Assembly (NCBI GenBank): GCA_016793095.1
Contig: JAEUJQ010000071.1
Coordinates: 124,001-188,000, forward strand
Reading direction: 5' to 3'
Source of the DNA: Myxococcaceae bacterium
Lineage (GTDB): Bacteria; Myxococcota; Myxococcia; Myxococcales; Myxococcaceae
Length of the DNA stretch: 64,000 nucleotides
Numbering within the stretch: position 1 is the stretch's first letter; each line of letters begins with the position of its first letter. The notes below the pieces were generated by a model. It was not told the DNA's origin, did no database searches, and saw nothing but the letters and a program-made list of their open reading frames with translations. Of this stretch, positions 1 to 64,000 are shown piece by piece. The position numbers were made by a program, and so were the translations under genes.

Positions 1-2
1 GC

Positions 3-1079
3 GCGCTCGGCGTCGTGGGTGACGTCACCGCCGCCGACTACTGGGACGGCCGGGAGATCGACTGGCGCGCGCCGGGCTACGCAGCCGACCTCGCCGGCCT
101 CACCGACCTCGCGTACGACCGCTACGGCCTGCGCGTCGAGTGGACGCTCATCGGCGACGGGCAGAAGAACATCCCCAACGAGGCCGACCGCTACGCGCTG
201 GTCGACACTTTCCTCGCGATGTCCCGGGGGCGCGAGCACAAGATCATGCACTTCGAGCTGGCGAACGAGGCCTGGCAGAACGGCTTCGCGGGCGACTCGG
301 GGCGGGCGCAGCTGCGGGCGCTCACGCGCTACATGAACGACCGCACCGACGTGCTGGTCGCGGCGAGCGCGCCCGACGGCTACGAGCAGGCCACCGTCGA
401 GGCCATCTACGGCGGCGGCGTGGCCGACCTCGCGACGCCCCACTTCGACCGCGACTCGACGAAGATCGAGGGCTCGTGGCGCGCGGTGCGCCAGCCCTGG
501 GAGTGGCGCTACTACCAGAACGTGCCCGAGCTCGCGTCGAACAACGAGCCCATCGGCCCGGGCGCGTCGGTCGCGAGCGAGACGAACCCGGTGAAGCTCG
601 TCTCGGGCGCGCTGGCCTCGTGGGTGAGCGGCGTGGGCGCGTACGTCTTCCACACGCGCGCGGGCGTGCGCGGCGACACCGACGTCTGGACCGAGCCGGG
701 CTTCACGGCGTTCAAGCCGCTCGCGTCGTTCGTGCCCCCGGGCCTGGCCGCGTGGACGCAGAAGAACGCGCACTGGGCCGACGCGCCGTTCAAGCCGTAC
801 GCGCGCGAGCCGAACGGAACGCTGGTGCCGAACGCGATGTGGCCCGACACCGGTGGGACGGGCACCGTGCGCGCATACGGCGTGGTGCAGGGCGTCGACT
901 TCGTCGTCTTCCCGTTCGGCATCAAGGACCGGTTCACCCTCGAGCCGCGGCGGAACGTCGAGTTCGACGTCATCGACCTCATGACCGGCCAGGTGCTGCG
1001 CCACGAGACGCTCGCCGCGGGGCAGCAGTTCGACCTGCAGGGCGCCGAGGCCTTCGTGCTCAAGGGCCGCTACCGCTGA
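3..1079 (+). CDS. Glycoside hydrolase-like protein, 5' end outside window
   Basis: The reading frame is open to the first base, so the protein is N-terminally truncated; a GTG at 15 is probably internal. The 359 visible residues look like the C-terminal part of a clan GH-A type (beta/alpha)8 glycosidase. An ANEAWQN motif near residues 87-93 resembles the acid/base Asn-Glu of that clan, and the last ~70 residues (FTLEPRRNVEFDVIDL, then VLRHETL) look like a small beta domain. The substrate cannot be told. It ends 58 bp before pdxH on the same strand. The enzyme class is inferred from the Asn-Glu motif and general layout only. Confidence 0.55.
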   Translation, partial: ALGVVGDVTAADYWDGREIDWRAPGYAADLAGLTDLAYDRYGLRVEWTLIGDGQKNIPNEADRYALVDTFLAMSRGREHKIMHFELANEAWQNGFAGDSGRAQLRALTRYMNDRTDVLVAASAPDGYEQATVEAIYGGGVADLATPHFDRDSTKIEGSWRAVRQPWEWRYYQNVPELASNNEPIGPGASVASETNPVKLVSGALASWVSGVGAYVFHTRAGVRGDTDVWTEPGFTAFKPLASFVPPGLAAWTQKNAHWADAPFKPYAREPNGTLVPNAMWPDTGGTGTVRAYGVVQGVDFVVFPFGIKDRFTLEPRRNVEFDVIDLMTGQVLRHETLAAGQQFDLQGAEAFVLKGRYR

Positions 1080-1137
1080 CGGTTGGAGCGGCGCGGGTTC
1101 CAGTGAGCGCCGGGGGCGGCCGTGCTAGGGACGGCGC

Positions 1138-1779
1138 GTGGCGTCGCGAGACCTCAACCACCTGCGCAGCGACTACAAGCGCGGCGCGCTCGACGAAGAG
1201 CACGGCGCCGCCGACCCGGTGACGCAGTTCCACAAGTGGTTCGACGAGGCGCTCGCCTCGGAGCTGCCCGAGCCGAACGCGATGACGCTCGCCACTGTCG
1301 ACGCCGACGGCCAGCCCAGCGCTCGCGTGGTGCTGCTCAAGAGCTTCGACGACGCGGGCTTCGTCTTCTATTCCAACTACGAGAGCCGCAAGGGCCGTGC
1401 CCTCGACGCCAACCCGCGCGCGGCGCTGCTCTTCTTCTGGCCCGAGCTCGAGCGGCAGGTGCGCGTCGAAGGCACGGTGGCCCGCGTCGCGCCCGTGGTG
1501 TCCGACGCCTACTTCGCGACCCGCCCGCTCGCGAGCCGCATCGGCGCGTGGGCGTCTCCGCAGAGCCAGCCGATTCCCGGCAAGGCCTGGCTCGTCGCGC
1601 GCGCCGCCGAGATGGGCGTGCGCCACGGGCTCTCTCCGGGCCGCCCGCCGCACTGGGGTGGCTACGCGCTCGAGCCGCGACGCGTCGAGTTCTGGCAGGG
1701 GAGGCCGTCGCGCCTGCACGACCGCATCCTCTACTCGCGCGGTGACGAGGGCTGGCGGCTCGAGCGGCTGGCGCCCTGA
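1138..1779 (+). CDS. pdxH: Pyridoxamine 5'-phosphate oxidase
   Basis: PdxH uses FMN and O2 to oxidise pyridoxine or pyridoxamine 5'-phosphate to pyridoxal 5'-phosphate, the last step of B6 salvage. The 213 residues match the usual length (about 218 in E. coli). The N-terminal [20 protein letters not shown] and [12 protein letters not shown] segments are the FMN-binding split-barrel signature, [16 protein letters not shown] follows, and the protein ends in the family tail with W-R-L-E-R-L-x-P. The start is GTG at 1138, chosen because it opens directly into the conserved N-terminus. It is a cytosolic single-domain enzyme, monocistronic or weakly linked to the next gene 66 bp downstream. Confidence 0.95.
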
Positions 1780-1845
1780 AGCGGTCTTGCCTTCACGGCC
1801 CGACGCGCTGACGTATGGTCCCGCGCCTCTCTGAAGGAGCTCTCC

Positions 1846-3618
1846 GTGCAGCGTCAGCTCACCTCTCGCGCCATCCTCGCCGGCATGCTCATCGGCGCGG
1901 TGATGTGCCTGTCGAACATCTACGTCTTCTTCAAGACGGGCTGGTCGATGGGCGTCACGCTCACCGCCTGCATCCTCGCGTGGGCCGTCTTCAAGGGCCT
2001 CGGCGCGGCGAAGGTGACGAAGGAGCCCCTCGGCGTGCTCGAGAACAACGCGCTCACCACCGTGGCCTCGGGCGCCGGCTTCATGACGGGCGGCGGGAAC
2101 ATGGCGGCGTTCGGCGCGCTCCTCATGGTGACGACCGACCGGCCGCCGTCGATTCCCATCATCTTCTGGTTCGCCGCCATCGCCGCGCTGGGCGTCTTCG
2201 CCGCCATCCCCATCAAGCGGCAGCTCATCGACGAAGAGAAGCTGCCGTTCCCCACCGGCACCGCGACGGCCGAGACGCTCAGGTCGATTCACGCCGGGGA
2301 CGCGGGCAGCGACGTCGAGGGCGGCAAGAAGGCCCGGGCGCTCGCGTGGTCCGCCGGCTTCGGCGCGGTGGTGGCCTTCCTGCGTGACGCGAAGGCCCCG
2401 TGGATGCCCTTCAACCTGCCCGGCGCCATCGAGCTGCCGGTGACGCTCGCCGGCAAGGCGCTCAAGGAGTGGACGCTCTCGCTCAAGACCGAGGTCGTGC
2501 TGATCGCCGCCGGCGCGCTCATGAGCTTCCGCACCGGCTGGTCGCTGCTCCTGGGCGGTGGCCTCACCTACGTGGTGCTCGCGCCCGCGCTGCTCGAGAG
2601 CGGCGCCATCACCGGCACCGGCTACAAGGCCATCGTCGCGTGGACGCTGTGGCCCGGCGCGGCGGTGCTGGTGGGCAGCGGGCTCACCACCTTCGCGCTC
2701 GACTACAAGAGCGTCGCGCGCAGCCTCTCGGGCCTCGCCGCCATGCTGCCCGGCCGCAAGGCCCCCGCGCCCACCGCCGACGACGCCGACGAGTGCCCGG
2801 CCTGGTGGTTCCCCGCCGGCTTCGTCGCGCTCGGGCCCGTCGTCATCTTCCTCATGGGCTGGCTCTTCCACATTCCCTTCTGGGCCGGCCTCATCGCGGT
2901 GCCGCTCGCGGTGCTGATGGGCTTCGTCGCTGCGCGCGTGACGGGAGAGACCGACGTCACGCCCACCAAAGCGCTCGGCCCCGTCACCCAGTTGCTCTAC
3001 GGCGTGCTGACGCCGGGGAACCTGAGCGGCAACATCATGTCGGCCAACGTCACCGGCGGCATCGGGCTGCACGCGGCCGACCTGCTCACCACGCTGAAGA
3101 CGGGCAAGCTGCTCGGCGCGAGCGCGCGGCAGCAAGCGCAGGCGCAGCTCTTCGGCGTGGTGGCGGGCGCCATCGTCGTCGTGCCCGCGTTCAACCTCAT
3201 CATCCCCGACCCGTCGCTGCTGGGCGGCGACACCTGGCCCGCGCCCTCGTGCCTCGTGTGGGCCGGCGTGTCGAAGGCCTTCGCGAACGGCATCGGCGCG
3301 CTGCCCGAGTCGGCGCGCACGGCGGTGTGGGTGGGCCTCGCGCTCGGCGTCGTGCTGGCCCTCGCCGAGCGGCTGGCGCCGAAGCACCTCAAGGCCTTCG
3401 TGCCGTCGCCGTCGGGGCTGGGCATCGCCATGGTGATTCCGGGCAGCAACGCGGTGGCGATGTTCCTCGGCTCTGCGATGGCCGAGCTCATGCGGCGGCG
3501 GCGGCCCGAGCTGGCCGAGCGCCTCGTGGTGCCCGTCAGCTCCGGCCTCATCGCCGGCGAGAGCCTCATGGGCATCGTGGTGGCGCTGCTCGTCGTCGCC
3601 GGAGTGCTGACCCGCTGA
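1846..3618 (+). CDS. OPT-family oligopeptide/metal-chelate transporter
   Basis: A polytopic inner-membrane protein of 590 residues with about 14 or more hydrophobic segments, typical of bacterial OPT-superfamily transporters that import peptides or metal-chelating compounds by proton symport. Visible hallmarks are the Gly-rich segments GAGFMTGGGNMAAFGALL near residue 78 and LPFPTGTATAETLRSIHAGD near residue 132, and the C-terminal SGLIAGESLMGIVVALL stretch. The start is GTG at 1846, preceded by AAGGAG at a good spacing. Nothing nearby reveals the substrate. The family assignment is strong; the cargo is unknown. Confidence 0.88.
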   Translation: MQRQLTSRAILAGMLIGAVMCLSNIYVFFKTGWSMGVTLTACILAWAVFKGLGAAKVTKEPLGVLENNALTTVASGAGFMTGGGNMAAFGALLMVTTDRPPSIPIIFWFAAIAALGVFAAIPIKRQLIDEEKLPFPTGTATAETLRSIHAGDAGSDVEGGKKARALAWSAGFGAVVAFLRDAKAPWMPFNLPGAIELPVTLAGKALKEWTLSLKTEVVLIAAGALMSFRTGWSLLLGGGLTYVVLAPALLESGAITGTGYKAIVAWTLWPGAAVLVGSGLTTFALDYKSVARSLSGLAAMLPGRKAPAPTADDADECPAWWFPAGFVALGPVVIFLMGWLFHIPFWAGLIAVPLAVLMGFVAARVTGETDVTPTKALGPVTQLLYGVLTPGNLSGNIMSANVTGGIGLHAADLLTTLKTGKLLGASARQQAQAQLFGVVAGAIVVVPAFNLIIPDPSLLGGDTWPAPSCLVWAGVSKAFANGIGALPESARTAVWVGLALGVVLALAERLAPKHLKAFVPSPSGLGIAMVIPGSNAVAMFLGSAMAELMRRRRPELAERLVVPVSSGLIAGESLMGIVVALLVVAGVLTR

Positions 3619-3995
3619 CGGGAGCGACAGCCGACAGAACCACGCCAAGGCCAGGAAGCCGTGCCGATGACACGGAGGCCTTCGGCGAGCACCCAGCTCC
3701 CGGTTGTGGGACATCAGACGGTGGTCCGACAGCGTGGGCCTCACCTGGGCGACACCTTCCTCTCGGCGGGAGCGACCGAGCGCGCGAAGGAGTGTTGGAG
3801 CCTCGGCGCTCAGCGCGACCCCGAGGCCTCCGCCGCGACGGCCTGTCAGCAGCGACTGGCCAGCCACGCAGTGCACGGACATCGCGAGACTTCCGCGGGG
3901 CCGCTCACGCGGGAGGTCAGCGAAGGAAAAACGGCCGTGAAGTGAAGCCGATGACTGCGGCCCACGGGTGCCTCGCGGGTGTGCTCACGAGCTGA
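3619..3995. other. Gap between convergent genes, no gene seen
   Basis: This stretch of 377 bp separates the transporter from the convergent EGF-repeat lipoprotein. Short frames exist on the plus strand, but their composition is Arg/Ser/Pro-rich with no recognisable domain or ribosome site. I see no clear hairpin terminator or tandem repeat. Confidence 0.5.
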
Positions 3996-5861
3996 TCAGC
4001 GGCGGACGGCGTAGCCCAGGTTGCTCCACGACGACGACGGCGCCGGGTACGTGAGGTGCACCGCATAGCTCGAGTCCACGACGAGGCTGGTCTGGCCGAG
4101 CACGTCATCGGCCGTCGTCACCGTCTCGGTGATGTAGTCGCCGGTCGTCGAGGTCGCGTTGCTCACGTAGCGCACCACGTTGCCGCGCGTGAAGTCGAGC
4201 CACGCCGCGTGCGTCGTGCCGAGCGGGCTCTGCGCGATGGACACGCCTGAGAACCACATCGAGCCCGCTCCGGTGCCCTGGGGCGTGTCGACGATGGTCT
4301 GCTGCGTGCGCGACAGGCCCGAGTACGACTCGAGGATGATGCGGTGGCCGTTGTCGGGCGTGTAGTACGCGAGGAAGACGGTGCCGCTCGGGTCGAGCAC
4401 GACGTCCCACGACCAGGCGCGCAGCGTCGTCACCGTCGTCGTCGTCCAGGTGGAGCCGTTGTTGCTGCTGCGCGCGAGCGTGAGGCCGTCGGGGCTGCGT
4501 GAGAAGAGCGCCACCACCATGCCGCCGCTCGCCGAGACCTTCGGGCCGAAGCCGCTCGCGCCGGTGCCGAGGATGGTGGGCGTGCTCCAGGTGCTGCTGC
4601 CCACCGTGCGCGACGAGTAGCCCACCTGGCCGAGGGCGCCGCCGCTGCGCACCACCGCGACGAGGTGCTCTCGCCCGCCGCCCGCTGCGACGTCGGGCCG
4701 GTCGTACCCGCTCAGGCTGTTCTCGGGCGACCAGCTCGGTGAGCTCGCCGAGCGCTTCCACGTCGACACGCTCATGCTGATGCTCGTGCCCACCACCGTC
4801 GTGAGGCCGTTCGCGACGATGAAGGAGGACGAGGCCGCGAGGCTTGGCTCCATGGCGTTGGTGGCAGAGTCCACCGTCTCCGGCGCGCTCCACGACGTCG
4901 TGCGCCGCCGCAGGTACACGCCGCGGGGGCTCTCGGAGTGGTAGACGACCGCCGGGTAGCCGGCCGCGTCGAGCGCGAGCGCCGAGTGGCCGCCGCCCGA
5001 GAACGCCACCGTCTCCATCGTCCACGTCGGCGTGTTGGCCGTGCAGGTGAAGCCGTTGCCCGTGTAGCCGGAGCGGCACGCGCACGAGAACGAGCCGGTG
5101 AGGTTGGTGCAGCTCGCGTTCACGCTGCAGCCGGCCGTGCCGCTCAGGCACTCGTCGATGTCCGAGCAGAAGGTGCCGCTGCCGGTGAAGCCGGTCCGGC
5201 AGGCGCAGGTCCGCGAGCCCGGCGTGTTGGTGCAGGTCGCGTTCGCGTGGCACCCGCCGTTGCCGCTCGCGCACTCGTCCACGTCGCTGCAGGTGAAGCC
5301 GTTGCCCGTCCAGCCCGGGAAGCAGGCGCACTGGGCCACGCCGCCCAGGTTGGTGCACTGCGCGTTGACGTCGCAGCCGCCGTTGTTCGTGAGACACGGG
5401 TTCACCGGCGCCCCGCCCGCCGAGCCGCCACCGACTGACGCGGAGCCGCCGCCGACCGACGCGGAGCCGCCGCCGACTGACGCGGAGCCGCCGCCGACTG
5501 ACGCCGAGCCGCCACCGACCGACGCGGAGCCGCCACCGACCGACGCGGAGCCGCCACCGACTGACGCCGACCCGCCACCGACCGACGCGGAGCCGCCGCC
5601 GAAGCCAGAGCCACCACCGACGCTCCCGGGGCCGATGGGCGTGACGAGCGACGTGCAGCTGCCCACCGAGCACACGAGGTTCGACCGCGTGCAGTCCTGG
5701 CACTGAGACCCGAGCGAGCCGCACGCGTTCGACGAGCTGCCGCCTACGCACTCACCGGAGGTCGTGCAGCAGCCCGAGCACGTGCGCGCGTTGCACTGCC
5801 GTGGCGCCGTGCCGCACCCCGCGCCCGACAGAAGAAGAAGAAGAACCCACGCTCGAGTCAT
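3996..5861 (-). CDS. EGF-repeat lipoprotein with Gly/Ser stalk and propeller-like C-terminus
   Basis: A 621-residue secreted protein. The N-terminal LLLLLSGAGC is a signal peptide with lipobox, so it should be acylated at the membrane. A Cys-rich segment follows, then a stalk of eight GGGSASV heptads (a 21-bp minisatellite at about 5415-5600), then three EGF-like modules (residues about 160-275) with DVDECASGNGGC and DIDECLSGTAGC calcium-binding EGF signatures. The remaining ~330 residues carry repeated S-x-D and W-rich strands like a sialidase/BNR-type beta-propeller. Myxobacteria carry many such surface lipoproteins; the ligand is unknown. It is divergent from the DNA ligase, with a 100-bp gap. 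Confidence 0.85.
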   Translation of the reverse strand: MTRAWVLLLLLSGAGCGTAPRQCNARTCSGCCTTSGECVGGSSSNACGSLGSQCQDCTRSNLVCSVGSCTSLVTPIGPGSVGGGSGFGGGSASVGGGSASVGGGSASVGGGSASVGGGSASVGGGSASVGGGSASVGGGSASVGGGSAGGAPVNPCLTNNGGCDVNAQCTNLGGVAQCACFPGWTGNGFTCSDVDECASGNGGCHANATCTNTPGSRTCACRTGFTGSGTFCSDIDECLSGTAGCSVNASCTNLTGSFSCACRSGYTGNGFTCTANTPTWTMETVAFSGGGHSALALDAAGYPAVVYHSESPRGVYLRRRTTSWSAPETVDSATNAMEPSLAASSSFIVANGLTTVVGTSISMSVSTWKRSASSPSWSPENSLSGYDRPDVAAGGGREHLVAVVRSGGALGQVGYSSRTVGSSTWSTPTILGTGASGFGPKVSASGGMVVALFSRSPDGLTLARSSNNGSTWTTTTVTTLRAWSWDVVLDPSGTVFLAYYTPDNGHRIILESYSGLSRTQQTIVDTPQGTGAGSMWFSGVSIAQSPLGTTHAAWLDFTRGNVVRYVSNATSTTGDYITETVTTADDVLGQTSLVVDSSYAVHLTYPAPSSSWSNLGYAVRR

Positions 5862-5961
5862 GACCGCGCCTCCGCGCGGAAGACACCGGACCCTGCCTGT
5901 GGATGCACCGAAAGTGCGGCCAGCTGAACCCTGAGCGCTTCCAAACGGTTACGCTCGGCCC

Positions 5962-7110
5962 GTGCGCCACCAAGAGGTGAGGCTGTTCTTCCAGGAAGGC
6001 AGCTCGGACAAGGTCTACTACGCGCGGATCGTCCCGGCCGGCGCGAACGTCTTCGACGTGGTGGTGCAGTGGGGCCGCCGCGGCAGCACGCTCCAGGAGG
6101 GCAAGAAGGCCCTCAAGGTGCCGCTCGAGAAGGCCGAGGCCACGCTGGCGAAGCTGGTCCGCGAGAAGCGGGGCAAGGGCTACGAGGAGCTCACCGCCAC
6201 CACGAAGCCCGCCGAGGTCGCGCCGCCGATGGGGCAGGGCTCGGGCAGCAAGGTGACGGGCGTGCGCGCGCGGGTGGGCCGGGTCGCCCAGCTGCTCAAC
6301 CCCGTCGAGCTGCACGAGGTCGAGGCGCTGCTCCGGGACGACGCCATCGTCGCGCAGCAGAAGCTCGACGGCGCCCGCGTGCTCTGCCACGTCGTCGATG
6401 GTGAAGTGCTGCCCACCAACCGCTCAGGGCAGAAGACGGCGCTCGCCGGCGAGGTGCTCCACGGCCTCGCGCACCTGCCCAACGGCACCGTGGTGGACGG
6501 CGAGGTGGTGCGGCACGACGGCGAGACCGTCTACTGGCTCTTCGACGTGCTCGAGTTCGCCGGTGACGACGTGTCGCGCGAGCCCTACGCGCAGCGCTTC
6601 GCCCGGCTGTCCGACGAGGTGGAGCCCGGCCTCGTCGAGCCGGCGCGCGTGCTCGAGACGGCCTTCACCACCGCGCAGAAGCGGGCGCTGTACGAGCAGC
6701 TCCAGCGCAGCGGCGCCGAGGGCATCGTCTTCAAGCGCCGCGACGCCCCGTGGACCGCTGGCCGGCCGGCGTCGGGCGGCACCCAGCTCAAGTGCAAGTT
6801 CATCGCCTCGGCGGACGTGGTGCTGGTGGAGAACGCCGGCAACGCCTACCGCATGCAAGTGTACGAGCGAGGCAGCCTGCGCGACGTCGGCAAGGTGTTC
6901 AGCGGCACGACGAACGAGGTGCGCGCGTCGCTCGACGTGCGGCTGTCGCGCGGGCAGCGCGTCGTCGCCGAGGTGCGCTACCTCTACGCCACGGACGACC
7001 TGCAGCTCTTCCAGCCCGTCTTCGTGCGCGCGCGCGACGACAAGGCCGAGCGCGACTGCACGCTCGACCAGCTCAAGCGCACCAACCGCGACGTCGTCGA
7101 GCACGACTGA
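5962..7110 (+). CDS. ATP-dependent DNA ligase with N-terminal WGR domain
   Basis: A 382-residue fusion. Residues about 1-85 are a WGR domain (VVQWGRRGS with flanking strands), a DNA-end-binding module best known from poly(ADP-ribose) polymerases. Residues about 110-280 are a nucleotidyltransferase core: motif I KLDG with adenylated Lys134, RSGQK, VDGEV (motif III), EGIVFKR (motif IV) and QLKCKF (motif V). The last ~100 residues resemble the ligase OB-fold. It would seal nicks using ATP in addition to the housekeeping NAD ligase. The start is GTG at 5962, leading straight into the WGR fold. No Ku or polymerase gene is adjacent, so a role in end-joining is only inferred. Confidence 0.85.
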   Translation: MRHQEVRLFFQEGSSDKVYYARIVPAGANVFDVVVQWGRRGSTLQEGKKALKVPLEKAEATLAKLVREKRGKGYEELTATTKPAEVAPPMGQGSGSKVTGVRARVGRVAQLLNPVELHEVEALLRDDAIVAQQKLDGARVLCHVVDGEVLPTNRSGQKTALAGEVLHGLAHLPNGTVVDGEVVRHDGETVYWLFDVLEFAGDDVSREPYAQRFARLSDEVEPGLVEPARVLETAFTTAQKRALYEQLQRSGAEGIVFKRRDAPWTAGRPASGGTQLKCKFIASADVVLVENAGNAYRMQVYERGSLRDVGKVFSGTTNEVRASLDVRLSRGQRVVAEVRYLYATDDLQLFQPVFVRARDDKAERDCTLDQLKRTNRDVVEHD

Positions 7111-7377
7111 GTTTCCGGCGCGCTCGCCCTGGCTCGACGGACCATCCGCCCGCCCGCGAGCCGCTCGCCAGCGCTGAGGTCCCGGCGCGCTCGCCCTGGC
7201 TCGACGGGCCATCCGCCCGCCCGCGGCCGCTCGCCAGCGCTGAGGTCCCGCGCGTTCGCCCTGGCTCGACGGCCATCCGCCCGCCCGCGAGCCGCTCGCC
7301 AGCGCTGAGGTCCCGACGCGCTCGCCCTGGCTCGACGGGCCATCCGCCCGCCCGCGAGCCGCTCGCCAGCGCTGAGT
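7111..7377. repeat. Four tandem copies of a 65-67 bp repeat
   Basis: Four head-to-tail units of 65-67 bp fill the gap after the ligase gene. Each contains CGCTCGCCCTGGCTCGACGG, then CCATCCGCCCGCCCGCG, then CCGCTCGCCAGCGCTGAG. Units differ by a few substitutions and 1-2 bp indels, as expected for non-coding DNA. Within a unit, GCGAGC-C-GCTCGC forms a tight inverted repeat. A related 66-bp version occurs at about 39646-39777 inside a coding sequence. Confidence 0.9.
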
Positions 7378-7482
7378 GCTTGCGCTGCCCTGACAGGCAA
7401 GGGCGCCCCGTCGCCTCGCTCGCCCAATCGGTGTTGCTCTGCGCGCCGGACACGGGCAGACCTCTCGGCGGAGGCACACGCC

Positions 7483-9732
7483 ATGACGTTCGAGCAGGAA
7501 GTCCAGAGCACCGAGACGTGGTTCGCGAGCCCTCGCTTCAAGGGCATCACCCGCGTGCACACCGCCCGCGAGGTGGTCGAGCAGCGCGGCGTCATCCGCC
7601 AGGACTACGCGGTGGCGAAGGGGGCCGCCGAGGGCTTCTGGGCGCGGCTGCTCGAGCTCACCTCGCAGGGCAAGTGCATCACCACCTTCGGCCCGTACTC
7701 GCCCGGTCAGGCCGTCACGATGAAGAAGCTCGGCATCGAGGGCATCTACCTCGGCGGCTGGGCCACCAGCGCGAAGGGCTCGATGCAGGAAGACCCCGGG
7801 CCTGACCTCGCCAGCTACCCGCTGAGCCAGGTGCCGAACGAGGCGGCGCCCATCGTCCGCGCGCTGCTGACCGCCGACAAGAACCAGTTCCACACCCGCG
7901 CGCGCATGAGCGAGGAGCAGCGGCAGGCGACGCCGGAGATCGACTTCCGACCCTTCATCATCGCCGACGCCGACACCGGCCACGGCGGTGACGCGCACGT
8001 GCGCAACCTCGTTCGCCGCTTCGTCGAGGTCGGCGTGCCCGGCTACCACATCGAGGACCAGAAGCCCGGCGTGAAGAAGTGCGGCCACCAGGGCGGCAAG
8101 GTGCTCGTGAGCGAGGACGAGCAGCTCAAGCGCCTCTCCGCAGCCCGGTTCCAGCTCGACATCATGGGCGTGCCAGGCATCATCGTCGCGCGCACCGACG
8201 CCGAGTCGGCCACGCTCCTCGACGGCCGCGCCGACGAGCGCGATCAGCCCTTCATCCTCGGGGCCACCAACACGCGCCTGCCGACGTTCCGCGCCGCGGT
8301 CCTCTCGACGCTCCGGCAGTTCCGCAAGAGCGGCATCGGCGAGCTCAGCGGCCACCTGCTCTACGCCGTGTCCGAGACCGAGTTCGCGGCGGCCGACGCC
8401 TGGCTCGAGAAGAACGGCCTCGCGGCGGCCATCGTCGAGGCCGTGGCGGACTTCAAGAAGAAGGCCGTGAAGAGCGTCGATGACACGCTCGACAAGGTCT
8501 TCGACAAGCTCGTCGATGCCTGGCAGGTCGAGGCCGGCGTGAAGACCTACGCCGAGGCGGTGGCCGAGGCGATGACGTTCCGCGCGACCGAGGGCGTGCA
8601 GTTCGCCATGACGCCGGCGCAGTGGCTCGAGTTCGCGAACCGCGTCGGCTGGTTCGAGGCGCAGGAGAAGGCCCGCTCGATGGGCCTCGACGTGCGGTGG
8701 GACTGCGAGCACGCGAAGACGCCTGACGGCTACTACCAGGTGCGCGGAGGCCTCGACTACGCCATCGCGAAGTCGCTCGCCGCCGCCCCCTTCGCCGACA
8801 TCCTGTGGATGGAGACGAAGACCGCCGACCTGCACGAGGCGAAGAAGTTCGCCGACGCGATTCACGAGAAGTTCCCAGGGAAGATGCTGGCGTACAACCT
8901 GTCGCCCTCGTTCAACTGGGACACCACCGGCATGAGCGAAGACGAGATGCGCCACTTCCCCGAAGAGCTCGGGAAGCTGGGCTTCGTCTTCGACTTCATC
9001 ACCTACGGCGGCCACCAGATTGACGGCCTCGCCGCCGAGGAGTTCGCGTCGGCGCTGAGGCAGGACGGCATGCTCGCGCTCGCTCGCCTGCAGCGGAAGT
9101 TCCGCCTCCTCGAGTCTCCGTACCGCACGCCCCAGACGCTCGTCGGCGGTCCCCGCGCCGACGCAGGCCTGAGCTCCATCTCGGGCCGCACGGCGACCAC
9201 CAGGGCGATGGGCAAGGGCTCGACCCAGTTCCAGCACCTCGTGCAGACCGAGGTGCCGCCGAAGGTGCTCGAGGACTGGCTCGAGGTCTGGCGCAAGCGT
9301 CACGACTTCCCGAGCAAGCTGAAGGTGTCGCTGCGGCCGAACACCGCCGGCGCCGATCTGCTCGAGCTCGCCCTGCTCAAGCCCGACGGCGGGAAGCTGC
9401 TCAACGTGGTCTTCAACACCATCAAGGACCGGCGCGGTCGCAGCATCGTGTCGGTGCGAGACCAGAACAACTTCGACCTGTCGCTGCGCAAGAAGCGGCT
9501 GATGACCCTCGTCCAGTTGTTCCTCATTCACCGCTACAAGGCCGACTCGGTGCACTTCCTCACGCCCACCGACGACAACCTGAAGCAGTGCGAGGGCATG
9601 AAGGCGCGCGGCATCTTCAAGTCCGTCGCGACCGAGATTGGCGAGATCATCGTCGCCGACGTCGTGAAGGACCGCGTGAAGGACCTCGTCGGCAGCGACC
9701 GCGCGGCGCTCGAGGCGTTGATCAAGGGCTGA
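7483..9732 (+). CDS. aceA: Isocitrate lyase, long (ICL2-like) form
   Basis: Cleaves isocitrate to glyoxylate and succinate, the first step of the glyoxylate shunt for growth on acetate or fatty acids. The catalytic KKCGH motif is present with Cys200, preceded by the metal-site region [11 protein letters not shown] and followed by [17 protein letters not shown]. At 749 residues it is much longer than the classic ~430-residue enzyme and matches the large ICL2-type isoform, with an inserted helical segment near residues 300-360 and an extra C-terminal domain after about residue 590. ATG start at 7483. No malate synthase gene is adjacent. A plain catabolic gene name is used; the isoform call rests on length and layout. 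Confidence 0.9.
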
Positions 9733-9811
9733 CACGAGCCTCGCAGCTCGGGCAACGAGGGCCCTCGAACGTCTCTCGAACGGCGGCAACGAGCGGGCGC
9801 CGACCGCCGGC

Positions 9812-12793
<2,982 letters not shown>

Positions 12794-12974
12794 GTGAGTC
12801 CGCGCACGAGCTCTGGAAGCCGTGCCTCCGTGTTGAACCCCGGTGGGGAGCCGGGCGTGAAAGCTGTCTTCCGGAGCCGCCCGCGTCAACCCGGGGCGTC
12901 GATTGCCAGCAGTCATCGACGGGAGAACGCCTTGTGCCGCCCCGGCGTCCATGCGCTGTGCTCGACTTCTTCAC

Positions 12975-13682
12975 ATGAAGAACCTCATCGGCTTCATGCT
13001 CGGCGTCGTGGTGACAGGAGCCGTGGCGCTGCTGCGGCTCGAGGTGCCCCTGGTGCAGGTGGCGACGCTGGCGGCGGGGCTCGCCGCGCTCGCGTGGCTG
13101 CTCGTCGTCATCGTCATGCCCTGGAACCTCGTCTTTCAGGCGAAGCGGGTGGTGGCCGAGGCCGCCCGGTCTCGAGCCGCCGGCCTCGCCATCGATGAGG
13201 CCCAGGTGGACGAGGCGAAGCGGCTGTACGGACGCATGTGGAAGGTGGCGGTCGCCCTCCACCTGGGCAGCGCTGCCTGTCTGGGGTTGAGCGCCGTCGT
13301 GTGGGGCGAGCGGCTCGCCGCCATCTTCGCGGTCCTGTTCCTCGTGAGCACCGTCGGGCGGCCGGCCATCGTCGTCTACGGAGAGCTCAGGCGGCGGCTC
13401 ACCCAGGCGCTGACCGAGGTGACGTTCCCGAGGGATGACGTGGCCGCCGTGCGCGCTGGCGTGCAGCGGTGCGAGGCGGGGCTCGAGCGGCTGGGCCACG
13501 TCGAGCGCTCGGTCGAGGAGCGCCTCGAGGCGCTCGCCGCCGCCGACGAGCAGCGCCGCCGGCAGCTCGAGGCCGTCACCCGCCGCTTCGAGGAGACCGT
13601 CGACCGCCTCACCGACAACCGCGAGATCGTCTCGGGGCTGAAGGCCTTCCTGCGCCTGGTGCACTCGCCCACCGCGCGCTGA
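12975..13682 (+). CDS. Membrane protein with C-terminal coiled coil
   Basis: A 235-residue protein of unknown function. Two hydrophobic segments occupy residues ~5-50, two more sit near 95-135, and the last ~90 residues are Arg/Glu/Leu-rich with heptad spacing, suggesting a cytoplasmic coiled coil. The ATG at 12975 begins MKNLIGFML, a typical membrane start, and is preferred over an upstream in-frame start at 12903. It lies between the divergent kinase and the sigma factor, 45 bp ahead of the latter, so it may be cotranscribed with it. I do not recognise the family. Confidence 0.75.
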   Translation: MKNLIGFMLGVVVTGAVALLRLEVPLVQVATLAAGLAALAWLLVVIVMPWNLVFQAKRVVAEAARSRAAGLAIDEAQVDEAKRLYGRMWKVAVALHLGSAACLGLSAVVWGERLAAIFAVLFLVSTVGRPAIVVYGELRRRLTQALTEVTFPRDDVAAVRAGVQRCEAGLERLGHVERSVEERLEALAAADEQRRRQLEAVTRRFEETVDRLTDNREIVSGLKAFLRLVHSPTAR

Positions 13683-13727
13683 CGGTCTGGCGTCGCGGCG
13701 GCGTGGGCCGCCCGGTAGAGTGGCGCT

Positions 13728-14585
13728 GTGCGAGAGGCGTTCCTCGACGAGGCTGGTACGGCATGGCGCGGCGTGGCCGACCTCGACGACAGGCTCCGTC
13801 GAGCGCTGGAGGCGGCGCGAGCGGCCTTCCCCGGAGTGGCCTTCGACGCAGAGCGGAGCGCCCGCACGCTGGGACGGGCAGCGCGAGGCGCCTCGTTCGA
13901 CTCGCTCGACGCCTTGCCGCCAGACGTGCTGCTCGCCGCCGCTGCGCTCTCGGGAGACAGCGGGGCGGTCGGGGTGGTGGACAGGTGGATTGTCTCGGAG
14001 GCGAGGCACGCGGCGCAGCACCTCCGCGCCGGGCCGGCCCTCGCCGACGAGCTCGCCCAGCAGGTCCGCCAGCGCGTCCTCTCGCCGCCCACGCCGAAGC
14101 TCGCCGACTACACGGGCAAGGGCAGCCTCAAGAAGTGGCTGCGCGCGGCCGCCACCCGGCTCGGCATCAACCTGGTGTCGTACGAAGGCCGTCACCGCGC
14201 AGGCGATGGGGACGACGACGCCGCGCTCGGGCAGCTGCAGGCGTCGGCCGCGTCGCCCGAGCTCGCGATGCTGAAGGCCGAGGCGGCCCAGCACTTCCAG
14301 CAGGCGCTGCGCAGCGGGTTCTCCACGCTGTCGCCGAAAGAGCGCAACCTGCTGCGCCTCTACTTCCTGGATGGGGTCTCGAGCGCGCAGCTCGCGCAGA
14401 CCTATGGCACGCACCGGGTGACGGTGACGCGGTGGCTGGCGAGCGCGCGGGCGGCCGTGGTGGACGCGGCGGTCGCCGAGCTGCGCGCGCGCGGCGTGCT
14501 CTCGACCGCGAGCCTGGGCGACCTGCACCTGCTCGTGCGCAGCCAGCTGGGTGACGGCTGGGCCGAGGCGCTGCGGGACGAGTGA
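13728..14585 (+). CDS. Sigma-70 family factor, Myxococcales-type
   Basis: A 285-residue transcription factor. The C-terminal ~75 residues carry a sigma region 4 helix-turn-helix (LSPKERNLLRLYFLDGVSSA, then QLAQTYGTHRVTVTRWL). The middle contains a region-2-like segment (KLADYTGKGSLKKWLRAAAT). The N-terminus is long and poorly conserved, as in a sigma-70 subfamily that I recall as specific to Myxococcales and abundant there. GTG start at 13728. It sits beside a Ser/Thr kinase whose N-terminus looks like an anti-sigma zinc finger, which suggests a functional pair. Target promoters are unknown. Confidence 0.8.
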   Translation: MREAFLDEAGTAWRGVADLDDRLRRALEAARAAFPGVAFDAERSARTLGRAARGASFDSLDALPPDVLLAAAALSGDSGAVGVVDRWIVSEARHAAQHLRAGPALADELAQQVRQRVLSPPTPKLADYTGKGSLKKWLRAAATRLGINLVSYEGRHRAGDGDDDAALGQLQASAASPELAMLKAEAAQHFQQALRSGFSTLSPKERNLLRLYFLDGVSSAQLAQTYGTHRVTVTRWLASARAAVVDAAVAELRARGVLSTASLGDLHLLVRSQLGDGWAEALRDE

Positions 14586-14721
14586 GGGACGTCGCGAGCG
14601 TTGGTTGCCGCCGCCAGCGCGAGGCGATCCATTCATTCTTTTCAGCGACCAGGCGGCCATGGTTTCTGAATCGCGCCCGTGGCATCACCGTCTCCTGCGC
14701 CACCCATCTCCGGAGGTTCCC

Positions 14722-15510
14722 ATGCACCGTCTCGTCGCCGCAGCCATCGCCTTCGCCAGCCCCTTCGCGTTCGCCCAGGACCCGGACGATGACGCGCCAG
14801 ACGTCACCGTGCAGGTGCCGGGCATGACCGTGAAGGTCGGGCCGGGAGCGTCGAAGGCAGCGCCAGCTCCGACCCGCGCTCCAGCGCCGGCTGCGCGCAC
14901 TCAACCGCCGCCGCGCGCCATCGGTGGCGACAACTTCGCCATCGAGTACGGCCCGCTGAACGGGGTGAAGGCGGCGTCCATCAAGGTGCTCAGCCCCGAG
15001 GCTGCGAGCGCCGAGGTGTGGGCGGAGGACGGCTCCCTCGCCGGCAGCTACTCAGTGCCCTTCACCTTCGAGGGGAGGAGCCAGCAGTTCTACCGCTTCA
15101 TCGTCACCGGCCAGGACGGCGTCGTGCTGCTCGACAAGAAGCTCGAGCTCAAGCAGTTCATCGGCGGGCTCGTGCGCCTGAAGGGCGCTGCTGCTCCTGC
15201 GCCTGCCCCGGCCCCGACCTCCGCTGCCCAGGGCATGGCCGACGCCGACTTCGAAGCGCTGCTCGCGGCGGTGAATGACGCAGGCTTCGGTGCCGAGAAG
15301 CTGGGCGTCGTCGAGACCGCGGCGCAGAGCCACGTCTTCACCGTGGAGCAGGTGGGCCGGCTCGTGGATGCGGTGTCGATGTCGGACGAGAAGGTGGGCG
15401 TCGTCGAGCGCACGCGAAAGAAGCTGGTGGACCGGCAGAACGCCTTCAAGCTGCTCGAGCACTTCTCGTTCAGCGCCGACAAGGAGAAGGTGCGCAAGCT
15501 GCTGAAGTGA
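14722..15510 (+). CDS. Exported DUF4476 protein
   Basis: A 262-residue secreted protein. It has a signal peptide (MHRLVAAAIAFASPFAFAQD), an Ala/Pro-rich linker, a small beta domain at residues ~70-160, and at residues ~173-262 a helical DUF4476 domain with the repeated L-G-V-V-E and T-V-E-Q-V-x-R-L-V pattern. The ATG at 14722 follows CGGAGG at good spacing, so the longer upstream frame is rejected. The domain's function is not established. No operon partner is evident: the downstream gene is convergent. Confidence 0.8.
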   Translation: MHRLVAAAIAFASPFAFAQDPDDDAPDVTVQVPGMTVKVGPGASKAAPAPTRAPAPAARTQPPPRAIGGDNFAIEYGPLNGVKAASIKVLSPEAASAEVWAEDGSLAGSYSVPFTFEGRSQQFYRFIVTGQDGVVLLDKKLELKQFIGGLVRLKGAAAPAPAPAPTSAAQGMADADFEALLAAVNDAGFGAEKLGVVETAAQSHVFTVEQVGRLVDAVSMSDEKVGVVERTRKKLVDRQNAFKLLEHFSFSADKEKVRKLLK

Positions 15511-15604
15511 GCCACAGCGCTCGGCCTGTGCGCCGTGACTCACTCGAGCACGGCGTCCACCGCAGGTGCACCGGCGGCCGCTGACACCCTCTCAGCGTCG
15601 CCGC

Positions 15605-17440
15605 TCAGTGGTACCGGTTCGCCGGCAGCGCGAGCGCCAGGTAGCGCCCGTCGAGGTCGAGCAGCAGCCGCCGCTCGAGCATCTCGGCCAGCGTCGCGTC
15701 GAGCCAGGGGCGGTCGTCCCCGAAGCGCTCCACCACGTCCACCGTCCGGCGCGCGTCGGCGCAGAACTCGTAGAGCTCGGCGGCCCGGCCGTCGAACCGC
15801 GTGGCGTGACCGTCACCCCGGCGGCGGTCGAACAGCGACAAGCTGCCGGGCGTCTTGAAGTACGTCAGCGTCGGGCGCTCCGACGACTTCCAGCGCGCAG
15901 TCCACTCATCGACCAGCTCGTGGCACGCCTCGTACGCGTCGGCCGGCGGCACGTTCGTGCGGGTGTCGTCGAAGTAGTACGAGATGCGCGAGAGGTCGAA
16001 GTCGGGCGGGAAGAGGTGCTGGTACACCGCCACCGGCGCCAGCGTGCCCAGCTGCTGCTCCTTCGGCGCCTCGAACATGGGCGAGCCGCGGTCTGCGCGC
16101 GCCTTCACGAAGCCGTACGGCGGCTGGAAGTGGAAGAGCTGTGGCAGCAGCGTCGCCGTCAGCTCGTAGTCCGCCACCGTCTCGCCCGGGAAGCCGTAGA
16201 GCAGGTTGTAGGCGTTCTGAATCTCGTAATAGGCCGTCCACTTCAGCAGCTCGACGTTCTTCACCCCGGTGGTGAACTTCTTCATCAGCGTCAGCACGTG
16301 GGTCGACAGGCTCTCGACGCCGGGCTGCACCGAGACGAGGCCGCCGCGCCGCATCTCGCGCAGCTGCTCCCGGCCCACCGTCGGGCGAATCTCGTAGTGC
16401 AGCTCGAGGTCGGTCTTCGCCTCGGCCAGCACGCCGAAGAGGGCCTGCGCGTATTCAGGCGCGAGGATGTTGTCGATGGCGTTGAAGTGCCGCGTGCCGT
16501 AGCGCCGCGACAGCGCCTGCAGGAACTCGAGCACCTGCGCGGGTGGCTTGGAGCGGAACGCCATGCCCTGCCGGTTGAGGCCGCAGAAGGTGCAGTGGTT
16601 CTTCATGCCGTACCAGCAGCCGCGCGCGGTCTCGAGCGGCAACATGAGGGGCCGGTCGGACACGAGGCCCAGCTCGCCACGGTGGGCGAGGAACTCGTCG
16701 AAGTCGGGCAGCGGCGTCAGCTCCATCTGCTCGAGGTTCGGCGCCCGCCCGGCGTAGCGCACGGCCCCGTCGCGCCCTCGGAACATCGCGCCGGGCAGCC
16801 CGTCGAGCGGCAGCCGCTTCGACACGCGCCGCGCGAGCTCGGGCAGCGTCAGGTCGGCGTCTCCACAGTGCACGACGTCCGCGAAGGGGCATTGCGCCAT
16901 CACCTCCGCGGCGATGTCGTCTTCGAAGGTCGCACCGCCGAAGACGATGGGCAGCGTCGGCCACTTCTCCTTGAGCGCCTTCGCCAACGCCAGCGACGCC
17001 AGCAGCTGCTGGAAGACGACGGTGAAGCCCACGAAGGCGTACTGACCCCAGTCGTGCCCCTCGACGACCCGCTCGATGAAGGCCGGGCAGCCCCGCTCCC
17101 GCAGGTCGACCAACGCCTTCGGGGTGACGCCTGCCGGACCGCAGAGCTCGTCGAGGTCGACACGGTAGCGGTCGAGGTACTCGCGCGCCGGTCGCAGCGC
17201 GCCAAAGGCCGCCTTCGTCCAGATCCACTCGCCCGTCAGCGCCATGCGCACCTCGGCGAGCGCCTGGTTCAGCGCCGGGCCGACGTGCCTCGAGAAGTCG
17301 AGGAACACCGAGTGGGGGACGACGGAGAAGCCAGCGCGCTCGAGCGTGGGCTTGAGCAGCGCGAGCTGGAAGGAGGGAATGTCGTCGCGCAGCGTCGGCA
17401 TCGACACCAGCGCGATGGGAGCCGTCTTCGTCTTCGCCAC
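15605..17440 (-). CDS. B12-binding radical SAM enzyme, RiPP maturation C-methyltransferase type
   Basis: A 611-residue enzyme. Residues ~1-210 form a cobalamin-binding Rossmann-type domain (VGFTVVFQQLLASLALAKAL). The cluster-binding cysteines are Cys275, Cys283 and Cys286 in ARGCWYGMKNHCTFCGLN: a C-x7-C-x2-C spacing instead of the usual C-x3-C-x2-C. That spacing and the surrounding residues are characteristic of the ribosomal-peptide maturation radical SAM family 1. The GTG start at 17440 lies 46 bp after an NrfJ-like gene, so it is the last gene of an operon with that protein and a cytochrome. No precursor peptide is recognisable nearby, so its substrate is unknown. Confidence 0.85.
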   Translation of the reverse strand: MAKTKTAPIALVSMPTLRDDIPSFQLALLKPTLERAGFSVVPHSVFLDFSRHVGPALNQALAEVRMALTGEWIWTKAAFGALRPAREYLDRYRVDLDELCGPAGVTPKALVDLRERGCPAFIERVVEGHDWGQYAFVGFTVVFQQLLASLALAKALKEKWPTLPIVFGGATFEDDIAAEVMAQCPFADVVHCGDADLTLPELARRVSKRLPLDGLPGAMFRGRDGAVRYAGRAPNLEQMELTPLPDFDEFLAHRGELGLVSDRPLMLPLETARGCWYGMKNHCTFCGLNRQGMAFRSKPPAQVLEFLQALSRRYGTRHFNAIDNILAPEYAQALFGVLAEAKTDLELHYEIRPTVGREQLREMRRGGLVSVQPGVESLSTHVLTLMKKFTTGVKNVELLKWTAYYEIQNAYNLLYGFPGETVADYELTATLLPQLFHFQPPYGFVKARADRGSPMFEAPKEQQLGTLAPVAVYQHLFPPDFDLSRISYYFDDTRTNVPPADAYEACHELVDEWTARWKSSERPTLTYFKTPGSLSLFDRRRGDGHATRFDGRAAELYEFCADARRTVDVVERFGDDRPWLDATLAEMLERRLLLDLDGRYLALALPANRYH

Positions 17441-17486
17441 GTCAGGGTTCTGGCAGACGGAGGCGGCTCGAGGCCAGCGGGCTGGG

Positions 17487-18122
17487 CTACTTCGTCGGCG
17501 CGCTGGGGGCCGGGGGCGGCGCGTCGAGGGTGCCGAAGATGATGCGGTCGAAGGTGCGCTTCAGCGACGGGCTCTGGAAGCCGTCCATTGGCTGGGGGTT
17601 GCGGATGCGCACCTGCGCGCCCACCGCGACCTCGGCCTTCGGCACCGCCGCCCAGGTCTCGCCCGACGCCGTCTTGAGCTTGAGGTAGGTGTACACGCCC
17701 GCCTCGAGCCGCTCGACCACCACGCCGTCCACCGGGGGCGTGCTGACCGTCTTCGGCAGGCCGGTCGCGTGCGGGTTCGGGACGCCGTCTTTGTTCACAG
17801 GCATCGGTGGCGGCGCGCCCTGGGGACCCGCCACGGTGCCGAAGATGATGACCGGCCAGCTGCGCTTGAGCGACTTGCTCTCGAAGTTCTGCATGCGCGC
17901 CTGAACGTCGATGGTCACCACCGCGTCCTTCGCGACGTTGACCTGGGGCACGGCCGCCCACTCCTCAGCCTTGCCGGTGTTGAGGCGGAGGTACGAGTAG
18001 CCGCCGGCGTCGAGCTTCTCGACCACCGTGCCTTTGATCTGCTGAGGCGCGGGTTGCGCCAGAGCGCCCGCGCCAAGCACCACCGAGAGAGTCACGACCA
18101 GGTTCCGCGCTGCGTTGTGCAT
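17487..18122 (-). CDS. Exported protein with two NrfJ-like domains
   Basis: A 211-residue periplasmic protein: signal peptide (VVTLSVVLGAGALAQ), then two tandem homologous domains. Domain 1 runs about 29-95 (GTVVEKLDAGGYSYLRLNTG ... WAAVP ... IIFGTV) and domain 2 about 130-197 (GVVVERLEAGVYTYLKLKT ... WAAVP ... IIFGTL). The A-G-x-Y-(S/T)-Y-L-x-L-x-T and EEWAAVP signatures match the small NrfJ-type domain found near cytochrome c nitrite reductase and other multihaem systems. The ATG at 18122 is chosen because it starts the signal peptide. It lies between a cytochrome c gene and the radical SAM gene. The function of the family is uncertain. Confidence 0.75.
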   Translation of the reverse strand: MHNAARNLVVTLSVVLGAGALAQPAPQQIKGTVVEKLDAGGYSYLRLNTGKAEEWAAVPQVNVAKDAVVTIDVQARMQNFESKSLKRSWPVIIFGTVAGPQGAPPPMPVNKDGVPNPHATGLPKTVSTPPVDGVVVERLEAGVYTYLKLKTASGETWAAVPKAEVAVGAQVRIRNPQPMDGFQSPSLKRTFDRIIFGTLDAPPPAPSAPTK

Positions 18123-18193
18123 CGTTGCTCCAGGGTGGGGCTTGGTGCGACGCGACAGGTCCGGGGACCCGCCGCGCCGTGGCGTACGGCAGG

Positions 18194-18568
18194 TTACTTC
18201 TTCTTCGCCGCTGCCGGCTTGAACTTGAGGACGTACGCCGTCACGTTGCGCAGCTCGTCGTCCTTCATCGAAGCGGCCCACGCCACCATCAGCGGGGACT
18301 TGCCGACCGCCGCGCCGCCTTCCTTGATCACCTTGTAGGTGTACTCGTCCGTGAGCCGGGCCGCGTTCGCTGGGTCGATGAAGCTGGTCGGCTTGGGCGT
18401 GAGCGCGCCACCGGCAGGTCCAGCCCCATCGCCCTTCTCACCGTGGCACGAGACGCACATCGTCTTGTACTGCGCCTCACCCTTCGCCGCGTCGCCCTTC
18501 AGCTCGAAACCACCAGCGAGGGCCCCGCTCGAGACACCCACGACCACCATCATCATGAAACGCTTCAT
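18194..18568 (-). CDS. Class I cytochrome c, monohaem
   Basis: A 124-residue periplasmic electron carrier. Signal peptide residues 1-19, then a single haem-attachment site CVSCH (Cys38, Cys41, His42) followed by GEKGDGAGPAG. A distal methionine near residue 94 (SPLMVAWAASM) is the likely sixth ligand, and the C-terminal helix DDELRNVTAYVLKF is typical of small c5/c6-like cytochromes. ATG at 18568. It is the first gene of the operon with the NrfJ-like protein and the radical SAM enzyme. It resembles the haem domain of the cytochrome at 35.3-36.4 kb. Confidence 0.9.
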   Translation of the reverse strand: MKRFMMMVVVGVSSGALAGGFELKGDAAKGEAQYKTMCVSCHGEKGDGAGPAGGALTPKPTSFIDPANAARLTDEYTYKVIKEGGAAVGKSPLMVAWAASMKDDELRNVTAYVLKFKPAAAKKK

Positions 18569-18760
18569 TTCGTACTCTCCCTTACGATGTGCGTCTGCTC
18601 CATGCAGACGAACCAGGTTGGCCTGATCGGCCCCATTGACGTCTTGTCTCTGCCTTATTCACAAGCGCAGAGTGTGCGGTGCTGTTAGCGCACTCATGGC
18701 AGTTATCACCAAAGTCGTGCTGTCAGGCCGCGCTGACAGATCCTGTTATTATTCGAGTTC
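18569..18760. promoter_or_regulatory. Divergent promoter region, locally AT-richer
   Basis: The 192 bp between the divergent cytochrome and kinase genes are visibly richer in A+T than the rest of the window (for example TTGTCTCTGCCTTATTCACA). Promoters for both directions probably lie here. I cannot assign -35/-10 elements with confidence. Confidence 0.4.
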
Positions 18761-20713
18761 ATGTCAGTGCCGTCTCCCATTCGTCGCGTTGGCCGCTACC
18801 AGGTCCAGCGGCTGCTGGCCGAAGGGGGCATGGGTCGCGTGCTGCTCGCGAAGACGGAAGGCCCGGCGGGCTTCACCAAGCTGGTGGTGTTGAAGACGCT
18901 CCAGCCTCACCTCGCGGTCGATCCGGGAGTGCTCGAGACCTTCCTCGTCGAAGCGAGGGTCTCAGCGGCGCTGTTCCACCCCAACGTCGCGCAGGTCTTC
19001 GAGCTCGTCGAAGACGGCGGGGAGTACTTCCTCGCGATGGAGTACGTGCGCGGCCGCAGCGTGCGAGAGCTGCTCGCGTCGAGGCCGCGGCTCCCGGTGC
19101 CGGTCGCGCTGTCCATCACCTCGCAGGTGCTCCGTGCCCTGCAGCACGCCCATGAGGCCAGAGACGACCAGGGCCGAAGGTTGAACGTGCTCCATCGCGA
19201 CGTGTCGCCCGAGAACGTGCTGGTGTCGTGGGAAGGCGCCGTGAAGCTGCTGGACTTCGGGCTCGCGGGCGCGAAGCGACGGGCAGGGAAGGCGGGCTAT
19301 GTCGCCCCCGAGCTGCTCGAGGGGGCGGCCCCGTCGGTCGCGAGCGACCTGTACGCGGCTGCGGTGTTGCTCGCCGAGTGTCTCGTCGGGCCTCCGCCGT
19401 TCCCGGCCCTCGAGGCGCCATGGGGTCCGCTGGTGGAGCGTGCGCTCGACGCGGACCCTCGCAGGCGGTTTTCGTCCGCTGCGGACTTCGCCGACGCGCT
19501 CGACGCGCTGGCGCGCGACGCCGGCGACCACGTGACGCAGGCCACGCTCGCCCACACGCTGCGCGAGGTCTTCGGGGCGCCCTCCGACGAGTCGCTCACT
19601 GCGGCGCCCGCCCGGCGGACGGCGCTGCTGACCCGCGAGCACTCGGCGGCGCCGCCAGCGGAGGTCAGGCGCTCCCGCGCGGGGTTCATCGTCGCTGCGG
19701 GGCTCGTTCTGGTCGTGGGTGCAATACTCGCGGCAATCGGGCCCGCGAAGGCGCTCGGCTCTCTGCACGAGCATGACGCCCGCGACGTCCAGCAGACGCC
19801 CGGGCGCGCCGAACGCGACGGCACCGCCGATGTCCGGGAGCTCGCTGACCGTCACGGCACCTCCGAGGTCGGGAAGTCGCCGGGCGAGAGCGTGCTACGT
19901 GACGGCCTCTCCAACGCACCGAAGACGCCGGGAGCGCGCCCTGAACGTGCCCCCACCTTCGATGCCCTGAAGACGTCAGGCGAGGGCTCAGAACGTGATG
20001 GCACCGACGCTCGGAACACGTCGGGGGCGCTCGCTGAACATGACGAGCCCGCCGATGTTCGGAAGCCCTCAGGCGCGGGCGCAGAACGTGACCGCACCGC
20101 GGCCCGGAAGACGTCCGGTGCACTCGCTGAACGTGACGCCACCTCCGACGCCCCGAAGACACCGGACAGGCGCGCTGAGCGTGACGGCGCCTCCGACGTC
20201 GGGAAGACGCGTGTCGTCACCTCCAATGACCGTGACGCGAGCCGGAAGACGTCGGGTGCGCTCGCTGGTGGTGACGCCTCCGACGCCCGGAAGACGCCGG
20301 ACGAGGGCTCTGGTCGTGACGCCGCCTCCGCCGCCCGGAAGCAGCCCGACGACCGTGACGCGAGCCGGAAGACGTCCGGTGCACTCGCTGGTGGTGACGG
20401 CGCCGACGCCCGGAAGACGGCGGGCGAGGGCGCTGAACGGGTCGGCGCCTCCGACGTCCGGAAGAACCCGGGCCCGGTCGACGACCATGATGCCACCCTC
20501 GACGTCCGGGTGATTCCCTGGGCACAGGTCACCGTCGATGGCCGCGCGGTCGGTGTCACGCCGATGCCCCCGCTGCGCCTCAGCCGTGGCCGACATGTCG
20601 TCGAGTTGAGGAACCCCGCGCTCGGAGTGGCTGCCAGTCGCACCGTGACGCTCGAGAAAGGCGCCGCGCAACGCCTCCAGGTGGATCTGCTCGACGAGCT
20701 CGACGCGAAGTAG
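18761..20713 (+). CDS. Ser/Thr kinase with repetitive periplasmic linker and PEGA domain
   Basis: A 650-residue transmembrane kinase. Kinase domain residues ~10-265: glycine loop EGGMGRVLLAK, VVLKTL lysine, catalytic loop HRDVSPEN in which the usual Lys is Ser, DFG, and an unusually short activation segment before APE. A membrane helix lies at ~306-328 (IVAAGLVLVVGAILAAIG). Residues ~340-570 are low-complexity, built from degenerate ~20-residue units such as KTSGALAERD. The C-terminus is a PEGA beta-sandwich (VTVDGRAVGVTPMPPLRLS). ATG start at 18761. Convergent with the sigma-54 activator operon. Confidence 0.9.
   Translation: MSVPSPIRRVGRYQVQRLLAEGGMGRVLLAKTEGPAGFTKLVVLKTLQPHLAVDPGVLETFLVEARVSAALFHPNVAQVFELVEDGGEYFLAMEYVRGRSVRELLASRPRLPVPVALSITSQVLRALQHAHEARDDQGRRLNVLHRDVSPENVLVSWEGAVKLLDFGLAGAKRRAGKAGYVAPELLEGAAPSVASDLYAAAVLLAECLVGPPPFPALEAPWGPLVERALDADPRRRFSSAADFADALDALARDAGDHVTQATLAHTLREVFGAPSDESLTAAPARRTALLTREHSAAPPAEVRRSRAGFIVAAGLVLVVGAILAAIGPAKALGSLHEHDARDVQQTPGRAERDGTADVRELADRHGTSEVGKSPGESVLRDGLSNAPKTPGARPERAPTFDALKTSGEGSERDGTDARNTSGALAEHDEPADVRKPSGAGAERDRTAARKTSGALAERDATSDAPKTPDRRAERDGASDVGKTRVVTSNDRDASRKTSGALAGGDASDARKTPDEGSGRDAASAARKQPDDRDASRKTSGALAGGDGADARKTAGEGAERVGASDVRKNPGPVDDHDATLDVRVIPWAQVTVDGRAVGVTPMPPLRLSRGRHVVELRNPALGVAASRTVTLEKGAAQRLQVDLLDELDAK
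19800..20480 (+). repeat. Degenerate in-frame tandem repeats in the kinase linker
   Basis: About 680 bp of imperfect ~60-66 bp units coding for variants of GALAERDxxxDARKTP. All indels keep the frame, so the region is a length-variable stalk between the membrane helix and the PEGA domain. Confidence 0.75.
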
Positions 20714-21047
20714 CGCTGCCTCCTCCCCGCAGGACCTGGCGCGGGGTTCGCGCAACGCCTCCAGGTGGACCCACACGACGAGCTCAACGCGAAGGGAGCG
20801 GTGCCTGCTCGCCGCCCCGCAGGCCGTGCTTCGGCGGCATGGTGCACGCCGGAGGAGCTTCACGCGCGCCGGGTGCCCGAGCGCCTTCGACAGCGCCGCC
20901 AGCTCGTCGTCTGCCTTCGCACCTTCGACGGGCCGCAGATCGGGCCGCGTGTCGGCGGTCCGTGCGGGCGAGGGCCCTGGCGTGCGGGGGTTCGCTCACC
21001 GCCTCCAGGTGGACCCGCTCGACGAGCTCGACGCGAAGAAGCGGTGC
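20714..21047. repeat. Duplicated junction of two convergent gene ends
   Basis: This gap of 334 bp holds two further copies of a segment made of the kinase 3' end and the C-terminal codons of the sigma-54 activator. The marker GCCTCCAGGTGGA is at 20673 (inside the kinase), 20757 and 21001. Each copy continues with CGACGAGCTC, ACGCGAAG and then CGCCGCCCCGCAGG or a close variant. No separate gene is seen. Confidence 0.75.
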
Positions 21048-22409
21048 CTACTCGCCGCCCCGCAGGCCGTGCTTCGCCAGCAGGTCGTGCAGGTACGTCC
21101 GGGCGAGGCCTGCGGCGCGCGCCATCTGCGTCACGTTGCCGTTGTGGGTTCGATCGAGCGCCACGAGGTACTCGCGCGTGAAGCGGTCGATGATGCGGTC
21201 CTTCGCCTCCTTGAACGGCACGTCGAGCGCCACTGGCGGAGGCACCGGCTGCACGCTGGGCGCAGAGGCCTTCTCGGGGTTCAACACGTGCTCGAGCGAC
21301 ACCTGGTCACTCACGACGGCGCGGGCCACCACGTTGCGCAGCTCACGCACGTTGCCTGGCCAGTCGTAGGCAGACAGCCGGGTGATGAGGTCGGCGCTCA
21401 GGTCGAAGGACTCCCGGCCGAGCTGAACGAGGAGTGCTCGGACGAGCAGCGGAATGTCCTCGCGGCGCTCCCGAAGCGGAGGCACCCGGAGCGCGGCGAC
21501 GGCGAGCCGGAAGTAGAGGTCTCTGCGGAACCTGCCTGACTGCACCTCGGCAGGCAGCGAGCGGTGCGTGGCGGCGATGACGCGAACATCCACCGCGCGC
21601 GGCCTGTCCTCTCCCAGCCGCTTGACCTGCCTCGCTTCGAGGGCCCGCAGCAGCCGGGGCTGGAGCTCGAGCGGCAGCTCGCCGACCTCGTCGAGGAAGA
21701 GCGTGCCTCCCTCGGCCTCGAGGAAGGCGCCTGGCCGATCCGAGACCGCGCCGCTGAAGGCTCCGCGGGCGTGACCGAAGAGCTCGCTCTCGACGAGCTG
21801 CGGCGCGATGGCTCCGCAATCGACGACGACGAACGGAGCTCGCTTGCGGTTCGAGCGCAGGTGGAGCGCCCTGGCCAGGCCGTCCTTGCCCGTGCCCGTC
21901 TCGCCGAGGAGCAGCACGGGCGTCTCGGTCGGGGCGAGCTTGTCCACCAGCCCGAAGAGGTGCCGCATCACGGCGCTCGCGCCCACCAGGCCCTCGAGCT
22001 CGCTCGGGCCGTCGAGGGTCTCGTCCTGCTCGTCGTCCATCGTGAGCGAGAGCAGGGTGCGCCCGATGGAGATGACGGAGTGGCCCTCGACGATCGCCGA
22101 CTCGATACGCGCACCCCCGATGAGGGTGCCGTTGGTGGAGTTCAGGTCCCTCACGAAGACGCCGTCGGGCCGGGGGTCGAGTTGCACGTGCTGGCCCGAC
22201 ACCGAGCCATCCGACAGCTTCAGGTCGGCCGCATCGGCGCCGCCGACGATGAGCGTTCGCGTGAGCTCGAGCGCGCGCCCGGCGTCGGGACCGCCGATGA
22301 CGCGGACGGTCCACGAGACGCGGTGCAGGTTCCCCTCCGCGTCAACCCGGACGATGGGCGACGCGAGCTTCTCGGTCTTCCGGTGGCCGCCCCGCGGGTC
22401 CGTCGTCAC
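21048..22409 (-). CDS. Sigma-54-dependent activator with N-terminal FHA domain
   Basis: A 453-residue enhancer-binding protein. Residues ~15-110 are an FHA domain (GGxDxADLKLSDGSVSGQH, then DLNSTNGT), which binds phosphothreonine, so input from a Ser/Thr kinase is expected. Residues ~130-355 are the AAA+ domain: Walker A GETGTGKD, Walker B GGTLFLDE, and GAFSGA where most family members have GAFTGA. The C-terminal ~45 residues hold a Fis-type helix-turn-helix (NVTQMARAAGLARTYLHDLL). The GTG start at 22409 overlaps the stop of the upstream lipoprotein gene (GTGA), which decides the start and implies translational coupling. Confidence 0.92.
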   Translation of the reverse strand: MTTDPRGGHRKTEKLASPIVRVDAEGNLHRVSWTVRVIGGPDAGRALELTRTLIVGGADAADLKLSDGSVSGQHVQLDPRPDGVFVRDLNSTNGTLIGGARIESAIVEGHSVISIGRTLLSLTMDDEQDETLDGPSELEGLVGASAVMRHLFGLVDKLAPTETPVLLLGETGTGKDGLARALHLRSNRKRAPFVVVDCGAIAPQLVESELFGHARGAFSGAVSDRPGAFLEAEGGTLFLDEVGELPLELQPRLLRALEARQVKRLGEDRPRAVDVRVIAATHRSLPAEVQSGRFRRDLYFRLAVAALRVPPLRERREDIPLLVRALLVQLGRESFDLSADLITRLSAYDWPGNVRELRNVVARAVVSDQVSLEHVLNPEKASAPSVQPVPPPVALDVPFKEAKDRIIDRFTREYLVALDRTHNGNVTQMARAAGLARTYLHDLLAKHGLRGGE

Positions 22410-23329
22410 CGGATGGCTCCAATCGCAGTGTCGCACAGCACCCAGTCACTCAAGGTCATCTCCATGGGGTCCTGACCGCTCCCCTCATAACGAGGGAAGC
22501 CGAGCTCGAAGGCGATCGGCGTCGAGTCGAGCCCCGATCCCGCAGTGAGCGTGTCGTCGAAGACGCTCGCGCCGTCAATCCAGACCCGACGGAAGGCTCC
22601 TGCCCGCCAGGCGACGCGAACGGTGTGGCTGGTGCCCGGATCGTAGCGTTCAGCGGACCGCGGCCTCGACACCGCAGCGCTCTGCAGCACGGCGGCGCCG
22701 GTGAAGGCTGAGAGCTCCCAGTTGTTGTCGAAGCCCAGCTCGACGATGGGGCCCGTCGAGGCGAGCAGCCGGACGAAGGGAATCAGCCCGTCGAGCCGGG
22801 TGCCGGCAGGGACGACGAACCGGCCCTCGAGCTGGCCCTCGCCATTCGCAGGGAGCCGCAGGGACGACGAGACGACAGCCACGGCGAAGTCGTTGGCGTT
22901 CGCGGCCGAGGGGACCCGCGCGCGCACCCGGTTGGCGTTCGCAGGCTCGATGAGGAGCGACGCGGAGGGCGCGACCCGAGTCGTGGTGAAGCCGTCGCGA
23001 GCTTGCGTCCAGGTGAGACACGTGCCTGCGTCCGCTGAGCCGCCTGCGACTCCACCGCCCGTCACTCCGCCGCCTGCGACTCCACCGCCCGTCACTCCAC
23101 CGCCCGTTGCGCCGCCGCCCGTCGCGCCGCCACCCGTCGCTCCGCCACCCGCTCCCCCGCCCGCGACCGTCCCGGCATCTTGCGGTGCGGGCGCGACGCA
23201 TCGGCCCTCGATGCAGACGCGCCCATCGAAGCAGGCGTGCATGTCATCGCAGAGGCGCCCGGCCCAGTCGGCGGGCGAGACGACACAGCCCGCCACCATC
23301 GGGAGAAGGAGGGCGAGGCGGCTGGTCAT
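22406..23329 (-). CDS. Lipoprotein with Gly-rich stalk and lectin-like domain
   Basis: A 307-residue exported protein with lipobox MVAGC (Cys15), a short Cys-containing segment (CDDMHACFDGRVCIEGRC), a stalk of GGGATGGG/GGGVTGGG repeats at residues ~57-97, and a C-terminal domain of ~200 residues resembling a concanavalin A-like (LamG) beta-sandwich: VELGFDNNWEL, HTVRVAWRAGAFRRVWIDG, FELGFPRYEG. It overlaps both neighbours by 4 bp: its ATG overlaps the stop of the TPR gene and its stop overlaps the start of the activator. It could be the surface sensor for that regulator, but this is only inferred from linkage. Confidence 0.8.
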   Translation of the reverse strand: MTSRLALLLPMVAGCVVSPADWAGRLCDDMHACFDGRVCIEGRCVAPAPQDAGTVAGGGAGGGATGGGATGGGATGGGVTGGGVAGGGVTGGGVAGGSADAGTCLTWTQARDGFTTTRVAPSASLLIEPANANRVRARVPSAANANDFAVAVVSSSLRLPANGEGQLEGRFVVPAGTRLDGLIPFVRLLASTGPIVELGFDNNWELSAFTGAAVLQSAAVSRPRSAERYDPGTSHTVRVAWRAGAFRRVWIDGASVFDDTLTAGSGLDSTPIAFELGFPRYEGSGQDPMEMTLSDWVLCDTAIGAIR

Positions 23330-23955
23330 GGCGCCACCAGATGGACGAGCAGGAGAATGCCTGCCGCAACGGCTGCCGCGGCAGCGAACGCGTACGAAGC
23401 GTTCGCGCCGGTCGCGAAGTCACGGGCGCCGAGCGCAGCGGCCCGCGCGTCCGCCTCGTAGAGCGCCGAGAAGCTCGTTGTCTCGAGCGTGCGCGCATGG
23501 ATTCCGAGACCCAGGCCCACTCCCAGCGCCACCACAGTGCCCGACAGCGCCACGACGAACGGCGCCGGCCCGAGGCGGCGCGGCACGGACTTGACGACGC
23601 CCGGCGAACCGTCGCTCGCGACGGTGGGCGACGAGACGCCCGCCTGCCCGCGCACCTCGTCGAACGCGGCCTGGATTCGCGGGCTGGTCCACGCGGGCAG
23701 GGTGACTGCCGGGTCGATGCGGAGCGCGTGCGCGAAGTCGCCGGCGGCCTCGCGCTCGTCACCAACTCCGAAGCGGCACAGCCCGCGATACAACGAGACC
23801 TCAGCCTCTTCACGCGTCGTCGAGGCCCACGACGCGGCTTGATCGAGCCGCTTGAGACACCGCTGGAACTCCTGCGCCTGGAAGTGAACACGCGCTTCGG
23901 CGAGGAAGGGGTTGGGGCCCGCAGCCGACAAAAAGATGACGATCTGAGCGAGCAC
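23326..23955 (-). CDS. TPR-like membrane-anchored protein
   Basis: First gene of the lipoprotein/sigma-54 activator operon. From the GTG at 23955 it has 209 residues: a hydrophobic N-terminus, a TPR-like helical region (LAEARVHFQAQEFQRCLKRL ... YRGLCRFGVGDEREAAGDFA) at ~20-95, and two hydrophobic segments at ~140-160 and ~180-208. An in-frame ATG at 24021 would add 22 residues but has no ribosome site and would cover the palindromes noted upstream. The layout resembles tetratricopeptide adaptor proteins encoded beside myxobacterial regulators. Function unknown. Confidence 0.7.
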   Translation of the reverse strand: MLAQIVIFLSAAGPNPFLAEARVHFQAQEFQRCLKRLDQAASWASTTREEAEVSLYRGLCRFGVGDEREAAGDFAHALRIDPAVTLPAWTSPRIQAAFDEVRGQAGVSSPTVASDGSPGVVKSVPRRLGPAPFVVALSGTVVALGVGLGLGIHARTLETTSFSALYEADARAAALGARDFATGANASYAFAAAAAVAAGILLLVHLVAP

Positions 23956-24000
23956 GACAACCCACCCTAGCGCAGCAGACTCGCGTGGTTGAACGCCTGG

Positions 24001-24050
24001 CCTGTCAGGTCCACCAGACATCGCGAAGGTCAGTGTCAGGCCTACCTGAC
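24001..24050. promoter_or_regulatory. CCTG/CAGG palindromes upstream of the electron-transfer operon
   Basis: CCTGTCAGG at 24001-24009 and GTCAGG-CCTA-CCTGAC at 24035-24050 share the same half-sites and lie between the divergent regulator operon and the NHL/cytochrome operon. They are candidate operator sites. Binding protein unknown. Confidence 0.4.
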
Positions 24051-24197
24051 GACGGCCACCCGCAGACCCGCTGCACAGAGTGCGTCCCGAGTTCCTGATC
24101 GGCGTTGCGTGGGCTCAAGCGCCGGCCTCGTGGTGCACCTTCTGCGTCTGCGCTCGAGGCCTCGAGGGCACACGGCTTGAAGTCACGAGTCCCGTTT

Positions 24198-25226
24198 ATG
24201 CCCCGCGTCTTCATTGTCCTTCTTGTCGTCATAACCGGGTGTGCTTCCAGCCGCTCGAATATCGCGTGGCCAGGGCCCCCGGCCACCGAACGGATCCGCT
24301 TCGTGAAGAGCCTGAACGGACCGTCCGACTTCGAGAGCGGGGTGGCGCGGTTCTTCCGGCGCCTCTCGGGGGCCGAGGCGCCGCGCCAGTTGTTCCACCC
24401 CGTGGGTGTCGCGGTGACGAGCTCGGGCGACGTGGTCGCGGTGACGGACCAGGGGCTCGCAGAGCTGTTCATCTTCGACCTCGAGAAGGACACGGTGAAC
24501 ATCGTCTCGAAGGAAGCGCTGGGTGGCGTGCCCATCGGGGTCGCGCTCGAGGGTGACCGCCCGTGGGTCGTGGTCCCCCAGATGAAGGCGGCCATCAACT
24601 ACTCGCGCACCGGAGCGCCGCTGCGTCGCATCGAGCTCACCGACTGCGAGCGGCCCGTCGGCATCACCATCGACGCCCGGAACGACCGGCTCTACGTCAC
24701 TGACGGCTCGACCTCGACCGCCGGCAGCCACGCCGTGCACTCGTACGTGTTGTCCACGGGCGCGCACCAGGCCACCATCGGCAAACGCGGAGACGGCCCG
24801 GGCGAGCTCTTCTTCCCGACGTTCCTCTCCGTCACGCCGACCGGCCGGCTGCTGGTCTCGGACACGATGAACGCCCGCGTGCAGGAGCTCGAGCCCACCG
24901 GCACCTTCGTGCGGCAGTACGGCGAGCGCGGCGACCAGATCGGCCAGCTCGACAAGCCCAAGGGCGTGGCGACGGACTCCTTCGGCAACGTGTACGTCGT
25001 CGATTCGTTCTTCTCGGTCGTGCAGATCTTCAACCGCGACGGGAAGCTGCTGCTCTTCTTCGGCGGCCGCGGCGACTCGTCAGGCTTCTTGTCGAACCCG
25101 GCGGGCATCGCCATCGACGGGAAGAACCGCATCTACGTCACCAACGGGCTCAACTTCCGCGTCGAGGTGTACGAGCTGGTCAACACCACCGCCGCCGACA
25201 GCACCGCAGCGCCGCCAGGAGCCTGA
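24198..25226 (+). CDS. NHL-repeat beta-propeller lipoprotein, first copy
   Basis: A 342-residue lipoprotein (lipobox VITGC, Cys15). After a short segment RIRFVKSLNGPSDFES, about six NHL blades fill the rest, recognised by repeats such as HPVGVAVTSSGDVVAVTDQG, KPKGVATDSFGNVYVVDSFF and NPAGIAIDGKNRIYVTNGLN. NHL propellers are scaffold or binding modules. This one opens a gene string encoding a beta-barrel and multihaem cytochromes, so a structural role in an outer-membrane electron conduit is likely. The ATG at 24198 is chosen for the lipoprotein signal. It ends 5 bp before the barrel gene. Confidence 0.87.
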   Translation: MPRVFIVLLVVITGCASSRSNIAWPGPPATERIRFVKSLNGPSDFESGVARFFRRLSGAEAPRQLFHPVGVAVTSSGDVVAVTDQGLAELFIFDLEKDTVNIVSKEALGGVPIGVALEGDRPWVVVPQMKAAINYSRTGAPLRRIELTDCERPVGITIDARNDRLYVTDGSTSTAGSHAVHSYVLSTGAHQATIGKRGDGPGELFFPTFLSVTPTGRLLVSDTMNARVQELEPTGTFVRQYGERGDQIGQLDKPKGVATDSFGNVYVVDSFFSVVQIFNRDGKLLLFFGGRGDSSGFLSNPAGIAIDGKNRIYVTNGLNFRVEVYELVNTTAADSTAAPPGA

Positions 25227-25231
25227 CCGTC

Positions 25232-26959
25232 GTGAGTCGTGCAGTCGTCACCGTGATGCTGTGGGCGGCGGCTGCGCAGGCTGGCGTGTCAGGACAGGCT
25301 TCGGTGCAGGGGCAGGTTCAGACGCTCGAGACGAAGGCGCCCAATGGCGTCACCATCGGCACCCGCGCGCTGACGCTGTCGGAGAACCTGGGCATTCACT
25401 ACACGGGCACGCCGTTCGGCGCGAACGCGGTGCTGTTGTCCGCCGGGTTCGAGGGCATGAACATGAACGCCTTCGGCGACGCGGGCGCGCTGATGTCGGG
25501 CCGCACCGGCACCATCGACCTCTCCGTGGGGCTGTTCCCGCGGCGCGCGCTCCCGGTGCGGCTCTACGCGCGCGGCACCCTGACGGACGGCGGGCCGCAG
25601 TCGTTCGCGTCCTTCGGTGGCCGCGAAGCCATCGCGTTCGGCGTCAACCTGAACCTCGAGCCGGGCAAGTACCTTCCAGGCCTGCGCCTCGACGCCGAGC
25701 AGATGAACTACACGGCGCTGGGCAGCAACCGCACGCTGGGCGATCTGCGCCGCACCTTGAACGCGACGCTCTTCAAGCAGTTCGGCGAACACCAGGTCAA
25801 CCTGACGACGCGCCTCATGCAGGAGTCGCGGGTCCTCACCGGCGACTGGCTGGGCGTCTTCCTCATCGGCACCTGGACGTCCCCCAGACACACCACGACG
25901 CTGATGGCCGACCACATCGACCGGAGCCGCCTCGCGGTGCAGCTCCCCGGCCAGGCGCCGACGACCGTGGTGGAGCGGAACGCGCGCTTGAGCCACCAAC
26001 AGCGATGGACGCCGCGGCTCTTCACCGACGTGTCGCTCCGCGTCACCGACGCCCGGTTCCCCACGGCCTGGGGCACGCAGGGCGGCGGCACCGTCGGGGC
26101 GTCGTGGCAGCCGTTCGAGCAGCACGAGCTGGTGATGTCGGGGAGCGCCGACGTGGGCTTCGCCGCCACCAGCACCAACACGAGAGTCGGGTCCTTGTCG
26201 GGCGGTTCGGCCCGCGCGGGCTACGGCCGCAGCTTCGGCTACGTCCGGCCGGGGGTCTCGGTCGGCGGGCTCGCCCAGCACTGCGCCAACTGCGTCGGCC
26301 TGGTGGACGGGTGGCTCGGCGCCTTCGACGTGGGCGCCAGCGTCGCGACGATGGGCTTCACCCGCTTCGACGCCCAGCTCGAGTACCGCATGGCGCTGGT
26401 GCGCGCGCCCGCTGGCCGTGGCGGCAACCGGACCGAGCACCACGCGAAGGGCACGGGGCGGTTCCGCATCAACTCGCGCAGCGAGGTCTACGCGCTGGTG
26501 GGCTACGACGATGGCTACCGCGACTTCATCGACGTGTTGTCGGGTGGCATCGCGACGCTCCGCGAGCAGGCCTTCACCGTCGGCGGCGGCGTGCAGGCGA
26601 CCCTGGGGCGGGGCACCGGCAGCCTCGACGCCCGTCACAGCCGCGGCAACGCCGTCATTCCCCAGTCGACGTTCACCTTCGGGCCCCCGCCGACCGCGCG
26701 TGAGGTGACGCAGCTGAACGCGACGGTGCTGCTGCCGGTGCTGCCCTGGCTCGACACCAGCGCCGGGGGCGTGGCGGCGTGGACCGTCATCGACAACACC
26801 CAGCCGCTCACCACGTTCGGCGGCAACGTCGGCGCGTCTGCCCGCTTCGGCCGCTTCACCTCGACGCTCGCGTGGAGCGTCATGCGCAACGACGTCAGCG
26901 GCTCCGTCACCACCCAACACCTCGTCCGTCTCAGCCTCAGCCGTCCGTTCGATTTCTGA
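25232..26959 (+). CDS. Outer-membrane beta-barrel protein of the cytochrome cluster
   Basis: A 575-residue exported protein: short signal peptide ending AAAAQA, then throughout the protein alternating polar/non-polar strands of 8-12 residues separated by Gly/Asn/Asp turns, ending in a strand that terminates SLSRPFDF. This C-terminal Phe and the strand pattern are typical of outer-membrane barrels. A CxxC pair (HCANC, near residue 351) lies in one loop. Flanked by two NHL lipoproteins and followed by multihaem cytochromes, it is the obvious candidate for the porin of a porin-cytochrome conduit, as MtrB is in Shewanella; there is no clear sequence match to MtrB. GTG start at 25232. Confidence 0.72.
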   Translation: MSRAVVTVMLWAAAAQAGVSGQASVQGQVQTLETKAPNGVTIGTRALTLSENLGIHYTGTPFGANAVLLSAGFEGMNMNAFGDAGALMSGRTGTIDLSVGLFPRRALPVRLYARGTLTDGGPQSFASFGGREAIAFGVNLNLEPGKYLPGLRLDAEQMNYTALGSNRTLGDLRRTLNATLFKQFGEHQVNLTTRLMQESRVLTGDWLGVFLIGTWTSPRHTTTLMADHIDRSRLAVQLPGQAPTTVVERNARLSHQQRWTPRLFTDVSLRVTDARFPTAWGTQGGGTVGASWQPFEQHELVMSGSADVGFAATSTNTRVGSLSGGSARAGYGRSFGYVRPGVSVGGLAQHCANCVGLVDGWLGAFDVGASVATMGFTRFDAQLEYRMALVRAPAGRGGNRTEHHAKGTGRFRINSRSEVYALVGYDDGYRDFIDVLSGGIATLREQAFTVGGGVQATLGRGTGSLDARHSRGNAVIPQSTFTFGPPPTAREVTQLNATVLLPVLPWLDTSAGGVAAWTVIDNTQPLTTFGGNVGASARFGRFTSTLAWSVMRNDVSGSVTTQHLVRLSLSRPFDF

Positions 26960-26961
26960 CC

Positions 26962-28014
26962 ATGTTCCGTCTCGCCGCCACCGCCGCCGTCTTCGCCCTC
27001 GCCGCCTCGTGCGCGAGCGCGCCCGTGCGGCGGGTCGGCGAGCGCCGGGCGGATGACCCGACCTGGCTGAAGGCCGGTGAGCAGCAGGTGCGCTTCGTCG
27101 GTGCGCTCGAGCTGCCCGCGCACGTCGGCATCGAGCGCAGCGGCTTCGAGCGCTTCTGGGCGTGGCTCACCGGGGCGGACGAGGCGCACGCGCTGGCCAG
27201 GCCCTTCGGCGTCGCGGTGGACCCGACGGGGCGCATCGCCGTCACCGACCCTGGCGCTCGCACGGTGCGCCTGTACGACCCCGCCGCCGGTCGCGAGCGC
27301 GAGCTCAAAGACGGCGTCGCCGTGCCCCTCGCCGCCGCCTTCATCGGCCAGCTCCTCGTCGTCGCGGACGGAGAGCGCGCGACGCTCGTGGCCTTCGACG
27401 TGGACACCGGCGCTCCGGCTCAGGTGCCCTGGCAGCTGCCCACCTTCACGAGGCCGACGGGCCTGGCGTTCGACGGCCCGCGGCGGCGCCTCTTCGTCGT
27501 GGACGCGGGGCAGCACCTCGTGCACGTCGTCTCGACGGCCGGGGCAGCGCCGACGACCCTGGGCCAGCGCGGTGAAGCGAACGGTGAGTTCAACTTCCCG
27601 ACGCACGTCGCGGTGGACTCGCGGGGCCACCTGTTCGTCTCCGACAGCCTGAACTTCCGCGTCCAGCACTTCGACGAAGGGCTCGCCTTCGTGCGCGCGC
27701 TCGGCGGCCTGGGGGACTCGCTCGGCGACCTCCCTCGAGCCAAGGGCGTCACGGTGGACCCGGCGGGGACCGTCTGGGTGGTGGACGGCTCGGCCGACGT
27801 CGTGCAGGGCTTCGACAGCACCGGCGAGCTGGTGGGCATCTTCGGCGGGAGCGGCGTCGAGCCCGGCCGCTTCTGGCTGCCAGCCGGCCTCACCTCGGAC
27901 GCCACCGGCCGGCTGTACGTCGCTGACACCTGGAACGGCCGCGTTCAGGTCTTCGTCATCGAGCCCGCGCCGAAGTCGAAGCCGCCGGAGAGCGCTCAGG
28001 GGGTGACGCCGTGA
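26962..28014 (+). CDS. NHL-repeat beta-propeller lipoprotein, second copy
   Basis: A 350-residue paralogue of the first NHL lipoprotein with lipobox LAASC (Cys17). It shares the lead-in (QQVRFVGALELPAHVGIE), the F-W-A-W-L-T-G-A-D insertion corresponding to F-F-R-R-L-S-G-A-E in the first copy, and blades such as RPFGVAVDPTGRIAVTDPG and FPTHVAVDSRGHLFVSDSLN. The ATG at 26962 is 2 bp after the barrel stop; its own stop overlaps the start of the 12-haem cytochrome (GTGA). The pair of propellers around one barrel suggests a two-lipoprotein complex. Confidence 0.87.
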   Translation: MFRLAATAAVFALAASCASAPVRRVGERRADDPTWLKAGEQQVRFVGALELPAHVGIERSGFERFWAWLTGADEAHALARPFGVAVDPTGRIAVTDPGARTVRLYDPAAGRERELKDGVAVPLAAAFIGQLLVVADGERATLVAFDVDTGAPAQVPWQLPTFTRPTGLAFDGPRRRLFVVDAGQHLVHVVSTAGAAPTTLGQRGEANGEFNFPTHVAVDSRGHLFVSDSLNFRVQHFDEGLAFVRALGGLGDSLGDLPRAKGVTVDPAGTVWVVDGSADVVQGFDSTGELVGIFGGSGVEPGRFWLPAGLTSDATGRLYVADTWNGRVQVFVIEPAPKSKPPESAQGVTP

Positions 28015-29963
28015 GCGCCCTCGTCGCGGTGTTCGCCGCCATGACGCTCGCGCAGGCGAACGTGCGCAACACGCGTCACAACCTCTCCTCGACGTCTTCG
28101 AACCCCGTGAAGGCGCTGAGCGAGACCCAGGTCTGCGTCTTCTGCCACATCCCGCACGGCGGCTCGCAGTCGCGCGCGACCTGGAACCGGAACCTCGCCT
28201 ACCAGGCGGGCGGCACCATCTACACCGTCTACGGCTCCTCGACCGTCGAGGCCCCTCCGGACCGGCCGAACGGGGCGAGCCGCCTCTGCCTGTCGTGCCA
28301 CGATGGCGCCCTCGCGCTGGGAGCGTTGCTCAACCTCGACGCCACGCGACCGGCCACGGTGGCGATGCAGGGCGGTGTCACCACCATGCCGGTGGGCCCG
28401 CGCAACCTCGGCACCGACCTGCGCAACGACCACCCCATCTCGCTGCCCATCCCCGCCACGGACCCGGAGATCATCGCGCCGCCCGGCGGTGACGCCGTCA
28501 AGCTGCAGGTCGGCGCGACCTCGGCGAAGGACCGGGTGCAGTGCACCTCGTGCCATGACCCGCACCTCCCCACCGCGAAGTTCCTCGTGAAGAGCAACCT
28601 GCGCGGAGCGCTCTGCCTCACCTGCCACCCCAAGCAGGGCTGGCTGGGCAGCCGCCACGAGGCGTCGCTCGCCCCGTACCCAGCGACCGGCTCTCAGACG
28701 GTCGGGGACCTCGGGTGCATCGCCTGTCACAAGCCCCACAACGGCGAGGGGCCCACGAAGCTGCTCACCACGCAGAACCTGTCGGGCACACCACTCGCCT
28801 GGAACGAAGAGAACGTCTGCTTCTCGTGCCACCGCTCAGGCGGCACCGGCATCGACCCGGTCCGCAGCCGGGCTGCGCCCGACATTCAGACCGAGGCGCT
28901 CAAGGCCTCGCGCCACCCCTTCAACCTCAAGCTGGACGAGCACCAGCCCATCTTCACCGCGAAGGTGCCCGAGCCCGAGCCGGTGCTCAACGTGCAGAAG
29001 CACGTCGAGTGCGCCGACTGTCACAACCCGCACCAGGTGCAGGCGCTGCCGGGCAACGTGCACGAGGGCAGCAAGGGCATCTCGTTGTCGGGCGCGGTCG
29101 TGGTGGACAACGCCGGCGTGAACCTCGCCCAGTACGAGGTCTGCTTCCGGTGTCACGGCGACTCCTTCGCGACGATGATTGCCCCAGCTGCCACGCGCCC
29201 ACCGGGAGGCAGCAACAAGCGCCTCGAGTTCCAGACGACGAATGACGCCTTTCATCCCGTCGCGGGCCCGGGTCGCAACACCTCGACGTACCTCAACAAC
29301 GTGCTCGACTCGCCCGCCGGTCAGCTCGTCGGACTCGACTGGCAGGGCAACCGGCTCAACCGCTTCTCCACGGTGCTCTGCACCGACTGCCACAACAACC
29401 AGGCGACCGGCACCGCGGGAAACACGGGCAGTGCGCGCCAGAGCGCTGGGGGTCCCAAAGGGCCGCACGGCTCGACGAACCCCCGGCTCCTGCGGGCGAA
29501 CTACAGCACCGCGGTGGGCGGCGGCAGCGCGCCCTTCGGCAGCTTCAACGCGAACAACTTCGCGCTCTGCTTCCTCTGCCACGACTCCGCCAGCCTGCGC
29601 GGCAACCGCAGCAACTTCTTCCAGGCGGGGGGCGTGGGTGCAGGCCGCGGCAACCTGCACGAGGTGCACCTCGTCACCCGCACGAACGCGTCGTGCCACG
29701 AGTGCCACTACAACGTGCACTCGAACGTCGCCGCCACCAACACGGACTACCGCAACGTCCCCGCGGGCACGCCCACGCACCTCGTCAACTTCTCGCCCAA
29801 CGTGACGCGGGGCAGCGGCAACGACCCCCAGTACGGCGACAGCCCGACGCGCCCGCGCTGGGGACGCACGCCGTCGGGCGACTACTACTGCTTCGCGGGC
29901 TGCCACGGCCGCGCCGACGCAATGGACGGCGACAAGTCCGTCTACAGGCCCCCCAACCCATGA
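28011..29963 (+). CDS. Dodecahaem c-type cytochrome with a terminal CX3CH site
   Basis: A 650-residue exported cytochrome with eleven CxxCH motifs (CVFCH, CLSCH, CTSCH, CLTCH, CIACH, CFSCH, CADCH, CFRCH, CTDCH, CFLCH, CHECH) plus one CFAGCH near the C-terminus, spaced CX3CH. CHDPH and CHNPH sequences mark the doubled-CxxCH family, where the second His serves as axial ligand. Its N-terminal ~180 residues resemble the two tetrahaem proteins downstream. The signal peptide is short and without lipobox. GTG start at 28011 overlaps the upstream stop. Likely carries electrons across the periplasm or at the cell surface. Confidence 0.9.
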   Translation: MSALVAVFAAMTLAQANVRNTRHNLSSTSSNPVKALSETQVCVFCHIPHGGSQSRATWNRNLAYQAGGTIYTVYGSSTVEAPPDRPNGASRLCLSCHDGALALGALLNLDATRPATVAMQGGVTTMPVGPRNLGTDLRNDHPISLPIPATDPEIIAPPGGDAVKLQVGATSAKDRVQCTSCHDPHLPTAKFLVKSNLRGALCLTCHPKQGWLGSRHEASLAPYPATGSQTVGDLGCIACHKPHNGEGPTKLLTTQNLSGTPLAWNEENVCFSCHRSGGTGIDPVRSRAAPDIQTEALKASRHPFNLKLDEHQPIFTAKVPEPEPVLNVQKHVECADCHNPHQVQALPGNVHEGSKGISLSGAVVVDNAGVNLAQYEVCFRCHGDSFATMIAPAATRPPGGSNKRLEFQTTNDAFHPVAGPGRNTSTYLNNVLDSPAGQLVGLDWQGNRLNRFSTVLCTDCHNNQATGTAGNTGSARQSAGGPKGPHGSTNPRLLRANYSTAVGGGSAPFGSFNANNFALCFLCHDSASLRGNRSNFFQAGGVGAGRGNLHEVHLVTRTNASCHECHYNVHSNVAATNTDYRNVPAGTPTHLVNFSPNVTRGSGNDPQYGDSPTRPRWGRTPSGDYYCFAGCHGRADAMDGDKSVYRPPNP

Positions 29964-30715
29964 GCGCGCTCCTCTCCATCGTGAGCGCGCTCGCGCTCCA
30001 GCAGACGGTGGTGGCGATGAAGCCGCCCGTCATCCCGCGCGCGCCCTCCCGCCTCGACGCTTCGCCGCACAACTTCTTCGGCCCGATGGCGCGGCCGATG
30101 AGCGAGGCCACCGACCTCTGCCAGCTGTGCCACGTGCCCAACCGGCTCGAGTGGCCGGGGCGTGGCCCGAAGTGGGACCCGAAGCGGCCGGGGCGCAACG
30201 CGGCGCTCGACGTGCGCGCGGACCCAACCGGGCCGCCGTTGGCGCTGCGGTGGGCCGGCAGCACGCTGCGGTGCTTGTCGTGCCACGACGGCACCGTCTC
30301 GAGCATCAACATCGCGCACCGCGCCTCCTCGGCGTCGCTGAGGTTCGACGGCAACGCCGCCAACGGGCTGATGGCGAGCGGCCGCAACGGGCCGGCCCTG
30401 GCCTACCCCGAGCTGACGACCGGACCGGTGATGGGCAACCACCCGGTGTCCGTGCCCTACCCGCTGGACCACGCGGGCTCCGAGTACAAGGGCTTCGGGC
30501 CGCGCGCGGTGCCCATCAACACCCTCGAGTGGGTGCCCGACCCGCGCGTGAACGGCCTCAAGCTGGTCAGCGACACCTCGGGGTTCGACGTGCTGCGGGG
30601 CACCGTGGGCGTCGAGTGCAGCTCGTGCCACGACCCGCATGGCACGACGAACACCTACTTCCTGCGGGTCCCGAAAGAACGGAGCGAACTGTGTCTGGGC
30701 TGCCACCGGAAATGA
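29960..30715 (+). CDS. Tetrahaem c-type cytochrome, first copy
   Basis: A 251-residue exported cytochrome with four CxxCH motifs (CQLCH, CLSCH, CSSCH, CLGCH), the third followed by DPHGTTNTYFLRV. The ATG at 29960 overlaps the preceding stop (ATGA) and its stop overlaps the next start in the same way, so synthesis is probably coupled. The order of motifs and the segment GNHPVSVPYPLDHAGSEYKG are repeated in the tetrahaem protein at 33.9 kb, so the two are paralogues from a duplication inside the operon. Confidence 0.9.
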   Translation: MSALLSIVSALALQQTVVAMKPPVIPRAPSRLDASPHNFFGPMARPMSEATDLCQLCHVPNRLEWPGRGPKWDPKRPGRNAALDVRADPTGPPLALRWAGSTLRCLSCHDGTVSSINIAHRASSASLRFDGNAANGLMASGRNGPALAYPELTTGPVMGNHPVSVPYPLDHAGSEYKGFGPRAVPINTLEWVPDPRVNGLKLVSDTSGFDVLRGTVGVECSSCHDPHGTTNTYFLRVPKERSELCLGCHRK

Positions 30716-31908
30716 CGCGCGCTGCGTCGTCGTGCGGGGCCGCGGCCGGGCGGTGGGCCCTCTCGTGTGCGCTCGCGCTGGGCGCCGTGACCGCGCTCGC
30801 TGGCGCGCCCATGCCCAGGCTGCCGAAGGCGCCCGCTGGACAAGGAGACGACTGCCGCACCTGTCACGCCGAGGCGTGGGTCGGGAAGGAGATCATCCAC
30901 CCGCCGGTGAAGAACGGGCTGTGCCTCGGCTGCCACGTCTCGACCTCGGACACGGCGCACACGTTCGACCTCGCCGGCGATGGGAAGGCTCTCTGCGCGC
31001 AGTGCCACTCGACGCGCGACAGCAAGAAGGTGCAGCACCCGCCCGTGACCGAGGGCCTGTGCCTCGACTGCCACGACCCGCACGCCTCGAACGAGCACGC
31101 GAGGCTGCGCCAGAGCCCCTTCGACACCTGCACGCGGTGCCACCCCTCGAAGCGGGCTCAGAACGACACGTCGCTCACGAAGCACGGCGCCCTCGACCCG
31201 AAGCAGAACCCGCGGGTGTGCGTCGCCTGCCATGACGCGCACGAGTCAGACCATGAGCGGCGGCTCCATGACTGGCCGGTCGAGAAGGTGTGCGTCACCT
31301 GTCACGACAAGCAGGTGCAGGCGCCCGACAAGCTGCTCATGGACCTCAAGGGCTGGCTGGACCGGCACGACGCCGGCACCATGCGCCACGGTCCGGTGCG
31401 CGAGGGCCGCTGCCCCGATTGCCACGAGCCGCACGGCACCTCCGAGTTCCGCATGCTGAAGGGCTCGTACCCGGCGGCGCCCTACACGCCGTTCGCGAGC
31501 CCGGCCGAGGACTACGGGCTCTGCTTCAGGTGCCACGACACCCGGCTCGTCACCGAGAAGGAGCTCTACGAGAAGGCGGTGAGCAACCCGGACCCGGCGG
31601 TGGACCTCTCGTGGAGAGCGCTCGACGGTGGCACCCGCCTCGTGCGCCAGGGCACCACGGGCTTCCGCAACGGTGAAGAGAACCTGCACGTGCGGCACGT
31701 CAACAAGATCGACAAGGGCCGCACCTGCCGCTTCTGCCACGACGTGCACGCGTCCGAGAACCCGAAGCACGTGCGCACCACCACCACGTTCGGGAGCTGG
31801 GAGTTCCCGCTCAACTACCAGAAGACGACGACGGGCGGCTCGTGCTGGCCAGGCTGCCACGCCCAGCGCCAGTACGATCGGCACCAACGGAAGGAGAACC
31901 CGCGATGA
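30712..31908 (+). CDS. Undecahaem c-type cytochrome with a terminal CX3CH site
   Basis: A 398-residue exported cytochrome, translated from ATG at 30712 with 4-bp overlap to the previous gene. Ten CxxCH motifs (CRTCH, CLGCH, CAQCH, CLDCH, CTRCH, CVACH, CVTCH, CPDCH, CFRCH, CRFCH) plus CWPGCH, a CX3CH motif about 15 residues before the end. CLDCHDPHAS and CPDCHEPHGT are doubled-CxxCH signatures. The haem density, one per ~36 residues, suggests a wire-like protein. It shares the odd terminal motif with the dodecahaem cytochrome, although the two are otherwise different in layout. Confidence 0.9.
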   Translation: MTRAASSCGAAAGRWALSCALALGAVTALAGAPMPRLPKAPAGQGDDCRTCHAEAWVGKEIIHPPVKNGLCLGCHVSTSDTAHTFDLAGDGKALCAQCHSTRDSKKVQHPPVTEGLCLDCHDPHASNEHARLRQSPFDTCTRCHPSKRAQNDTSLTKHGALDPKQNPRVCVACHDAHESDHERRLHDWPVEKVCVTCHDKQVQAPDKLLMDLKGWLDRHDAGTMRHGPVREGRCPDCHEPHGTSEFRMLKGSYPAAPYTPFASPAEDYGLCFRCHDTRLVTEKELYEKAVSNPDPAVDLSWRALDGGTRLVRQGTTGFRNGEENLHVRHVNKIDKGRTCRFCHDVHASENPKHVRTTTTFGSWEFPLNYQKTTTGGSCWPGCHAQRQYDRHQRKENPR

Positions 31909-32984
31909 CGGGAGCGCTCCTCACCGTCGTGTTGGCCGCGGCGCCGCGCCTGTGGGCGCCGGGGCCTGTCGGGCAATCGACGCGGGAGCGCGTGCGCGTC
32001 TTCGTCGAGATCGACCAGACCACCACCTTCACGCTGGAAGACGCGGGCCTCCGCTGCTCGACCGGTCCGCGCTTCAAGCTCTCCGGCGCGCCGGTGAGCA
32101 CGCCAGACGCAGGCGAGGCGCTCGATGGGGGCGTGGACGGCGGGGTCGACGCGCCCACCCCCGACGTCGCGGAGCAGCCGACGCCCGCCGTCGCCAGCGA
32201 GCCCGCCCGGGTGGGGCCGGTGGATGGCGGCGCGTGGTTGGCCCACTGCTCGGTCTCGCTCTCTCCCGGCGCCAACACCTTCACGGCGGCGGTGGGCCCG
32301 GCGGACGGCGGAGCGCGGGTGACGGCGGTGCTCACGCGCTACCTCACGACCGGCACCATTCCGGTCGAGCTCGACCGCGCGGGCTTCGGTCCGGGCACGG
32401 TGCACCGCCCCGAGATCGAGGCCCTCTGCGCGCAGTGCCATCGCATGGAGCGCCCCGACGGCGGCTCCGACGGCGCCTTCTGCTCGTCGTGTCACGCGGA
32501 GATCATGCAGCGACCCATCATGCACGGCCCGGTGCAGCAGGGCGCCTGCCTGCCCTGCCACGACCCAGCGAGCGCGCCCTCGAGGTACCAGGTGCGCTGG
32601 CCGATTCAGGAGACGTGCTTCAGCTGTCACGTCGACATCAAGGCGCTGATGGAGCGGAAGGCCGTGCGCCATGGCCCCGCCGCGGCTGGCCGCTGCACCA
32701 CCTGCCACGACCCGCACGGCACCGACCAGCAGTACTGGCTCAAGCTGCGCCCGTACGACCTCTGCACCAACTGCCACACCGAGAAGCGGGGCGAGCGGCA
32801 CGTGGTGGTGGGCTTCGTGTACGGCGACTCGCACCCGCTGCAGGGCCGACCGCACCCGTTCAAGGAGCGCACCGAGTTCGGCTGTCCTTCTTGTCACAAC
32901 CCGCACGCCGCGCAGGCGCGCTTCCTCTGGCAGTTCGACGTCACCACCCGGGATTCCCTATGCCGAACGTGTCATCAGAAGTGA
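31905..32984 (+). CDS. Octahaem c-type cytochrome with N-terminal beta domain
   Basis: A 359-residue exported protein. Residues ~20-165 lack haem motifs and look like a beta-sandwich with an Asp/Gly/Pro-rich insertion (DAGEALDGGVDGGVDAPTPD). Eight CxxCH motifs follow (CAQCH, CSSCH, CLPCH, CFSCH, CTTCH, CTNCH, CPSCH, CRTCH), with CHDPHGT and CHNPHAA. ATG at 31905 overlaps the upstream stop. The last motif lies 4 residues from the C-terminus, as in the tetrahaem proteins. Confidence 0.88.
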   Translation: MTGALLTVVLAAAPRLWAPGPVGQSTRERVRVFVEIDQTTTFTLEDAGLRCSTGPRFKLSGAPVSTPDAGEALDGGVDGGVDAPTPDVAEQPTPAVASEPARVGPVDGGAWLAHCSVSLSPGANTFTAAVGPADGGARVTAVLTRYLTTGTIPVELDRAGFGPGTVHRPEIEALCAQCHRMERPDGGSDGAFCSSCHAEIMQRPIMHGPVQQGACLPCHDPASAPSRYQVRWPIQETCFSCHVDIKALMERKAVRHGPAAAGRCTTCHDPHGTDQQYWLKLRPYDLCTNCHTEKRGERHVVVGFVYGDSHPLQGRPHPFKERTEFGCPSCHNPHAAQARFLWQFDVTTRDSLCRTCHQK

Positions 32985-33883
32985 GGCACTCGCTGCTCGT
33001 CTCGGAGCGCTCGCGGCTCGCGGAGCTGTCGCGCGCGCCGTCGGCGTTGGCCGCAGCGCTCCTCGCCGCCGCCGCGCTCGCGGGTCCACCAGCGCCTGTC
33101 GCCCCCGCGGGCCCCGGCGTGCCGAAGCGGATCATCACGCCGTGGCCGCAGAACCCCGGCCTGGCGCCGCCAGTGACGCCAGACCTGCTCGAGCTCGGCG
33201 CGCGCGTGTACCGGGGCGCCTGCCAGGGGTGTCACGGCGAGAAGGGCGACGGCATCGGCCGCGAGGGCAAGTACCTGCAGATTCCCCCTCGCGACTTCAC
33301 CACCGGCCAGTACATCATCCGCTCGACGCCGCTGGGCACGCTGCCGCTCGACACCGACCTCTTCGGTTCGATTCGGCGCGGCTTCCGCCCGGGCCTGGGC
33401 ATGCCGGGCTTCACGTTCCTCTCGGACCGCGAGGTGTGGGCCGTCATCGCGCACCTCAAGACGTTCTCTCCACGCTTCAAGACCGAGCAGCCAGGCAAGC
33501 CCGTCGACCTGCCTCCCGTGCCAGCAGAGCTCTCGGCGATGGCGGGGCCGGGCACGGCGGTCTTCATGGGCGCCGGGGCGTGCTTCGTCTGTCACGGCAT
33601 GCAGGGCAAGGGTGACGGCCCGGCGGCGCCGGGCCTCGTCTACGTCTCGGGCGCGCACCAGGGGAAGCGGGTGCCGCCCGCGAACCTGCACCGCGTGGAC
33701 ACGTTCAAGGGCGGGCGCCGCCCAGAAGACATCTTCAAGGCCATCAGCACGGGGCTCGACGGTACGCCCATGCCCGGCTTCGCAGCGTCGTTGTCCGTCG
33801 AACAGCGGTGGCAGCTCACCGCGTTCATTCTGTCGTTGAACCCCCCGGCGGGGACCGCCGGATCACCAGGAGCAGTCCCATAG
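32981..33883 (+). CDS. Dihaem c-type cytochrome, two class I domains
   Basis: About 300 residues with a signal segment (ALAAALLAAAALAGPP) and two class I cytochrome c domains: CQGCHGEKGDG with a downstream GMPGFTFLSDREVWAVIAHL, and CFVCHGMQGKGDG with GTPMPGFAASLSVEQRWQL. The methionines in G-M-P-G-F and P-M-P-G-F are probable distal ligands. A GTG at 32981 overlaps the preceding stop (GTGA), like the other junctions of this operon; an ATG at 32960 is an alternative. Probably a periplasmic shuttle feeding the multihaem proteins. Confidence 0.87.
   Translation: MRHSLLVSERSRLAELSRAPSALAAALLAAAALAGPPAPVAPAGPGVPKRIITPWPQNPGLAPPVTPDLLELGARVYRGACQGCHGEKGDGIGREGKYLQIPPRDFTTGQYIIRSTPLGTLPLDTDLFGSIRRGFRPGLGMPGFTFLSDREVWAVIAHLKTFSPRFKTEQPGKPVDLPPVPAELSAMAGPGTAVFMGAGACFVCHGMQGKGDGPAAPGLVYVSGAHQGKRVPPANLHRVDTFKGGRRPEDIFKAISTGLDGTPMPGFAASLSVEQRWQLTAFILSLNPPAGTAGSPGAVP
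33845..33861 (+). other. GC-rich hairpin at the end of the dihaem cytochrome gene
   Basis: CCGGCGG-GGA-CCGCCGG is a perfect 7-bp stem with a 3-base loop within the last codons. It lacks a T-tract, so it may be an mRNA-stabilising or processing hairpin before the next cytochrome gene rather than a terminator. Confidence 0.35.
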
Positions 33884-33893
33884 GAGTCGTACC

Positions 33894-34649
33894 ATGACCA
33901 GAAGAGTCGTTCTCCCAATCGCAGTGTTCGCAGCGCTGTGGTGCACGAGCGCGTTCGCGCAGATGTCGACCACCCGTCACAACTTCCAGCTCGGGACGAA
34001 CCCCGTTCGTGTCGCCCCGGGTTCGCCGGAAGACGGGTTGTGCGTGTTCTGCCACACACCTCACAAGGGGCAGGCCTCGCTCCTCTTGTGGAACCACACC
34101 ATGTCCACCAACAACTACACCTGGGCGGACCTCGGAGCAGGCGGCCGAACCACCGGTGGTACGACCTACCCCACGAACCTCCGGACCTGGACGGGCTCGA
34201 CGGCGAAGTGCTTGTCGTGCCACGACGGCACGGTGTCGATCGGCTCGCTGTACTGGGCGAACGCGACCGCGAGCATCAACATCCCCATGACGGGTCCAGA
34301 CGTGAACGCGGCGGGTCAGCTCAGCAACCCGACGTACATCATCCCCGCGAACCCGGGCGTCGGCACGGACCTGACGGGCAACCACCCGGTGGGGGTGCCG
34401 TACCCGTATGACAACGCCTCGTCGACCTACAACGGCATCACCTCGGGCGTGGACGTGGTGCTCACCGAGTGGGTCGCCCGGCCCACGGGCGTGAAGATCT
34501 TCGGGACGGGAGGAGGCGGCGCGCCCGCGGCCGGCGCGGCCGGTATCGAGTGCGCCTCGTGCCACAACCCGCACGGCACTCCGAACCGCTTCTTCCTGCG
34601 CGTCACCACCAACACGAGCCAGCTCTGTCTCTCGTGCCACATCAAGTAA
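33894..34649 (+). CDS. Tetrahaem c-type cytochrome, second copy
   Basis: A 251-residue exported cytochrome (signal peptide VFAALWCTSAFAQ) with four CxxCH motifs: CVFCH, CLSCH, CASCH, CLSCH. It matches the tetrahaem protein at 29.96 kb along its length: the T-A-K-C-L-S-C-H-D-G-T-V-S block, GNHPVGVPYPYDNASSTYNG and ASCHNPHGTPNRFFLRV. Its start TRHNFQLGTNPV also resembles the N-terminus of the dodecahaem cytochrome. The ATG at 33894 follows an AGGAG that overlaps the previous stop codon. Confidence 0.9.
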   Translation: MTRRVVLPIAVFAALWCTSAFAQMSTTRHNFQLGTNPVRVAPGSPEDGLCVFCHTPHKGQASLLLWNHTMSTNNYTWADLGAGGRTTGGTTYPTNLRTWTGSTAKCLSCHDGTVSIGSLYWANATASINIPMTGPDVNAAGQLSNPTYIIPANPGVGTDLTGNHPVGVPYPYDNASSTYNGITSGVDVVLTEWVARPTGVKIFGTGGGGAPAAGAAGIECASCHNPHGTPNRFFLRVTTNTSQLCLSCHIK

Positions 34650-34680
34650 GCCACGCCGTCAGCGCCTGAGGATTCGACAG

Positions 34681-35247
34681 ATGACTCATCGAATGTCCCC
34701 CGCCCTCGGGTTCCTGGTGTTCACTCTCTCCCTCGCAGGCTGTGGCGGCTCGACCGTCCCGGTCTGCCAGGGAGCAGGGTGCGCCTGCACCAGTACGGCC
34801 TGCGGGTGCACCAGCGGTTCGTGCACGCAGACCTGTACGAGTGCCGCCTGTGCGACGAGCTGCTCTTCGAACGCCACCTGCACGGTGGCGGGCGCGGAGC
34901 AGGCCTCGGTGAGCTGTGCCGACAACTCGACCTGCGCGGGCACGGTCGGACAGAACGGCGTCGTGGCGTGCAGGGACAACGCCCGCTGCGACGTGAACGG
35001 CGGCGCGAACACGAAGGTGACGTGCTCGAGCTCGGCCGACTGCGAGGGGACCCTCGGAGCCGGGAGCACGGTGACCTGCGACAACCAGTCCGAGTGTGGC
35101 GTGAAATGTTCGGGGACCTGCACCGTCAGCTGCCTCGCCAGCGCAAAGTGCCGCTGCGAGGGCGCGGGGTGCACCGTCACCTGTGCGTCGGGAGCGGCGC
35201 CGACGACTTGCCCAGACGGGCGCATCGTCTGCAACCGCGGGTGCTGA
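34681..35247 (+). CDS. Cysteine-rich lipoprotein with 18-residue repeats
   Basis: 188 residues with 29 cysteines. Lipobox LSLAGC gives Cys21 as the lipidated residue. From about residue 75 the cysteines fall in strict alternation of 6 and 12 residues (for example CADNSTC, then 12 to CRDNARC, then 12 to CSSSADC), an 18-residue period expected for a beta-solenoid whose turns are tied by disulfides. There is no CxxCH. It follows the last tetrahaem gene by 31 bp and may be part of the same transcript. A larger relative with the same period lies at 57.1 kb. Function unknown. Confidence 0.72.
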   Translation: MTHRMSPALGFLVFTLSLAGCGGSTVPVCQGAGCACTSTACGCTSGSCTQTCTSAACATSCSSNATCTVAGAEQASVSCADNSTCAGTVGQNGVVACRDNARCDVNGGANTKVTCSSSADCEGTLGAGSTVTCDNQSECGVKCSGTCTVSCLASAKCRCEGAGCTVTCASGAAPTTCPDGRIVCNRGC

Positions 35248-35262
35248 GCGCGCCCGAGAGGT

Positions 35263-35283
35263 GAGGCCGCGGGGGGCGGCCTC
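35263..35283 (+). terminator. Hairpin after the cytochrome/Cys-rich gene string
   Basis: GAGGCCGC and GCGGCCTC (35263-35270 and 35276-35283) form a perfect 8-bp stem with a 5-base G loop, 15 bp after the Cys-rich lipoprotein stop. No T-run follows, so termination is possible but not certain. Confidence 0.45.
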
Positions 35284-35332
35284 GGGGTGAAGGTGTTCGT
35301 CGCTGCAGAAGGAGCGGTTGGAGAAGGAGCGG

Positions 35333-36436
35333 ATGATGACGAGGAACGCGGTGCTGGTCGCAGTCCCGGTGCTGGTGCTGATAGCGCACGCCGTGCGGGC
35401 GGATGAGACGCGCTTCGGTGACAAGTCCAGCGTGACGGTCACCTTCGACCCGAGCCCCAACCGGGGTGAGAAGGTCTACATGACGTACTGCTTTCACTGT
35501 CATGGTGAGTTCGGAGACGGCAGCGGCCACATCGGCCGCGGCCTCGACGTCAAGCCGGTCGATCTCACCGACCCGGCGCTGGCGCCACGGATGACGGCGC
35601 GGAACATCGCCTACGTCGTGCGTGAAGGCTCGAGCACGCCCAGCGCGGCGATGATCCCCTGGAAGACGGTGCTGCCCGAGGAGCTGATCAAGGACGTCGC
35701 CCTCTACACCGAGCGCCTCGCGGCCGAAGGGCGGGCGTGGCATGCGGACGGAGGTCCGGTCGCGAAGAAGGCAGGTCGCATCACCCGGCTCAGCCTGGAG
35801 GAGACGAAGCCGAAGCCTCGGCTGCTCGACAAGAAGATGATCACCGGCATGGCGCTCATCAAGGAGCACGTCGGCGCGGTCGTCGCCTATGACGACGGCA
35901 AGTGGCGAGACCCGAGCGACTTCGTCGTGGTGGACCCCGGGGCGCTGCTGTCCGACGTGAACGCGCCCCCCGTCCCAGCGCCGAGCGGCTGGTTCCAGCC
36001 AATCAAGGAGGACTACCGCGCGAAGGAAGGGTGGCAGAAGCTCCGCTGGGGTATGACGACGGTTGAGGTGCTGGCCGCCCTGGGCAAGGTCGAGAAGCTC
36101 AAGCCGAGCGAGGGCCTTCAGCTCGCGTGGAAGTGGAAGATCGGTGACACGCCCGTCGTGGTCGAGGCGATCCTCGTCAGCGGCCACCTGGGTGGGGTCA
36201 TGGTCCGCGTGCCGGGCAACTCATTCGAGACCGTGAGGGGCCTGGTGGTGGCGAAGTACGGCGCGCCCCAGGAAGACGGAACGGTGGACGCGCGCTGGAC
36301 GACGCCCGAGTCCGCCATCTCCGTGCGCATCCTCGCCCTCACGCCATCAGTCCTCTACCTGTCCAGGGCGCACGCTCTGCTGGCGAACGAGCACGTCGCC
36401 GAATTCCAGAAGAAGCAGGCCGACGAAGGCCTCTGA
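35333..36436 (+). CDS. Monohaem cytochrome c with unknown C-terminal domain
   Basis: About 367 residues. After a signal peptide, one class I cytochrome domain carries CFHCHGEFGDG at about residues 53-63 and spans to about residue 135. The remaining ~200 residues contain no haem motif; they include LRWGMTTVEVLAALGK, which resembles small lipoprotein-type domains with a W-G-M-T signature. ATG at 35333 or 35336 follows GAAGGAG; the second gives better spacing. It lies just after the hairpin at 35263 and may have its own promoter. Probably a periplasmic partner of the cytochrome operon. Confidence 0.82.
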   Translation: MMTRNAVLVAVPVLVLIAHAVRADETRFGDKSSVTVTFDPSPNRGEKVYMTYCFHCHGEFGDGSGHIGRGLDVKPVDLTDPALAPRMTARNIAYVVREGSSTPSAAMIPWKTVLPEELIKDVALYTERLAAEGRAWHADGGPVAKKAGRITRLSLEETKPKPRLLDKKMITGMALIKEHVGAVVAYDDGKWRDPSDFVVVDPGALLSDVNAPPVPAPSGWFQPIKEDYRAKEGWQKLRWGMTTVEVLAALGKVEKLKPSEGLQLAWKWKIGDTPVVVEAILVSGHLGGVMVRVPGNSFETVRGLVVAKYGAPQEDGTVDARWTTPESAISVRILALTPSVLYLSRAHALLANEHVAEFQKKQADEGL

Positions 36437-36598
36437 CACGCAGAGCTGACGTTCCGGGCCCCGCCCGAGCGCAAACCCTGCGAGCCCCTGAGCCACACTC
36501 TTCTCGCGGGCTCCCGAACCCGTCAGTATCGCTGGGCCGCGGGCCGTCACGAAGGACCGCTCGCGCACATCCGTTGCACGCGCGACGCCAGACGACCC

Positions 36599-38578
36599 AT
36601 GGCCTCTTCCCTCGACCGCTTCACGGTGCTGCAGCGACTTGGCGCCGGGGGCATGGCCGAGGTCTTCAAGTGCCGCCAGCGCGGTCTGGGCGGCTTCGAG
36701 AAGGTGGTGGTGCTCAAGCGCATTCTGCCGCACCTGGTGAGCGAGGAGTCCTTCGTCACCATGTTCCTCGACGAGGCGCGCATCGCGGCGAACCTGTCGC
36801 ATCCGAACATCGTGCAGACGTTCGAGATCACCTCCGACGCGAACGGCGTTCCGTACATCGTCATGGAGTACGTGGACGGGCCGTCGCTGGCGCAGCTGCT
36901 CAAGCGCGCCCGGGAGGTCAACGCGCTCGACCTGCGTCACGTGGCGAGGCTGCTCGAAGGCGCGTGCCGGGGACTGCACTCGTCGCACCACGCCAACGAC
37001 GCCCAGGGCCGCCCGCTGCACCTGATTCACCGTGACATCAGCCCACAGAACATCCTGGTGACGCTCGACGGCGTCGCGAAGGTGGCTGACTTCGGGGTCG
37101 CGCGGGCCGAAGGGCGCATCACGCACACCCAGTCGGGCGTGGTGAAGGGGAAGCTTCGCTTCACCGCCCCTGAGATGCTGGCGGATCCGGACAACACGCG
37201 CGATCCCCGCACTGACGTCTTCAGTCTCGGGGTCTGCCTCTACCTCGCCTGTACGGGACAGACGCCGTTCAACGGCTCGACCGACTTGAAGGTGATGGAC
37301 GCGATCCGCGCGGGGCACTACCCACCGCCGTCGTCGCTCGCGCCCGGGCTGCCGGCAGAGCTCGAGCGGATCATCGTCTGGCTGCTCGAGCATGACCCGG
37401 AGCGTCGGTGCCCCTCGGCGCTGGCGGCAGCGGAGGCGCTCCGGGCCTGGCTGTCCCAGACTGCCGGCAGCACGGAGGCCGAGCTCGGGCCGTGGGTGCG
37501 CTCGCTCGCTTCGGCGCTGACGGCGCCGCCGCCTCCTCCACCAGACGCGCTCGGTGTCCTGCCGTCGGCCCAGCTGGTGACGAAGCAGCTCGCAGACGAG
37601 CCGGCCGACGAGATTGACATCGTGGTGACGGGGCTGACGAGCACCGCGGGCAAGTCGAGCCGCCGCTGGGGCCTGTTCGCCATCGTGTTGATGGTGAGCC
37701 TCACGGGTGTCGGCGTGGCCGTGGGCCTGCGTCAGGCTGCCGAGTCGCGGCGCCTGGACGCCGAGCGTGAGGCCTGGCTGGGGGAAGCAGAACGGGAGCT
37801 CGCTGAGGGGCACTATGCGCGCGCGGAGGAGCTGCTGCGACGGGGTGCGCAACTGCCAGAGCGCCGGCGCTCGGACGAGGTGCGGTTGGCGAAGCTCGAG
37901 GCAGATCTGCGGCTGGCCCGGGAGATCTCCGCCGCCCGGGCCGCCATCGCGGCTGGCGAGTACGACTCTGCTGCGGCGTTGTTGCGCACGCTGGCGACCC
38001 TCGACGTCCCTGACGACCGGGTGGCCGAGCTGACGAGCGAGCTGAAGAAGGTCGAAGCGGCGAGAGCCGCGCGCGCGCTCGCTGAGCTTGCCGACGCTGG
38101 CGTCGCGGTCGATGGGGGAAGCGCCGAGCAGGTGGCCGTCCTGCAGCAGCCTGCGACGGACAAGCCGCGGCGTCCCCGGCCGTCGCCACAGACGACGACG
38201 ACAGCGCCAACCGCTGGCGGGGAGGCGCAGGGAACGCCGACCGACGTCCCAGTCGAGCCCCCGCCGCCGCTGCCCGTGACACCGCCGCAGGAGGACTACC
38301 AGCCGCCGCCCGTCGTGCAGCAACTGCCGAAGCCCTCGATTCAGCGCGAGCCGCGGCCGGGTTCCGGAGCCTCCATTCGCATCACCGCCTCGGGACCTGC
38401 GCAGGTGTACCTGGACGGGTTGCCCGTGGGCCAGACCCCGCGCGAGCTGACGAAGCTCGGAGCCGCGACGCACCTCGTGATGGTCTGGGCCGAGGGCTAC
38501 GCCTCGATGACCGAGCGGGTCGCCATCGGCGCGGACGAAGCCGTGTCGATGCACTTCACGCTCGTCCCCGCGCCGTGA
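36599..38578 (+). CDS. Ser/Thr kinase with coiled-coil and PEGA domain
   Basis: A 659-residue transmembrane kinase. Kinase domain residues ~7-275: AGGMAEVFKC glycine loop, VVLKRI lysine, HRDISPQN catalytic loop (Ser in place of the usual Lys), DFGVARAEG and a normal activation loop ending APEM. After a low-complexity stretch, one membrane helix lies at ~360-378. Residues ~380-510 are Ala/Glu/Arg/Leu-rich and probably helical, followed by a Pro-rich linker and a C-terminal PEGA domain (AQVYLDGLPVGQTPRELTKL). ATG start at 36599. It is convergent with the 948-residue fusion gene. Confidence 0.92.
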   Translation: MASSLDRFTVLQRLGAGGMAEVFKCRQRGLGGFEKVVVLKRILPHLVSEESFVTMFLDEARIAANLSHPNIVQTFEITSDANGVPYIVMEYVDGPSLAQLLKRAREVNALDLRHVARLLEGACRGLHSSHHANDAQGRPLHLIHRDISPQNILVTLDGVAKVADFGVARAEGRITHTQSGVVKGKLRFTAPEMLADPDNTRDPRTDVFSLGVCLYLACTGQTPFNGSTDLKVMDAIRAGHYPPPSSLAPGLPAELERIIVWLLEHDPERRCPSALAAAEALRAWLSQTAGSTEAELGPWVRSLASALTAPPPPPPDALGVLPSAQLVTKQLADEPADEIDIVVTGLTSTAGKSSRRWGLFAIVLMVSLTGVGVAVGLRQAAESRRLDAEREAWLGEAERELAEGHYARAEELLRRGAQLPERRRSDEVRLAKLEADLRLAREISAARAAIAAGEYDSAAALLRTLATLDVPDDRVAELTSELKKVEAARAARALAELADAGVAVDGGSAEQVAVLQQPATDKPRRPRPSPQTTTTAPTAGGEAQGTPTDVPVEPPPPLPVTPPQEDYQPPPVVQQLPKPSIQREPRPGSGASIRITASGPAQVYLDGLPVGQTPRELTKLGAATHLVMVWAEGYASMTERVAIGADEAVSMHFTLVPAP

Positions 38579-38671
38579 CAGGGCCGCGACGCAGTTCGTG
38601 ATGGCTGGGCCGAGGCGCCGAGCGGGTCACCCTCGGCGCGGACCTCACGCATATCCCCGCGCCTGTCCGCG
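38579..38671. repeat. Decayed duplicate of the kinase gene's 3' end
   Basis: The gap repeats the kinase end in order, with deletions: GCCGCGACGCA(c/g)(c/t)TCGTGATGG, CTGGGCCGAG, CCGAGCGGGTC, TCGGCGCGGA, then CCCCGCGCC. The copy is out of frame and non-coding. Confidence 0.7.
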
Positions 38672-41518
38672 TCAGGCGCCCACGCCGAGGAGGAAGTTCA
38701 CCAGGTGGCCCACGAAATCGAGGCGGACCTGGCCCGACACGTGCGACTGGCGCACGCCGCCCAGCGCGAGCCGCGGGTTCGGCAGCAGGGCCACGTCCTT
38801 CTCCTGGTACACCAGCGCGTCGATGAAGCGGGTCCCCTCCACGAGCGCGCGGCGCAGGCGTGCGGTTGGCCTCGTGCGGTACAGGGCTGCGAGGCCCTCG
38901 AGTGGTGGCAGCGAGGTGCAGCCCGGGCAGTCGTCCTGCTGGCCTGTCAGGAAGGCGCCGTCGGACCGCGACTGAAAGCGCAGCGTCTCGGTGGCGAGCT
39001 CGCGGGCGTCGCCGAGCCGGCCGAACGCGACGAGCGCCTGCATCAGCCACGGGCCTGCGCCGTGCGAGTGGTTGAGGCGGTAGCGGCGGAGGCTCCAGGC
39101 CACGGCGCGCGGCACGACGTCGAAGGGGTCGCGCACCAGGCCGCGTCGCAGCGCCGCTTCGAGGGCGAGCAGGGCCTGCCCGGGCGCGTAGTCGAGGTCG
39201 GCGTCCTGGGCCTCGTCGCCGAGGTCGAAGCGGCCGAAGGCGTCGATGGACTCGAGGAGCGCGAGCGCATCGGCCACCGCCGCCCGCCGTTGGCCACCCA
39301 GCTCGAGTCGGCAGAGCAGCCGGAAGGCCAGCACCGGCACCGAGCGGTCCTGATGGACGCGTCGCAGGTCCTGGACGGCTTGTCGCCGCAGGCCGACCCG
39401 GGCCTTCTGCCACGCGACGAAGGCGACGCGCGCCGGGTCGAGCCCCGTCTGCACTTCATCAGCGAAGGGGCGGTATGTGCCGGCGATGGGACCCTTTGCG
39501 CGGTGGTGTTCCCGCAGGTACGAGGTCGCGAGCCGGAGCAGCTTCGTGCGCCGCTGCTCCCACGGCTCATCGGGGTCGATGGGCGGCAGGCCGTGGCGCA
39601 GGCGCACGCACGTCACGCTGGCGTCAGGACCGCTGATCGCCAGCGGGTCACTGGCGCGCTCGCCCTGCCTCGACGGCCCGACCGCCGGCCGCGAGGCGCT
39701 CGCCAGCGCTGGGTCACTGGCGCGCTCGCCCTGCCTCGACGGCCCGACCGCCGGCCGCGAGGCGCTCGCCAGCGCGGTGTCACACTCGAAGCGGGTCCAG
39801 TAGAGGTCGCCGCCGGTGATGCCGGCCTTCTCGACGAGCGCCTGCGTGTACTCGAGCGCGTCGAGGTCGTGCGTCAGCGGCACCGAGGGGAGCAGCAGCG
39901 CACGTCGCTCGCCCTGCAGGACCTCGAGGCACTGCTCGCCCAGCCGGAACGGCTTCGACATGAACTCGACGTCGGCGACGTCAGTCTTGAAGCCGCCCCA
40001 GAGCGTCGAGACGGTGACGGCGATGGACCCACGCCGCTGCCGGCCGAACCGCCTGTCGCGCCACACCTCGGCCGCGAGCGTCTCGAGCGTCGCGTTCACC
40101 TCGCCGTCAGTCACGTCCGCGCCGACACAGCCACGCAGCGCCCCGTCGACGTACACCGAGAGGAACAGCTGCTCGACGGCCGGCAGCCGCGGCGCCCTTC
40201 CTTTCGACGGGGCCCCCGTGACGAGCTCGAGCGCACGTCGCGCGAGGTCGAGCAGCGCGCGCTCAGGGACGGGGCTCCGCTTCGTCCCGGGGACGCCCGT
40301 CGGCTGCCAGTCGGTCCCTTCATCGGAGTCCTTCTCGAGCGTGTGGCGATAGAGGACGTATGGCTCCTCGTCATAGAGCTGCGCGTTCCGCGTGTGCGCG
40401 TGCCGGAACTGCTGAAAGGTGTTCCGCAGGCCGGGCATGTTCGGCAGCGCCCCGCCCATCGTGCGCTGACGAAGCAGGCTGCGCACGACGATGCCGAACC
40501 TGGCGTTGTCGAGCTCGCCCACCGCGCTCTCGATGAGCGGTCCGAAGCACGTCACGGCGATGGCGCAGTCGGCGAGCGTCGTCGCGTCGGAGCCGCCCTC
40601 GGTGAAGCGCCGCGCCGTCTGCACCGCCGCGCGGATGATGCCTTCGGGCGTGGGCCAGGCGGTCTCTCCCGGGAACGTCCAGTACCCGTCACGCGCGAGG
40701 CGGTCGTGGATCGCGTCGCGGCGTCGCAGGCTGACGTAGACCCCGCCGCGCGAGTCCCGGAGCGGGCGTACTCGTCGGGGAGGCCGCGGCATCGTGCCGT
40801 CACGCAGCCACGTCTCGATGGCCAGGCGCGCGAGCGCCGACGGCGAGAGGTCTTCGGGAGCCTTCGCAGACGGAGGTGGCCAGTCGAACCACTTCGTTGG
40901 GTTGAGGGGCCCGAGGTCCACGCCCTCCGGCATGCGCGGCAGCAGGTCGTCTTCGAGGTCGAGCACCGCCTCGACGCGCACGCCGCGCTCCTCGACGCGG
41001 CTGACGCCACCGGCGCCATAACGAACGAGGCACACGACACCTTCGACGTCGACGCCTTCTTCGAGCAGCGCGTCCACGGCGCGGAACACCGACTCTCCCG
41101 TCGCCAGGGTGTCATCGACGAGCACCACCGGCTGAGCCGGGTCGATGATCCCCTCGACGAGCCTGTTCGCTCCGTGTGACTTGCGCTCTTTGCGGATGAG
41201 CAGGCCACGCCACGGCCCCCCAGGCTGAAGCAGGCAGGCCTGGAGCAGCGGCACCGCAGTCGTGCCGAAGGTGGCGAGCTGTCGCGACTCGAAGGTTCGC
41301 AGCAGAGGCGTGAGGCACTCGGCAGCCAGGCGTGCGTCTGCCGGCGTGAGCGTCAGCCGCAGCGAGTCCAACATCCACGGTGCAGGCCCGCCCCCGTTGG
41401 CGAACAGGGGGCGCTCGGGCGTCGACCGGACGATGGCCTCGCGCTCGATCCGCGCCAGGAGCCGGTTGCGGTTCCGCTCGTGATGAGCACCGAAGGAACC
41501 ACGCTTCAAACCGTTCAC
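38672..41518 (-). CDS. Phosphoribosyltransferase / AMMECR1 / helical-toroid fusion
   Basis: A 948-residue multidomain protein. Residues ~50-200: type I phosphoribosyltransferase fold with the PRPP motif VVLVDDTLATGES, most like orotate phosphoribosyltransferase. Residues ~255-410: a segment that may be a degenerate AMMECR1 half (GGVYVSLRRRD). Residues ~425-600: clear AMMECR1 domain (LARRALELVTG, FLSVYVDGALRGCVG, RRALLLPSVPLTHD). Residues ~680-948: helical repeats with Asp/Ala/Leu patterns like an (alpha/alpha)6 toroid. Between them, two in-frame copies of ALASASRPAVGPSRQGERAS are translated from a 66-bp repeat. GTG start at 41518. The pathway is unknown. Confidence 0.75.
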   Translation of the reverse strand: MNGLKRGSFGAHHERNRNRLLARIEREAIVRSTPERPLFANGGGPAPWMLDSLRLTLTPADARLAAECLTPLLRTFESRQLATFGTTAVPLLQACLLQPGGPWRGLLIRKERKSHGANRLVEGIIDPAQPVVLVDDTLATGESVFRAVDALLEEGVDVEGVVCLVRYGAGGVSRVEERGVRVEAVLDLEDDLLPRMPEGVDLGPLNPTKWFDWPPPSAKAPEDLSPSALARLAIETWLRDGTMPRPPRRVRPLRDSRGGVYVSLRRRDAIHDRLARDGYWTFPGETAWPTPEGIIRAAVQTARRFTEGGSDATTLADCAIAVTCFGPLIESAVGELDNARFGIVVRSLLRQRTMGGALPNMPGLRNTFQQFRHAHTRNAQLYDEEPYVLYRHTLEKDSDEGTDWQPTGVPGTKRSPVPERALLDLARRALELVTGAPSKGRAPRLPAVEQLFLSVYVDGALRGCVGADVTDGEVNATLETLAAEVWRDRRFGRQRRGSIAVTVSTLWGGFKTDVADVEFMSKPFRLGEQCLEVLQGERRALLLPSVPLTHDLDALEYTQALVEKAGITGGDLYWTRFECDTALASASRPAVGPSRQGERASDPALASASRPAVGPSRQGERASDPLAISGPDASVTCVRLRHGLPPIDPDEPWEQRRTKLLRLATSYLREHHRAKGPIAGTYRPFADEVQTGLDPARVAFVAWQKARVGLRRQAVQDLRRVHQDRSVPVLAFRLLCRLELGGQRRAAVADALALLESIDAFGRFDLGDEAQDADLDYAPGQALLALEAALRRGLVRDPFDVVPRAVAWSLRRYRLNHSHGAGPWLMQALVAFGRLGDARELATETLRFQSRSDGAFLTGQQDDCPGCTSLPPLEGLAALYRTRPTARLRRALVEGTRFIDALVYQEKDVALLPNPRLALGGVRQSHVSGQVRLDFVGHLVNFLLGVGA
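39646..39777 (-). repeat. Two in-frame 66-bp repeats inside a coding sequence
   Basis: Two nearly identical 66-bp units (GCGCTCGCCCTGCCTCGACGG ... GCGAGGCGCTCGCCAGCGC on the plus strand) code for 22-residue copies in the interdomain linker of the phosphoribosyltransferase/AMMECR1 fusion. They share the core and order of the intergenic repeat at 7.1-7.4 kb, but the unit length here is a multiple of three. Confidence 0.85.
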
Positions 41519-41533
41519 TGAGTGTTCAGTGGC

Positions 41534-42034
41534 TCAGCGAGGTTTCGGGAGGGGAGGCGCGATCTCCATGATGACCTCGGGGCGCGGCTTCGGCGGCCGG
41601 GGACCAATCTCGCGGATGACCTCGGGGCGCGGCTTCGGCGGCCGGGGACCAATCTCGCGGATGACCTCGGGACGCGGGCCGGGCGGACGCGGGCCAATCT
41701 CGCGGATGACCTCTGGACGCGGGCCGGGCGGACGCGGACCAATCTCGCGGATGACCTCGGGGCGTGGCTTCGGCGGTCGCGGACCAATCTCGCGGATGAC
41801 CTCAGGACGCGGCTTCGGCGGTCGCGGACCAATCTCGCGGATGACCTCGGGACGCGGCTTCGGCGGCCGGGGCCCGATCTCCATGATGACTTCGGGACGC
41901 GGCTTCGGCTTCTTCGGGAGCGACGGCAGCTTCGGCTTCGCTGGCGTCTTCGGCTTCGACGGAAGCTTTGGAAGCTTCGGGCTCTTTGGAAGCGACGGCA
42001 GGTTCGGACGACGAGGACCAATGCGCACGGACAA
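41534..42034 (-). CDS. Pro/Lys-rich protein with eight 15-residue repeats
   Basis: About 166 residues from a TTG at 42034 (a GTG six bases further in is an alternative). An N-terminal Lys/Pro/Ser/Leu-rich stretch (LPSLPKKPKPRPEV) is followed by eight near-identical units of GPRPPKPRPEVIREI. It ends 15 bp before the start of the 948-residue fusion gene on the same strand, so the two may form an operon, which favours this strand. Two plus-strand frames through the same repeats are equally open, so the coding assignment is uncertain. No known domain; it could be an extended, possibly DNA- or wall-associated polypeptide. Confidence 0.5.
   Translation of the reverse strand: MSVRIGPRRPNLPSLPKSPKLPKLPSKPKTPAKPKLPSLPKKPKPRPEVIMEIGPRPPKPRPEVIREIGPRPPKPRPEVIREIGPRPPKPRPEVIREIGPRPPGPRPEVIREIGPRPPGPRPEVIREIGPRPPKPRPEVIREIGPRPPKPRPEVIMEIAPPLPKPR
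41562..41921. repeat. 45-bp minisatellite, eight copies
   Basis: ATCTC recurs at exact 45-bp steps at 41562, 41607, 41652, 41697, 41742, 41787, 41832 and 41877. Units differ by a few substitutions and no indels, so the reading frame is preserved across the array. Confidence 0.9.
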
Positions 42035-42047
42035 CCCCCGAGTGAGT

Positions 42048-42136
42048 GACTCCTAGAGTCTCGCGAGTTGTAGGCGTGGGTTGCGTGAGCGCGCAAGATC
42101 GGTCGCACGAGCGTCACCCGCGAGTGTCACCCGCGA
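42048..42136. promoter_or_regulatory. Palindrome and direct repeats in a divergent intergenic region
   Basis: GACTC-CTA-GAGTC at 42048-42060, directly followed by CTCGCGAG, and two direct copies of GTCACCCGCGA at 42113-42123 and 42126-42136, 13 bp apart. They lie between the divergent repeat-protein and Ala-rich-protein genes and are candidate regulator sites. Confidence 0.4.
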
Positions 42137-42268
42137 AGCACCCTTGACGGCGCTCTCCAGAGTGATCTCAACTCCTCGAAATCACAGGTCGCGCAACAGA
42201 TTTTCTCAACGACCGAAAACCCCTCACGTCGTTTCTCTCCTTCTCTCACTTTCTGGTCGGAGCCCCCC

Positions 42269-43279
42269 GTGTCCCTGTTCTCCTCCATCCGCAATCGCGT
42301 CTCGAGCGCCGTCAACACCGTTCGCCAGTACCAGCCGACTGTCAGCCGGGTCATCAGCGGCGCGACCACGGCCAAGAAGGTCTTCGACCAGACCAGGAGC
42401 GCCTTTGAGTCCGCCTCGACGCTCGCGCAGCGCGGCTACCGGGTTGCGAGCCAGGCGGTTCGCGACAACCGCGCGTTGAGCGTCTTCAACGGCGGTCGTC
42501 CTCCCAGCGCCTTTCAGCGCCTGACCGGCCCGCTGGGCGTGGTGACGAACGCGGCGAAGACGATTCGCGGAGTGGGCACCGCCGTCGGAGACATCCGCAA
42601 CGCGATCCGCACCGGGTCGCGCCAGGACATCAGCACCGCCGCGCAGTCCACCCTCGGCACCATTCGCTCCGGGCTCTCGACGGTGCAGTCCGGCTTCCAG
42701 GCGTGGGGCGCACGGCAGGCCTACAACACCTACCGCGCCGCGACGAACGCCTTCCGCAGTGCCGCTCCCGCTGTCGCGTCGAACGTGGCCGAGGCCGCCG
42801 CCCGCGCCGCCACCCGCACCGCGCACATGGCCGCGAGCGGCGCGACTGCCCTCGGCTCGACGGCTCGTCAGGTTGCACGGGCTGGTGCTCGCGAGGCGGC
42901 CGAGGCCGCGGCTCGCGCGGCTGGTCCGCTGGCCCGCGCCGTGACCGGCTCCGGTTCTCGCGCCGCCGCTCGCGCTGCCATCAGCGCCGGCTCCAACGCG
43001 GCGGTTCGTGCCGCGACCAGCACCGCCGCTCGCGCCACGGCCAGCACGGTGGGTCGCGCCGCCGCCCGCTTCGCTCCCGGCGTCAACATCGCGATGGCCG
43101 CGGTCGACACGGGCATCGCCGTCGCCACGCTCGCTGACCCGAGGGCCAGCACCGGTCGCAAGGTGACGTCGGTCATCACCGCCGCGGGCTCCATCGCGGC
43201 CGCGACCAACATCCCCGTCGTGAGCCAGATCGGCGCCGGCGTCTCGCTGGTCTCGAGCTTCGTCGGCTCGTTCTTCTGA
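42269..43279 (+). CDS. Ala-rich amphipathic protein of unknown function
   Basis: 336 residues, unrecognised. The N-terminal ~150 residues are Ser/Thr/Gln-rich and helical (QPTVSRVISGATTAKKVFDQ); residues ~165-270 are dominated by Ala with regularly placed Arg and Glu (AAEAAARAAGPLARAVTGSG), and the last ~65 residues include two hydrophobic stretches (GVNIAMAAVDTGIAVATLA and a Gly/Ser/Val-rich tail ending SFVGSFF). There is no signal peptide. Such Ala/Arg-rich amphipathic helices occur in membrane-active proteins and DNA-binding basic proteins alike. GTG start at 42269; a strong hairpin follows. Confidence 0.65.
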   Translation: MSLFSSIRNRVSSAVNTVRQYQPTVSRVISGATTAKKVFDQTRSAFESASTLAQRGYRVASQAVRDNRALSVFNGGRPPSAFQRLTGPLGVVTNAAKTIRGVGTAVGDIRNAIRTGSRQDISTAAQSTLGTIRSGLSTVQSGFQAWGARQAYNTYRAATNAFRSAAPAVASNVAEAAARAATRTAHMAASGATALGSTARQVARAGAREAAEAAARAAGPLARAVTGSGSRAAARAAISAGSNAAVRAATSTAARATASTVGRAAARFAPGVNIAMAAVDTGIAVATLADPRASTGRKVTSVITAAGSIAAATNIPVVSQIGAGVSLVSSFVGSFF

Positions 43280-43297
43280 GAACACACGGTCTTCGTT

Positions 43298-43338
43298 AAC
43301 CGCGGCGCGGGTTCCTGCTGAAGGAGCCCGCGCCGGTT
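43298..43338 (+). terminator. Hairpin terminator after the Ala-rich gene
   Basis: AACCGCGGCGCGGGTTCC and GGAGCCCGCGCCGGTT are nearly perfect inverted arms around a short loop (TGCTGAA), starting 19 bp after the stop and followed by GCATTTTGA. This is the best terminator-like structure in the window. Confidence 0.7.
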
Positions 43339-43410
43339 GCATTTTGAGCGCTTCGGCTTGCGGCGCACTTCACCTATCGTCCCGCGCGCGTCTCACCACG
43401 AGGACCACTC

Positions 43411-44484
43411 ATGGCAGGCAAAAAGAAGAAGGGCCCCTCACCGAACGGCGTCGATCGGCTGCTGAAGATCAGCCCGATGGCAGAGGCGCTCACGCCGAAA
43501 GACATCCCCCTGCCGAAGGCGAAGGCGCCGTCGCTCGAAGGCCTCGAGGTGACGGTGCCCGCGCCCGACGACCTGACCGCCGAGGACCTCGCGCGCCGTT
43601 TTCACGAGAAGACGCGGTCGGCGGGCACCTCGCGCGATCGTGCTGAAGGCGAAGCGCTGGCTGCCGGCGACGACGTGCTGCTCAACCTCATCGGCTACGT
43701 GGACGGCAAGCTGATGCCCTTCTCGACGCGGTTCCGGTGGTGGACCGAGCTCGCCCCCATGCCCGCGTTGCCCGGGTTGATGGAGGCCGTGGCTGCCGGC
43801 GAGGTGGGGGACAGCCTCGAGGTGATGGTGACGCTGCCGGCCACCTATCCCGCGGAGCCGTTTCGTGGGGCGCCCGTGCGCTTCGCCGTCGACGTGCTCG
43901 CCGCGCGCGAGGTGAAGCCGCTCGACCCGTCCGCGAAGGACTTCTTCCCGAAGCTCGGCCTCGGCGACTCGATGGACGCGGTGATGGACACGATCCGCGA
44001 AGAGCTCGAAGAGGAGCTCGCCGATGAGCTCGTCGTCCTCGGGCGCGAGCTGGTCCTCGACGAGCTGGCCCGCCGCTCGGGCGTCGAGGTGCCCTCCGCG
44101 CTCGTGGACGAGGAGGTGCGCCGCCGGTGGATGCGCGCCGAACTGCCCCTGCTGGTGGAGCACGGCTTCACTGTCGAGGAGCAGAACGAGGCGCGTGATG
44201 CGTGGCTGCGAGATGGGGCGACGCGCGCCGAGTGCGAGCGGCGGCTGAAGATTGGCCTGGCGGTCGCGGCGATGATCGACGCCGAGAAGCTCGCGCCCAC
44301 GCCCGAAGAGCTCAAGGAGACGCTCGAGATCTACGGGGAGCCCTGGGGCCTCACGCCGGCCGACATCGAGAAGGCCGCGAAGGAGTCGAAGAAGTCGGCG
44401 ACCGGCCTGGGCCAGCTCGCGCTGTACCTCTACGCGGTGGACTACGCCGTCACGAAGGCGAAGCTGCACTTCGAAGGGGCGTGA
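43411..44484 (+). CDS. Trigger-factor-like peptidyl-prolyl isomerase/chaperone
   Basis: 357 residues. Residues ~65-165 resemble the FKBP-type domain of trigger factor (GDDVLLNLIGYVDGKL ... GEVGDSLEVMVTLPATYPAE), and residues ~170-355 the helical C-terminal chaperone domain (LVLDELARRSGVEVPSALVD, then EEVRRRW, is a typical trigger-factor stretch). The N-terminal ribosome-binding domain with its GFRxGxxP loop is absent and replaced by ~45 basic, Pro-rich residues starting MAGKKKKGPSPNG. So it is probably a ribosome-independent paralogue and not the housekeeping tig. ATG start at 43411; exonuclease III follows after 19 bp. Confidence 0.8.
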   Translation: MAGKKKKGPSPNGVDRLLKISPMAEALTPKDIPLPKAKAPSLEGLEVTVPAPDDLTAEDLARRFHEKTRSAGTSRDRAEGEALAAGDDVLLNLIGYVDGKLMPFSTRFRWWTELAPMPALPGLMEAVAAGEVGDSLEVMVTLPATYPAEPFRGAPVRFAVDVLAAREVKPLDPSAKDFFPKLGLGDSMDAVMDTIREELEEELADELVVLGRELVLDELARRSGVEVPSALVDEEVRRRWMRAELPLLVEHGFTVEEQNEARDAWLRDGATRAECERRLKIGLAVAAMIDAEKLAPTPEELKETLEIYGEPWGLTPADIEKAAKESKKSATGLGQLALYLYAVDYAVTKAKLHFEGA

Positions 44485-44503
44485 GGCGACGCGGCCAGGG
44501 TCG

Positions 44504-45346
44504 ATGAAGATCTCCACCTGGAACGTGAACGGGCTGCGCGCGCGCGAAGGCGACGTGCACCACTTCCTCCGCGAGGAGGCGCCGGACCTGCTGTGTCTGC
44601 AAGAGGTGAAGGCCTCGCTGCACCAGGTGCCCGTGAGCCTGAGAGACCACGAGGGCTACTGGTCGTACTGGCATGGCCACAAGGGCTACTCCGGCGTGGC
44701 GATGCTGGTACGGCGCTCCTGCTGTCCGGTGCGGCCGGTCTTCACCCACCCGTCCTTCGACGTCGAGCAGCGCATCGTGGTGGCAGAGCTGGGCGCCCTG
44801 CGCGTGGCGTCCATCTACGTCCCGAACGGCGGCAAGGAGTTCGCTCCCAAGCTCACGTTCCTGCGCGCGCTGGCGAGCTGGGCTGGTGACGAGCTGCGCG
44901 CCGGCCACGACCTGGTGCTCTGCGGAGACCTGAACGTCGCCCGCACGGCTCACGACGTCCACGAGTCGGAGCGCGACGCGACGGCCACCGGGCAGACCGA
45001 GGCCGAGCGCTCGCTGTTCGAGCAGCTCCTCGCGCACCAGCTCACCGATCTCGGGCGGCGCTTCGCTCCAGACGACGCCTCGTCCTTCACCTGGTGGGCG
45101 CCCTGGCGTGAGCACAGGGAGCGCAACATCGGCTGGCGCATCGACTACGTGCTGACGAGCTCCGCGATGTCAGCGCTGGCGAAGGCGTGCACAGCGCGGC
45201 GCGAGTTCGGCACCAGTGACCATGCGCCCGTGAGCGCCGTCTTCGAGCGCGCCCTGTTCGACCCTGCCACGGTGAAGGCCGGCCCCGCGCAGGAGCTCGT
45301 CCAGCACGAGCGCAAGGGCCCGCAGCTCGACCTGTTCGGCTCGTGA
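44504..45346 (+). CDS. xth: Exodeoxyribonuclease III / AP endonuclease
   Basis: 280 residues covering the full exonuclease-endonuclease-phosphatase fold: KISTWNVNGLRA (metal-binding Asn), LCLQEVKA (catalytic Glu), YVPNGG, LCGDLNVA (Asp/Asn pair), RIDYVLTS and GTSDHAPV (catalytic Asp-His). It cuts at abasic sites and trims 3' ends in base-excision repair. The C-terminus extends past the fold and ends PQLDLFGS, where QLDLF matches the sliding-clamp-binding consensus. ATG start at 44504. It follows the chaperone gene by 19 bp, probably on one transcript. Confidence 0.93.
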   Translation: MKISTWNVNGLRAREGDVHHFLREEAPDLLCLQEVKASLHQVPVSLRDHEGYWSYWHGHKGYSGVAMLVRRSCCPVRPVFTHPSFDVEQRIVVAELGALRVASIYVPNGGKEFAPKLTFLRALASWAGDELRAGHDLVLCGDLNVARTAHDVHESERDATATGQTEAERSLFEQLLAHQLTDLGRRFAPDDASSFTWWAPWREHRERNIGWRIDYVLTSSAMSALAKACTARREFGTSDHAPVSAVFERALFDPATVKAGPAQELVQHERKGPQLDLFGS

Positions 45347-45686
45347 GACCTGACGAGCCGCGCCCTCGAGGTGATGGGTCTCCGTCGTCGGAGGCCGTCG
45401 TCAGCGCTTTCAGAAGCGGTCAGCGGCGAGGCGTGCGACGACGGAGCGCCTCAGGGTTCGTCTGCCTCTGAGCTTCTTCACGAACGCCTGCGCCGTGCTG
45501 CGGATGAGCGCCTCGGGGCGCCTGTTCGCTCGACCGGACACCCACCCAGCACGGCTCCACTCCACCAGCCTGAGCTGGCTGCGGTGCGGCCGGCGAACCC
45601 CTCGTCCTCCCTCGCCTTCGCGCGCGGCACGACGCCTGCTCAGGGAGTCCTCGTCGCCACTTCCGGCGCCTCCCAGGAGAATGCCC
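45347..45686. other. Gap without a recognised gene
   Basis: This 340-bp gap lies between xth and the DUF3060-like gene. A minus-strand frame ending at 45410 has a fairly natural-looking C-terminus (ALIRSTAQAFVKKLRGRRTL) and could be a gene remnant, but its upstream part is Arg/Gly-rich and lacks a start with a ribosome site. I see no repeat or hairpin. Confidence 0.4.
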
Positions 45687-46367
45687 ATGCCCCGCACCCG
45701 CCTCGAGTCCCGCGCCACCCGGACCCCCCGTCGTCACGGCACCGTCGCTTCGCCCATCAAGGTCCCGAACCGCGCCGCGATGCTGAAGTCGCTGGCGCAG
45801 AGCGCCCGGCAAGATGCGTTCGGTGGCGCCGTCGACGCGAAGATCGCCCTCCACACCCGGAAGGCCGATGCCCGTGGCGCGAAGGGCGCGGCGGCGCTCG
45901 AGGCGTTCCTCAAGAACAAGCCGGTGCTCCCACAGCCGGGCGCGCAGGCGACCGTAGGGACTGGCCCCGCTCCCGTTCAGCCGGGCGCGCAGGCGACCGT
46001 GGGGACTGGCCCCGCTCCCGTTCAGCCTGGTGCACAGGCGACCGTGGGGACTGGTCCCGCGCCCATCGCCCCGGTGCCCACGCCCGCAAGCGGTCTCACC
46101 GCGCCGGTTCAGCTCCTCGGCAACGACCACGTGCGCACCTTCGACGGCCACCATGACATCAGCGCGACGGGCAACCGGAACAAGCTGACCATCAGCGGGC
46201 ACTGCCCTGAGCTGCGACTCACCGGCAACGACAACACCGTCGTCATCACCGGCAAGGTCGATCGCGTCGTCGTCAGCGGCAACAACAACCGCGTCACCTG
46301 GCCCGCCGGCCAGCCCGCGCCCGAGATCGTCCAGGCTGGCCTGGGGAACTCCGTCGGCGAAGGCTGA
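45687..46367 (+). CDS. DUF3060-like beta-solenoid protein with 15-residue repeats
   Basis: 226 residues. A basic N-terminal ~75 residues (RATRTPRRHGTVASPIK), then three nearly identical units of QPGAQATVGTGPAPV, then a C-terminal ~80-residue domain with regular short strands and Asn/Gly turns (HHDISATGNRNKLTISGHCP ... LTGNDNTVVITGKVDRVVVSGNNNRV), the pattern of DUF3060-type single-stranded beta-solenoids. The ATG at 45687 has AGGAGA six bases upstream; the ATG at 45681 would be too close. No signal peptide is evident from this start. Function unknown. Confidence 0.72.
   Translation: MPRTRLESRATRTPRRHGTVASPIKVPNRAAMLKSLAQSARQDAFGGAVDAKIALHTRKADARGAKGAAALEAFLKNKPVLPQPGAQATVGTGPAPVQPGAQATVGTGPAPVQPGAQATVGTGPAPIAPVPTPASGLTAPVQLLGNDHVRTFDGHHDISATGNRNKLTISGHCPELRLTGNDNTVVITGKVDRVVVSGNNNRVTWPAGQPAPEIVQAGLGNSVGEG
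45933..46067 (+). repeat. Three in-frame 45-bp tandem repeats
   Basis: Units at 45933-45977, 45978-46022 and 46023-46067, nearly identical, coding for QPGAQATVGTGPAPV in the linker of the DUF3060-like protein. Confidence 0.9.
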
Positions 46368-46903
46368 GGCTGGCTCAGCGCACTGGCCCACAGGCTTCAT
46401 CACCGCGCTCGAGGGGGACAGCGTCTTCAGGTCGGCGCGAAGGTCGAGGCGCGATACCTCCGGCTTCCTTCGGTGGCCGTCTGCCTGACGCCGGACCGCG
46501 TCTGGCACTCGGACCGCGAGCAGCCGGGGAATGCGCGGGTGCAAGCTGGACGGCGTCCGACACTCGTTGTCGCTCAGGTGTCGGACCGCGAGCAGCCGGG
46601 GGATGCGCGGGTGCAAGCTGGACGGTCTGACTCGCTGCTGCCCATGCGTTGGTCCGCGAGCAGCCGGGGGATGCGCGGGTGCCAAGCTGGACGGTCTGAC
46701 TCGCTGCTGCCCATGCGTCGGACCGCGAGCATGGATGCATGTGCCGCGAGTTCGCGCCGACGCGTTGAAGATCGGCTCCTTCGAGAGCCAGCGCTGGCCC
46801 TTCTTCAGCCTCGTCGCGCCATCGTCGTCGAGCGCGGCCAGCGGTGGTTGACGTGCCGACAGTTGTTCCCACCGGGCGTCAGCTTCGGCCAGAGTGCAAC
46901 CCC
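46368..46903. other. 536-bp gap dominated by a 68-72 bp repeat array
   Basis: No coding sequence is recognised between the DUF3060-like gene and the ATP-grasp gene. The middle (46511-46730) holds the tandem repeats listed separately. The flanks show no known element. Confidence 0.55.
46511..46730. repeat. Tandem repeat of 68-72 bp, three units and a partial
   Basis: GG(A/T)CCGCGAGCAGCCGGGG begins at 46511, 46583 and 46651, and a partial copy (GGACCGCGAGCA) at 46720. Each full unit continues ATGCGCGGGTGC and AAGCTGGACGG. CCGCG and CGCGG within each unit are inverted. The sequence is unlike the 67-bp family at 7.1 kb. Confidence 0.85.
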
Positions 46904-48148
46904 ATGCGTCACCTCGTGTTCGTCGCGCCGAAGTTCCTCGAGAACACCAACCGCTTCCTCGCGGGCTTCGCGAAGCTCGACGGGCTCAAGGTGTCAGTCA
47001 TCTCCGAGGATCCGGCGGCCGCCATCCCCGGAACGCTCAAGCCGCGGCTGCTGGGCGGCCATTACCAGGTGCAGAACCCACTGGACGGCATGCAGCTCGC
47101 GGAGGCGTGCCGCTCGCTCGCGCGGCATCTGGGCCCCATCGACCGGCTCACCGGCGCGCTCGAGCAGCTGCAGCTCCCGCTCGCCCAGGCGCGTGAGCTC
47201 ACCAGGATTCCCGGCATGGGCCTCACGCACGCGAAGCGCTTCCGCGACAAGGACGAGATGAAGCGCGTCTTGCGCGAGGCAGGCGTGCCGGTGGCGAAGA
47301 GCGACCTCGCTACCTCGCTCGACGACGTTCGCGCCGTGGGCCGTCGCCTCGGCTTCCCCCTCATCGCCAAGCCCCCCGCCGGTCTCGGCAGCCGCAGCAC
47401 CTACCGCCTCGAGTCCATGGACGACCTCGACGCGCTGCCTGAGCTGGGCCTCGTGCCCTCCGAGCGCGCCCCCGTGCAGGTCGAGCAGTTCATTCGCGGG
47501 CGAGAACACACCTGCGAGACGGTCTCCATCGGCGGCAAGACGGTGTGGCGCTCAGGCACGCGCTACTTCCCCACGCCGCTCGAGGCGCTCGAGAACCAGT
47601 GGATGCAGTACTGCGTGCTGCTGCCGCGCGAGGACGGCGACCCGTGGACGCGGTTCCACCCGGTGAACGAGGCCGCGCTCCAGGCGTTGTTCGCGGGTGG
47701 CTCCGCCGAGTCCAGCACCGCGCTCACTCACATGGAGTGGTTCCTCACCGAGAAGGACGAGCTCTTCGTCGGCGAGGTCGGCGCGCGCCCGCCCGGGGTG
47801 CACATCATGCCGCTCATGAGCCTCGCGCATGAGACGAACCTCGTGGACGACTGGTGCGAGCTCATCGCCTTCGACCGCTTCACTCCGAAGCCGCGCCGGT
47901 GGGCCGCTGGCGCCGCCTTCTTCCGGGGCCAGGGCCGTGGCCAGCGCGTCGTGTCCGTCACCGGCCTCGAGGCCGCAGTTGAGGCCGCTGGCGACGCCCT
48001 CGTCGAGCTCAAGACGCCGAAGGTGGGCATGCCGCGCGCGCCCGGCTACGAGGGTGAGGGCTCGGCCATCGTGAAGGCCGCGACCACGGACGCAGTGAAG
48101 CGCGCGCTGTTGGGCATGATCGAGCGCGTGCAGATCCGCTACGGCTGA
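46904..48148 (+). CDS. ATP-grasp carboxylate-amine ligase-like protein
   Basis: 414 residues with an N-terminal Rossmann-type preATP domain (RHLVFVAPKFLENTNRFLAG) and an ATP-grasp core at ~110-310: DKDEMKRVLREAGVPVAKS, the ATP-binding FPLIAKPPAGLGSRSTYRLE loop, VEQFIRGREHT and the metal-site region FVGEVGARPPGVH. It belongs to the broad biotin-carboxylase-like ATP-grasp group that joins a carboxylate to an amine through an acyl-phosphate. Substrate unknown. The ATG at 46904 begins MRHLVFVAPK, a natural start of this fold. Its final codons are duplicated downstream. Confidence 0.85.
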   Translation: MRHLVFVAPKFLENTNRFLAGFAKLDGLKVSVISEDPAAAIPGTLKPRLLGGHYQVQNPLDGMQLAEACRSLARHLGPIDRLTGALEQLQLPLAQARELTRIPGMGLTHAKRFRDKDEMKRVLREAGVPVAKSDLATSLDDVRAVGRRLGFPLIAKPPAGLGSRSTYRLESMDDLDALPELGLVPSERAPVQVEQFIRGREHTCETVSIGGKTVWRSGTRYFPTPLEALENQWMQYCVLLPREDGDPWTRFHPVNEAALQALFAGGSAESSTALTHMEWFLTEKDELFVGEVGARPPGVHIMPLMSLAHETNLVDDWCELIAFDRFTPKPRRWAAGAAFFRGQGRGQRVVSVTGLEAAVEAAGDALVELKTPKVGMPRAPGYEGEGSAIVKAATTDAVKRALLGMIERVQIRYG

Positions 48149-48393
48149 GCTCAGTCGAGTCGGCTGTCGAGCCGCGATGGGCGCGTTCGCTCCACGCGGG
48201 CCTGAGCGGCGACCGAGCGCGTGCAGATCGGGCTGAGGACCGAGCGCGTGCAGCCCCGCTACGGCTGACCTGCATGCGGTCGAGCCGCGACGGGCGCAGT
48301 CGTTTCCCGCCGGCCCGGGCGGCGGGGGAGGTCGATTCATCCCGACGGCAGAGCACGCTGCGGGCCGCTCGGGTGCGCGTTACCCGTCGTCCG
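48149..48393. repeat. Decayed tandem copies of the ATP-grasp gene's 3' end
   Basis: CGAGCGCGTGCAG occurs at the gene end and twice more downstream, the last followed by CCCCGCTACGGCTGA, matching the gene's own final codons and stop. GTCGAGCCGCGA(T/C)GGGCGC also occurs twice. The gap is non-coding. Confidence 0.7.
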
Positions 48394-49835
48394 GTGGCGA
48401 GACCCTCTTCCATCGTGGTGGGCGCCGGAGCCGGTGGGCTGGTGGCCGCGCTCTACCTGCAGCGCGCCGGTCATGACGTCGTGCTGCTCGAGGCGAAGGC
48501 GCGCGTCGGCGGGTGTGCGTCGGCGTTCCCCGTGAAGCAGTTCCGCTTCCTCGCGGGGGCCACGACGCTGGTCGGCCTCGAGCCGGGCATGCCGCTGGGG
48601 ATCGTGTTGAGGGAGCTCGACATCGACTTCCGCGCCCCCGTCGCTGCGCAGAACCTCACCGTGTGGCAGCGCGAGGCGCCGCTCACCCTCACCACTGACG
48701 CCAACGCCAACGACGAGCGCCTGCGCGGCCGCTTCGGCGCAGACTTCGCCCGCTTCTGGGGCGACGCCGTGCGCCTTGGCGCCGCCGGGTGGGATCTCGT
48801 GACGAAGCTCGACTTCCCCTTCACGGGCCCGGCCGACGTCGTGCGCGCGGCCTCCAGGGCCGCGGCGTGGAAGCTGGTGCCCGCGCTGCTGCGCTCGACG
48901 GACGCAGCGTTGATGGCGTCAGGCGACGTGCCGACCGAAGCCCGCGCCCTGCTCGACGAGCTGCTCCTCGTGCCGCGCGGGAGACGCCGCACCTCTTCGG
49001 CGCGCTCGGCGTCGAGTACCTGCAGCGGCCGCTCTACCTGCCCGACGGCGGGCTGGCGGCGCTCCCCGAGCGGCTCGCGGCGACCTTCGTCGAGCGCGGC
49101 GGAAAACTCGAGCTCGAGCGGCGCGTCACCCGGGTGCTCCCTGACGGCTCGGGCTTCACCGTGCAGACGGGGACCGGCGCCTTCGAGGCCCAGCACGTCG
49201 TGTTGAACCTCACCCACTGGGACGCCGCGAAGCTCGTCGCGCCCGGACTTGCCCGGCCTCTCGAGCGCGAGGTGCGACGCCACCCTGACGCCTGGGCTGC
49301 CTGCACCCTGTACCTCGGCGTTGAAGACGTCTTCGGTGACGCCGCGCCCTACCACCAGGTGCTGCTCGACGCGCCGATGCGGTCGTCCGGAGGCCAGGCG
49401 GTGTTCGTCACGCTCTCGCGCCGCGACGACCGGCTCGCGGCGCCCGAGGGGCAACGCGCCGTCACCATGAGCTGCCACACGCCGGCGCGTGAGTGGGAAG
49501 CCCTGTCGGACGCCGAACACGACGAGCGCAAAGGCCTCGTCGCCGACGAGCTGCTCGGGGCGCTCGCGCGGGCGTTTCCCGCGGTGCGGACGGCTCACAA
49601 GCCCGTCGTGATGCCCGGCACTCCTCGCACCTGGGCGTCCTTCACCGGCCGTCACGGCGGTCGCGTCGGAGGGCTCCCGTTCCGCTTCTCGACCCTGGCG
49701 CGCGGGTACCCCTCGGGCGCGTTGGGCGTCCCCGGACTCGCGCGCGTCGGAGACACCGTCTTCCCCGGCCAGAGCGTGCCCGCCTGCGCCTGGGGAGCGC
49801 GGCGCGTCGTGACGCGGTTGCTCGACCCGCGCTGA
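48394..49835 (+). pseudogene. CrtI-like FAD-dependent oxidoreductase, frameshifted
   Basis: The two halves of one phytoene desaturase/isomerase-like flavoprotein lie in different frames. The first (from GTG 48394) has the FAD-binding VVGAGAGGLVAALYLQRAGH and LLEAKARVGGCASAF; the second, from about 48980, carries FGALGVEYLQRPLYLPDGGL and ends with the FAD-contacting GDTVFPGQSVPACAWGARRV. The frame changes near 48970-48985 (LLLV-P then R-E-T-P-H-L-F), consistent with loss of one base in a GC-rich run. Restored length would be about 480 residues. Either a recent pseudogene or a sequencing error: both halves look otherwise intact. Confidence 0.75.
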
Positions 49836-49943
49836 CGGCTTGTTTGCGACGGAGCGACTCTGCTACGGGCGCTGCGCCGTCGCGAAGGGAACGCGTCGCG
49901 TGGCAGGCCCGGTTCGGCCGGTACCGGTTTCGGGGAGTGACTC

Positions 49944-52670
49944 ATGAAGCGATGGTCGTGGTGTGTCGTCAGCGCGCTGGTCGTCTCTGGCGTCGCGTGC
50001 GGGCCGAGCCGGTCAGGGACAGACGCCGGCCGCACCGGCGGAGGCTTCACCGGCGGCGGGACGGGTGGGGCGGGCGGCGGGACGACCGGCGGAGGCTTCG
50101 GTGGCTCTGGCGGCGGCACGAGCGGCGGGACGGGTGGCGGTCGCGCGGGCGGCTCCGCGGGCGGTGTCGCGGGCGGTGCGGCAGGTGGAATGGCGGGCGG
50201 CGACGCGGGCGGCTCGGCGATGGGCGGTGGCGCCGCGGGTGGGCAGGTGTTCGACGGCGGGGGGCTGAGCGGCGGTGAGACGTGCACCACCGCGGTCATC
50301 GTGCCCGGCTCGAGCGCCGTCATCACGTCCACGACCGCTGGCGCGGTGAATGACTACCTCTTCGCCTCTGGCGCAGGCTGTGCCTCGTCGACCTCGTCCT
50401 CGATGGCGCCGGACGTGGCCTACTCCGTGGTGGTGCCACCGGGGCAGCGCCTCACCGCGTCCGTCACGACGACGTGGGACGCCACCATCAACCTCATCGC
50501 GGCCCCGCCGGCCACCTGCGGTGACGACCCGGACGGCGGCGTGCTCGGCCCGGCCACCTGTCTCGCGGGCGCCGACGTCGCCGCGGCGGGCACCGACACG
50601 ACGACGTACCTGAACTCCGACGCGGTGCCGGTCACCGTCTTCGTCGTCATCGACGGCTACTCGGCGGGCGAAGGCGACTTCACGCTCGCCATCGACGTGG
50701 CGCCCCCTGCGCAGGGCGACGACTGCACCACCGCCGTCCCCGTTCAGCTCTCGGACGCCGGCGTCGCGGTGCTGCCCGCCGAGTCGATGGGCGGCTTCGG
50801 GAGTGACTTCTCGAGCGCCAACTCGCAGGACTGCGCCTTCGCCGCGGGCCCTGACCGGGTCTACTCGTTCACGATTCCGGCGGGCCTGCGCCTCACCGCG
50901 CGCGCCACCTCGAGCTTCAACCTGCTGCTGTCCACCATCGATGACGTGGCGCTCTGTGGCGCCAGCCCCGTGCAGTGCAGCGCCGCGGCCAACCAGTCCT
51001 TCTCGGGGATGACGCAGACCGAGACGCTCGTCCTCGACAACGGCGGCACGACGCCGCGCCCGGTGCTGCTCGTCGTCGACGCGACCACCGTTCCTGCTGG
51101 AGCCACCTTCGGGCTCGAGCTCTCGGTGGGGCCGGTGCCGCCTGGAGACACCTGCATGACCGCGGTGGCCGCGCCCTTCGGTGACGCTGGCGTGGTGCTG
51201 CCCGCCGAGAGCCTGAACGGCTTCGCGAGCGACTTCTCCCGGGGCAGCAACTGCGAGTTCGGCAGCGGGCCGGACCGCGTCTACGGCGTCGTGGTGCCGC
51301 CCAACCTGCGCCTGACCGCGCGCGCCATCAGCAACGACAACCTCGCGCTCTCGGCCATCGGCGACCCGCTGGAGTGCACGGCCACCACCCCGGTCTGCGT
51401 CGCGGGCGTCGACACCGTCTTCATGGGCTCGAACCAGACCGAGACGCTCACCGTCGACAACCCCACGTCCTCGCCGTTGCCGGTGCTGCTCGTGGTGGAC
51501 TCCATCGGCGCGCCCACCTCGTCCTTCTCGCTCGAGCTGTCCGCCGGGCCGATTCCGCCGGGCGAGACGTGCGCGCTGCCGCAGGCGCTCACGCTGGCGA
51601 CTGACGCCGGAGTGCCTGATGGCGGCGTGCCCGACGGCGGGGCCACGGGCTTCATCGCGCTGCAGAACGAGCCGCTGCTCGGGTACGCGAGTGACTTCTC
51701 GTTCTTCACCAACTCCATTCAGTGCACCTTCGGCAACGGACCCGACCGCGTGTTCCAGGTCCCCGTGGGGCCCGGCCAGCGGCTGCGGGCGACCGTCTCG
51801 GGCGTGGCGGATCTCGCGCTCAACCTCGTGCAAGACGCACCGACCTGCCGCATGGACCCGCTCGTCTGCCTCGCCGAGGCGGACATGAACGGCTCAGGGA
51901 CCGCGGGCATGCCGGAGGTCGAGGCGCTGCGCTACGACAACACCTCGGCCACCGCGCGGAGCATGGTGCTCATCGTCGACTCCTTCGGCTCGGCCAGCGC
52001 GCCCTTCGACCTCGACGTGCGGGTCGGCCCCATTCCACCGCCCGCCTACACGGTGTCGATGCTGTCGGGCATGTGCGACTCGTTCGCGAGCGTCACGCCG
52101 GTGCCGCTGCTCACCGACACCACCACGCCTGCGCTGTCTGACGAGTCGGTCACTGACACGCTCGCCCTGCCCTTCGCGTTCTCGTACTTCGGCCAGTCGG
52201 TGACGCACTACTCCGCGTCCAGCAACGGCTTCCTCCAGCTGTTCACCTCGGCGATGGGGATGGGCGACACGGCAGCCTCGAACGACCCGCTGCCGACGGC
52301 CGGTGCGCCCGATGGCGTCGTGGCGCCGTTCTGGGACGACTTGAACCTCATCAACGCCTCGTCCCGCGTCATCGGGGGCGTGTTCGGCTCGGGCTCGACG
52401 CGCCACCTCACCGTCCAGTGGGAGCAGGTGATGCGCTACGGCGTCATGGGCTCGTCGATGACCTTCCAGGCGCGCCTCTACGAGACGACCAACGTCATCG
52501 AGCTGCAGGCCTGCTCGCTCACGCCCGGCACGGACCCTGGCGACGCGGACCTCGAGCGCGGTCTCGAGGCCACCATCGGGCTCGAGTCGGTCGACGGCTT
52601 CGAGGCCATACAGACCTCGTACGACATGCCGTTCTGGACCGCGGGTCAGGTGATTCGCTACACGCCCTGA
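49944..52670 (+). CDS. Large lipoprotein with Gly-rich stalk and repeated beta domains
   Basis: 908 residues. Lipobox VSGVAC (Cys19), a Gly/Ala/Ser/Thr stalk to residue ~105, then four tandem ~130-150-residue beta domains that share GDxCTTA (or GETC), a P-D-R-V-Y-x-(F/V) strand and P-V-L-L-V-V-D near the end, like pre-peptidase C-terminal-type modules. The last ~200 residues form a different domain beginning PPAYTVSMLSGMCDSF, with LPFAFSYFGQSVTHYSASSN, similar to nidogen/adhesin-like modules. ATG start at 49944. Probably a surface protein; ligand unknown. Confidence 0.78.
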   Translation: MKRWSWCVVSALVVSGVACGPSRSGTDAGRTGGGFTGGGTGGAGGGTTGGGFGGSGGGTSGGTGGGRAGGSAGGVAGGAAGGMAGGDAGGSAMGGGAAGGQVFDGGGLSGGETCTTAVIVPGSSAVITSTTAGAVNDYLFASGAGCASSTSSSMAPDVAYSVVVPPGQRLTASVTTTWDATINLIAAPPATCGDDPDGGVLGPATCLAGADVAAAGTDTTTYLNSDAVPVTVFVVIDGYSAGEGDFTLAIDVAPPAQGDDCTTAVPVQLSDAGVAVLPAESMGGFGSDFSSANSQDCAFAAGPDRVYSFTIPAGLRLTARATSSFNLLLSTIDDVALCGASPVQCSAAANQSFSGMTQTETLVLDNGGTTPRPVLLVVDATTVPAGATFGLELSVGPVPPGDTCMTAVAAPFGDAGVVLPAESLNGFASDFSRGSNCEFGSGPDRVYGVVVPPNLRLTARAISNDNLALSAIGDPLECTATTPVCVAGVDTVFMGSNQTETLTVDNPTSSPLPVLLVVDSIGAPTSSFSLELSAGPIPPGETCALPQALTLATDAGVPDGGVPDGGATGFIALQNEPLLGYASDFSFFTNSIQCTFGNGPDRVFQVPVGPGQRLRATVSGVADLALNLVQDAPTCRMDPLVCLAEADMNGSGTAGMPEVEALRYDNTSATARSMVLIVDSFGSASAPFDLDVRVGPIPPPAYTVSMLSGMCDSFASVTPVPLLTDTTTPALSDESVTDTLALPFAFSYFGQSVTHYSASSNGFLQLFTSAMGMGDTAASNDPLPTAGAPDGVVAPFWDDLNLINASSRVIGGVFGSGSTRHLTVQWEQVMRYGVMGSSMTFQARLYETTNVIELQACSLTPGTDPGDADLERGLEATIGLESVDGFEAIQTSYDMPFWTAGQVIRYTP

Positions 52671-52787
52671 GGCGGGCGCCGGGCTGTCAAGTCGGTCACC
52701 TGACTGGAAGCTCGTCCGGGCAGGGAATTCCAGCGGCGGTGGCCGATCATGTGGTTGACTCACCTCGCCACTATGCCGGCTGGCGTG

Positions 52788-54833
52788 ATGTGCCCCAGTT
52801 GCGGGACGGTCAACTCGAGCGAGGCGCGCGTGTGCTCCTCGTGTCGGACGTCGCTTGCCCCGCCACCGGACGGCCGGACCTCACAGCGCAAGTCCATCGC
52901 CAACGCGCCGGCGGCCCGCTCGAAGCAGGCGCTGGCGGCGACGCCTCAGCGGCGAACGGGTGAAATCAAAGCGCCCCGCGCCGACGCGACCGCCGCGCGC
53001 ACGGAGCAGGGCGAGGACCCTGCAGCCACCGCTGCCGAAGAAGGGCTGGCCGCCACCGTCGAGCGCGACCCGGCCCCGCCGCCGCGCCCGAAGGCGACCC
53101 GGCAGAGCATGCCCAACGTGCAGGGCGTGCAGGACGTGAGCGGCCGGCGCTCCAACGCGGCGATGAAGGCCCTGCCTCGTCCACCGCCTTCGCCTCCGTC
53201 GTTGTCGTCGGGGCGTGACTCGCTCGTCGGCCAGAAGCTCCAGGAGTACATCATCAAGGAGCGCATCGGCGTCGGCGGCATGGGCGTCGTCTACAAAGCC
53301 GTCCAGTCGCTCATCAACAAAGAGGTCGCCATCAAGGTGCTGCGCAGCGACGTCGTCACGGACCCGCGTGACGTCGATCGCATGCTGGACGAGGCGCGCA
53401 TCATCAACAGCATCAAGCACCGCGGCATCATCAACATCTTCGGCGCCGGCACCCTCGAGGACGGGCGGCACTACCTCATCATGGAGCTGCTCGAGGGCGA
53501 GTCGCTCGAGCAGTTGATGCAGCGCGAGGGCACGGTGACCTCGGGCGACGCGGTGCTGATCCTCGAGGAGGTGCTCTCGGCGCTGGCCGCCGCGCACGCC
53601 GCTGGCGTGGTGCACCGCGATCTCAAGCCGGCCAACGTCTTCCTCGTGAAGGAGGGCAACAAGGTCTACGTGAAGCTGCTCGACTTCGGCCTCGCCCGTC
53701 GCCAGCAGCAGAACGTCACCCGCATCGCCGGTACGCCCGACTACATCTCGCCCGAGCACGCGCGCGGTCGCCCGGCCGGTCCGCCCGCCGATCTCTACGC
53801 CTTCGGCGTCATGTGCTTCCACATGCTCACCGGCAAGCTTCCCTTCACGGGCAACACGCCGATGGAGGTGATGGAGAAGCACGTTCACCACGAGCCGCCC
53901 GTGCCGCACGAGGTGAACCCGGCCATCCCCAAGGCCTTGTCCGAGCTCATCTTGAAGCTGCTCGCGAAAGACCCCGGCGCCCGGCCCGACGCCAACCAGG
54001 TGAAGGCCGACCTTCGCGCCGCCACCAAGCAGATGCGCAACGCCGCGACGATGATGAGCTTGATGTCCATCGAGCCGGTGGTGGGAGGCGCGCCCGCGGC
54101 CGCGAAGGGCACGAAGGGGGCCGAGAAGAGCGCCGAGAAGAGCGAGGCCGAACGGGCGCGGGAGCTCGCCGTCAAGGCCCAGGTCGAGGACGTGAAGCGG
54201 CAGGTGAAGAAGCGCTGGCCGCTGGTGGTGGGCGGCGTCATCGGCGTGTGGCTGGTGGGCGTGCTCGCCTATGCGCTGTGGCCCTCGGCCGAGGTGGAGC
54301 AGCCGAAGCCCATCAAGTTCGTGCCGAAGGGGCCGAGCGACGTGAAGGGGCCCGAGAAGAACCCGGGCACTGATCCGAAGAACCCCACCGTGGTCGCCGC
54401 CAACGACCCGAAGAACACGGGCACGGATCCGAAGAACCCGGGGCCGGGGCCTGACACGAAGGATCCGCAGGCCAACTCCACCGATCCCCAGGCGAACACG
54501 ACCGATCCAGCGTTGGTGGACGGCGACGACGCGGGCGACGAGGCGAACAGTGTTGCGGCCAAGGGCGTGCTGGCGAAGTTCGTCGACCTCAACTCGGTGG
54601 TCGACGACGTCGTCATCGGCGAGTTCCGGCGCGAGGTGCGCGAAGGCCAGAGCATCGAGAACATGCTCAGCCGCATGAACGAGGCCATCAAGTCCGACAC
54701 CGACAAGGAAGAGCTCTTCGGCCGTGCGCTCACCCGCGTCAACACGCTTTGTGAGGCGGCGAACACGAAGAAGACCCTGATCGACTGCGACGACGAGGTG
54801 CGCAAGCTGCACGAGCGCTTCTTCAAGCTGTAG
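52788..54833 (+). CDS. Ser/Thr kinase with N-terminal zinc ribbon
   Basis: About 681 residues from the ATG at 52788 (earlier in-frame ATGs at 52749 and 52773 are possible). Residues 1-20 form a zinc-ribbon with two CxxC pairs (CPSCGTVNSSEARVCSSC). A Pro/Ala-rich linker leads to the kinase domain (~150-410): GVGGMGVVYKA loop, VAIKVL lysine, HRDLKPAN catalytic loop with normal Lys, DFGLAR and SPEH. A membrane helix near 478-498 is followed by Asp/Pro/Lys/Asn repeats (TDPKNPG) and a ~95-residue helical C-terminal domain. It seems monocistronic. Confidence 0.9.
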   Translation: MCPSCGTVNSSEARVCSSCRTSLAPPPDGRTSQRKSIANAPAARSKQALAATPQRRTGEIKAPRADATAARTEQGEDPAATAAEEGLAATVERDPAPPPRPKATRQSMPNVQGVQDVSGRRSNAAMKALPRPPPSPPSLSSGRDSLVGQKLQEYIIKERIGVGGMGVVYKAVQSLINKEVAIKVLRSDVVTDPRDVDRMLDEARIINSIKHRGIINIFGAGTLEDGRHYLIMELLEGESLEQLMQREGTVTSGDAVLILEEVLSALAAAHAAGVVHRDLKPANVFLVKEGNKVYVKLLDFGLARRQQQNVTRIAGTPDYISPEHARGRPAGPPADLYAFGVMCFHMLTGKLPFTGNTPMEVMEKHVHHEPPVPHEVNPAIPKALSELILKLLAKDPGARPDANQVKADLRAATKQMRNAATMMSLMSIEPVVGGAPAAAKGTKGAEKSAEKSEAERARELAVKAQVEDVKRQVKKRWPLVVGGVIGVWLVGVLAYALWPSAEVEQPKPIKFVPKGPSDVKGPEKNPGTDPKNPTVVAANDPKNTGTDPKNPGPGPDTKDPQANSTDPQANTTDPALVDGDDAGDEANSVAAKGVLAKFVDLNSVVDDVVIGEFRREVREGQSIENMLSRMNEAIKSDTDKEELFGRALTRVNTLCEAANTKKTLIDCDDEVRKLHERFFKL

Positions 54834-54910
54834 GTCGTCCGACGCCCCGACGCGTCGCGCCCACTGCGAACGTCGACAGCACCAGCGCCCTCAAGTAGAG
54901 CCGCTCCGTC

Positions 54911-55969
54911 ATGGCCCGCGACGCGAAGAAGCTGAAGCCGGTGAAGGAGTTCAAGCCGCTCATCACGAAGAGCGACGAGCTGCCGCTGGACCCCGAGCGC
55001 CTGCGCTTCATGCACGAGACGATGGTGAAGGCGCGCTGCCTCGAGGAGCGCCTCATCGCGATGTACAAGTCCGGCCACGGCTACTTCTGGATCGGCGGGC
55101 CCGGCGAGGAGGCCTTCAACGTGCCGCTGGGCATGCTGATCAAGAAGGGCCAGGGCCCCGCGTTCGACTTCTGCCACTTCCACTACCGGCAGTCGGCGAC
55201 GCTGCTGGCGATGGGCGAGCACCCGCTCGGGGCCATTCGCCAGATGAAGAACACCGCCACCGACCCGTACTCGGGCGGGCGCAACTTCGCGGGGCACTTC
55301 TCGAAGCGGGAATGGAACATCGCGCCGGTCTCGAGCCCCATCGAGGTGCAGTACGCGATGGTGTGCGGCACGGCGCTCGCGCAGAAGCGGCTGGGCGGAG
55401 ACTCCATCAGCATCGTGACTGGCGGCGACGCGGGCACCGCCGAGGGTGACTTCGCGACGAGTCTGGTGTGGTCGAGCCGCCCGGGCGAAGAGCTGCCCGT
55501 GCTCATCCTCGTCACCAACAACAAGTGGGGCATCTCGACGCCGTACGGCCAGGTGCAGGGCGTCGAGCGCATCAGCGACCGCGGCGCCGCCTTCGGCATG
55601 CGCGCGAAGACCATCGACGGCAACGACCCCATCTCGGCCTACCTCGAGCTGAAGGAAGCCTTCGAGTACGTGCGCACCGAGCGCAAGCCGTACCTGGTGG
55701 AGGCGCGGGTCTCGCGGCTGTACGGCCACTCGTCGGCGTCGGGCGCGAACTTCGTCACCGCCGAGGCCGACTGCCTCGCGCTCTTCGAGGAGCGGCTCGA
55801 CCAGCACGGCGTGCGCTCGAAGGACGAGGCGAAGCGGCTGCGGCAGAAGTACACCGAGGAGTTCGCCGAGCTCGCCCGCCAGGCGAAGGAAGAGCCCTTC
55901 CCCGACGGCGGCACCATCTGGAACCACGTCTACGCAGGCGAGCCCGGCAAGGACCCGCTGGCCGACTGA
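54911..55969 (+). CDS. Alpha-keto-acid dehydrogenase E1 component, alpha subunit
   Basis: 352 residues of a thiamin-diphosphate-dependent decarboxylase. The cofactor-binding GGDAGTAEGDFATSLVWSS and VTNNKWGIST regions match the TPP motif of E1 alpha proteins; RFMHETMVKARCLEERLIAM and SGHGYFWIGGPGEEAFNVPL are the conserved N-terminal helix and active-site segments. It oxidatively decarboxylates branched-chain 2-oxo acids or pyruvate together with the beta subunit 35 bp downstream. The sequence looks closer to branched-chain types, but the substrate is not certain. ATG start at 54911. No E2 or E3 gene is in the window. Confidence 0.9.
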   Translation: MARDAKKLKPVKEFKPLITKSDELPLDPERLRFMHETMVKARCLEERLIAMYKSGHGYFWIGGPGEEAFNVPLGMLIKKGQGPAFDFCHFHYRQSATLLAMGEHPLGAIRQMKNTATDPYSGGRNFAGHFSKREWNIAPVSSPIEVQYAMVCGTALAQKRLGGDSISIVTGGDAGTAEGDFATSLVWSSRPGEELPVLILVTNNKWGISTPYGQVQGVERISDRGAAFGMRAKTIDGNDPISAYLELKEAFEYVRTERKPYLVEARVSRLYGHSSASGANFVTAEADCLALFEERLDQHGVRSKDEAKRLRQKYTEEFAELARQAKEEPFPDGGTIWNHVYAGEPGKDPLAD

Positions 55970-56004
55970 CCTTTCACCTTTCGCACTCGAACCGGGAGAC
56001 CACC

Positions 56005-57060
56005 GTGGCGAACATGGCCCAGGCCATCCGCATGGCGCTGCACTACGCCGAGGAGCACCTCGGCGTGACGGACATCTTCGGAGAGGACGTCGGCCCGCCG
56101 CTGGGCGGCGTCTTCACCTGCACCCAGGGGCTCGAGACGACCTGGAACTCGCCGCTCGACGAGCGCGGCATCATCGGCACCGCGATGGGCCTGGCGATGG
56201 CGGGCGCGCGGCCGGTCGCCGAGATTCAGTTCTGCGACTACATCTACAACACCATCGACCTGCTCAAGCTCGCCGGCAACACGCTGTGGAGCTCGAACGG
56301 CCAGTGGAACCTGCCGATGGTGGTGATGACGCCGGTCGGCAGCGGCATTCGCGGCAGCATCTACCACTCGCACTCCTTCGACGCGACGATGAGCCACATC
56401 CCCGGGTGGAAGACGGTGATGCCGTCGACGCCGCTCGACGCGTACGGGCTGATGCTGTCGGCCTGCAGGGAACAGAACCCCGTCATGTTCCTCATCCCCA
56501 AGGCGCTGATGCGCGTGAAGGGTGACGAGCCGATTCCGGGAGAGCCGGCCGACGAGAAGCAGCTGTCGAAGATGATCGACGCCCCCCTGGGCGACCGCTC
56601 GAAGTGGAAGGCGCAGTGGCCCGAGCTGAGCGACGCCGCGATTCCGCTCGGCAAGGCAAAGCTGGTGCGCCAGGGCAGCCAGCTCACCGTCGTGTCCTAC
56701 GGGCGCACCATGCCGCTGGTGAAGAAGGCCGCCGAGACGCTGGCCGCCGAAGGGCTGGACGCCGAGGTCCTCGACCTGCGCACGCTGTGGCCCTACGACT
56801 GGGACGCCATCGTCGAGTCGGTGAAGAAGACGGGGCGCGTGCTCTTCGTGAACGAGGACACCGAGGTGACGAACTTCGGCGAGCACCTCGCGCGGCGGGT
56901 GACCGAGAAGCTCTTCTACCACCTGCTCGCGCCGCCGAAGGTGCTGGCCGGAAAGTTCGTGCCGGGCATCGGGCTCGCGGACACTCTGGAGGCCGCGTCG
57001 GTGCCGCAGCAGGGTGACGTCGACGCGGCGATGCGGGCGCTCGCGACGATGCAGCCGTGA
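56005..57060 (+). CDS. Alpha-keto-acid dehydrogenase E1 component, beta subunit
   Basis: 351 residues. Standard E1 beta layout: MAQAIRMALHYAEEH start, GEDVGPPLGGVF, then LDERGIIGTAMGLAMAGARP with the TPP-contacting Glu region, VGSGIRGSIYHSHSFDA, and the transketolase C-terminal domain (TVVSYGRTMPLVKKAAETLA ... EVLDLRTLWPYDWDAIVESV). The GTG at 56005 follows GGGAGACC at suitable spacing. It forms a heterotetramer with E1 alpha. Its stop overlaps a GTG that may start the following Cys-rich gene. Confidence 0.93.
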   Translation: MANMAQAIRMALHYAEEHLGVTDIFGEDVGPPLGGVFTCTQGLETTWNSPLDERGIIGTAMGLAMAGARPVAEIQFCDYIYNTIDLLKLAGNTLWSSNGQWNLPMVVMTPVGSGIRGSIYHSHSFDATMSHIPGWKTVMPSTPLDAYGLMLSACREQNPVMFLIPKALMRVKGDEPIPGEPADEKQLSKMIDAPLGDRSKWKAQWPELSDAAIPLGKAKLVRQGSQLTVVSYGRTMPLVKKAAETLAAEGLDAEVLDLRTLWPYDWDAIVESVKKTGRVLFVNEDTEVTNFGEHLARRVTEKLFYHLLAPPKVLAGKFVPGIGLADTLEAASVPQQGDVDAAMRALATMQP

Positions 57061-58163
57061 GCCCGGGGCTGGCGACGACGGTGAGGGCCTGCCTGGCCGC
57101 GGTGCTCGTGCTGTCGCTGCCGGCCTTCGCCCAGGTGTTCTGCGCTGACGCCGGCGTCGGCGTGACGTGTCCGTGTCAGCCCGATGCCGGGAGTTGCACG
57201 TGCTCCGAGCCGGCCTGCGCCCTCGGCTGCGCGGGACTCCCGTGTTCGTTGAGCTGCCTGTCGGCGGCGTGGTGCCGGCTCGAGGTCGCTCCCGGCGGCA
57301 CGGGGTCCTGCACGCAGACCGCGTCGTGCAGCCAGGCTGGCTCGAACGTCTCGCTCGGTTGCAGTCAAGCCACGGTGTGTCTCGTCGATGCAGGAGCCAC
57401 CACCTCGTTCTCATGTGACCAATCCGCGTGTACGGGAAGCCTGGGCGATGGTGCGCGGGTGACGCAGGGCCAGGGTGGCGACCTGGACCTCGTCGTCGGC
57501 AACGACGCTGGGGTGTCGTGCCTCGGCTCAGGGGTGTGTCGGATCGCGGCGGGGGCGCGCGCGACGGTGGCGTGCGGCGCGACCACCACCTGTGAAGTCA
57601 CCGTGGGAGACCGCAGCCAGGTGTCGTGCCTGGTGCCCTGTGGAGTCACCTGCGAGGCGAGCTGCGAGCAGCGGGGCGGGTGCCCCACGTGCCTGAACGG
57701 CGGTGTGCAGTACATGGCCGGCCTGGTGTGTGGCTGCCGGCTGTCTCCCGATTCTGGCGTCATGGACGGGGGCTCGCCGGGAGACGGAGGGCAGGACGAC
57801 GGAGGAACGCTCGATGCGGGGGCGCTGACCGACGCAGGGCTCTCCGACGCGGGCATGCTCGCTGACGCTGGCCAGACGGTCGACGCGGGGCCACTCACCG
57901 ACGCGGGAACACTCGACGCGGGGACGCTCACGGACGCGGGGCTCTCCGACGCGGGAACGCTCACCGATGGGGGAACGCTGTCTGACGCTGGAGCGGCTGA
58001 CGACGCGGGAGTACTCGACGCCGGGACGTCTGCGGACGGGGGCTTGCGACGGGTGCCCTCCGAGTACCAGGTCGGCTGCGGCTGTGACGGGACGCCCTGG
58101 AGCGCATCGGTCCTGGTGTTCGCCCTGAGCTGGCGCCTCCGACGTCGCCGAGTTCGAACGTAG
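57057..58163 (+). CDS. Cys-rich solenoid protein with Asp/Ala/Gly repeats and MYXO-CTERM-like tail
   Basis: 368 residues: signal peptide (CLAAVLVLSLPAFAQ), a Cys-rich region (~25-230) in which cysteine pairs six apart recur at roughly 18-residue intervals (CTQTASC, CSQATVC), a stalk of DAGTLTDAGLSDAG-type repeats (~235-335), and a C-terminus with GCGC, a hydrophobic stretch (ASVLVFALSW) and RLRRRRVRT, which resembles the MYXO-CTERM surface-sorting signal. It may start at the GTG overlapping the E1 beta stop or at a GTG at 57081. The Cys pattern matches the lipoprotein at 34.7 kb. Confidence 0.75.
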   Translation: MSPGLATTVRACLAAVLVLSLPAFAQVFCADAGVGVTCPCQPDAGSCTCSEPACALGCAGLPCSLSCLSAAWCRLEVAPGGTGSCTQTASCSQAGSNVSLGCSQATVCLVDAGATTSFSCDQSACTGSLGDGARVTQGQGGDLDLVVGNDAGVSCLGSGVCRIAAGARATVACGATTTCEVTVGDRSQVSCLVPCGVTCEASCEQRGGCPTCLNGGVQYMAGLVCGCRLSPDSGVMDGGSPGDGGQDDGGTLDAGALTDAGLSDAGMLADAGQTVDAGPLTDAGTLDAGTLTDAGLSDAGTLTDGGTLSDAGAADDAGVLDAGTSADGGLRRVPSEYQVGCGCDGTPWSASVLVFALSWRLRRRRVRT

Positions 58164-58245
58164 GCTCGCCGAGCGGGAACGCTCACCACGCGGGAACGGG
58201 AACGCGCGAACGGGAACGCTCACCGATGGGGAAACGCTCACTAAT
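57750..58245 (+). repeat. GACGCGGGAACGCTCACC-type repeats running past a stop codon
   Basis: In-frame units coding for DAGTLTDAG-like peptides fill 57750-58050. Related GCGGGAACG and GGGAACGCTCACC fragments continue after the stop to about 58245, including CGGGAACGCTCACCGATGGGG. Confidence 0.65.
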
Positions 58246-58375
58246 AAGCGCGTGGCGTCACCTGGTCCTCGTCTTGAGCGCGAGCGTAAGACCCTGATTT
58301 TACGGCCCCGTCCGTCCGTGCTTGCGTCGAGTGCGCAGCTTCCCTACACGAGGTGTCTCCACAGCAGGAGGCGGC

Positions 58376-59812
58376 ATGCGACGGATTCTGGGCAGTGCGC
58401 TGGTGGTGCTGATGGGCTGCGGGACGGGCACGGCGCTCGTCGAGGACGACGGCGTCGATGAGCTCGAGGTGGCCGAAGGACCGCTGCTCGGGGCCGATGG
58501 GAAAGACGCGGCGGACCGCTCCTGCAACGTGGTGCTGCGCTCCCTGAGCCGCACGCCGAACACCACGGGTGGCTACACGACGAGGTGCACGGCCACGACG
58601 GGCTGCGCGGTGGTGTGGACGGGCTTCATCGACGTCTCGGCGCAGGCGGTGGCCGAGGGCGCGAAGGCCTACGTCATGTACAAGAACCAGGACGCCAGCG
58701 CGTGGACGCAGGTGACCGGCGTGAAGGCGTCGGGGGCTCCGGCGGGCTACCAGCGGTACAAGGTGACGCTCTCCAGAAACACCATGTCGGACGGCATGTC
58801 GGCGACGGCGATGTCTCGGGCCCGCGTCGACGTGGCGCCCTTCATCAAGCTGCCCACCGGCGCTCGGCTCTTCGACAAGCAGCGCGGCCAGACGGACTTC
58901 CAGAACTACACGCTGACCGCGGCGGGTGGCTGGCAGGTGGCGGAGGACGTGACCGTCTGCGGCCCACCGGCGCCGCCCGCGAAGCTCGAGTTCAACACCG
59001 GCTTCACGCAGGCGCAGCAGGGCGCGCTCGTCGCGGGAGGCAAGGGCGTCATCCACTTCGCGCTCGACCGCCTGCCCACCTGCCGGGGGACCCACAACGG
59101 CTATCCCGCGTGGGACATCCTCGCCCATGTGCGCTTCGCGCCGGGCGGCGAGGTCATCAGTGGCTCGGTGCGCGGCTTCAACACGCCCAACGGCGTGCCG
59201 TCGAACTCGACCGCGGTAACGCTGCCCTTCGAGTTCCAGGTGCCGCGCGGCGCGACCTCGGCCGAGGTGTGGTTCCGGAACTTCACCGGCGCGGGCTCGA
59301 CGTGCGAGGCGTACGACTCGAACCTCGGCGCCAACTACCGCTTCACGGTGGAGCCGAAGGCCTTCGCGGCCGTGCAGTGGGTGGGGCGCCCCGGCTCGTC
59401 CACCACCCGCGCGTGCAGCCGCGCCGAAGGAGCGCCCGCCAGCATCACCCTCGACAGCTATCTGCAGCAACGCGCCTGCGTGTGGATCGAGGCGGACGTC
59501 TACGTGCCCGGGCTGACGGACGGCGTGGGCGGGCTCAAGCCGTACGCCGTGTTCGCCGAGGTCGAGGCCACGCTCGACGGCGTCGCGCAGGCGCCGCAGC
59601 CGCTCTCGTTCATCGGCCGCTTCGGCAACGACTACCGCTTCCGCTTCGAGGTGCCGAAGAGCGCGCTCTATTACACGGCGTCGAAGTGGACGACGTACGA
59701 GTACACGCTGCGCTTCTCCACCGACGGGAAGACGTGGGTGCGCGACGTGAAGCGTGTGGTGGAGCGCGACGCCTCGTTCTGCAACGCCGCCTGGAGCGAC
59801 TGCGCGCGCTGA
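58376..59812 (+). CDS. Exported lipoprotein, DUF6209-like
   Basis: 478 residues with a lipoprotein signal (LVVLMGC, Cys14). Two similar beta-rich halves are visible, the second starting about residue 205 with FNTGFTQAQQGALVAGGKGV, CRGTHNGYPAWDILAHVRFA and, near its end, WIEADVYVPGLTDGVGGLKP. I associate this with the family DUF6209 seen in myxobacteria, from memory. The ATG at 58376 has AGGAGG at optimal spacing, so the upstream frame extension is rejected. The gene ends 15 bp before the next one. Function unknown. Confidence 0.75.
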   Translation: MRRILGSALVVLMGCGTGTALVEDDGVDELEVAEGPLLGADGKDAADRSCNVVLRSLSRTPNTTGGYTTRCTATTGCAVVWTGFIDVSAQAVAEGAKAYVMYKNQDASAWTQVTGVKASGAPAGYQRYKVTLSRNTMSDGMSATAMSRARVDVAPFIKLPTGARLFDKQRGQTDFQNYTLTAAGGWQVAEDVTVCGPPAPPAKLEFNTGFTQAQQGALVAGGKGVIHFALDRLPTCRGTHNGYPAWDILAHVRFAPGGEVISGSVRGFNTPNGVPSNSTAVTLPFEFQVPRGATSAEVWFRNFTGAGSTCEAYDSNLGANYRFTVEPKAFAAVQWVGRPGSSTTRACSRAEGAPASITLDSYLQQRACVWIEADVYVPGLTDGVGGLKPYAVFAEVEATLDGVAQAPQPLSFIGRFGNDYRFRFEVPKSALYYTASKWTTYEYTLRFSTDGKTWVRDVKRVVERDASFCNAAWSDCAR

Positions 59813-59827
59813 GGAGGCGTCGCGAAC

Positions 59828-60571
59828 ATGCTCGAGCTCAGCTCAGTCATCAGCGCGGCGCGCGGTCTCCCGGCGAAGGAGCAGGCGTGGTGGCAGGCCG
59901 CGTACGTGGGGGCGAACGACCGCCGGCCGCTGGCAGACTCGCTCGCCCGCATCGAGCGGCAGGCGCCGAAGAAGCTCGAGGAGATCTTCAAGCTGTGTGG
60001 CCACGGGAGCGATGACGACGTCCTGCCGTGGCACCTGGCTCTGCTTGCGCGCTCCGCCGGAGTGTCCAGGCCGACGGTGACGGCGCTCCCAACGAAGCCA
60101 GCGTTCGTCCTTGGCTCGCTTCACGTCAAGGGGCCGCTTCAGCTCAAGGCGCCGCTCGTGGTGACGGGCGACCTCACCGTCGATGGGCCGGTGGTGGACC
60201 TGACCGAGAAGTGGCTGCTGCTCGTCGTCGGCGGCTCGCTGAAGGCGCACGCCATCGCGAGCAGCCAGGACCTGCTCGTGGGCGGAGACTGCACGGTGCG
60301 GGACCTCGTCTGGGGCGCTGAGGTGCACTGCCCGTTCGTCGTGAGAGGCCGGGTGAAGACACCGCTGGCGGTCTGGAGTGACCGGCGGCCGCATACGATC
60401 GGCGACGCCGGGGGCATCGGCGAGGTGCTGGCGACGCCCGCGCAGGAGGCGCTCGAGCGCCGCTTCGACCCGGCGCTGCTCCAGGCTGGAGAGTTCAAGC
60501 AGAAGGCGCTGGTCCAACGGTTGGTCAGCGGCAAGCCGTTTGGTCCAGCCGCCCCGTCGAAGCGTCGCTGA
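59828..60571 (+). CDS. Hypothetical protein with bactofilin-like beta-helix segment
   Basis: 247 residues with no clear family. Residues ~1-75 are helical. Residues ~90-190 have short repeating strands (VLGSLHVKGPLQLKAPLVVT, GDLTVDGPVVDLT, LVVGGSLKAHAIASSQDLLV) whose G-D-L-x-V and G-S-L-x-x spacing is that of polymer-forming right-handed beta-helices. The C-terminal ~45 residues are helical. ATG at 59828, 15 bp after the lipoprotein gene, likely the same transcript. No signal peptide, so it is probably cytoplasmic. Confidence 0.65.
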   Translation: MLELSSVISAARGLPAKEQAWWQAAYVGANDRRPLADSLARIERQAPKKLEEIFKLCGHGSDDDVLPWHLALLARSAGVSRPTVTALPTKPAFVLGSLHVKGPLQLKAPLVVTGDLTVDGPVVDLTEKWLLLVVGGSLKAHAIASSQDLLVGGDCTVRDLVWGAEVHCPFVVRGRVKTPLAVWSDRRPHTIGDAGGIGEVLATPAQEALERRFDPALLQAGEFKQKALVQRLVSGKPFGPAAPSKRR

Positions 60572-60812
60572 GCCAACGGCGTCGTCGCGTCGAGGGCCGC
60601 CGATCGGCCCAGCCGCGGCGCGTCGAAGCGCCCTCGCTGACCTGACCGGGTCGTTGCCTCGACGGCCAGCCGGCGTCCAGCCCAGCGGCGTGGCCACGTC
60701 GGCGCCCGCGCAGACCCGACCGAGTCCCGGCCTCGATGGGCAGCCGCCATGCGGAGCTCAGCCCACGCGGGGCGTGTCCGCGGGCGCCTCGCGAGCGGTC
60801 GAGTTGCTCGCC
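60572..60812. repeat. Degenerate ~60-70 bp repeats between convergent genes
   Basis: The gene end GGTCCAGCCGCC..CGTCGAAGCG is echoed at about 60606 (GGCCCAGCCGCGGCGCGTCG, then AAGCGCCCTCGCTGA), and CTCGA(C/T)GG(C/G)CAGCCG recurs further downstream. The gap holds no recognisable gene. Confidence 0.5.
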
Positions 60813-62378
60813 TCAGCGGTCGGCGTTGATCGTCACCGTCTGGAGCGCCTTCGGCCCCGGCGCAGAGGGGGCCTGTGCCGGCGCAGCGGATTGCACCGTG
60901 CTGAGCGCCGCGACGAGCGCGCGTTGGCCGTGGGGCCAGGGAGCCTCCGGGCCCTCCAGTTGCCGGAGCCGCTGCGACACCAGCCGCGCCGAGGGCAGCC
61001 GCTTCGCCACGTCGCGCTCCAGCAGGCTCGACACCAGCTCGTCCACCATCGCGGGAAGGCCAGGGCGCGCCATCGACGGCAGTGGAATCGGCTGCTCGAC
61101 CAGCGCGCGCACCAGCGCGGCGTCATTGTCAGCGACGAAGAGACGGCGCCCGCACAGCAGCTCCCACGCCGTGACGCCGAAGGCGAAGAGGTCCCACGAG
61201 GGCGCGGGCCTCACCGCGTCGAGCTGCTCCGGCGCCATGTACGCGAGCTTGCCGCGCACGGTGCCCGTCGCCGTGAGCCCGCCCGACGCCTGCCAGCGCG
61301 CCACGCCGAAGTCGCTGATCTTCACCTCGCCCGAGCGCGACAGCAGCACGTTGGGCGGGTTGACGTCGCGGTGCACGAGCCCGACCGACTTCCCATCCGG
61401 CGACGGCTTCTCGTGCAGGTACGCGAGGCCCTCGGCCACCTCGGCGATGACGAAGAGGCAGGCCGGCAGCGGCAGCAGCTCGCCACGCCCCGCGTAGGCC
61501 CTGAGCAGGGCCGACAGGGTGACGCCGTCGACGTACTCCATGGCGAGGAACCACGAGTCGAGGTGCCGCCCGAAGTCGAGCACCTGCACGAGGTTCGGGT
61601 GCGCCAGCGTCGCGCCCAGCTCGGCCTCACGGCGGAACATGGCCACGAACTGCTCGTCCTGCGCGTGCGAGGGCAGCACCCGCTTCACCGCCACCTTCCG
61701 CTCGAAGCCGCCCTCGGGGGAGTACGTCGCCGCGAAGACCTCGGCCATGCCACCCGCGCCCAGGCGCTCGCCCAGCACGTATTTGCCGGCGAAGTCCTTA
61801 CGCCGTGACTCCTCGACCAGCCCGCGCACGCGGGAGACGAGGTAGCCCGCGCCGAGGCCCGTCAACACGAGCGTGATGGACGGGCCCGTGAGCTCAGCGG
61901 GCGGCGCGTGCAGCCTCCACAGCAGCACCGTGATGCACCCGAGCGCCGACACCGTCGCCAGCGCGATGGACACGAGGTCCAGCGACACCCCCGCCAGCAC
62001 GACGCCCGCCGCCAGCGCCGGGGCGAGCGAGCCGAGCAGGTAGACGGGCTCGCCCATCGACGCGATGGCCGACAGGGACACCAGGCACATCACCGGCATG
62101 TCGAGCAGGCCCACCGCGAGCCCTGCGTGCGAGAGCAGCGCGGGCCACCTCACTGTCATGCCGAGCAGCAGCAGCGAGCTGGCCGTGTAGGTCGCGAAGA
62201 AGGGCAGCGTCGCCTGCCAGTCCGCCAGGCCCTCGACCTTCGCGAAGTACAGCGTGGCGAGCAGGTACGTCGCCGCCCCAGCCGCACGCATCCGCACCAG
62301 CACCCGCGAGGTGCGCCCGCGCTCCTCGTGGATGAGCTTCTGGAGGTGCTGCCGCACCGCGCGGTTCAACGTCGCCAT
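60813..62378 (-). CDS. Ser/Thr kinase with N-terminal multi-pass membrane domain
   Basis: 521 residues with the reverse of the usual layout. Residues ~30-180 contain about six hydrophobic segments (YLLATLYFA, LLLLGMTV, VGLLDMPVMCLVSLSAI, VVLAGVSLDLVSIALATVSA); the cytoplasmic kinase domain fills ~195-465: LGAGGMAEVFAA, VAVKRV, HRDVNPPN (Asn where Lys is usual), DFGVARW and APEQ. The short tail is Ala/Pro-rich. Such N-terminal sensor kinases probably respond to a membrane signal. ATG at 62378. The upstream gap to the dehydrogenase is 185 bp, divergent. Confidence 0.9.
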   Translation of the reverse strand: MATLNRAVRQHLQKLIHEERGRTSRVLVRMRAAGAATYLLATLYFAKVEGLADWQATLPFFATYTASSLLLLGMTVRWPALLSHAGLAVGLLDMPVMCLVSLSAIASMGEPVYLLGSLAPALAAGVVLAGVSLDLVSIALATVSALGCITVLLWRLHAPPAELTGPSITLVLTGLGAGYLVSRVRGLVEESRRKDFAGKYVLGERLGAGGMAEVFAATYSPEGGFERKVAVKRVLPSHAQDEQFVAMFRREAELGATLAHPNLVQVLDFGRHLDSWFLAMEYVDGVTLSALLRAYAGRGELLPLPACLFVIAEVAEGLAYLHEKPSPDGKSVGLVHRDVNPPNVLLSRSGEVKISDFGVARWQASGGLTATGTVRGKLAYMAPEQLDAVRPAPSWDLFAFGVTAWELLCGRRLFVADNDAALVRALVEQPIPLPSMARPGLPAMVDELVSSLLERDVAKRLPSARLVSQRLRQLEGPEAPWPHGQRALVAALSTVQSAAPAQAPSAPGPKALQTVTINADR

Positions 62379-62563
62379 CGCGCGCCGAGTTGAGCACCGT
62401 TGGACCCTGCGCGCCGCGTTCCTGCACCATCACCCCGTCTTCTCAGGGACTTCAAGTCTCCAGTGGAGACACTTCGCGCCACCCTGCCGAATTGCCTGCC
62501 GGCCTTGACGCCCTGCGCTATGGATCGCGCCGCTTCGCAGTCTTCTCTCACCCGGAGTGCCTC

Positions 62564-64000
62564 ATGAAGATTCGCAAGGTGGCTGTCCTCGGCGCGGGCG
62601 TGATGGGCAGCGGCATCGCCGCGCACCTGGCCAACGCAGGAATCCCCGTGCTGCTCCTCGACATCGTGCCGCCGAAGGCCGAGCCGACCGACAAGCCCGA
62701 CTCGAAGGCCTTCCGGAACAAGTTCGCCACGTCGGCAGTAGCGAGCCTCGTGAAGCGGAAGCCCGCGCCGCTGATGACGCCGCGGGCGGTCGGCCTTGTC
62801 GAACCCGGAAACCTCGAGGACGACCTCGCGCGGGTCAGTGAGTGTGACTGGGTCATCGAGGTCATTCCAGAGGACCTCAAGCTCAAGAACGACCTCTTCC
62901 GGAAGCTCGAGAAGCTGGTCCACGCCGACGCCATCGTCAGCTCGAACACCTCGGGCATGAGCATCAAGGGCATGACCGAGGGCACCAGCGACGCCTTCCA
63001 GAAGCGCTTCCTGGTGACGCACTTCTTCAACCCCGTTCGCTACATGAAGCTGCTCGAGCTGGTCGCCGGCGAGAAGACCGACCCGGCCATCATGAAGCGC
63101 GTGCACGAGTTCGGGGAGCGCACCCTCGGCAAGGGCATCGTCTACGGGAAGGACACGACGAACTTCATCGCCAACCGCATCGGCACCTACGGGATGATGC
63201 GCACGCTGCAGCTGATGGAGCAGCACGGCCTCGTCATCGAAGAGATCGACAAGATCTTCGGCCCCGCCATGGGCCGCCCCTCGTCGGCCGTCTTCCGCAC
63301 CGCCGACCTCGTCGGCCTCGACACGTTCTTCCACGTCACGAAGAACTGCTACGACTCGCTGCCGAACGACGAGTGCCGCGACACGTTCAAGCCGCCCGCC
63401 TTCCTCGAGAAGATGATCGAGAAGAAGATGCTCGGCGACAAGACGCAGGGCGGCTTCTACAAGAAGCAGAAGGGCGGCGAGGGCGAGAAGGAGATCCTCG
63501 CGCTCGACCTGAAGACGCTCGAGTACCGCGCGCAGAACAAGGTGCGCTTCGAGTCGCTCGGCGCCGCGAAGGACATCGAGGAGCTGCCCGAGCGCATTCG
63601 CACCGTGCTCACCGGCCAGGACAAGGCCGCGAAGTTCGCCGAGCAGGTGACGCTCGACACGCTGGCCTACGCCTCGCGCCGCCTCGGGGAGATCGCCGAC
63701 GACTACGTCAACATCGACCGCGGCATGCGCTGGGGCTTCGCGTGGGACATGGGCCCGTTCGAGGTCTGGGACGTCTACGGCGTCGAGAAGGGCGTCAAGC
63801 GCATGAAGGAGCTCGGCATCGCCGTGGCGCCCTGGGTCGACGAGATGCTGAAGGCCGGGCGCACCACCTTCTACGGGCGCGACGGCGTCAACGACACGTA
63901 CTGGGACGTGAAGTCGAAGTCGGCGAAGCCCGTCGACCGCATCGCGCGTCAGGTGTCCGTCGAGCTCTTGAAGCGCGGCGACAAGAAGGTCGAGGGGAAC
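62564..64000 (+). CDS. 3-hydroxyacyl-CoA dehydrogenase, 3' end outside window
   Basis: The first 479 residues, open to the window edge. NAD-binding VAVLGAGVMGSGIAAHLANA at residues 6-25, then the catalytic segment SSNTSGMSIKGM and HFFNPVRYMKLLELV with the active-site His, and DTTNFIANRIGTYGMM. Residues from ~360 form the second helical domain (RWGFAWDMGPFEVWD). The length already exceeds the simple enzyme, so it is likely the long form that has an enoyl-CoA hydratase domain after the dehydrogenase (FadN-like order). It acts in fatty-acid beta-oxidation, which fits the glyoxylate-shunt gene in the window. ATG at 62564 with GGAG upstream. Confidence 0.9.
   Translation, partial: MKIRKVAVLGAGVMGSGIAAHLANAGIPVLLLDIVPPKAEPTDKPDSKAFRNKFATSAVASLVKRKPAPLMTPRAVGLVEPGNLEDDLARVSECDWVIEVIPEDLKLKNDLFRKLEKLVHADAIVSSNTSGMSIKGMTEGTSDAFQKRFLVTHFFNPVRYMKLLELVAGEKTDPAIMKRVHEFGERTLGKGIVYGKDTTNFIANRIGTYGMMRTLQLMEQHGLVIEEIDKIFGPAMGRPSSAVFRTADLVGLDTFFHVTKNCYDSLPNDECRDTFKPPAFLEKMIEKKMLGDKTQGGFYKKQKGGEGEKEILALDLKTLEYRAQNKVRFESLGAAKDIEELPERIRTVLTGQDKAAKFAEQVTLDTLAYASRRLGEIADDYVNIDRGMRWGFAWDMGPFEVWDVYGVEKGVKRMKELGIAVAPWVDEMLKAGRTTFYGRDGVNDTYWDVKSKSAKPVDRIARQVSVELLKRGDKKVEGN

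Follow-up and report, generated by a model that had tools for sequence, protein, structure and literature searches.

Does the gene cluster at 24198-36436 encode an electron conduit across the outer membrane, and if so, of which kind? In this part of the window (the whole stretch of DNA analyzed, 64,000 nucleotides), there are 11 open frames, all on the plus strand and none with an internal stop. They begin with the beta-propeller lipoprotein gene NHL1 (24198..25226), a predicted outer-membrane beta-barrel (25232..26959), and a second propeller lipoprotein gene, NHL2 (26962..28014). These are followed by the cytochrome genes MHC12 (28011..29963), MHC4a (29960..30715), MHC11 (30712..31908), MHC8 (31905..32984), CYT2 (32981..33883), MHC4b (33894..34649), and, behind a gene for a Cys-rich putative lipoprotein (34681..35247), CYT1 (35318..36436). 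Their heme sites number, in this order, 12, 4, 11, 8, 2, 4, and 1. A preliminary description had read the region as NHL-barrel-NHL followed by seven cytochromes, which the open frames and the motif counts bear out. Its total of about 42 heme motifs also holds, although not all are CxxCH: we counted 40 CxxCH and 2 CxxxCH, the latter in MHC12 (11 + 1) and MHC11 (10 + 1). The 4-bp ATGA/GTGA overlaps that it placed at most junctions occur at only half of them (5/10), namely, NHL2/MHC12, MHC12/MHC4a, MHC4a/MHC11, MHC11/MHC8, and MHC8/CYT2, the last of which requires a GTG start of CYT2 at 32981, the alternative start being the ATG at 32960. By eye, the signal peptides of the cluster cytochromes are plain, without a lipobox.

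Searching other Myxococcota for the same gene order, as had been proposed, we found that the cytochromes keep the barrel and NHL genes in seven genomes, hereafter window-type and including the window's own. In these genomes the outcome favors a conduit, against which cytochromes always lacking these genes had been named as evidence. Nine genes, NHL1 to MHC4b, lie together in all seven, and the heme counts are constant except for one broken frame. Because the unit recurs in seven genomes and its nine core genes have dN/dS values of 0.18-0.42 (against two same-genus genomes), we consider it to be more than a chance assembly. Within the myxobacterial family, the barrel is found in only 5/96 genomes, the same five that carry a full-score MHC12.

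The barrel protein (575 aa, GTG start, C-terminal PFDF) had no match in Pfam or NCBIfam and none among PDB sequences at E<=1. A failed barrel prediction had been named in advance as evidence against a conduit; AlphaFold2 returned a barrel, with 28 strands and a mean pLDDT of 78 in the best of five models (range 52 to 78). MtrB, which has fewer strands (26), was the match with the highest TMq among the 50 listed by Foldseek (6r2q_B; TMq 0.52, rmsd 12.8, E 1.7e-7). The top matches comprised LptD, MtrB, and TonB-type barrels, LptD chains scoring about as high as MtrB, and in VIA-align MtrB came at rank 48 (Z 14.0, 441 residues aligned), general porins dominating and ranking higher. Since LptD, TonB-type barrels, and general porins score alongside, the likeness to MtrB is one of fold only. 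Judged from the model, the cluster would thus encode a large barrel whose fold resembles that of MtrB. The barrel is the least conserved gene of the unit (pairwise identity 32-67% among window-type loci). Comparison with hhalign detected no homology between the window barrels and the barrel-like ORF of Geobacteraceae (probability 0.7%) and only a weak match (49%, E 1.8e-4) with 13 barrels from other phyla.

Three of the cytochromes point to OmcE. Structures 7TFS and 6R2Q_A, used here as references, are identified as OmcE and MtrA, respectively, in passages of PMC12954529 and PMC12203936. By its profile matches, MHC4b is related over its full length to OmcE, a filament cytochrome of which it is a candidate orthologue: profile positions 8-249 match positions 11-232 of the filament chain 7tfs (E 2.1e-19, hmmsearch), and the match to six Geobacteraceae OmcE proteins reaches E 9.6e-33 (hhalign). 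Four CxxCH motifs and four candidate distal histidines are retained in 6/6 aligned MHC4b sequences; MHC4b also matches MtrA, over 32 residues (E 0.0022). MHC4a, an OmcE-like tetraheme paralogue (E 1.1e-12 to 7tfs), lacks the histidine three residues after the first CxxCH in 7/7 orthologues. This residue is kept in OmcE, in MHC4b, in 12/12 Geobacteraceae tetraheme relatives tested, and in 58/59 tetraheme relatives from other loci. In MHC12, profile positions 5-207 match OmcE 7tfs (E 1.4e-32), and on this alignment the protein is an N-terminal OmcE-like 4-heme domain fused to eight further hemes. All 12 heme sites are invariant among 17 aligned myxobacterial relatives. The 8-heme part has only marginal solved relatives (best E 0.0054, PDB search), and the Pfam matches of MHC12 are Paired_CXXCH_1 and MtrC/MtrF domain II/IV, the latter at 47 bits (cut-off 30).

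Both propellers match Pfam NHL (NHL1, E 3.3e-20; NHL2, E 1.1e-27), and both have by eye a lipobox-like N terminus (ITGC and AASC, respectively) with a residue other than Asp after the Cys. The best solved relative of NHL1, which has an orthologue in 7/7 window-type loci, is the NHL domain of TRIM71 (E 1.8e-45). In a tree of 100 sequences, NHL1 falls among propellers adjoining a 4-heme gene and NHL2 groups with the propeller found upstream of MHC12 in other loci; one change separates the two types, across a weakly supported branch (75/19; 80% of 200 bootstrap trees). On the earlier proposal, the two propellers would stand in for the outer cytochrome or dock it. The cluster encodes an OmcE relative, a second OmcE-like tetraheme cytochrome, and a 12-heme protein with an OmcE-like domain; the propellers therefore accompany candidate outer cytochromes (MHC4b, MHC4a, and MHC12), and their replacing one is not supported.

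Of the remaining cytochromes, MHC11 (10 CxxCH and one CxxxCH) and MHC8 match MtrA 6r2q_A with E 1.5e-10 and E 6.7e-14, respectively, over about 90 residues rich in heme motifs. The AlphaFold2 model of MHC11 is of low confidence (pLDDT 31, pTM 0.17). CYT2, found in 7/7 window-type loci, contains a pair of class-I cytochrome c domains, with Pfam matches to Cytochrome_CBB3 (E 9.7e-19) and Cytochrom_C (E 3.7e-18).

Much of this gene set is also found at the omcE loci of Geobacteraceae, represented here by members of the family to which Geomonas paludis belongs (44-64% identity in OmcE; G. sulfurreducens is not among them). The six loci read, drawn from 14 genomes that have an OmcE match, all contain OmcE, an NHL gene, a 10+1-heme and an 8-heme cytochrome, and a barrel-like ORF at the matching place. 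The profiles of MHC11 and MHC8 match the 10+1-heme and the 8-heme cytochromes of these loci with E 1.4e-62 and E 1.1e-41, respectively (hhalign). However, the NHL2-MHC12 part forms a second, separate locus in Geobacteraceae, whereas the window has one operon. Additionally, MHC12, fused in the window, is split into 4-heme and 8-heme genes in the 8/8 loci fetched, which were selected because the match covered the C-terminal part only, and counterparts of MHC4a and CYT2, both present in the window, were not seen in 14 Geobacteraceae stretches.

The MHC12-NHL core recurs in distant bacteria. We surveyed the loci of the best 80 of at least 564 confirmed MHC12 relatives, a sample that represents 12 named phyla and, being the best 80, leans towards the closest relatives. 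In this sample, an NHL gene immediately precedes MHC12 at 68 of the 75 loci with enough flank under a strict position rule (among the seven misses, L121, L129, and L134 have an NHL match on the stretch) and occurs anywhere on the stretch in 77/80. Upstream of NHL-MHC12, 50 of the 68 loci have a candidate barrel ORF, chosen by position and alternation score; its last residue is aromatic in 42 and not in L082, L111, L113, L115, L128, L131, L138, and L142. For at least 5 of the 18 loci without a candidate, the reason is that the contig ends no more than 400 bases from the NHL gene. Among the same best 80, MHC8-type genes are rare (4 loci) and MHC11-type genes are present at 27 loci, most of them having 13 or 14 + 1 sites and only the one in L072 having 10+1. 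This persistence of barrel candidates, together with the barrel-like ORF in 6/6 Geobacteraceae omcE loci and the retention of the barrel in 7/7 window-type loci, makes it very improbable that the barrel is a porin with no relation to the other genes of the operon and that the role of the cytochromes is a periplasmic one, such as storing electrons or detoxification, even if the localization of the cluster proteins is a predicted one and passages on OmcE filaments present their physiology as disputed.

Known conduits include OetABI of syntrophic sulfate reducers and MtrCAB of Shewanella. The cluster resembles MtrCAB in the predicted fold of its large barrel (TMq 0.52 to MtrB) and in the MtrA-like stretches of MHC11 and MHC8. 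However, MtrCAB has the outer decaheme MtrC/OmcA, whereas the outer part in the window would be made of OmcE-like proteins and propellers. No MtrC/OmcA equivalog was found in the cluster (NCBIfam decahem_SO1788, at most 20.3 bits; cut-off 209.3), and membership in MtrCAB was therefore rejected.

The Uet (undecaheme electron transfer) set, as described in passages of PMC10734462, comprises a tetraheme UetA, a barrel UetC, two NHL proteins UetHI, UetJ with 11-12 CxxCH, a peptidylprolyl isomerase UetB, and the triheme UetDEG. The window has one counterpart each of UetA, UetC, UetHI, and UetJ by gene type and heme count, not by sequence; MHC12 is likened to UetJ by description only (motif count and Pfam Paired_CXXCH_1). 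Unlike Uet, the cluster at 24198-36436 has neither a peptidylprolyl isomerase nor triheme genes among its eleven proteins scanned, for which reason we rejected membership in Uet, and MHC11, MHC8, MHC4a, and CYT2 are extra. The isomerase beside the barrel and NHL genes of Uet, the SurA/PpiC-type genes that adjoin the cluster at the Geomonas locus L117, and the plain signal peptides of the cluster cytochromes would suit a barrel and propellers that export or assemble filament cytochromes without carrying electrons, MHC11 and MHC8 then being periplasmic carriers. We regard this as unlikely, given that the isomerase is absent from the window cluster, that the 28-strand model has MtrB as its top TM-score among the matches listed, and that MHC11 and MHC8, with their MtrA-like stretches, accompany the barrel. 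In D. ferrophilus, the NHL genes DFE_0451 and DFE_0463 adjoin multiheme cytochromes, as in the window (likened by description, not by sequence), and passages of PMC9769857 report no apparent porin-cytochrome conduit there.

Since Geobacteraceae have the set of OmcE, 11-heme, 8-heme, NHL, and barrel genes together with an NHL2-MHC12 locus, we read the cluster as a one-operon OmcE/Uet-like conduit. With a probability of about 0.62, the nine-gene unit encodes a conduit that passes electrons across the outer membrane and includes a cytochrome-filament subunit, the one-operon Myxococcota version of the Geobacteraceae omcE and NHL-MHC12 loci. Of the earlier proposal of a conduit of different make-up, the conduit thus gains support (barrel fold, MtrA-like stretches, and co-occurrence), while its uniqueness does not, given the two Geobacteraceae loci and, by gene type, much of Uet. 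What is new is the identity of the cytochromes, that is, OmcE relatives, an OmcE-like fusion, and MtrA-like stretches; the kind of conduit is already known, and such a system is now placed in the myxobacterial family. We found no literature joining beta-propeller, cytochrome, Myxococcota, and extracellular electron transfer; looser Myxococc matches exist, and we therefore do not claim that the cluster is unpublished.

In the conduit that we infer, the barrel would hold an MtrA-like cytochrome, MHC11 or MHC8, which periplasmic carriers, CYT2 among them, would supply with electrons. MHC12, through its OmcE-like domain and its own 8-heme part, would join this plug to the outside, where MHC4b would polymerize into an OmcE-type filament docked on the OmcE-like domain of MHC12, and MHC4a may end the filament. 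The propellers NHL1 and NHL2 would be anchored in the outer membrane and would serve docking or assembly, NHL1 for the OmcE/barrel part and NHL2 for the MHC12 part. Tentatively, the operon might encode a nanowire built onto the outer membrane, with MHC12 as base adaptor, MHC4a as an end piece that, lacking the histidine, could accept but not donate the inter-subunit heme ligand, and the old pair NHL1/NHL2 guiding the two parts; the OmcE-like domain of MHC12 would then be the first docking face for the wire and its 8-heme part would meet the barrel plug. The passages on cytochrome filaments describe wires, not their anchor to the outer membrane, and the operon gives a concrete parts list for this junction: an OmcE relative, MHC12, cytochromes with MtrA-like stretches, a barrel, and two propellers.

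The conduit probably carries electrons out of the cell. Anaeromyxobacter is a genus known for metal reduction, and a related cluster sits in Anaeromyxobacter oryzae (L129 = G086), which belongs to the same order and is in culture. This speaks against the same conduit running inward, as has been suggested for Uet, to draw electrons from partner cells, electrodes, or Fe(II); we find that direction decidedly improbable in spite of Uet being present in cathode-oxidizing Tenderiales and a predicted Fe(II) oxidation candidate in Gallionella and Leptothrix (passages of PMC10734462 and PMC13386937). An inner-membrane quinol oxidase gene is absent from the cluster, as the preliminary description rightly stated; two NapC/NirT-family matches lie elsewhere in the genome.

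The seven cytochromes had also been taken as one set, which is true for six but not for the 1-heme gene, CYT1 (Pfam Cytochrome_CBB3, E 4.2e-8). Lying behind the Cys-rich gene and not conserved with the unit, CYT1 was rejected as a core part; its only match among the loci compared is a weak one of 88 residues in G021. The Cys-rich gene had no match in a Pfam scan and, among the stretches fetched, adjoins the cluster only in G006. Scans for sigma-54 and sigma-70 promoters gave signals at or below chance. Near the cluster, on the opposite strand, 21048..22436 encodes an FHA-domain sigma-54 activator (Pfam Sigma54_activat, E 2.3e-63; FHA, E 1.1e-10), a possible regulator.

The window corresponds to bases 124001-188000 of contig C63 in a genome of 8.8 Mb (G000) and has a G+C content of 70.7%. 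Positions 24198 to 36436 of the plus strand hold eleven open frames without internal stops. They encode, in this order, an NHL protein (NHL1), a barrel, a second NHL protein (NHL2), cytochromes with 12, 4, 11, 8, and 2 haem sites (MHC12, MHC4a, MHC11, MHC8, and CYT2), a second 4-haem cytochrome (MHC4b), a putative lipoprotein rich in Cys, and a cytochrome with a single haem site. With 40 CxxCH and 2 CxxxCH motifs, the frames and the cytochrome set agree with the preliminary description; 4-bp overlaps do exist, but at 5 of the 10 junctions, and not at most of them as had been stated. The small Cys-rich gene (34681-35247), between the last two cytochromes, had no Pfam match and showed 61% identity in G006, a member of the same genus. 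Upstream, short direct repeats (20665-21076; 18-mers, each present twice) span and pass the end of a kinase gene (18761-20713).

We then searched 60 genomes for the barrel and found it in six: G000, two of the six other members of the genus (G003 and G006), two of the same family (G021 and G015), and one of another family in the same order (G058). All six carried the complete nine-gene set from NHL1 to MHC4b, split in G058 over two contigs with the barrel gene cut between them, and a seventh genome, G096, found via MHC12, carried the same nine genes. Looking for the same gene order in other Myxococcota had been suggested, and the nine genes indeed occur together in seven genomes, the window's own included. 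MHC4b closes the unit in G000, G003, G006, and G021; in G015, G058, and G096 it is placed between NHL1 and the barrel gene. Haem counts were identical across the seven genomes, except for the MHC11 frame of G058 (locus L023, 4242-5018), which has 8 of the 11 sites and reflects a broken frame or an assembly error. Family-wide, the barrel was present in 5 of 96 genomes, and full-score MHC12 in those same five. The dN/dS values of the nine genes against G006 and G003 ranged from 0.18 to 0.42, lowest for MHC4b and with the single highest values for NHL2 and the barrel. Among the related loci compared, the Cys-rich gene adjoined the cluster in G006 only, and the sole match to the 1-haem gene was a weak one in G021.

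To place the cytochromes, we searched profiles of the orthologues against PDB sequences. MHC4b matched the subunit of the Geobacter filament cytochrome OmcE (7tfs) over its full length (E 2.1e-19); matches to the same subunit were also obtained with the first 207 profile positions of MHC12 (E 1.4e-32) and with MHC4a (E 1.1e-12). All three also hit chain 9yuq_N, which is annotated as a "putative multiheme cytochrome c." For the eight-haem part of MHC12, PDB matches were only marginal, and MHC12 matched the Pfam MtrC/MtrF domain II/IV with 47 bits (cut-off 30). MHC11 and MHC8 matched the conduit cytochrome MtrA (6r2q_A) over about 90 residues (E 1.5e-10 and 6.7e-14), a likeness that is partly generic, because MHC4b touches MtrA too (32 residues, E 0.0022). 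The chains are identified as OmcE (7TFS) and MtrA (6R2Q_A) where they are mentioned in PMC12954529 and PMC12203936; the structure file itself gives 6r2q_A a different label. An alignment of 17 MHC12 relatives, each from a Myxococcota genome, showed no variation at any of the twelve haem sites, of which the final one is CxxxCH. The same genome also harbors an orphan MHC12 paralogue (locus L055, 8858-10762, minus strand; G000:C71:44893-46716) with 41% identity and 11+1 haem sites. NHL, barrel, and tetrahaem genes of the window type are absent from the 20 kb read there, and the neighbors of the paralogue on one side are ORFs encoding roughly 1050 and 1170 residues.

The window barrel had no match in Pfam, NCBIfam, or PDB sequences. 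Predicting the structure of the barrel alone had been proposed, and a barrel fold did come out: AlphaFold2, run with an alignment of five orthologues, modeled 28 strands behind a signal helix (mean pLDDT 78, pTM 0.59). In Foldseek, LptD chains and the conduit barrel MtrB ranked at the top, MtrB (6r2q_B) having the highest query TM-score among the 50 matches listed (0.52; E 1.7e-7, rmsd 12.8); VIA-align aligned 441 residues with MtrB (Z 14.0), at rank 48 after general porins. We therefore read the model as a large outer-membrane barrel that would have room for a cytochrome, a fold that alone is no proof of one inside. Two cysteines of the barrel (25232-26959; residues 351 and 354), possibly forming a loop disulfide, are invariant in the five aligned orthologues of this otherwise poorly conserved protein. 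The alternation score exceeded that of shuffled copies for the window barrel (z 3.8), for six Geobacteraceae ORFs (3.5 to 4.7), and for ORFs of Geomonas (L117, 3.6) and Desulforhopalus (L148, 3.7). Other scores were 2.3 for locus L057, 1.6 for NHL2, 1.1 for MHC12, 0.7 for a kinase control, and -0.7 for NHL1.

A scan with the MHC12 profile, with one genome per species, returned at least 564 confirmed relatives, and locus counts were made on the best 80 of these, which cover 12 named phyla plus 7 loci without a named phylum. Within these best 80 of at least 564, 72 relatives had 11+1 haem sites and 77 loci at least one NHL gene, which lay immediately upstream of MHC12 in 68 of the 75 loci whose upstream flank spans 900 bases or more. 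Directly before the NHL gene, 50 of the 68 NHL-MHC12 loci had a candidate barrel ORF, ending in an aromatic residue in 42 of the 50; at the profile level, the window barrels matched 13 barrels of other phyla only weakly (probability 49%, E 1.8e-4). Among the 38 loci of at least 20 kb, an OmcE-like tetrahaem gene was present in 35, and 37 encoded at least two NHL proteins. An MHC11-type gene, mostly with 13 or 14+1 sites, was found in 27 of the 80, and an MHC8-type gene in 4, all Myxococcota or Thermodesulfobacteriota and one of them (L072) G003 itself. The MHC12 frame of a gammaproteobacterial MAG (L118, 9920-11656) ends with a glycine run.

In the Geomonas paludis family, the MHC12 profile matched in 35 of 48 genomes, in some by the OmcE-like part only. 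In all eight loci picked for matches to the C-terminal part (L205-L212), MHC12 was two genes, with 4 and 8 (7+1) haems, following an NHL gene. A search with the OmcE chain that had matched in the PDB detected OmcE itself in 14 of the 18 genomes searched (identity up to 64%), and all six omcE loci read encode, in order, a 10+1-haem protein, an 8-haem protein, an NHL protein, OmcE, and an ORF of 747 to 809 residues with a terminal F. In hhalign, the 10+1-haem protein paired best with MHC11 (E 1.4e-62; MHC8, 2.1e-26), the 8-haem protein with MHC8 (E 1.1e-41; MHC11, 1.5e-21), OmcE with MHC4b (9.6e-33), and the products of the split 4-haem and 8-haem genes with the respective portions of MHC12 (1.2e-44 and 1.9e-72). 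The barrel-like ORF did not align with the window barrel in profile comparison (probability 0.7%) and therefore matches by position only. G015, G058, and G096 share the NHL-OmcE-barrel order. The window operon therefore unites in one run what these Geobacteraceae genomes have at two separate sites, the omcE locus and the NHL-split-MHC12 locus. In five of the six omcE loci, a 3-haem gene, whose product ends like PpcA, is located some 2.5 kb ahead of the gene for the 10+1-haem protein.

The NHL proteins were compared in a tree of 100 sequences, comprising 38 loci with one of each kind (of the best 80 of at least 564), six window-type genomes, and six copies per kind from Geobacteraceae. A single change separated the propellers adjoining a tetrahaem gene from those upstream of MHC12, and none of 500 shuffles was as low. 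The dividing branch had low support (75/19), the single change was kept in 80% of 200 bootstrap trees, and the NHL copies of the Geobacteraceae omcE loci attached near this branch. An old paralogue pair kept together fits NHL1 and NHL2 best.

The idea of an outer-membrane electron conduit was right in outline; a more exact reading takes the unit as an operon for an OmcE-type nanowire and conduit, one variant within an already known type of system. Its importance would come from providing a parts list for the wire-membrane junction. A conduit, OetABI, is also known in the sulfate-reducing partners of ANME. The list given for the undecahaem electron transfer (Uet) complex names a tetrahaem protein, a PPIase, a barrel, a trihaem protein, two NHL proteins, and an 11-12-haem protein (PMC10734462), and a Geoalkalibacter locus is described as encoding two NHL proteins together with MtoA-like and OmcE-like ones (PMC12016550). 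D. ferrophilus has NHL genes beside multihaem genes and is said to be without apparent porin-cytochrome conduits (PMC9769857). As had been noted, the nine-gene unit contains no inner-membrane quinol oxidase gene. Elsewhere in the genome there are two NapC/NirT-family matches, one of them lying in a series of further large multihaem genes. This series (locus L225, 5501-14342; G000:C90, about 129.5-138.3 kb) is spread over both strands, its frames having 23, 3, 10, 11, and 12+1 motifs, and the match falls in the 3-motif frame.

Finally, the two tetrahaem proteins differ at one histidine. OmcE, all six MHC4b, all six Geobacteraceae OmcE, and all six Geobacteraceae 4-haem proteins examined carry a His at the third residue past the first CxxCH, a position at which all 7 MHC4a orthologues have N or S; further candidate distal His were checked loosely only. 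The equivalent His of OmcS is donated to the following subunit. For OmcE, the description goes only as far as haem 2 taking a His from the neighboring subunit (PMC12203936). If the His donated by OmcE is this same His, MHC4a could, as a guess, end a filament. The loci of the best 80 of at least 564 MHC12 relatives yielded 60 tetrahaem relatives, one of them the MHC4a of G003 (L072), and 58 of the other 59 have the His. The sole exception comes from a KSB1 locus (L099), whose second tetrahaem gene (12486-13112) has Q at this position (CHIPQ); the first tetrahaem gene of that locus keeps the His.
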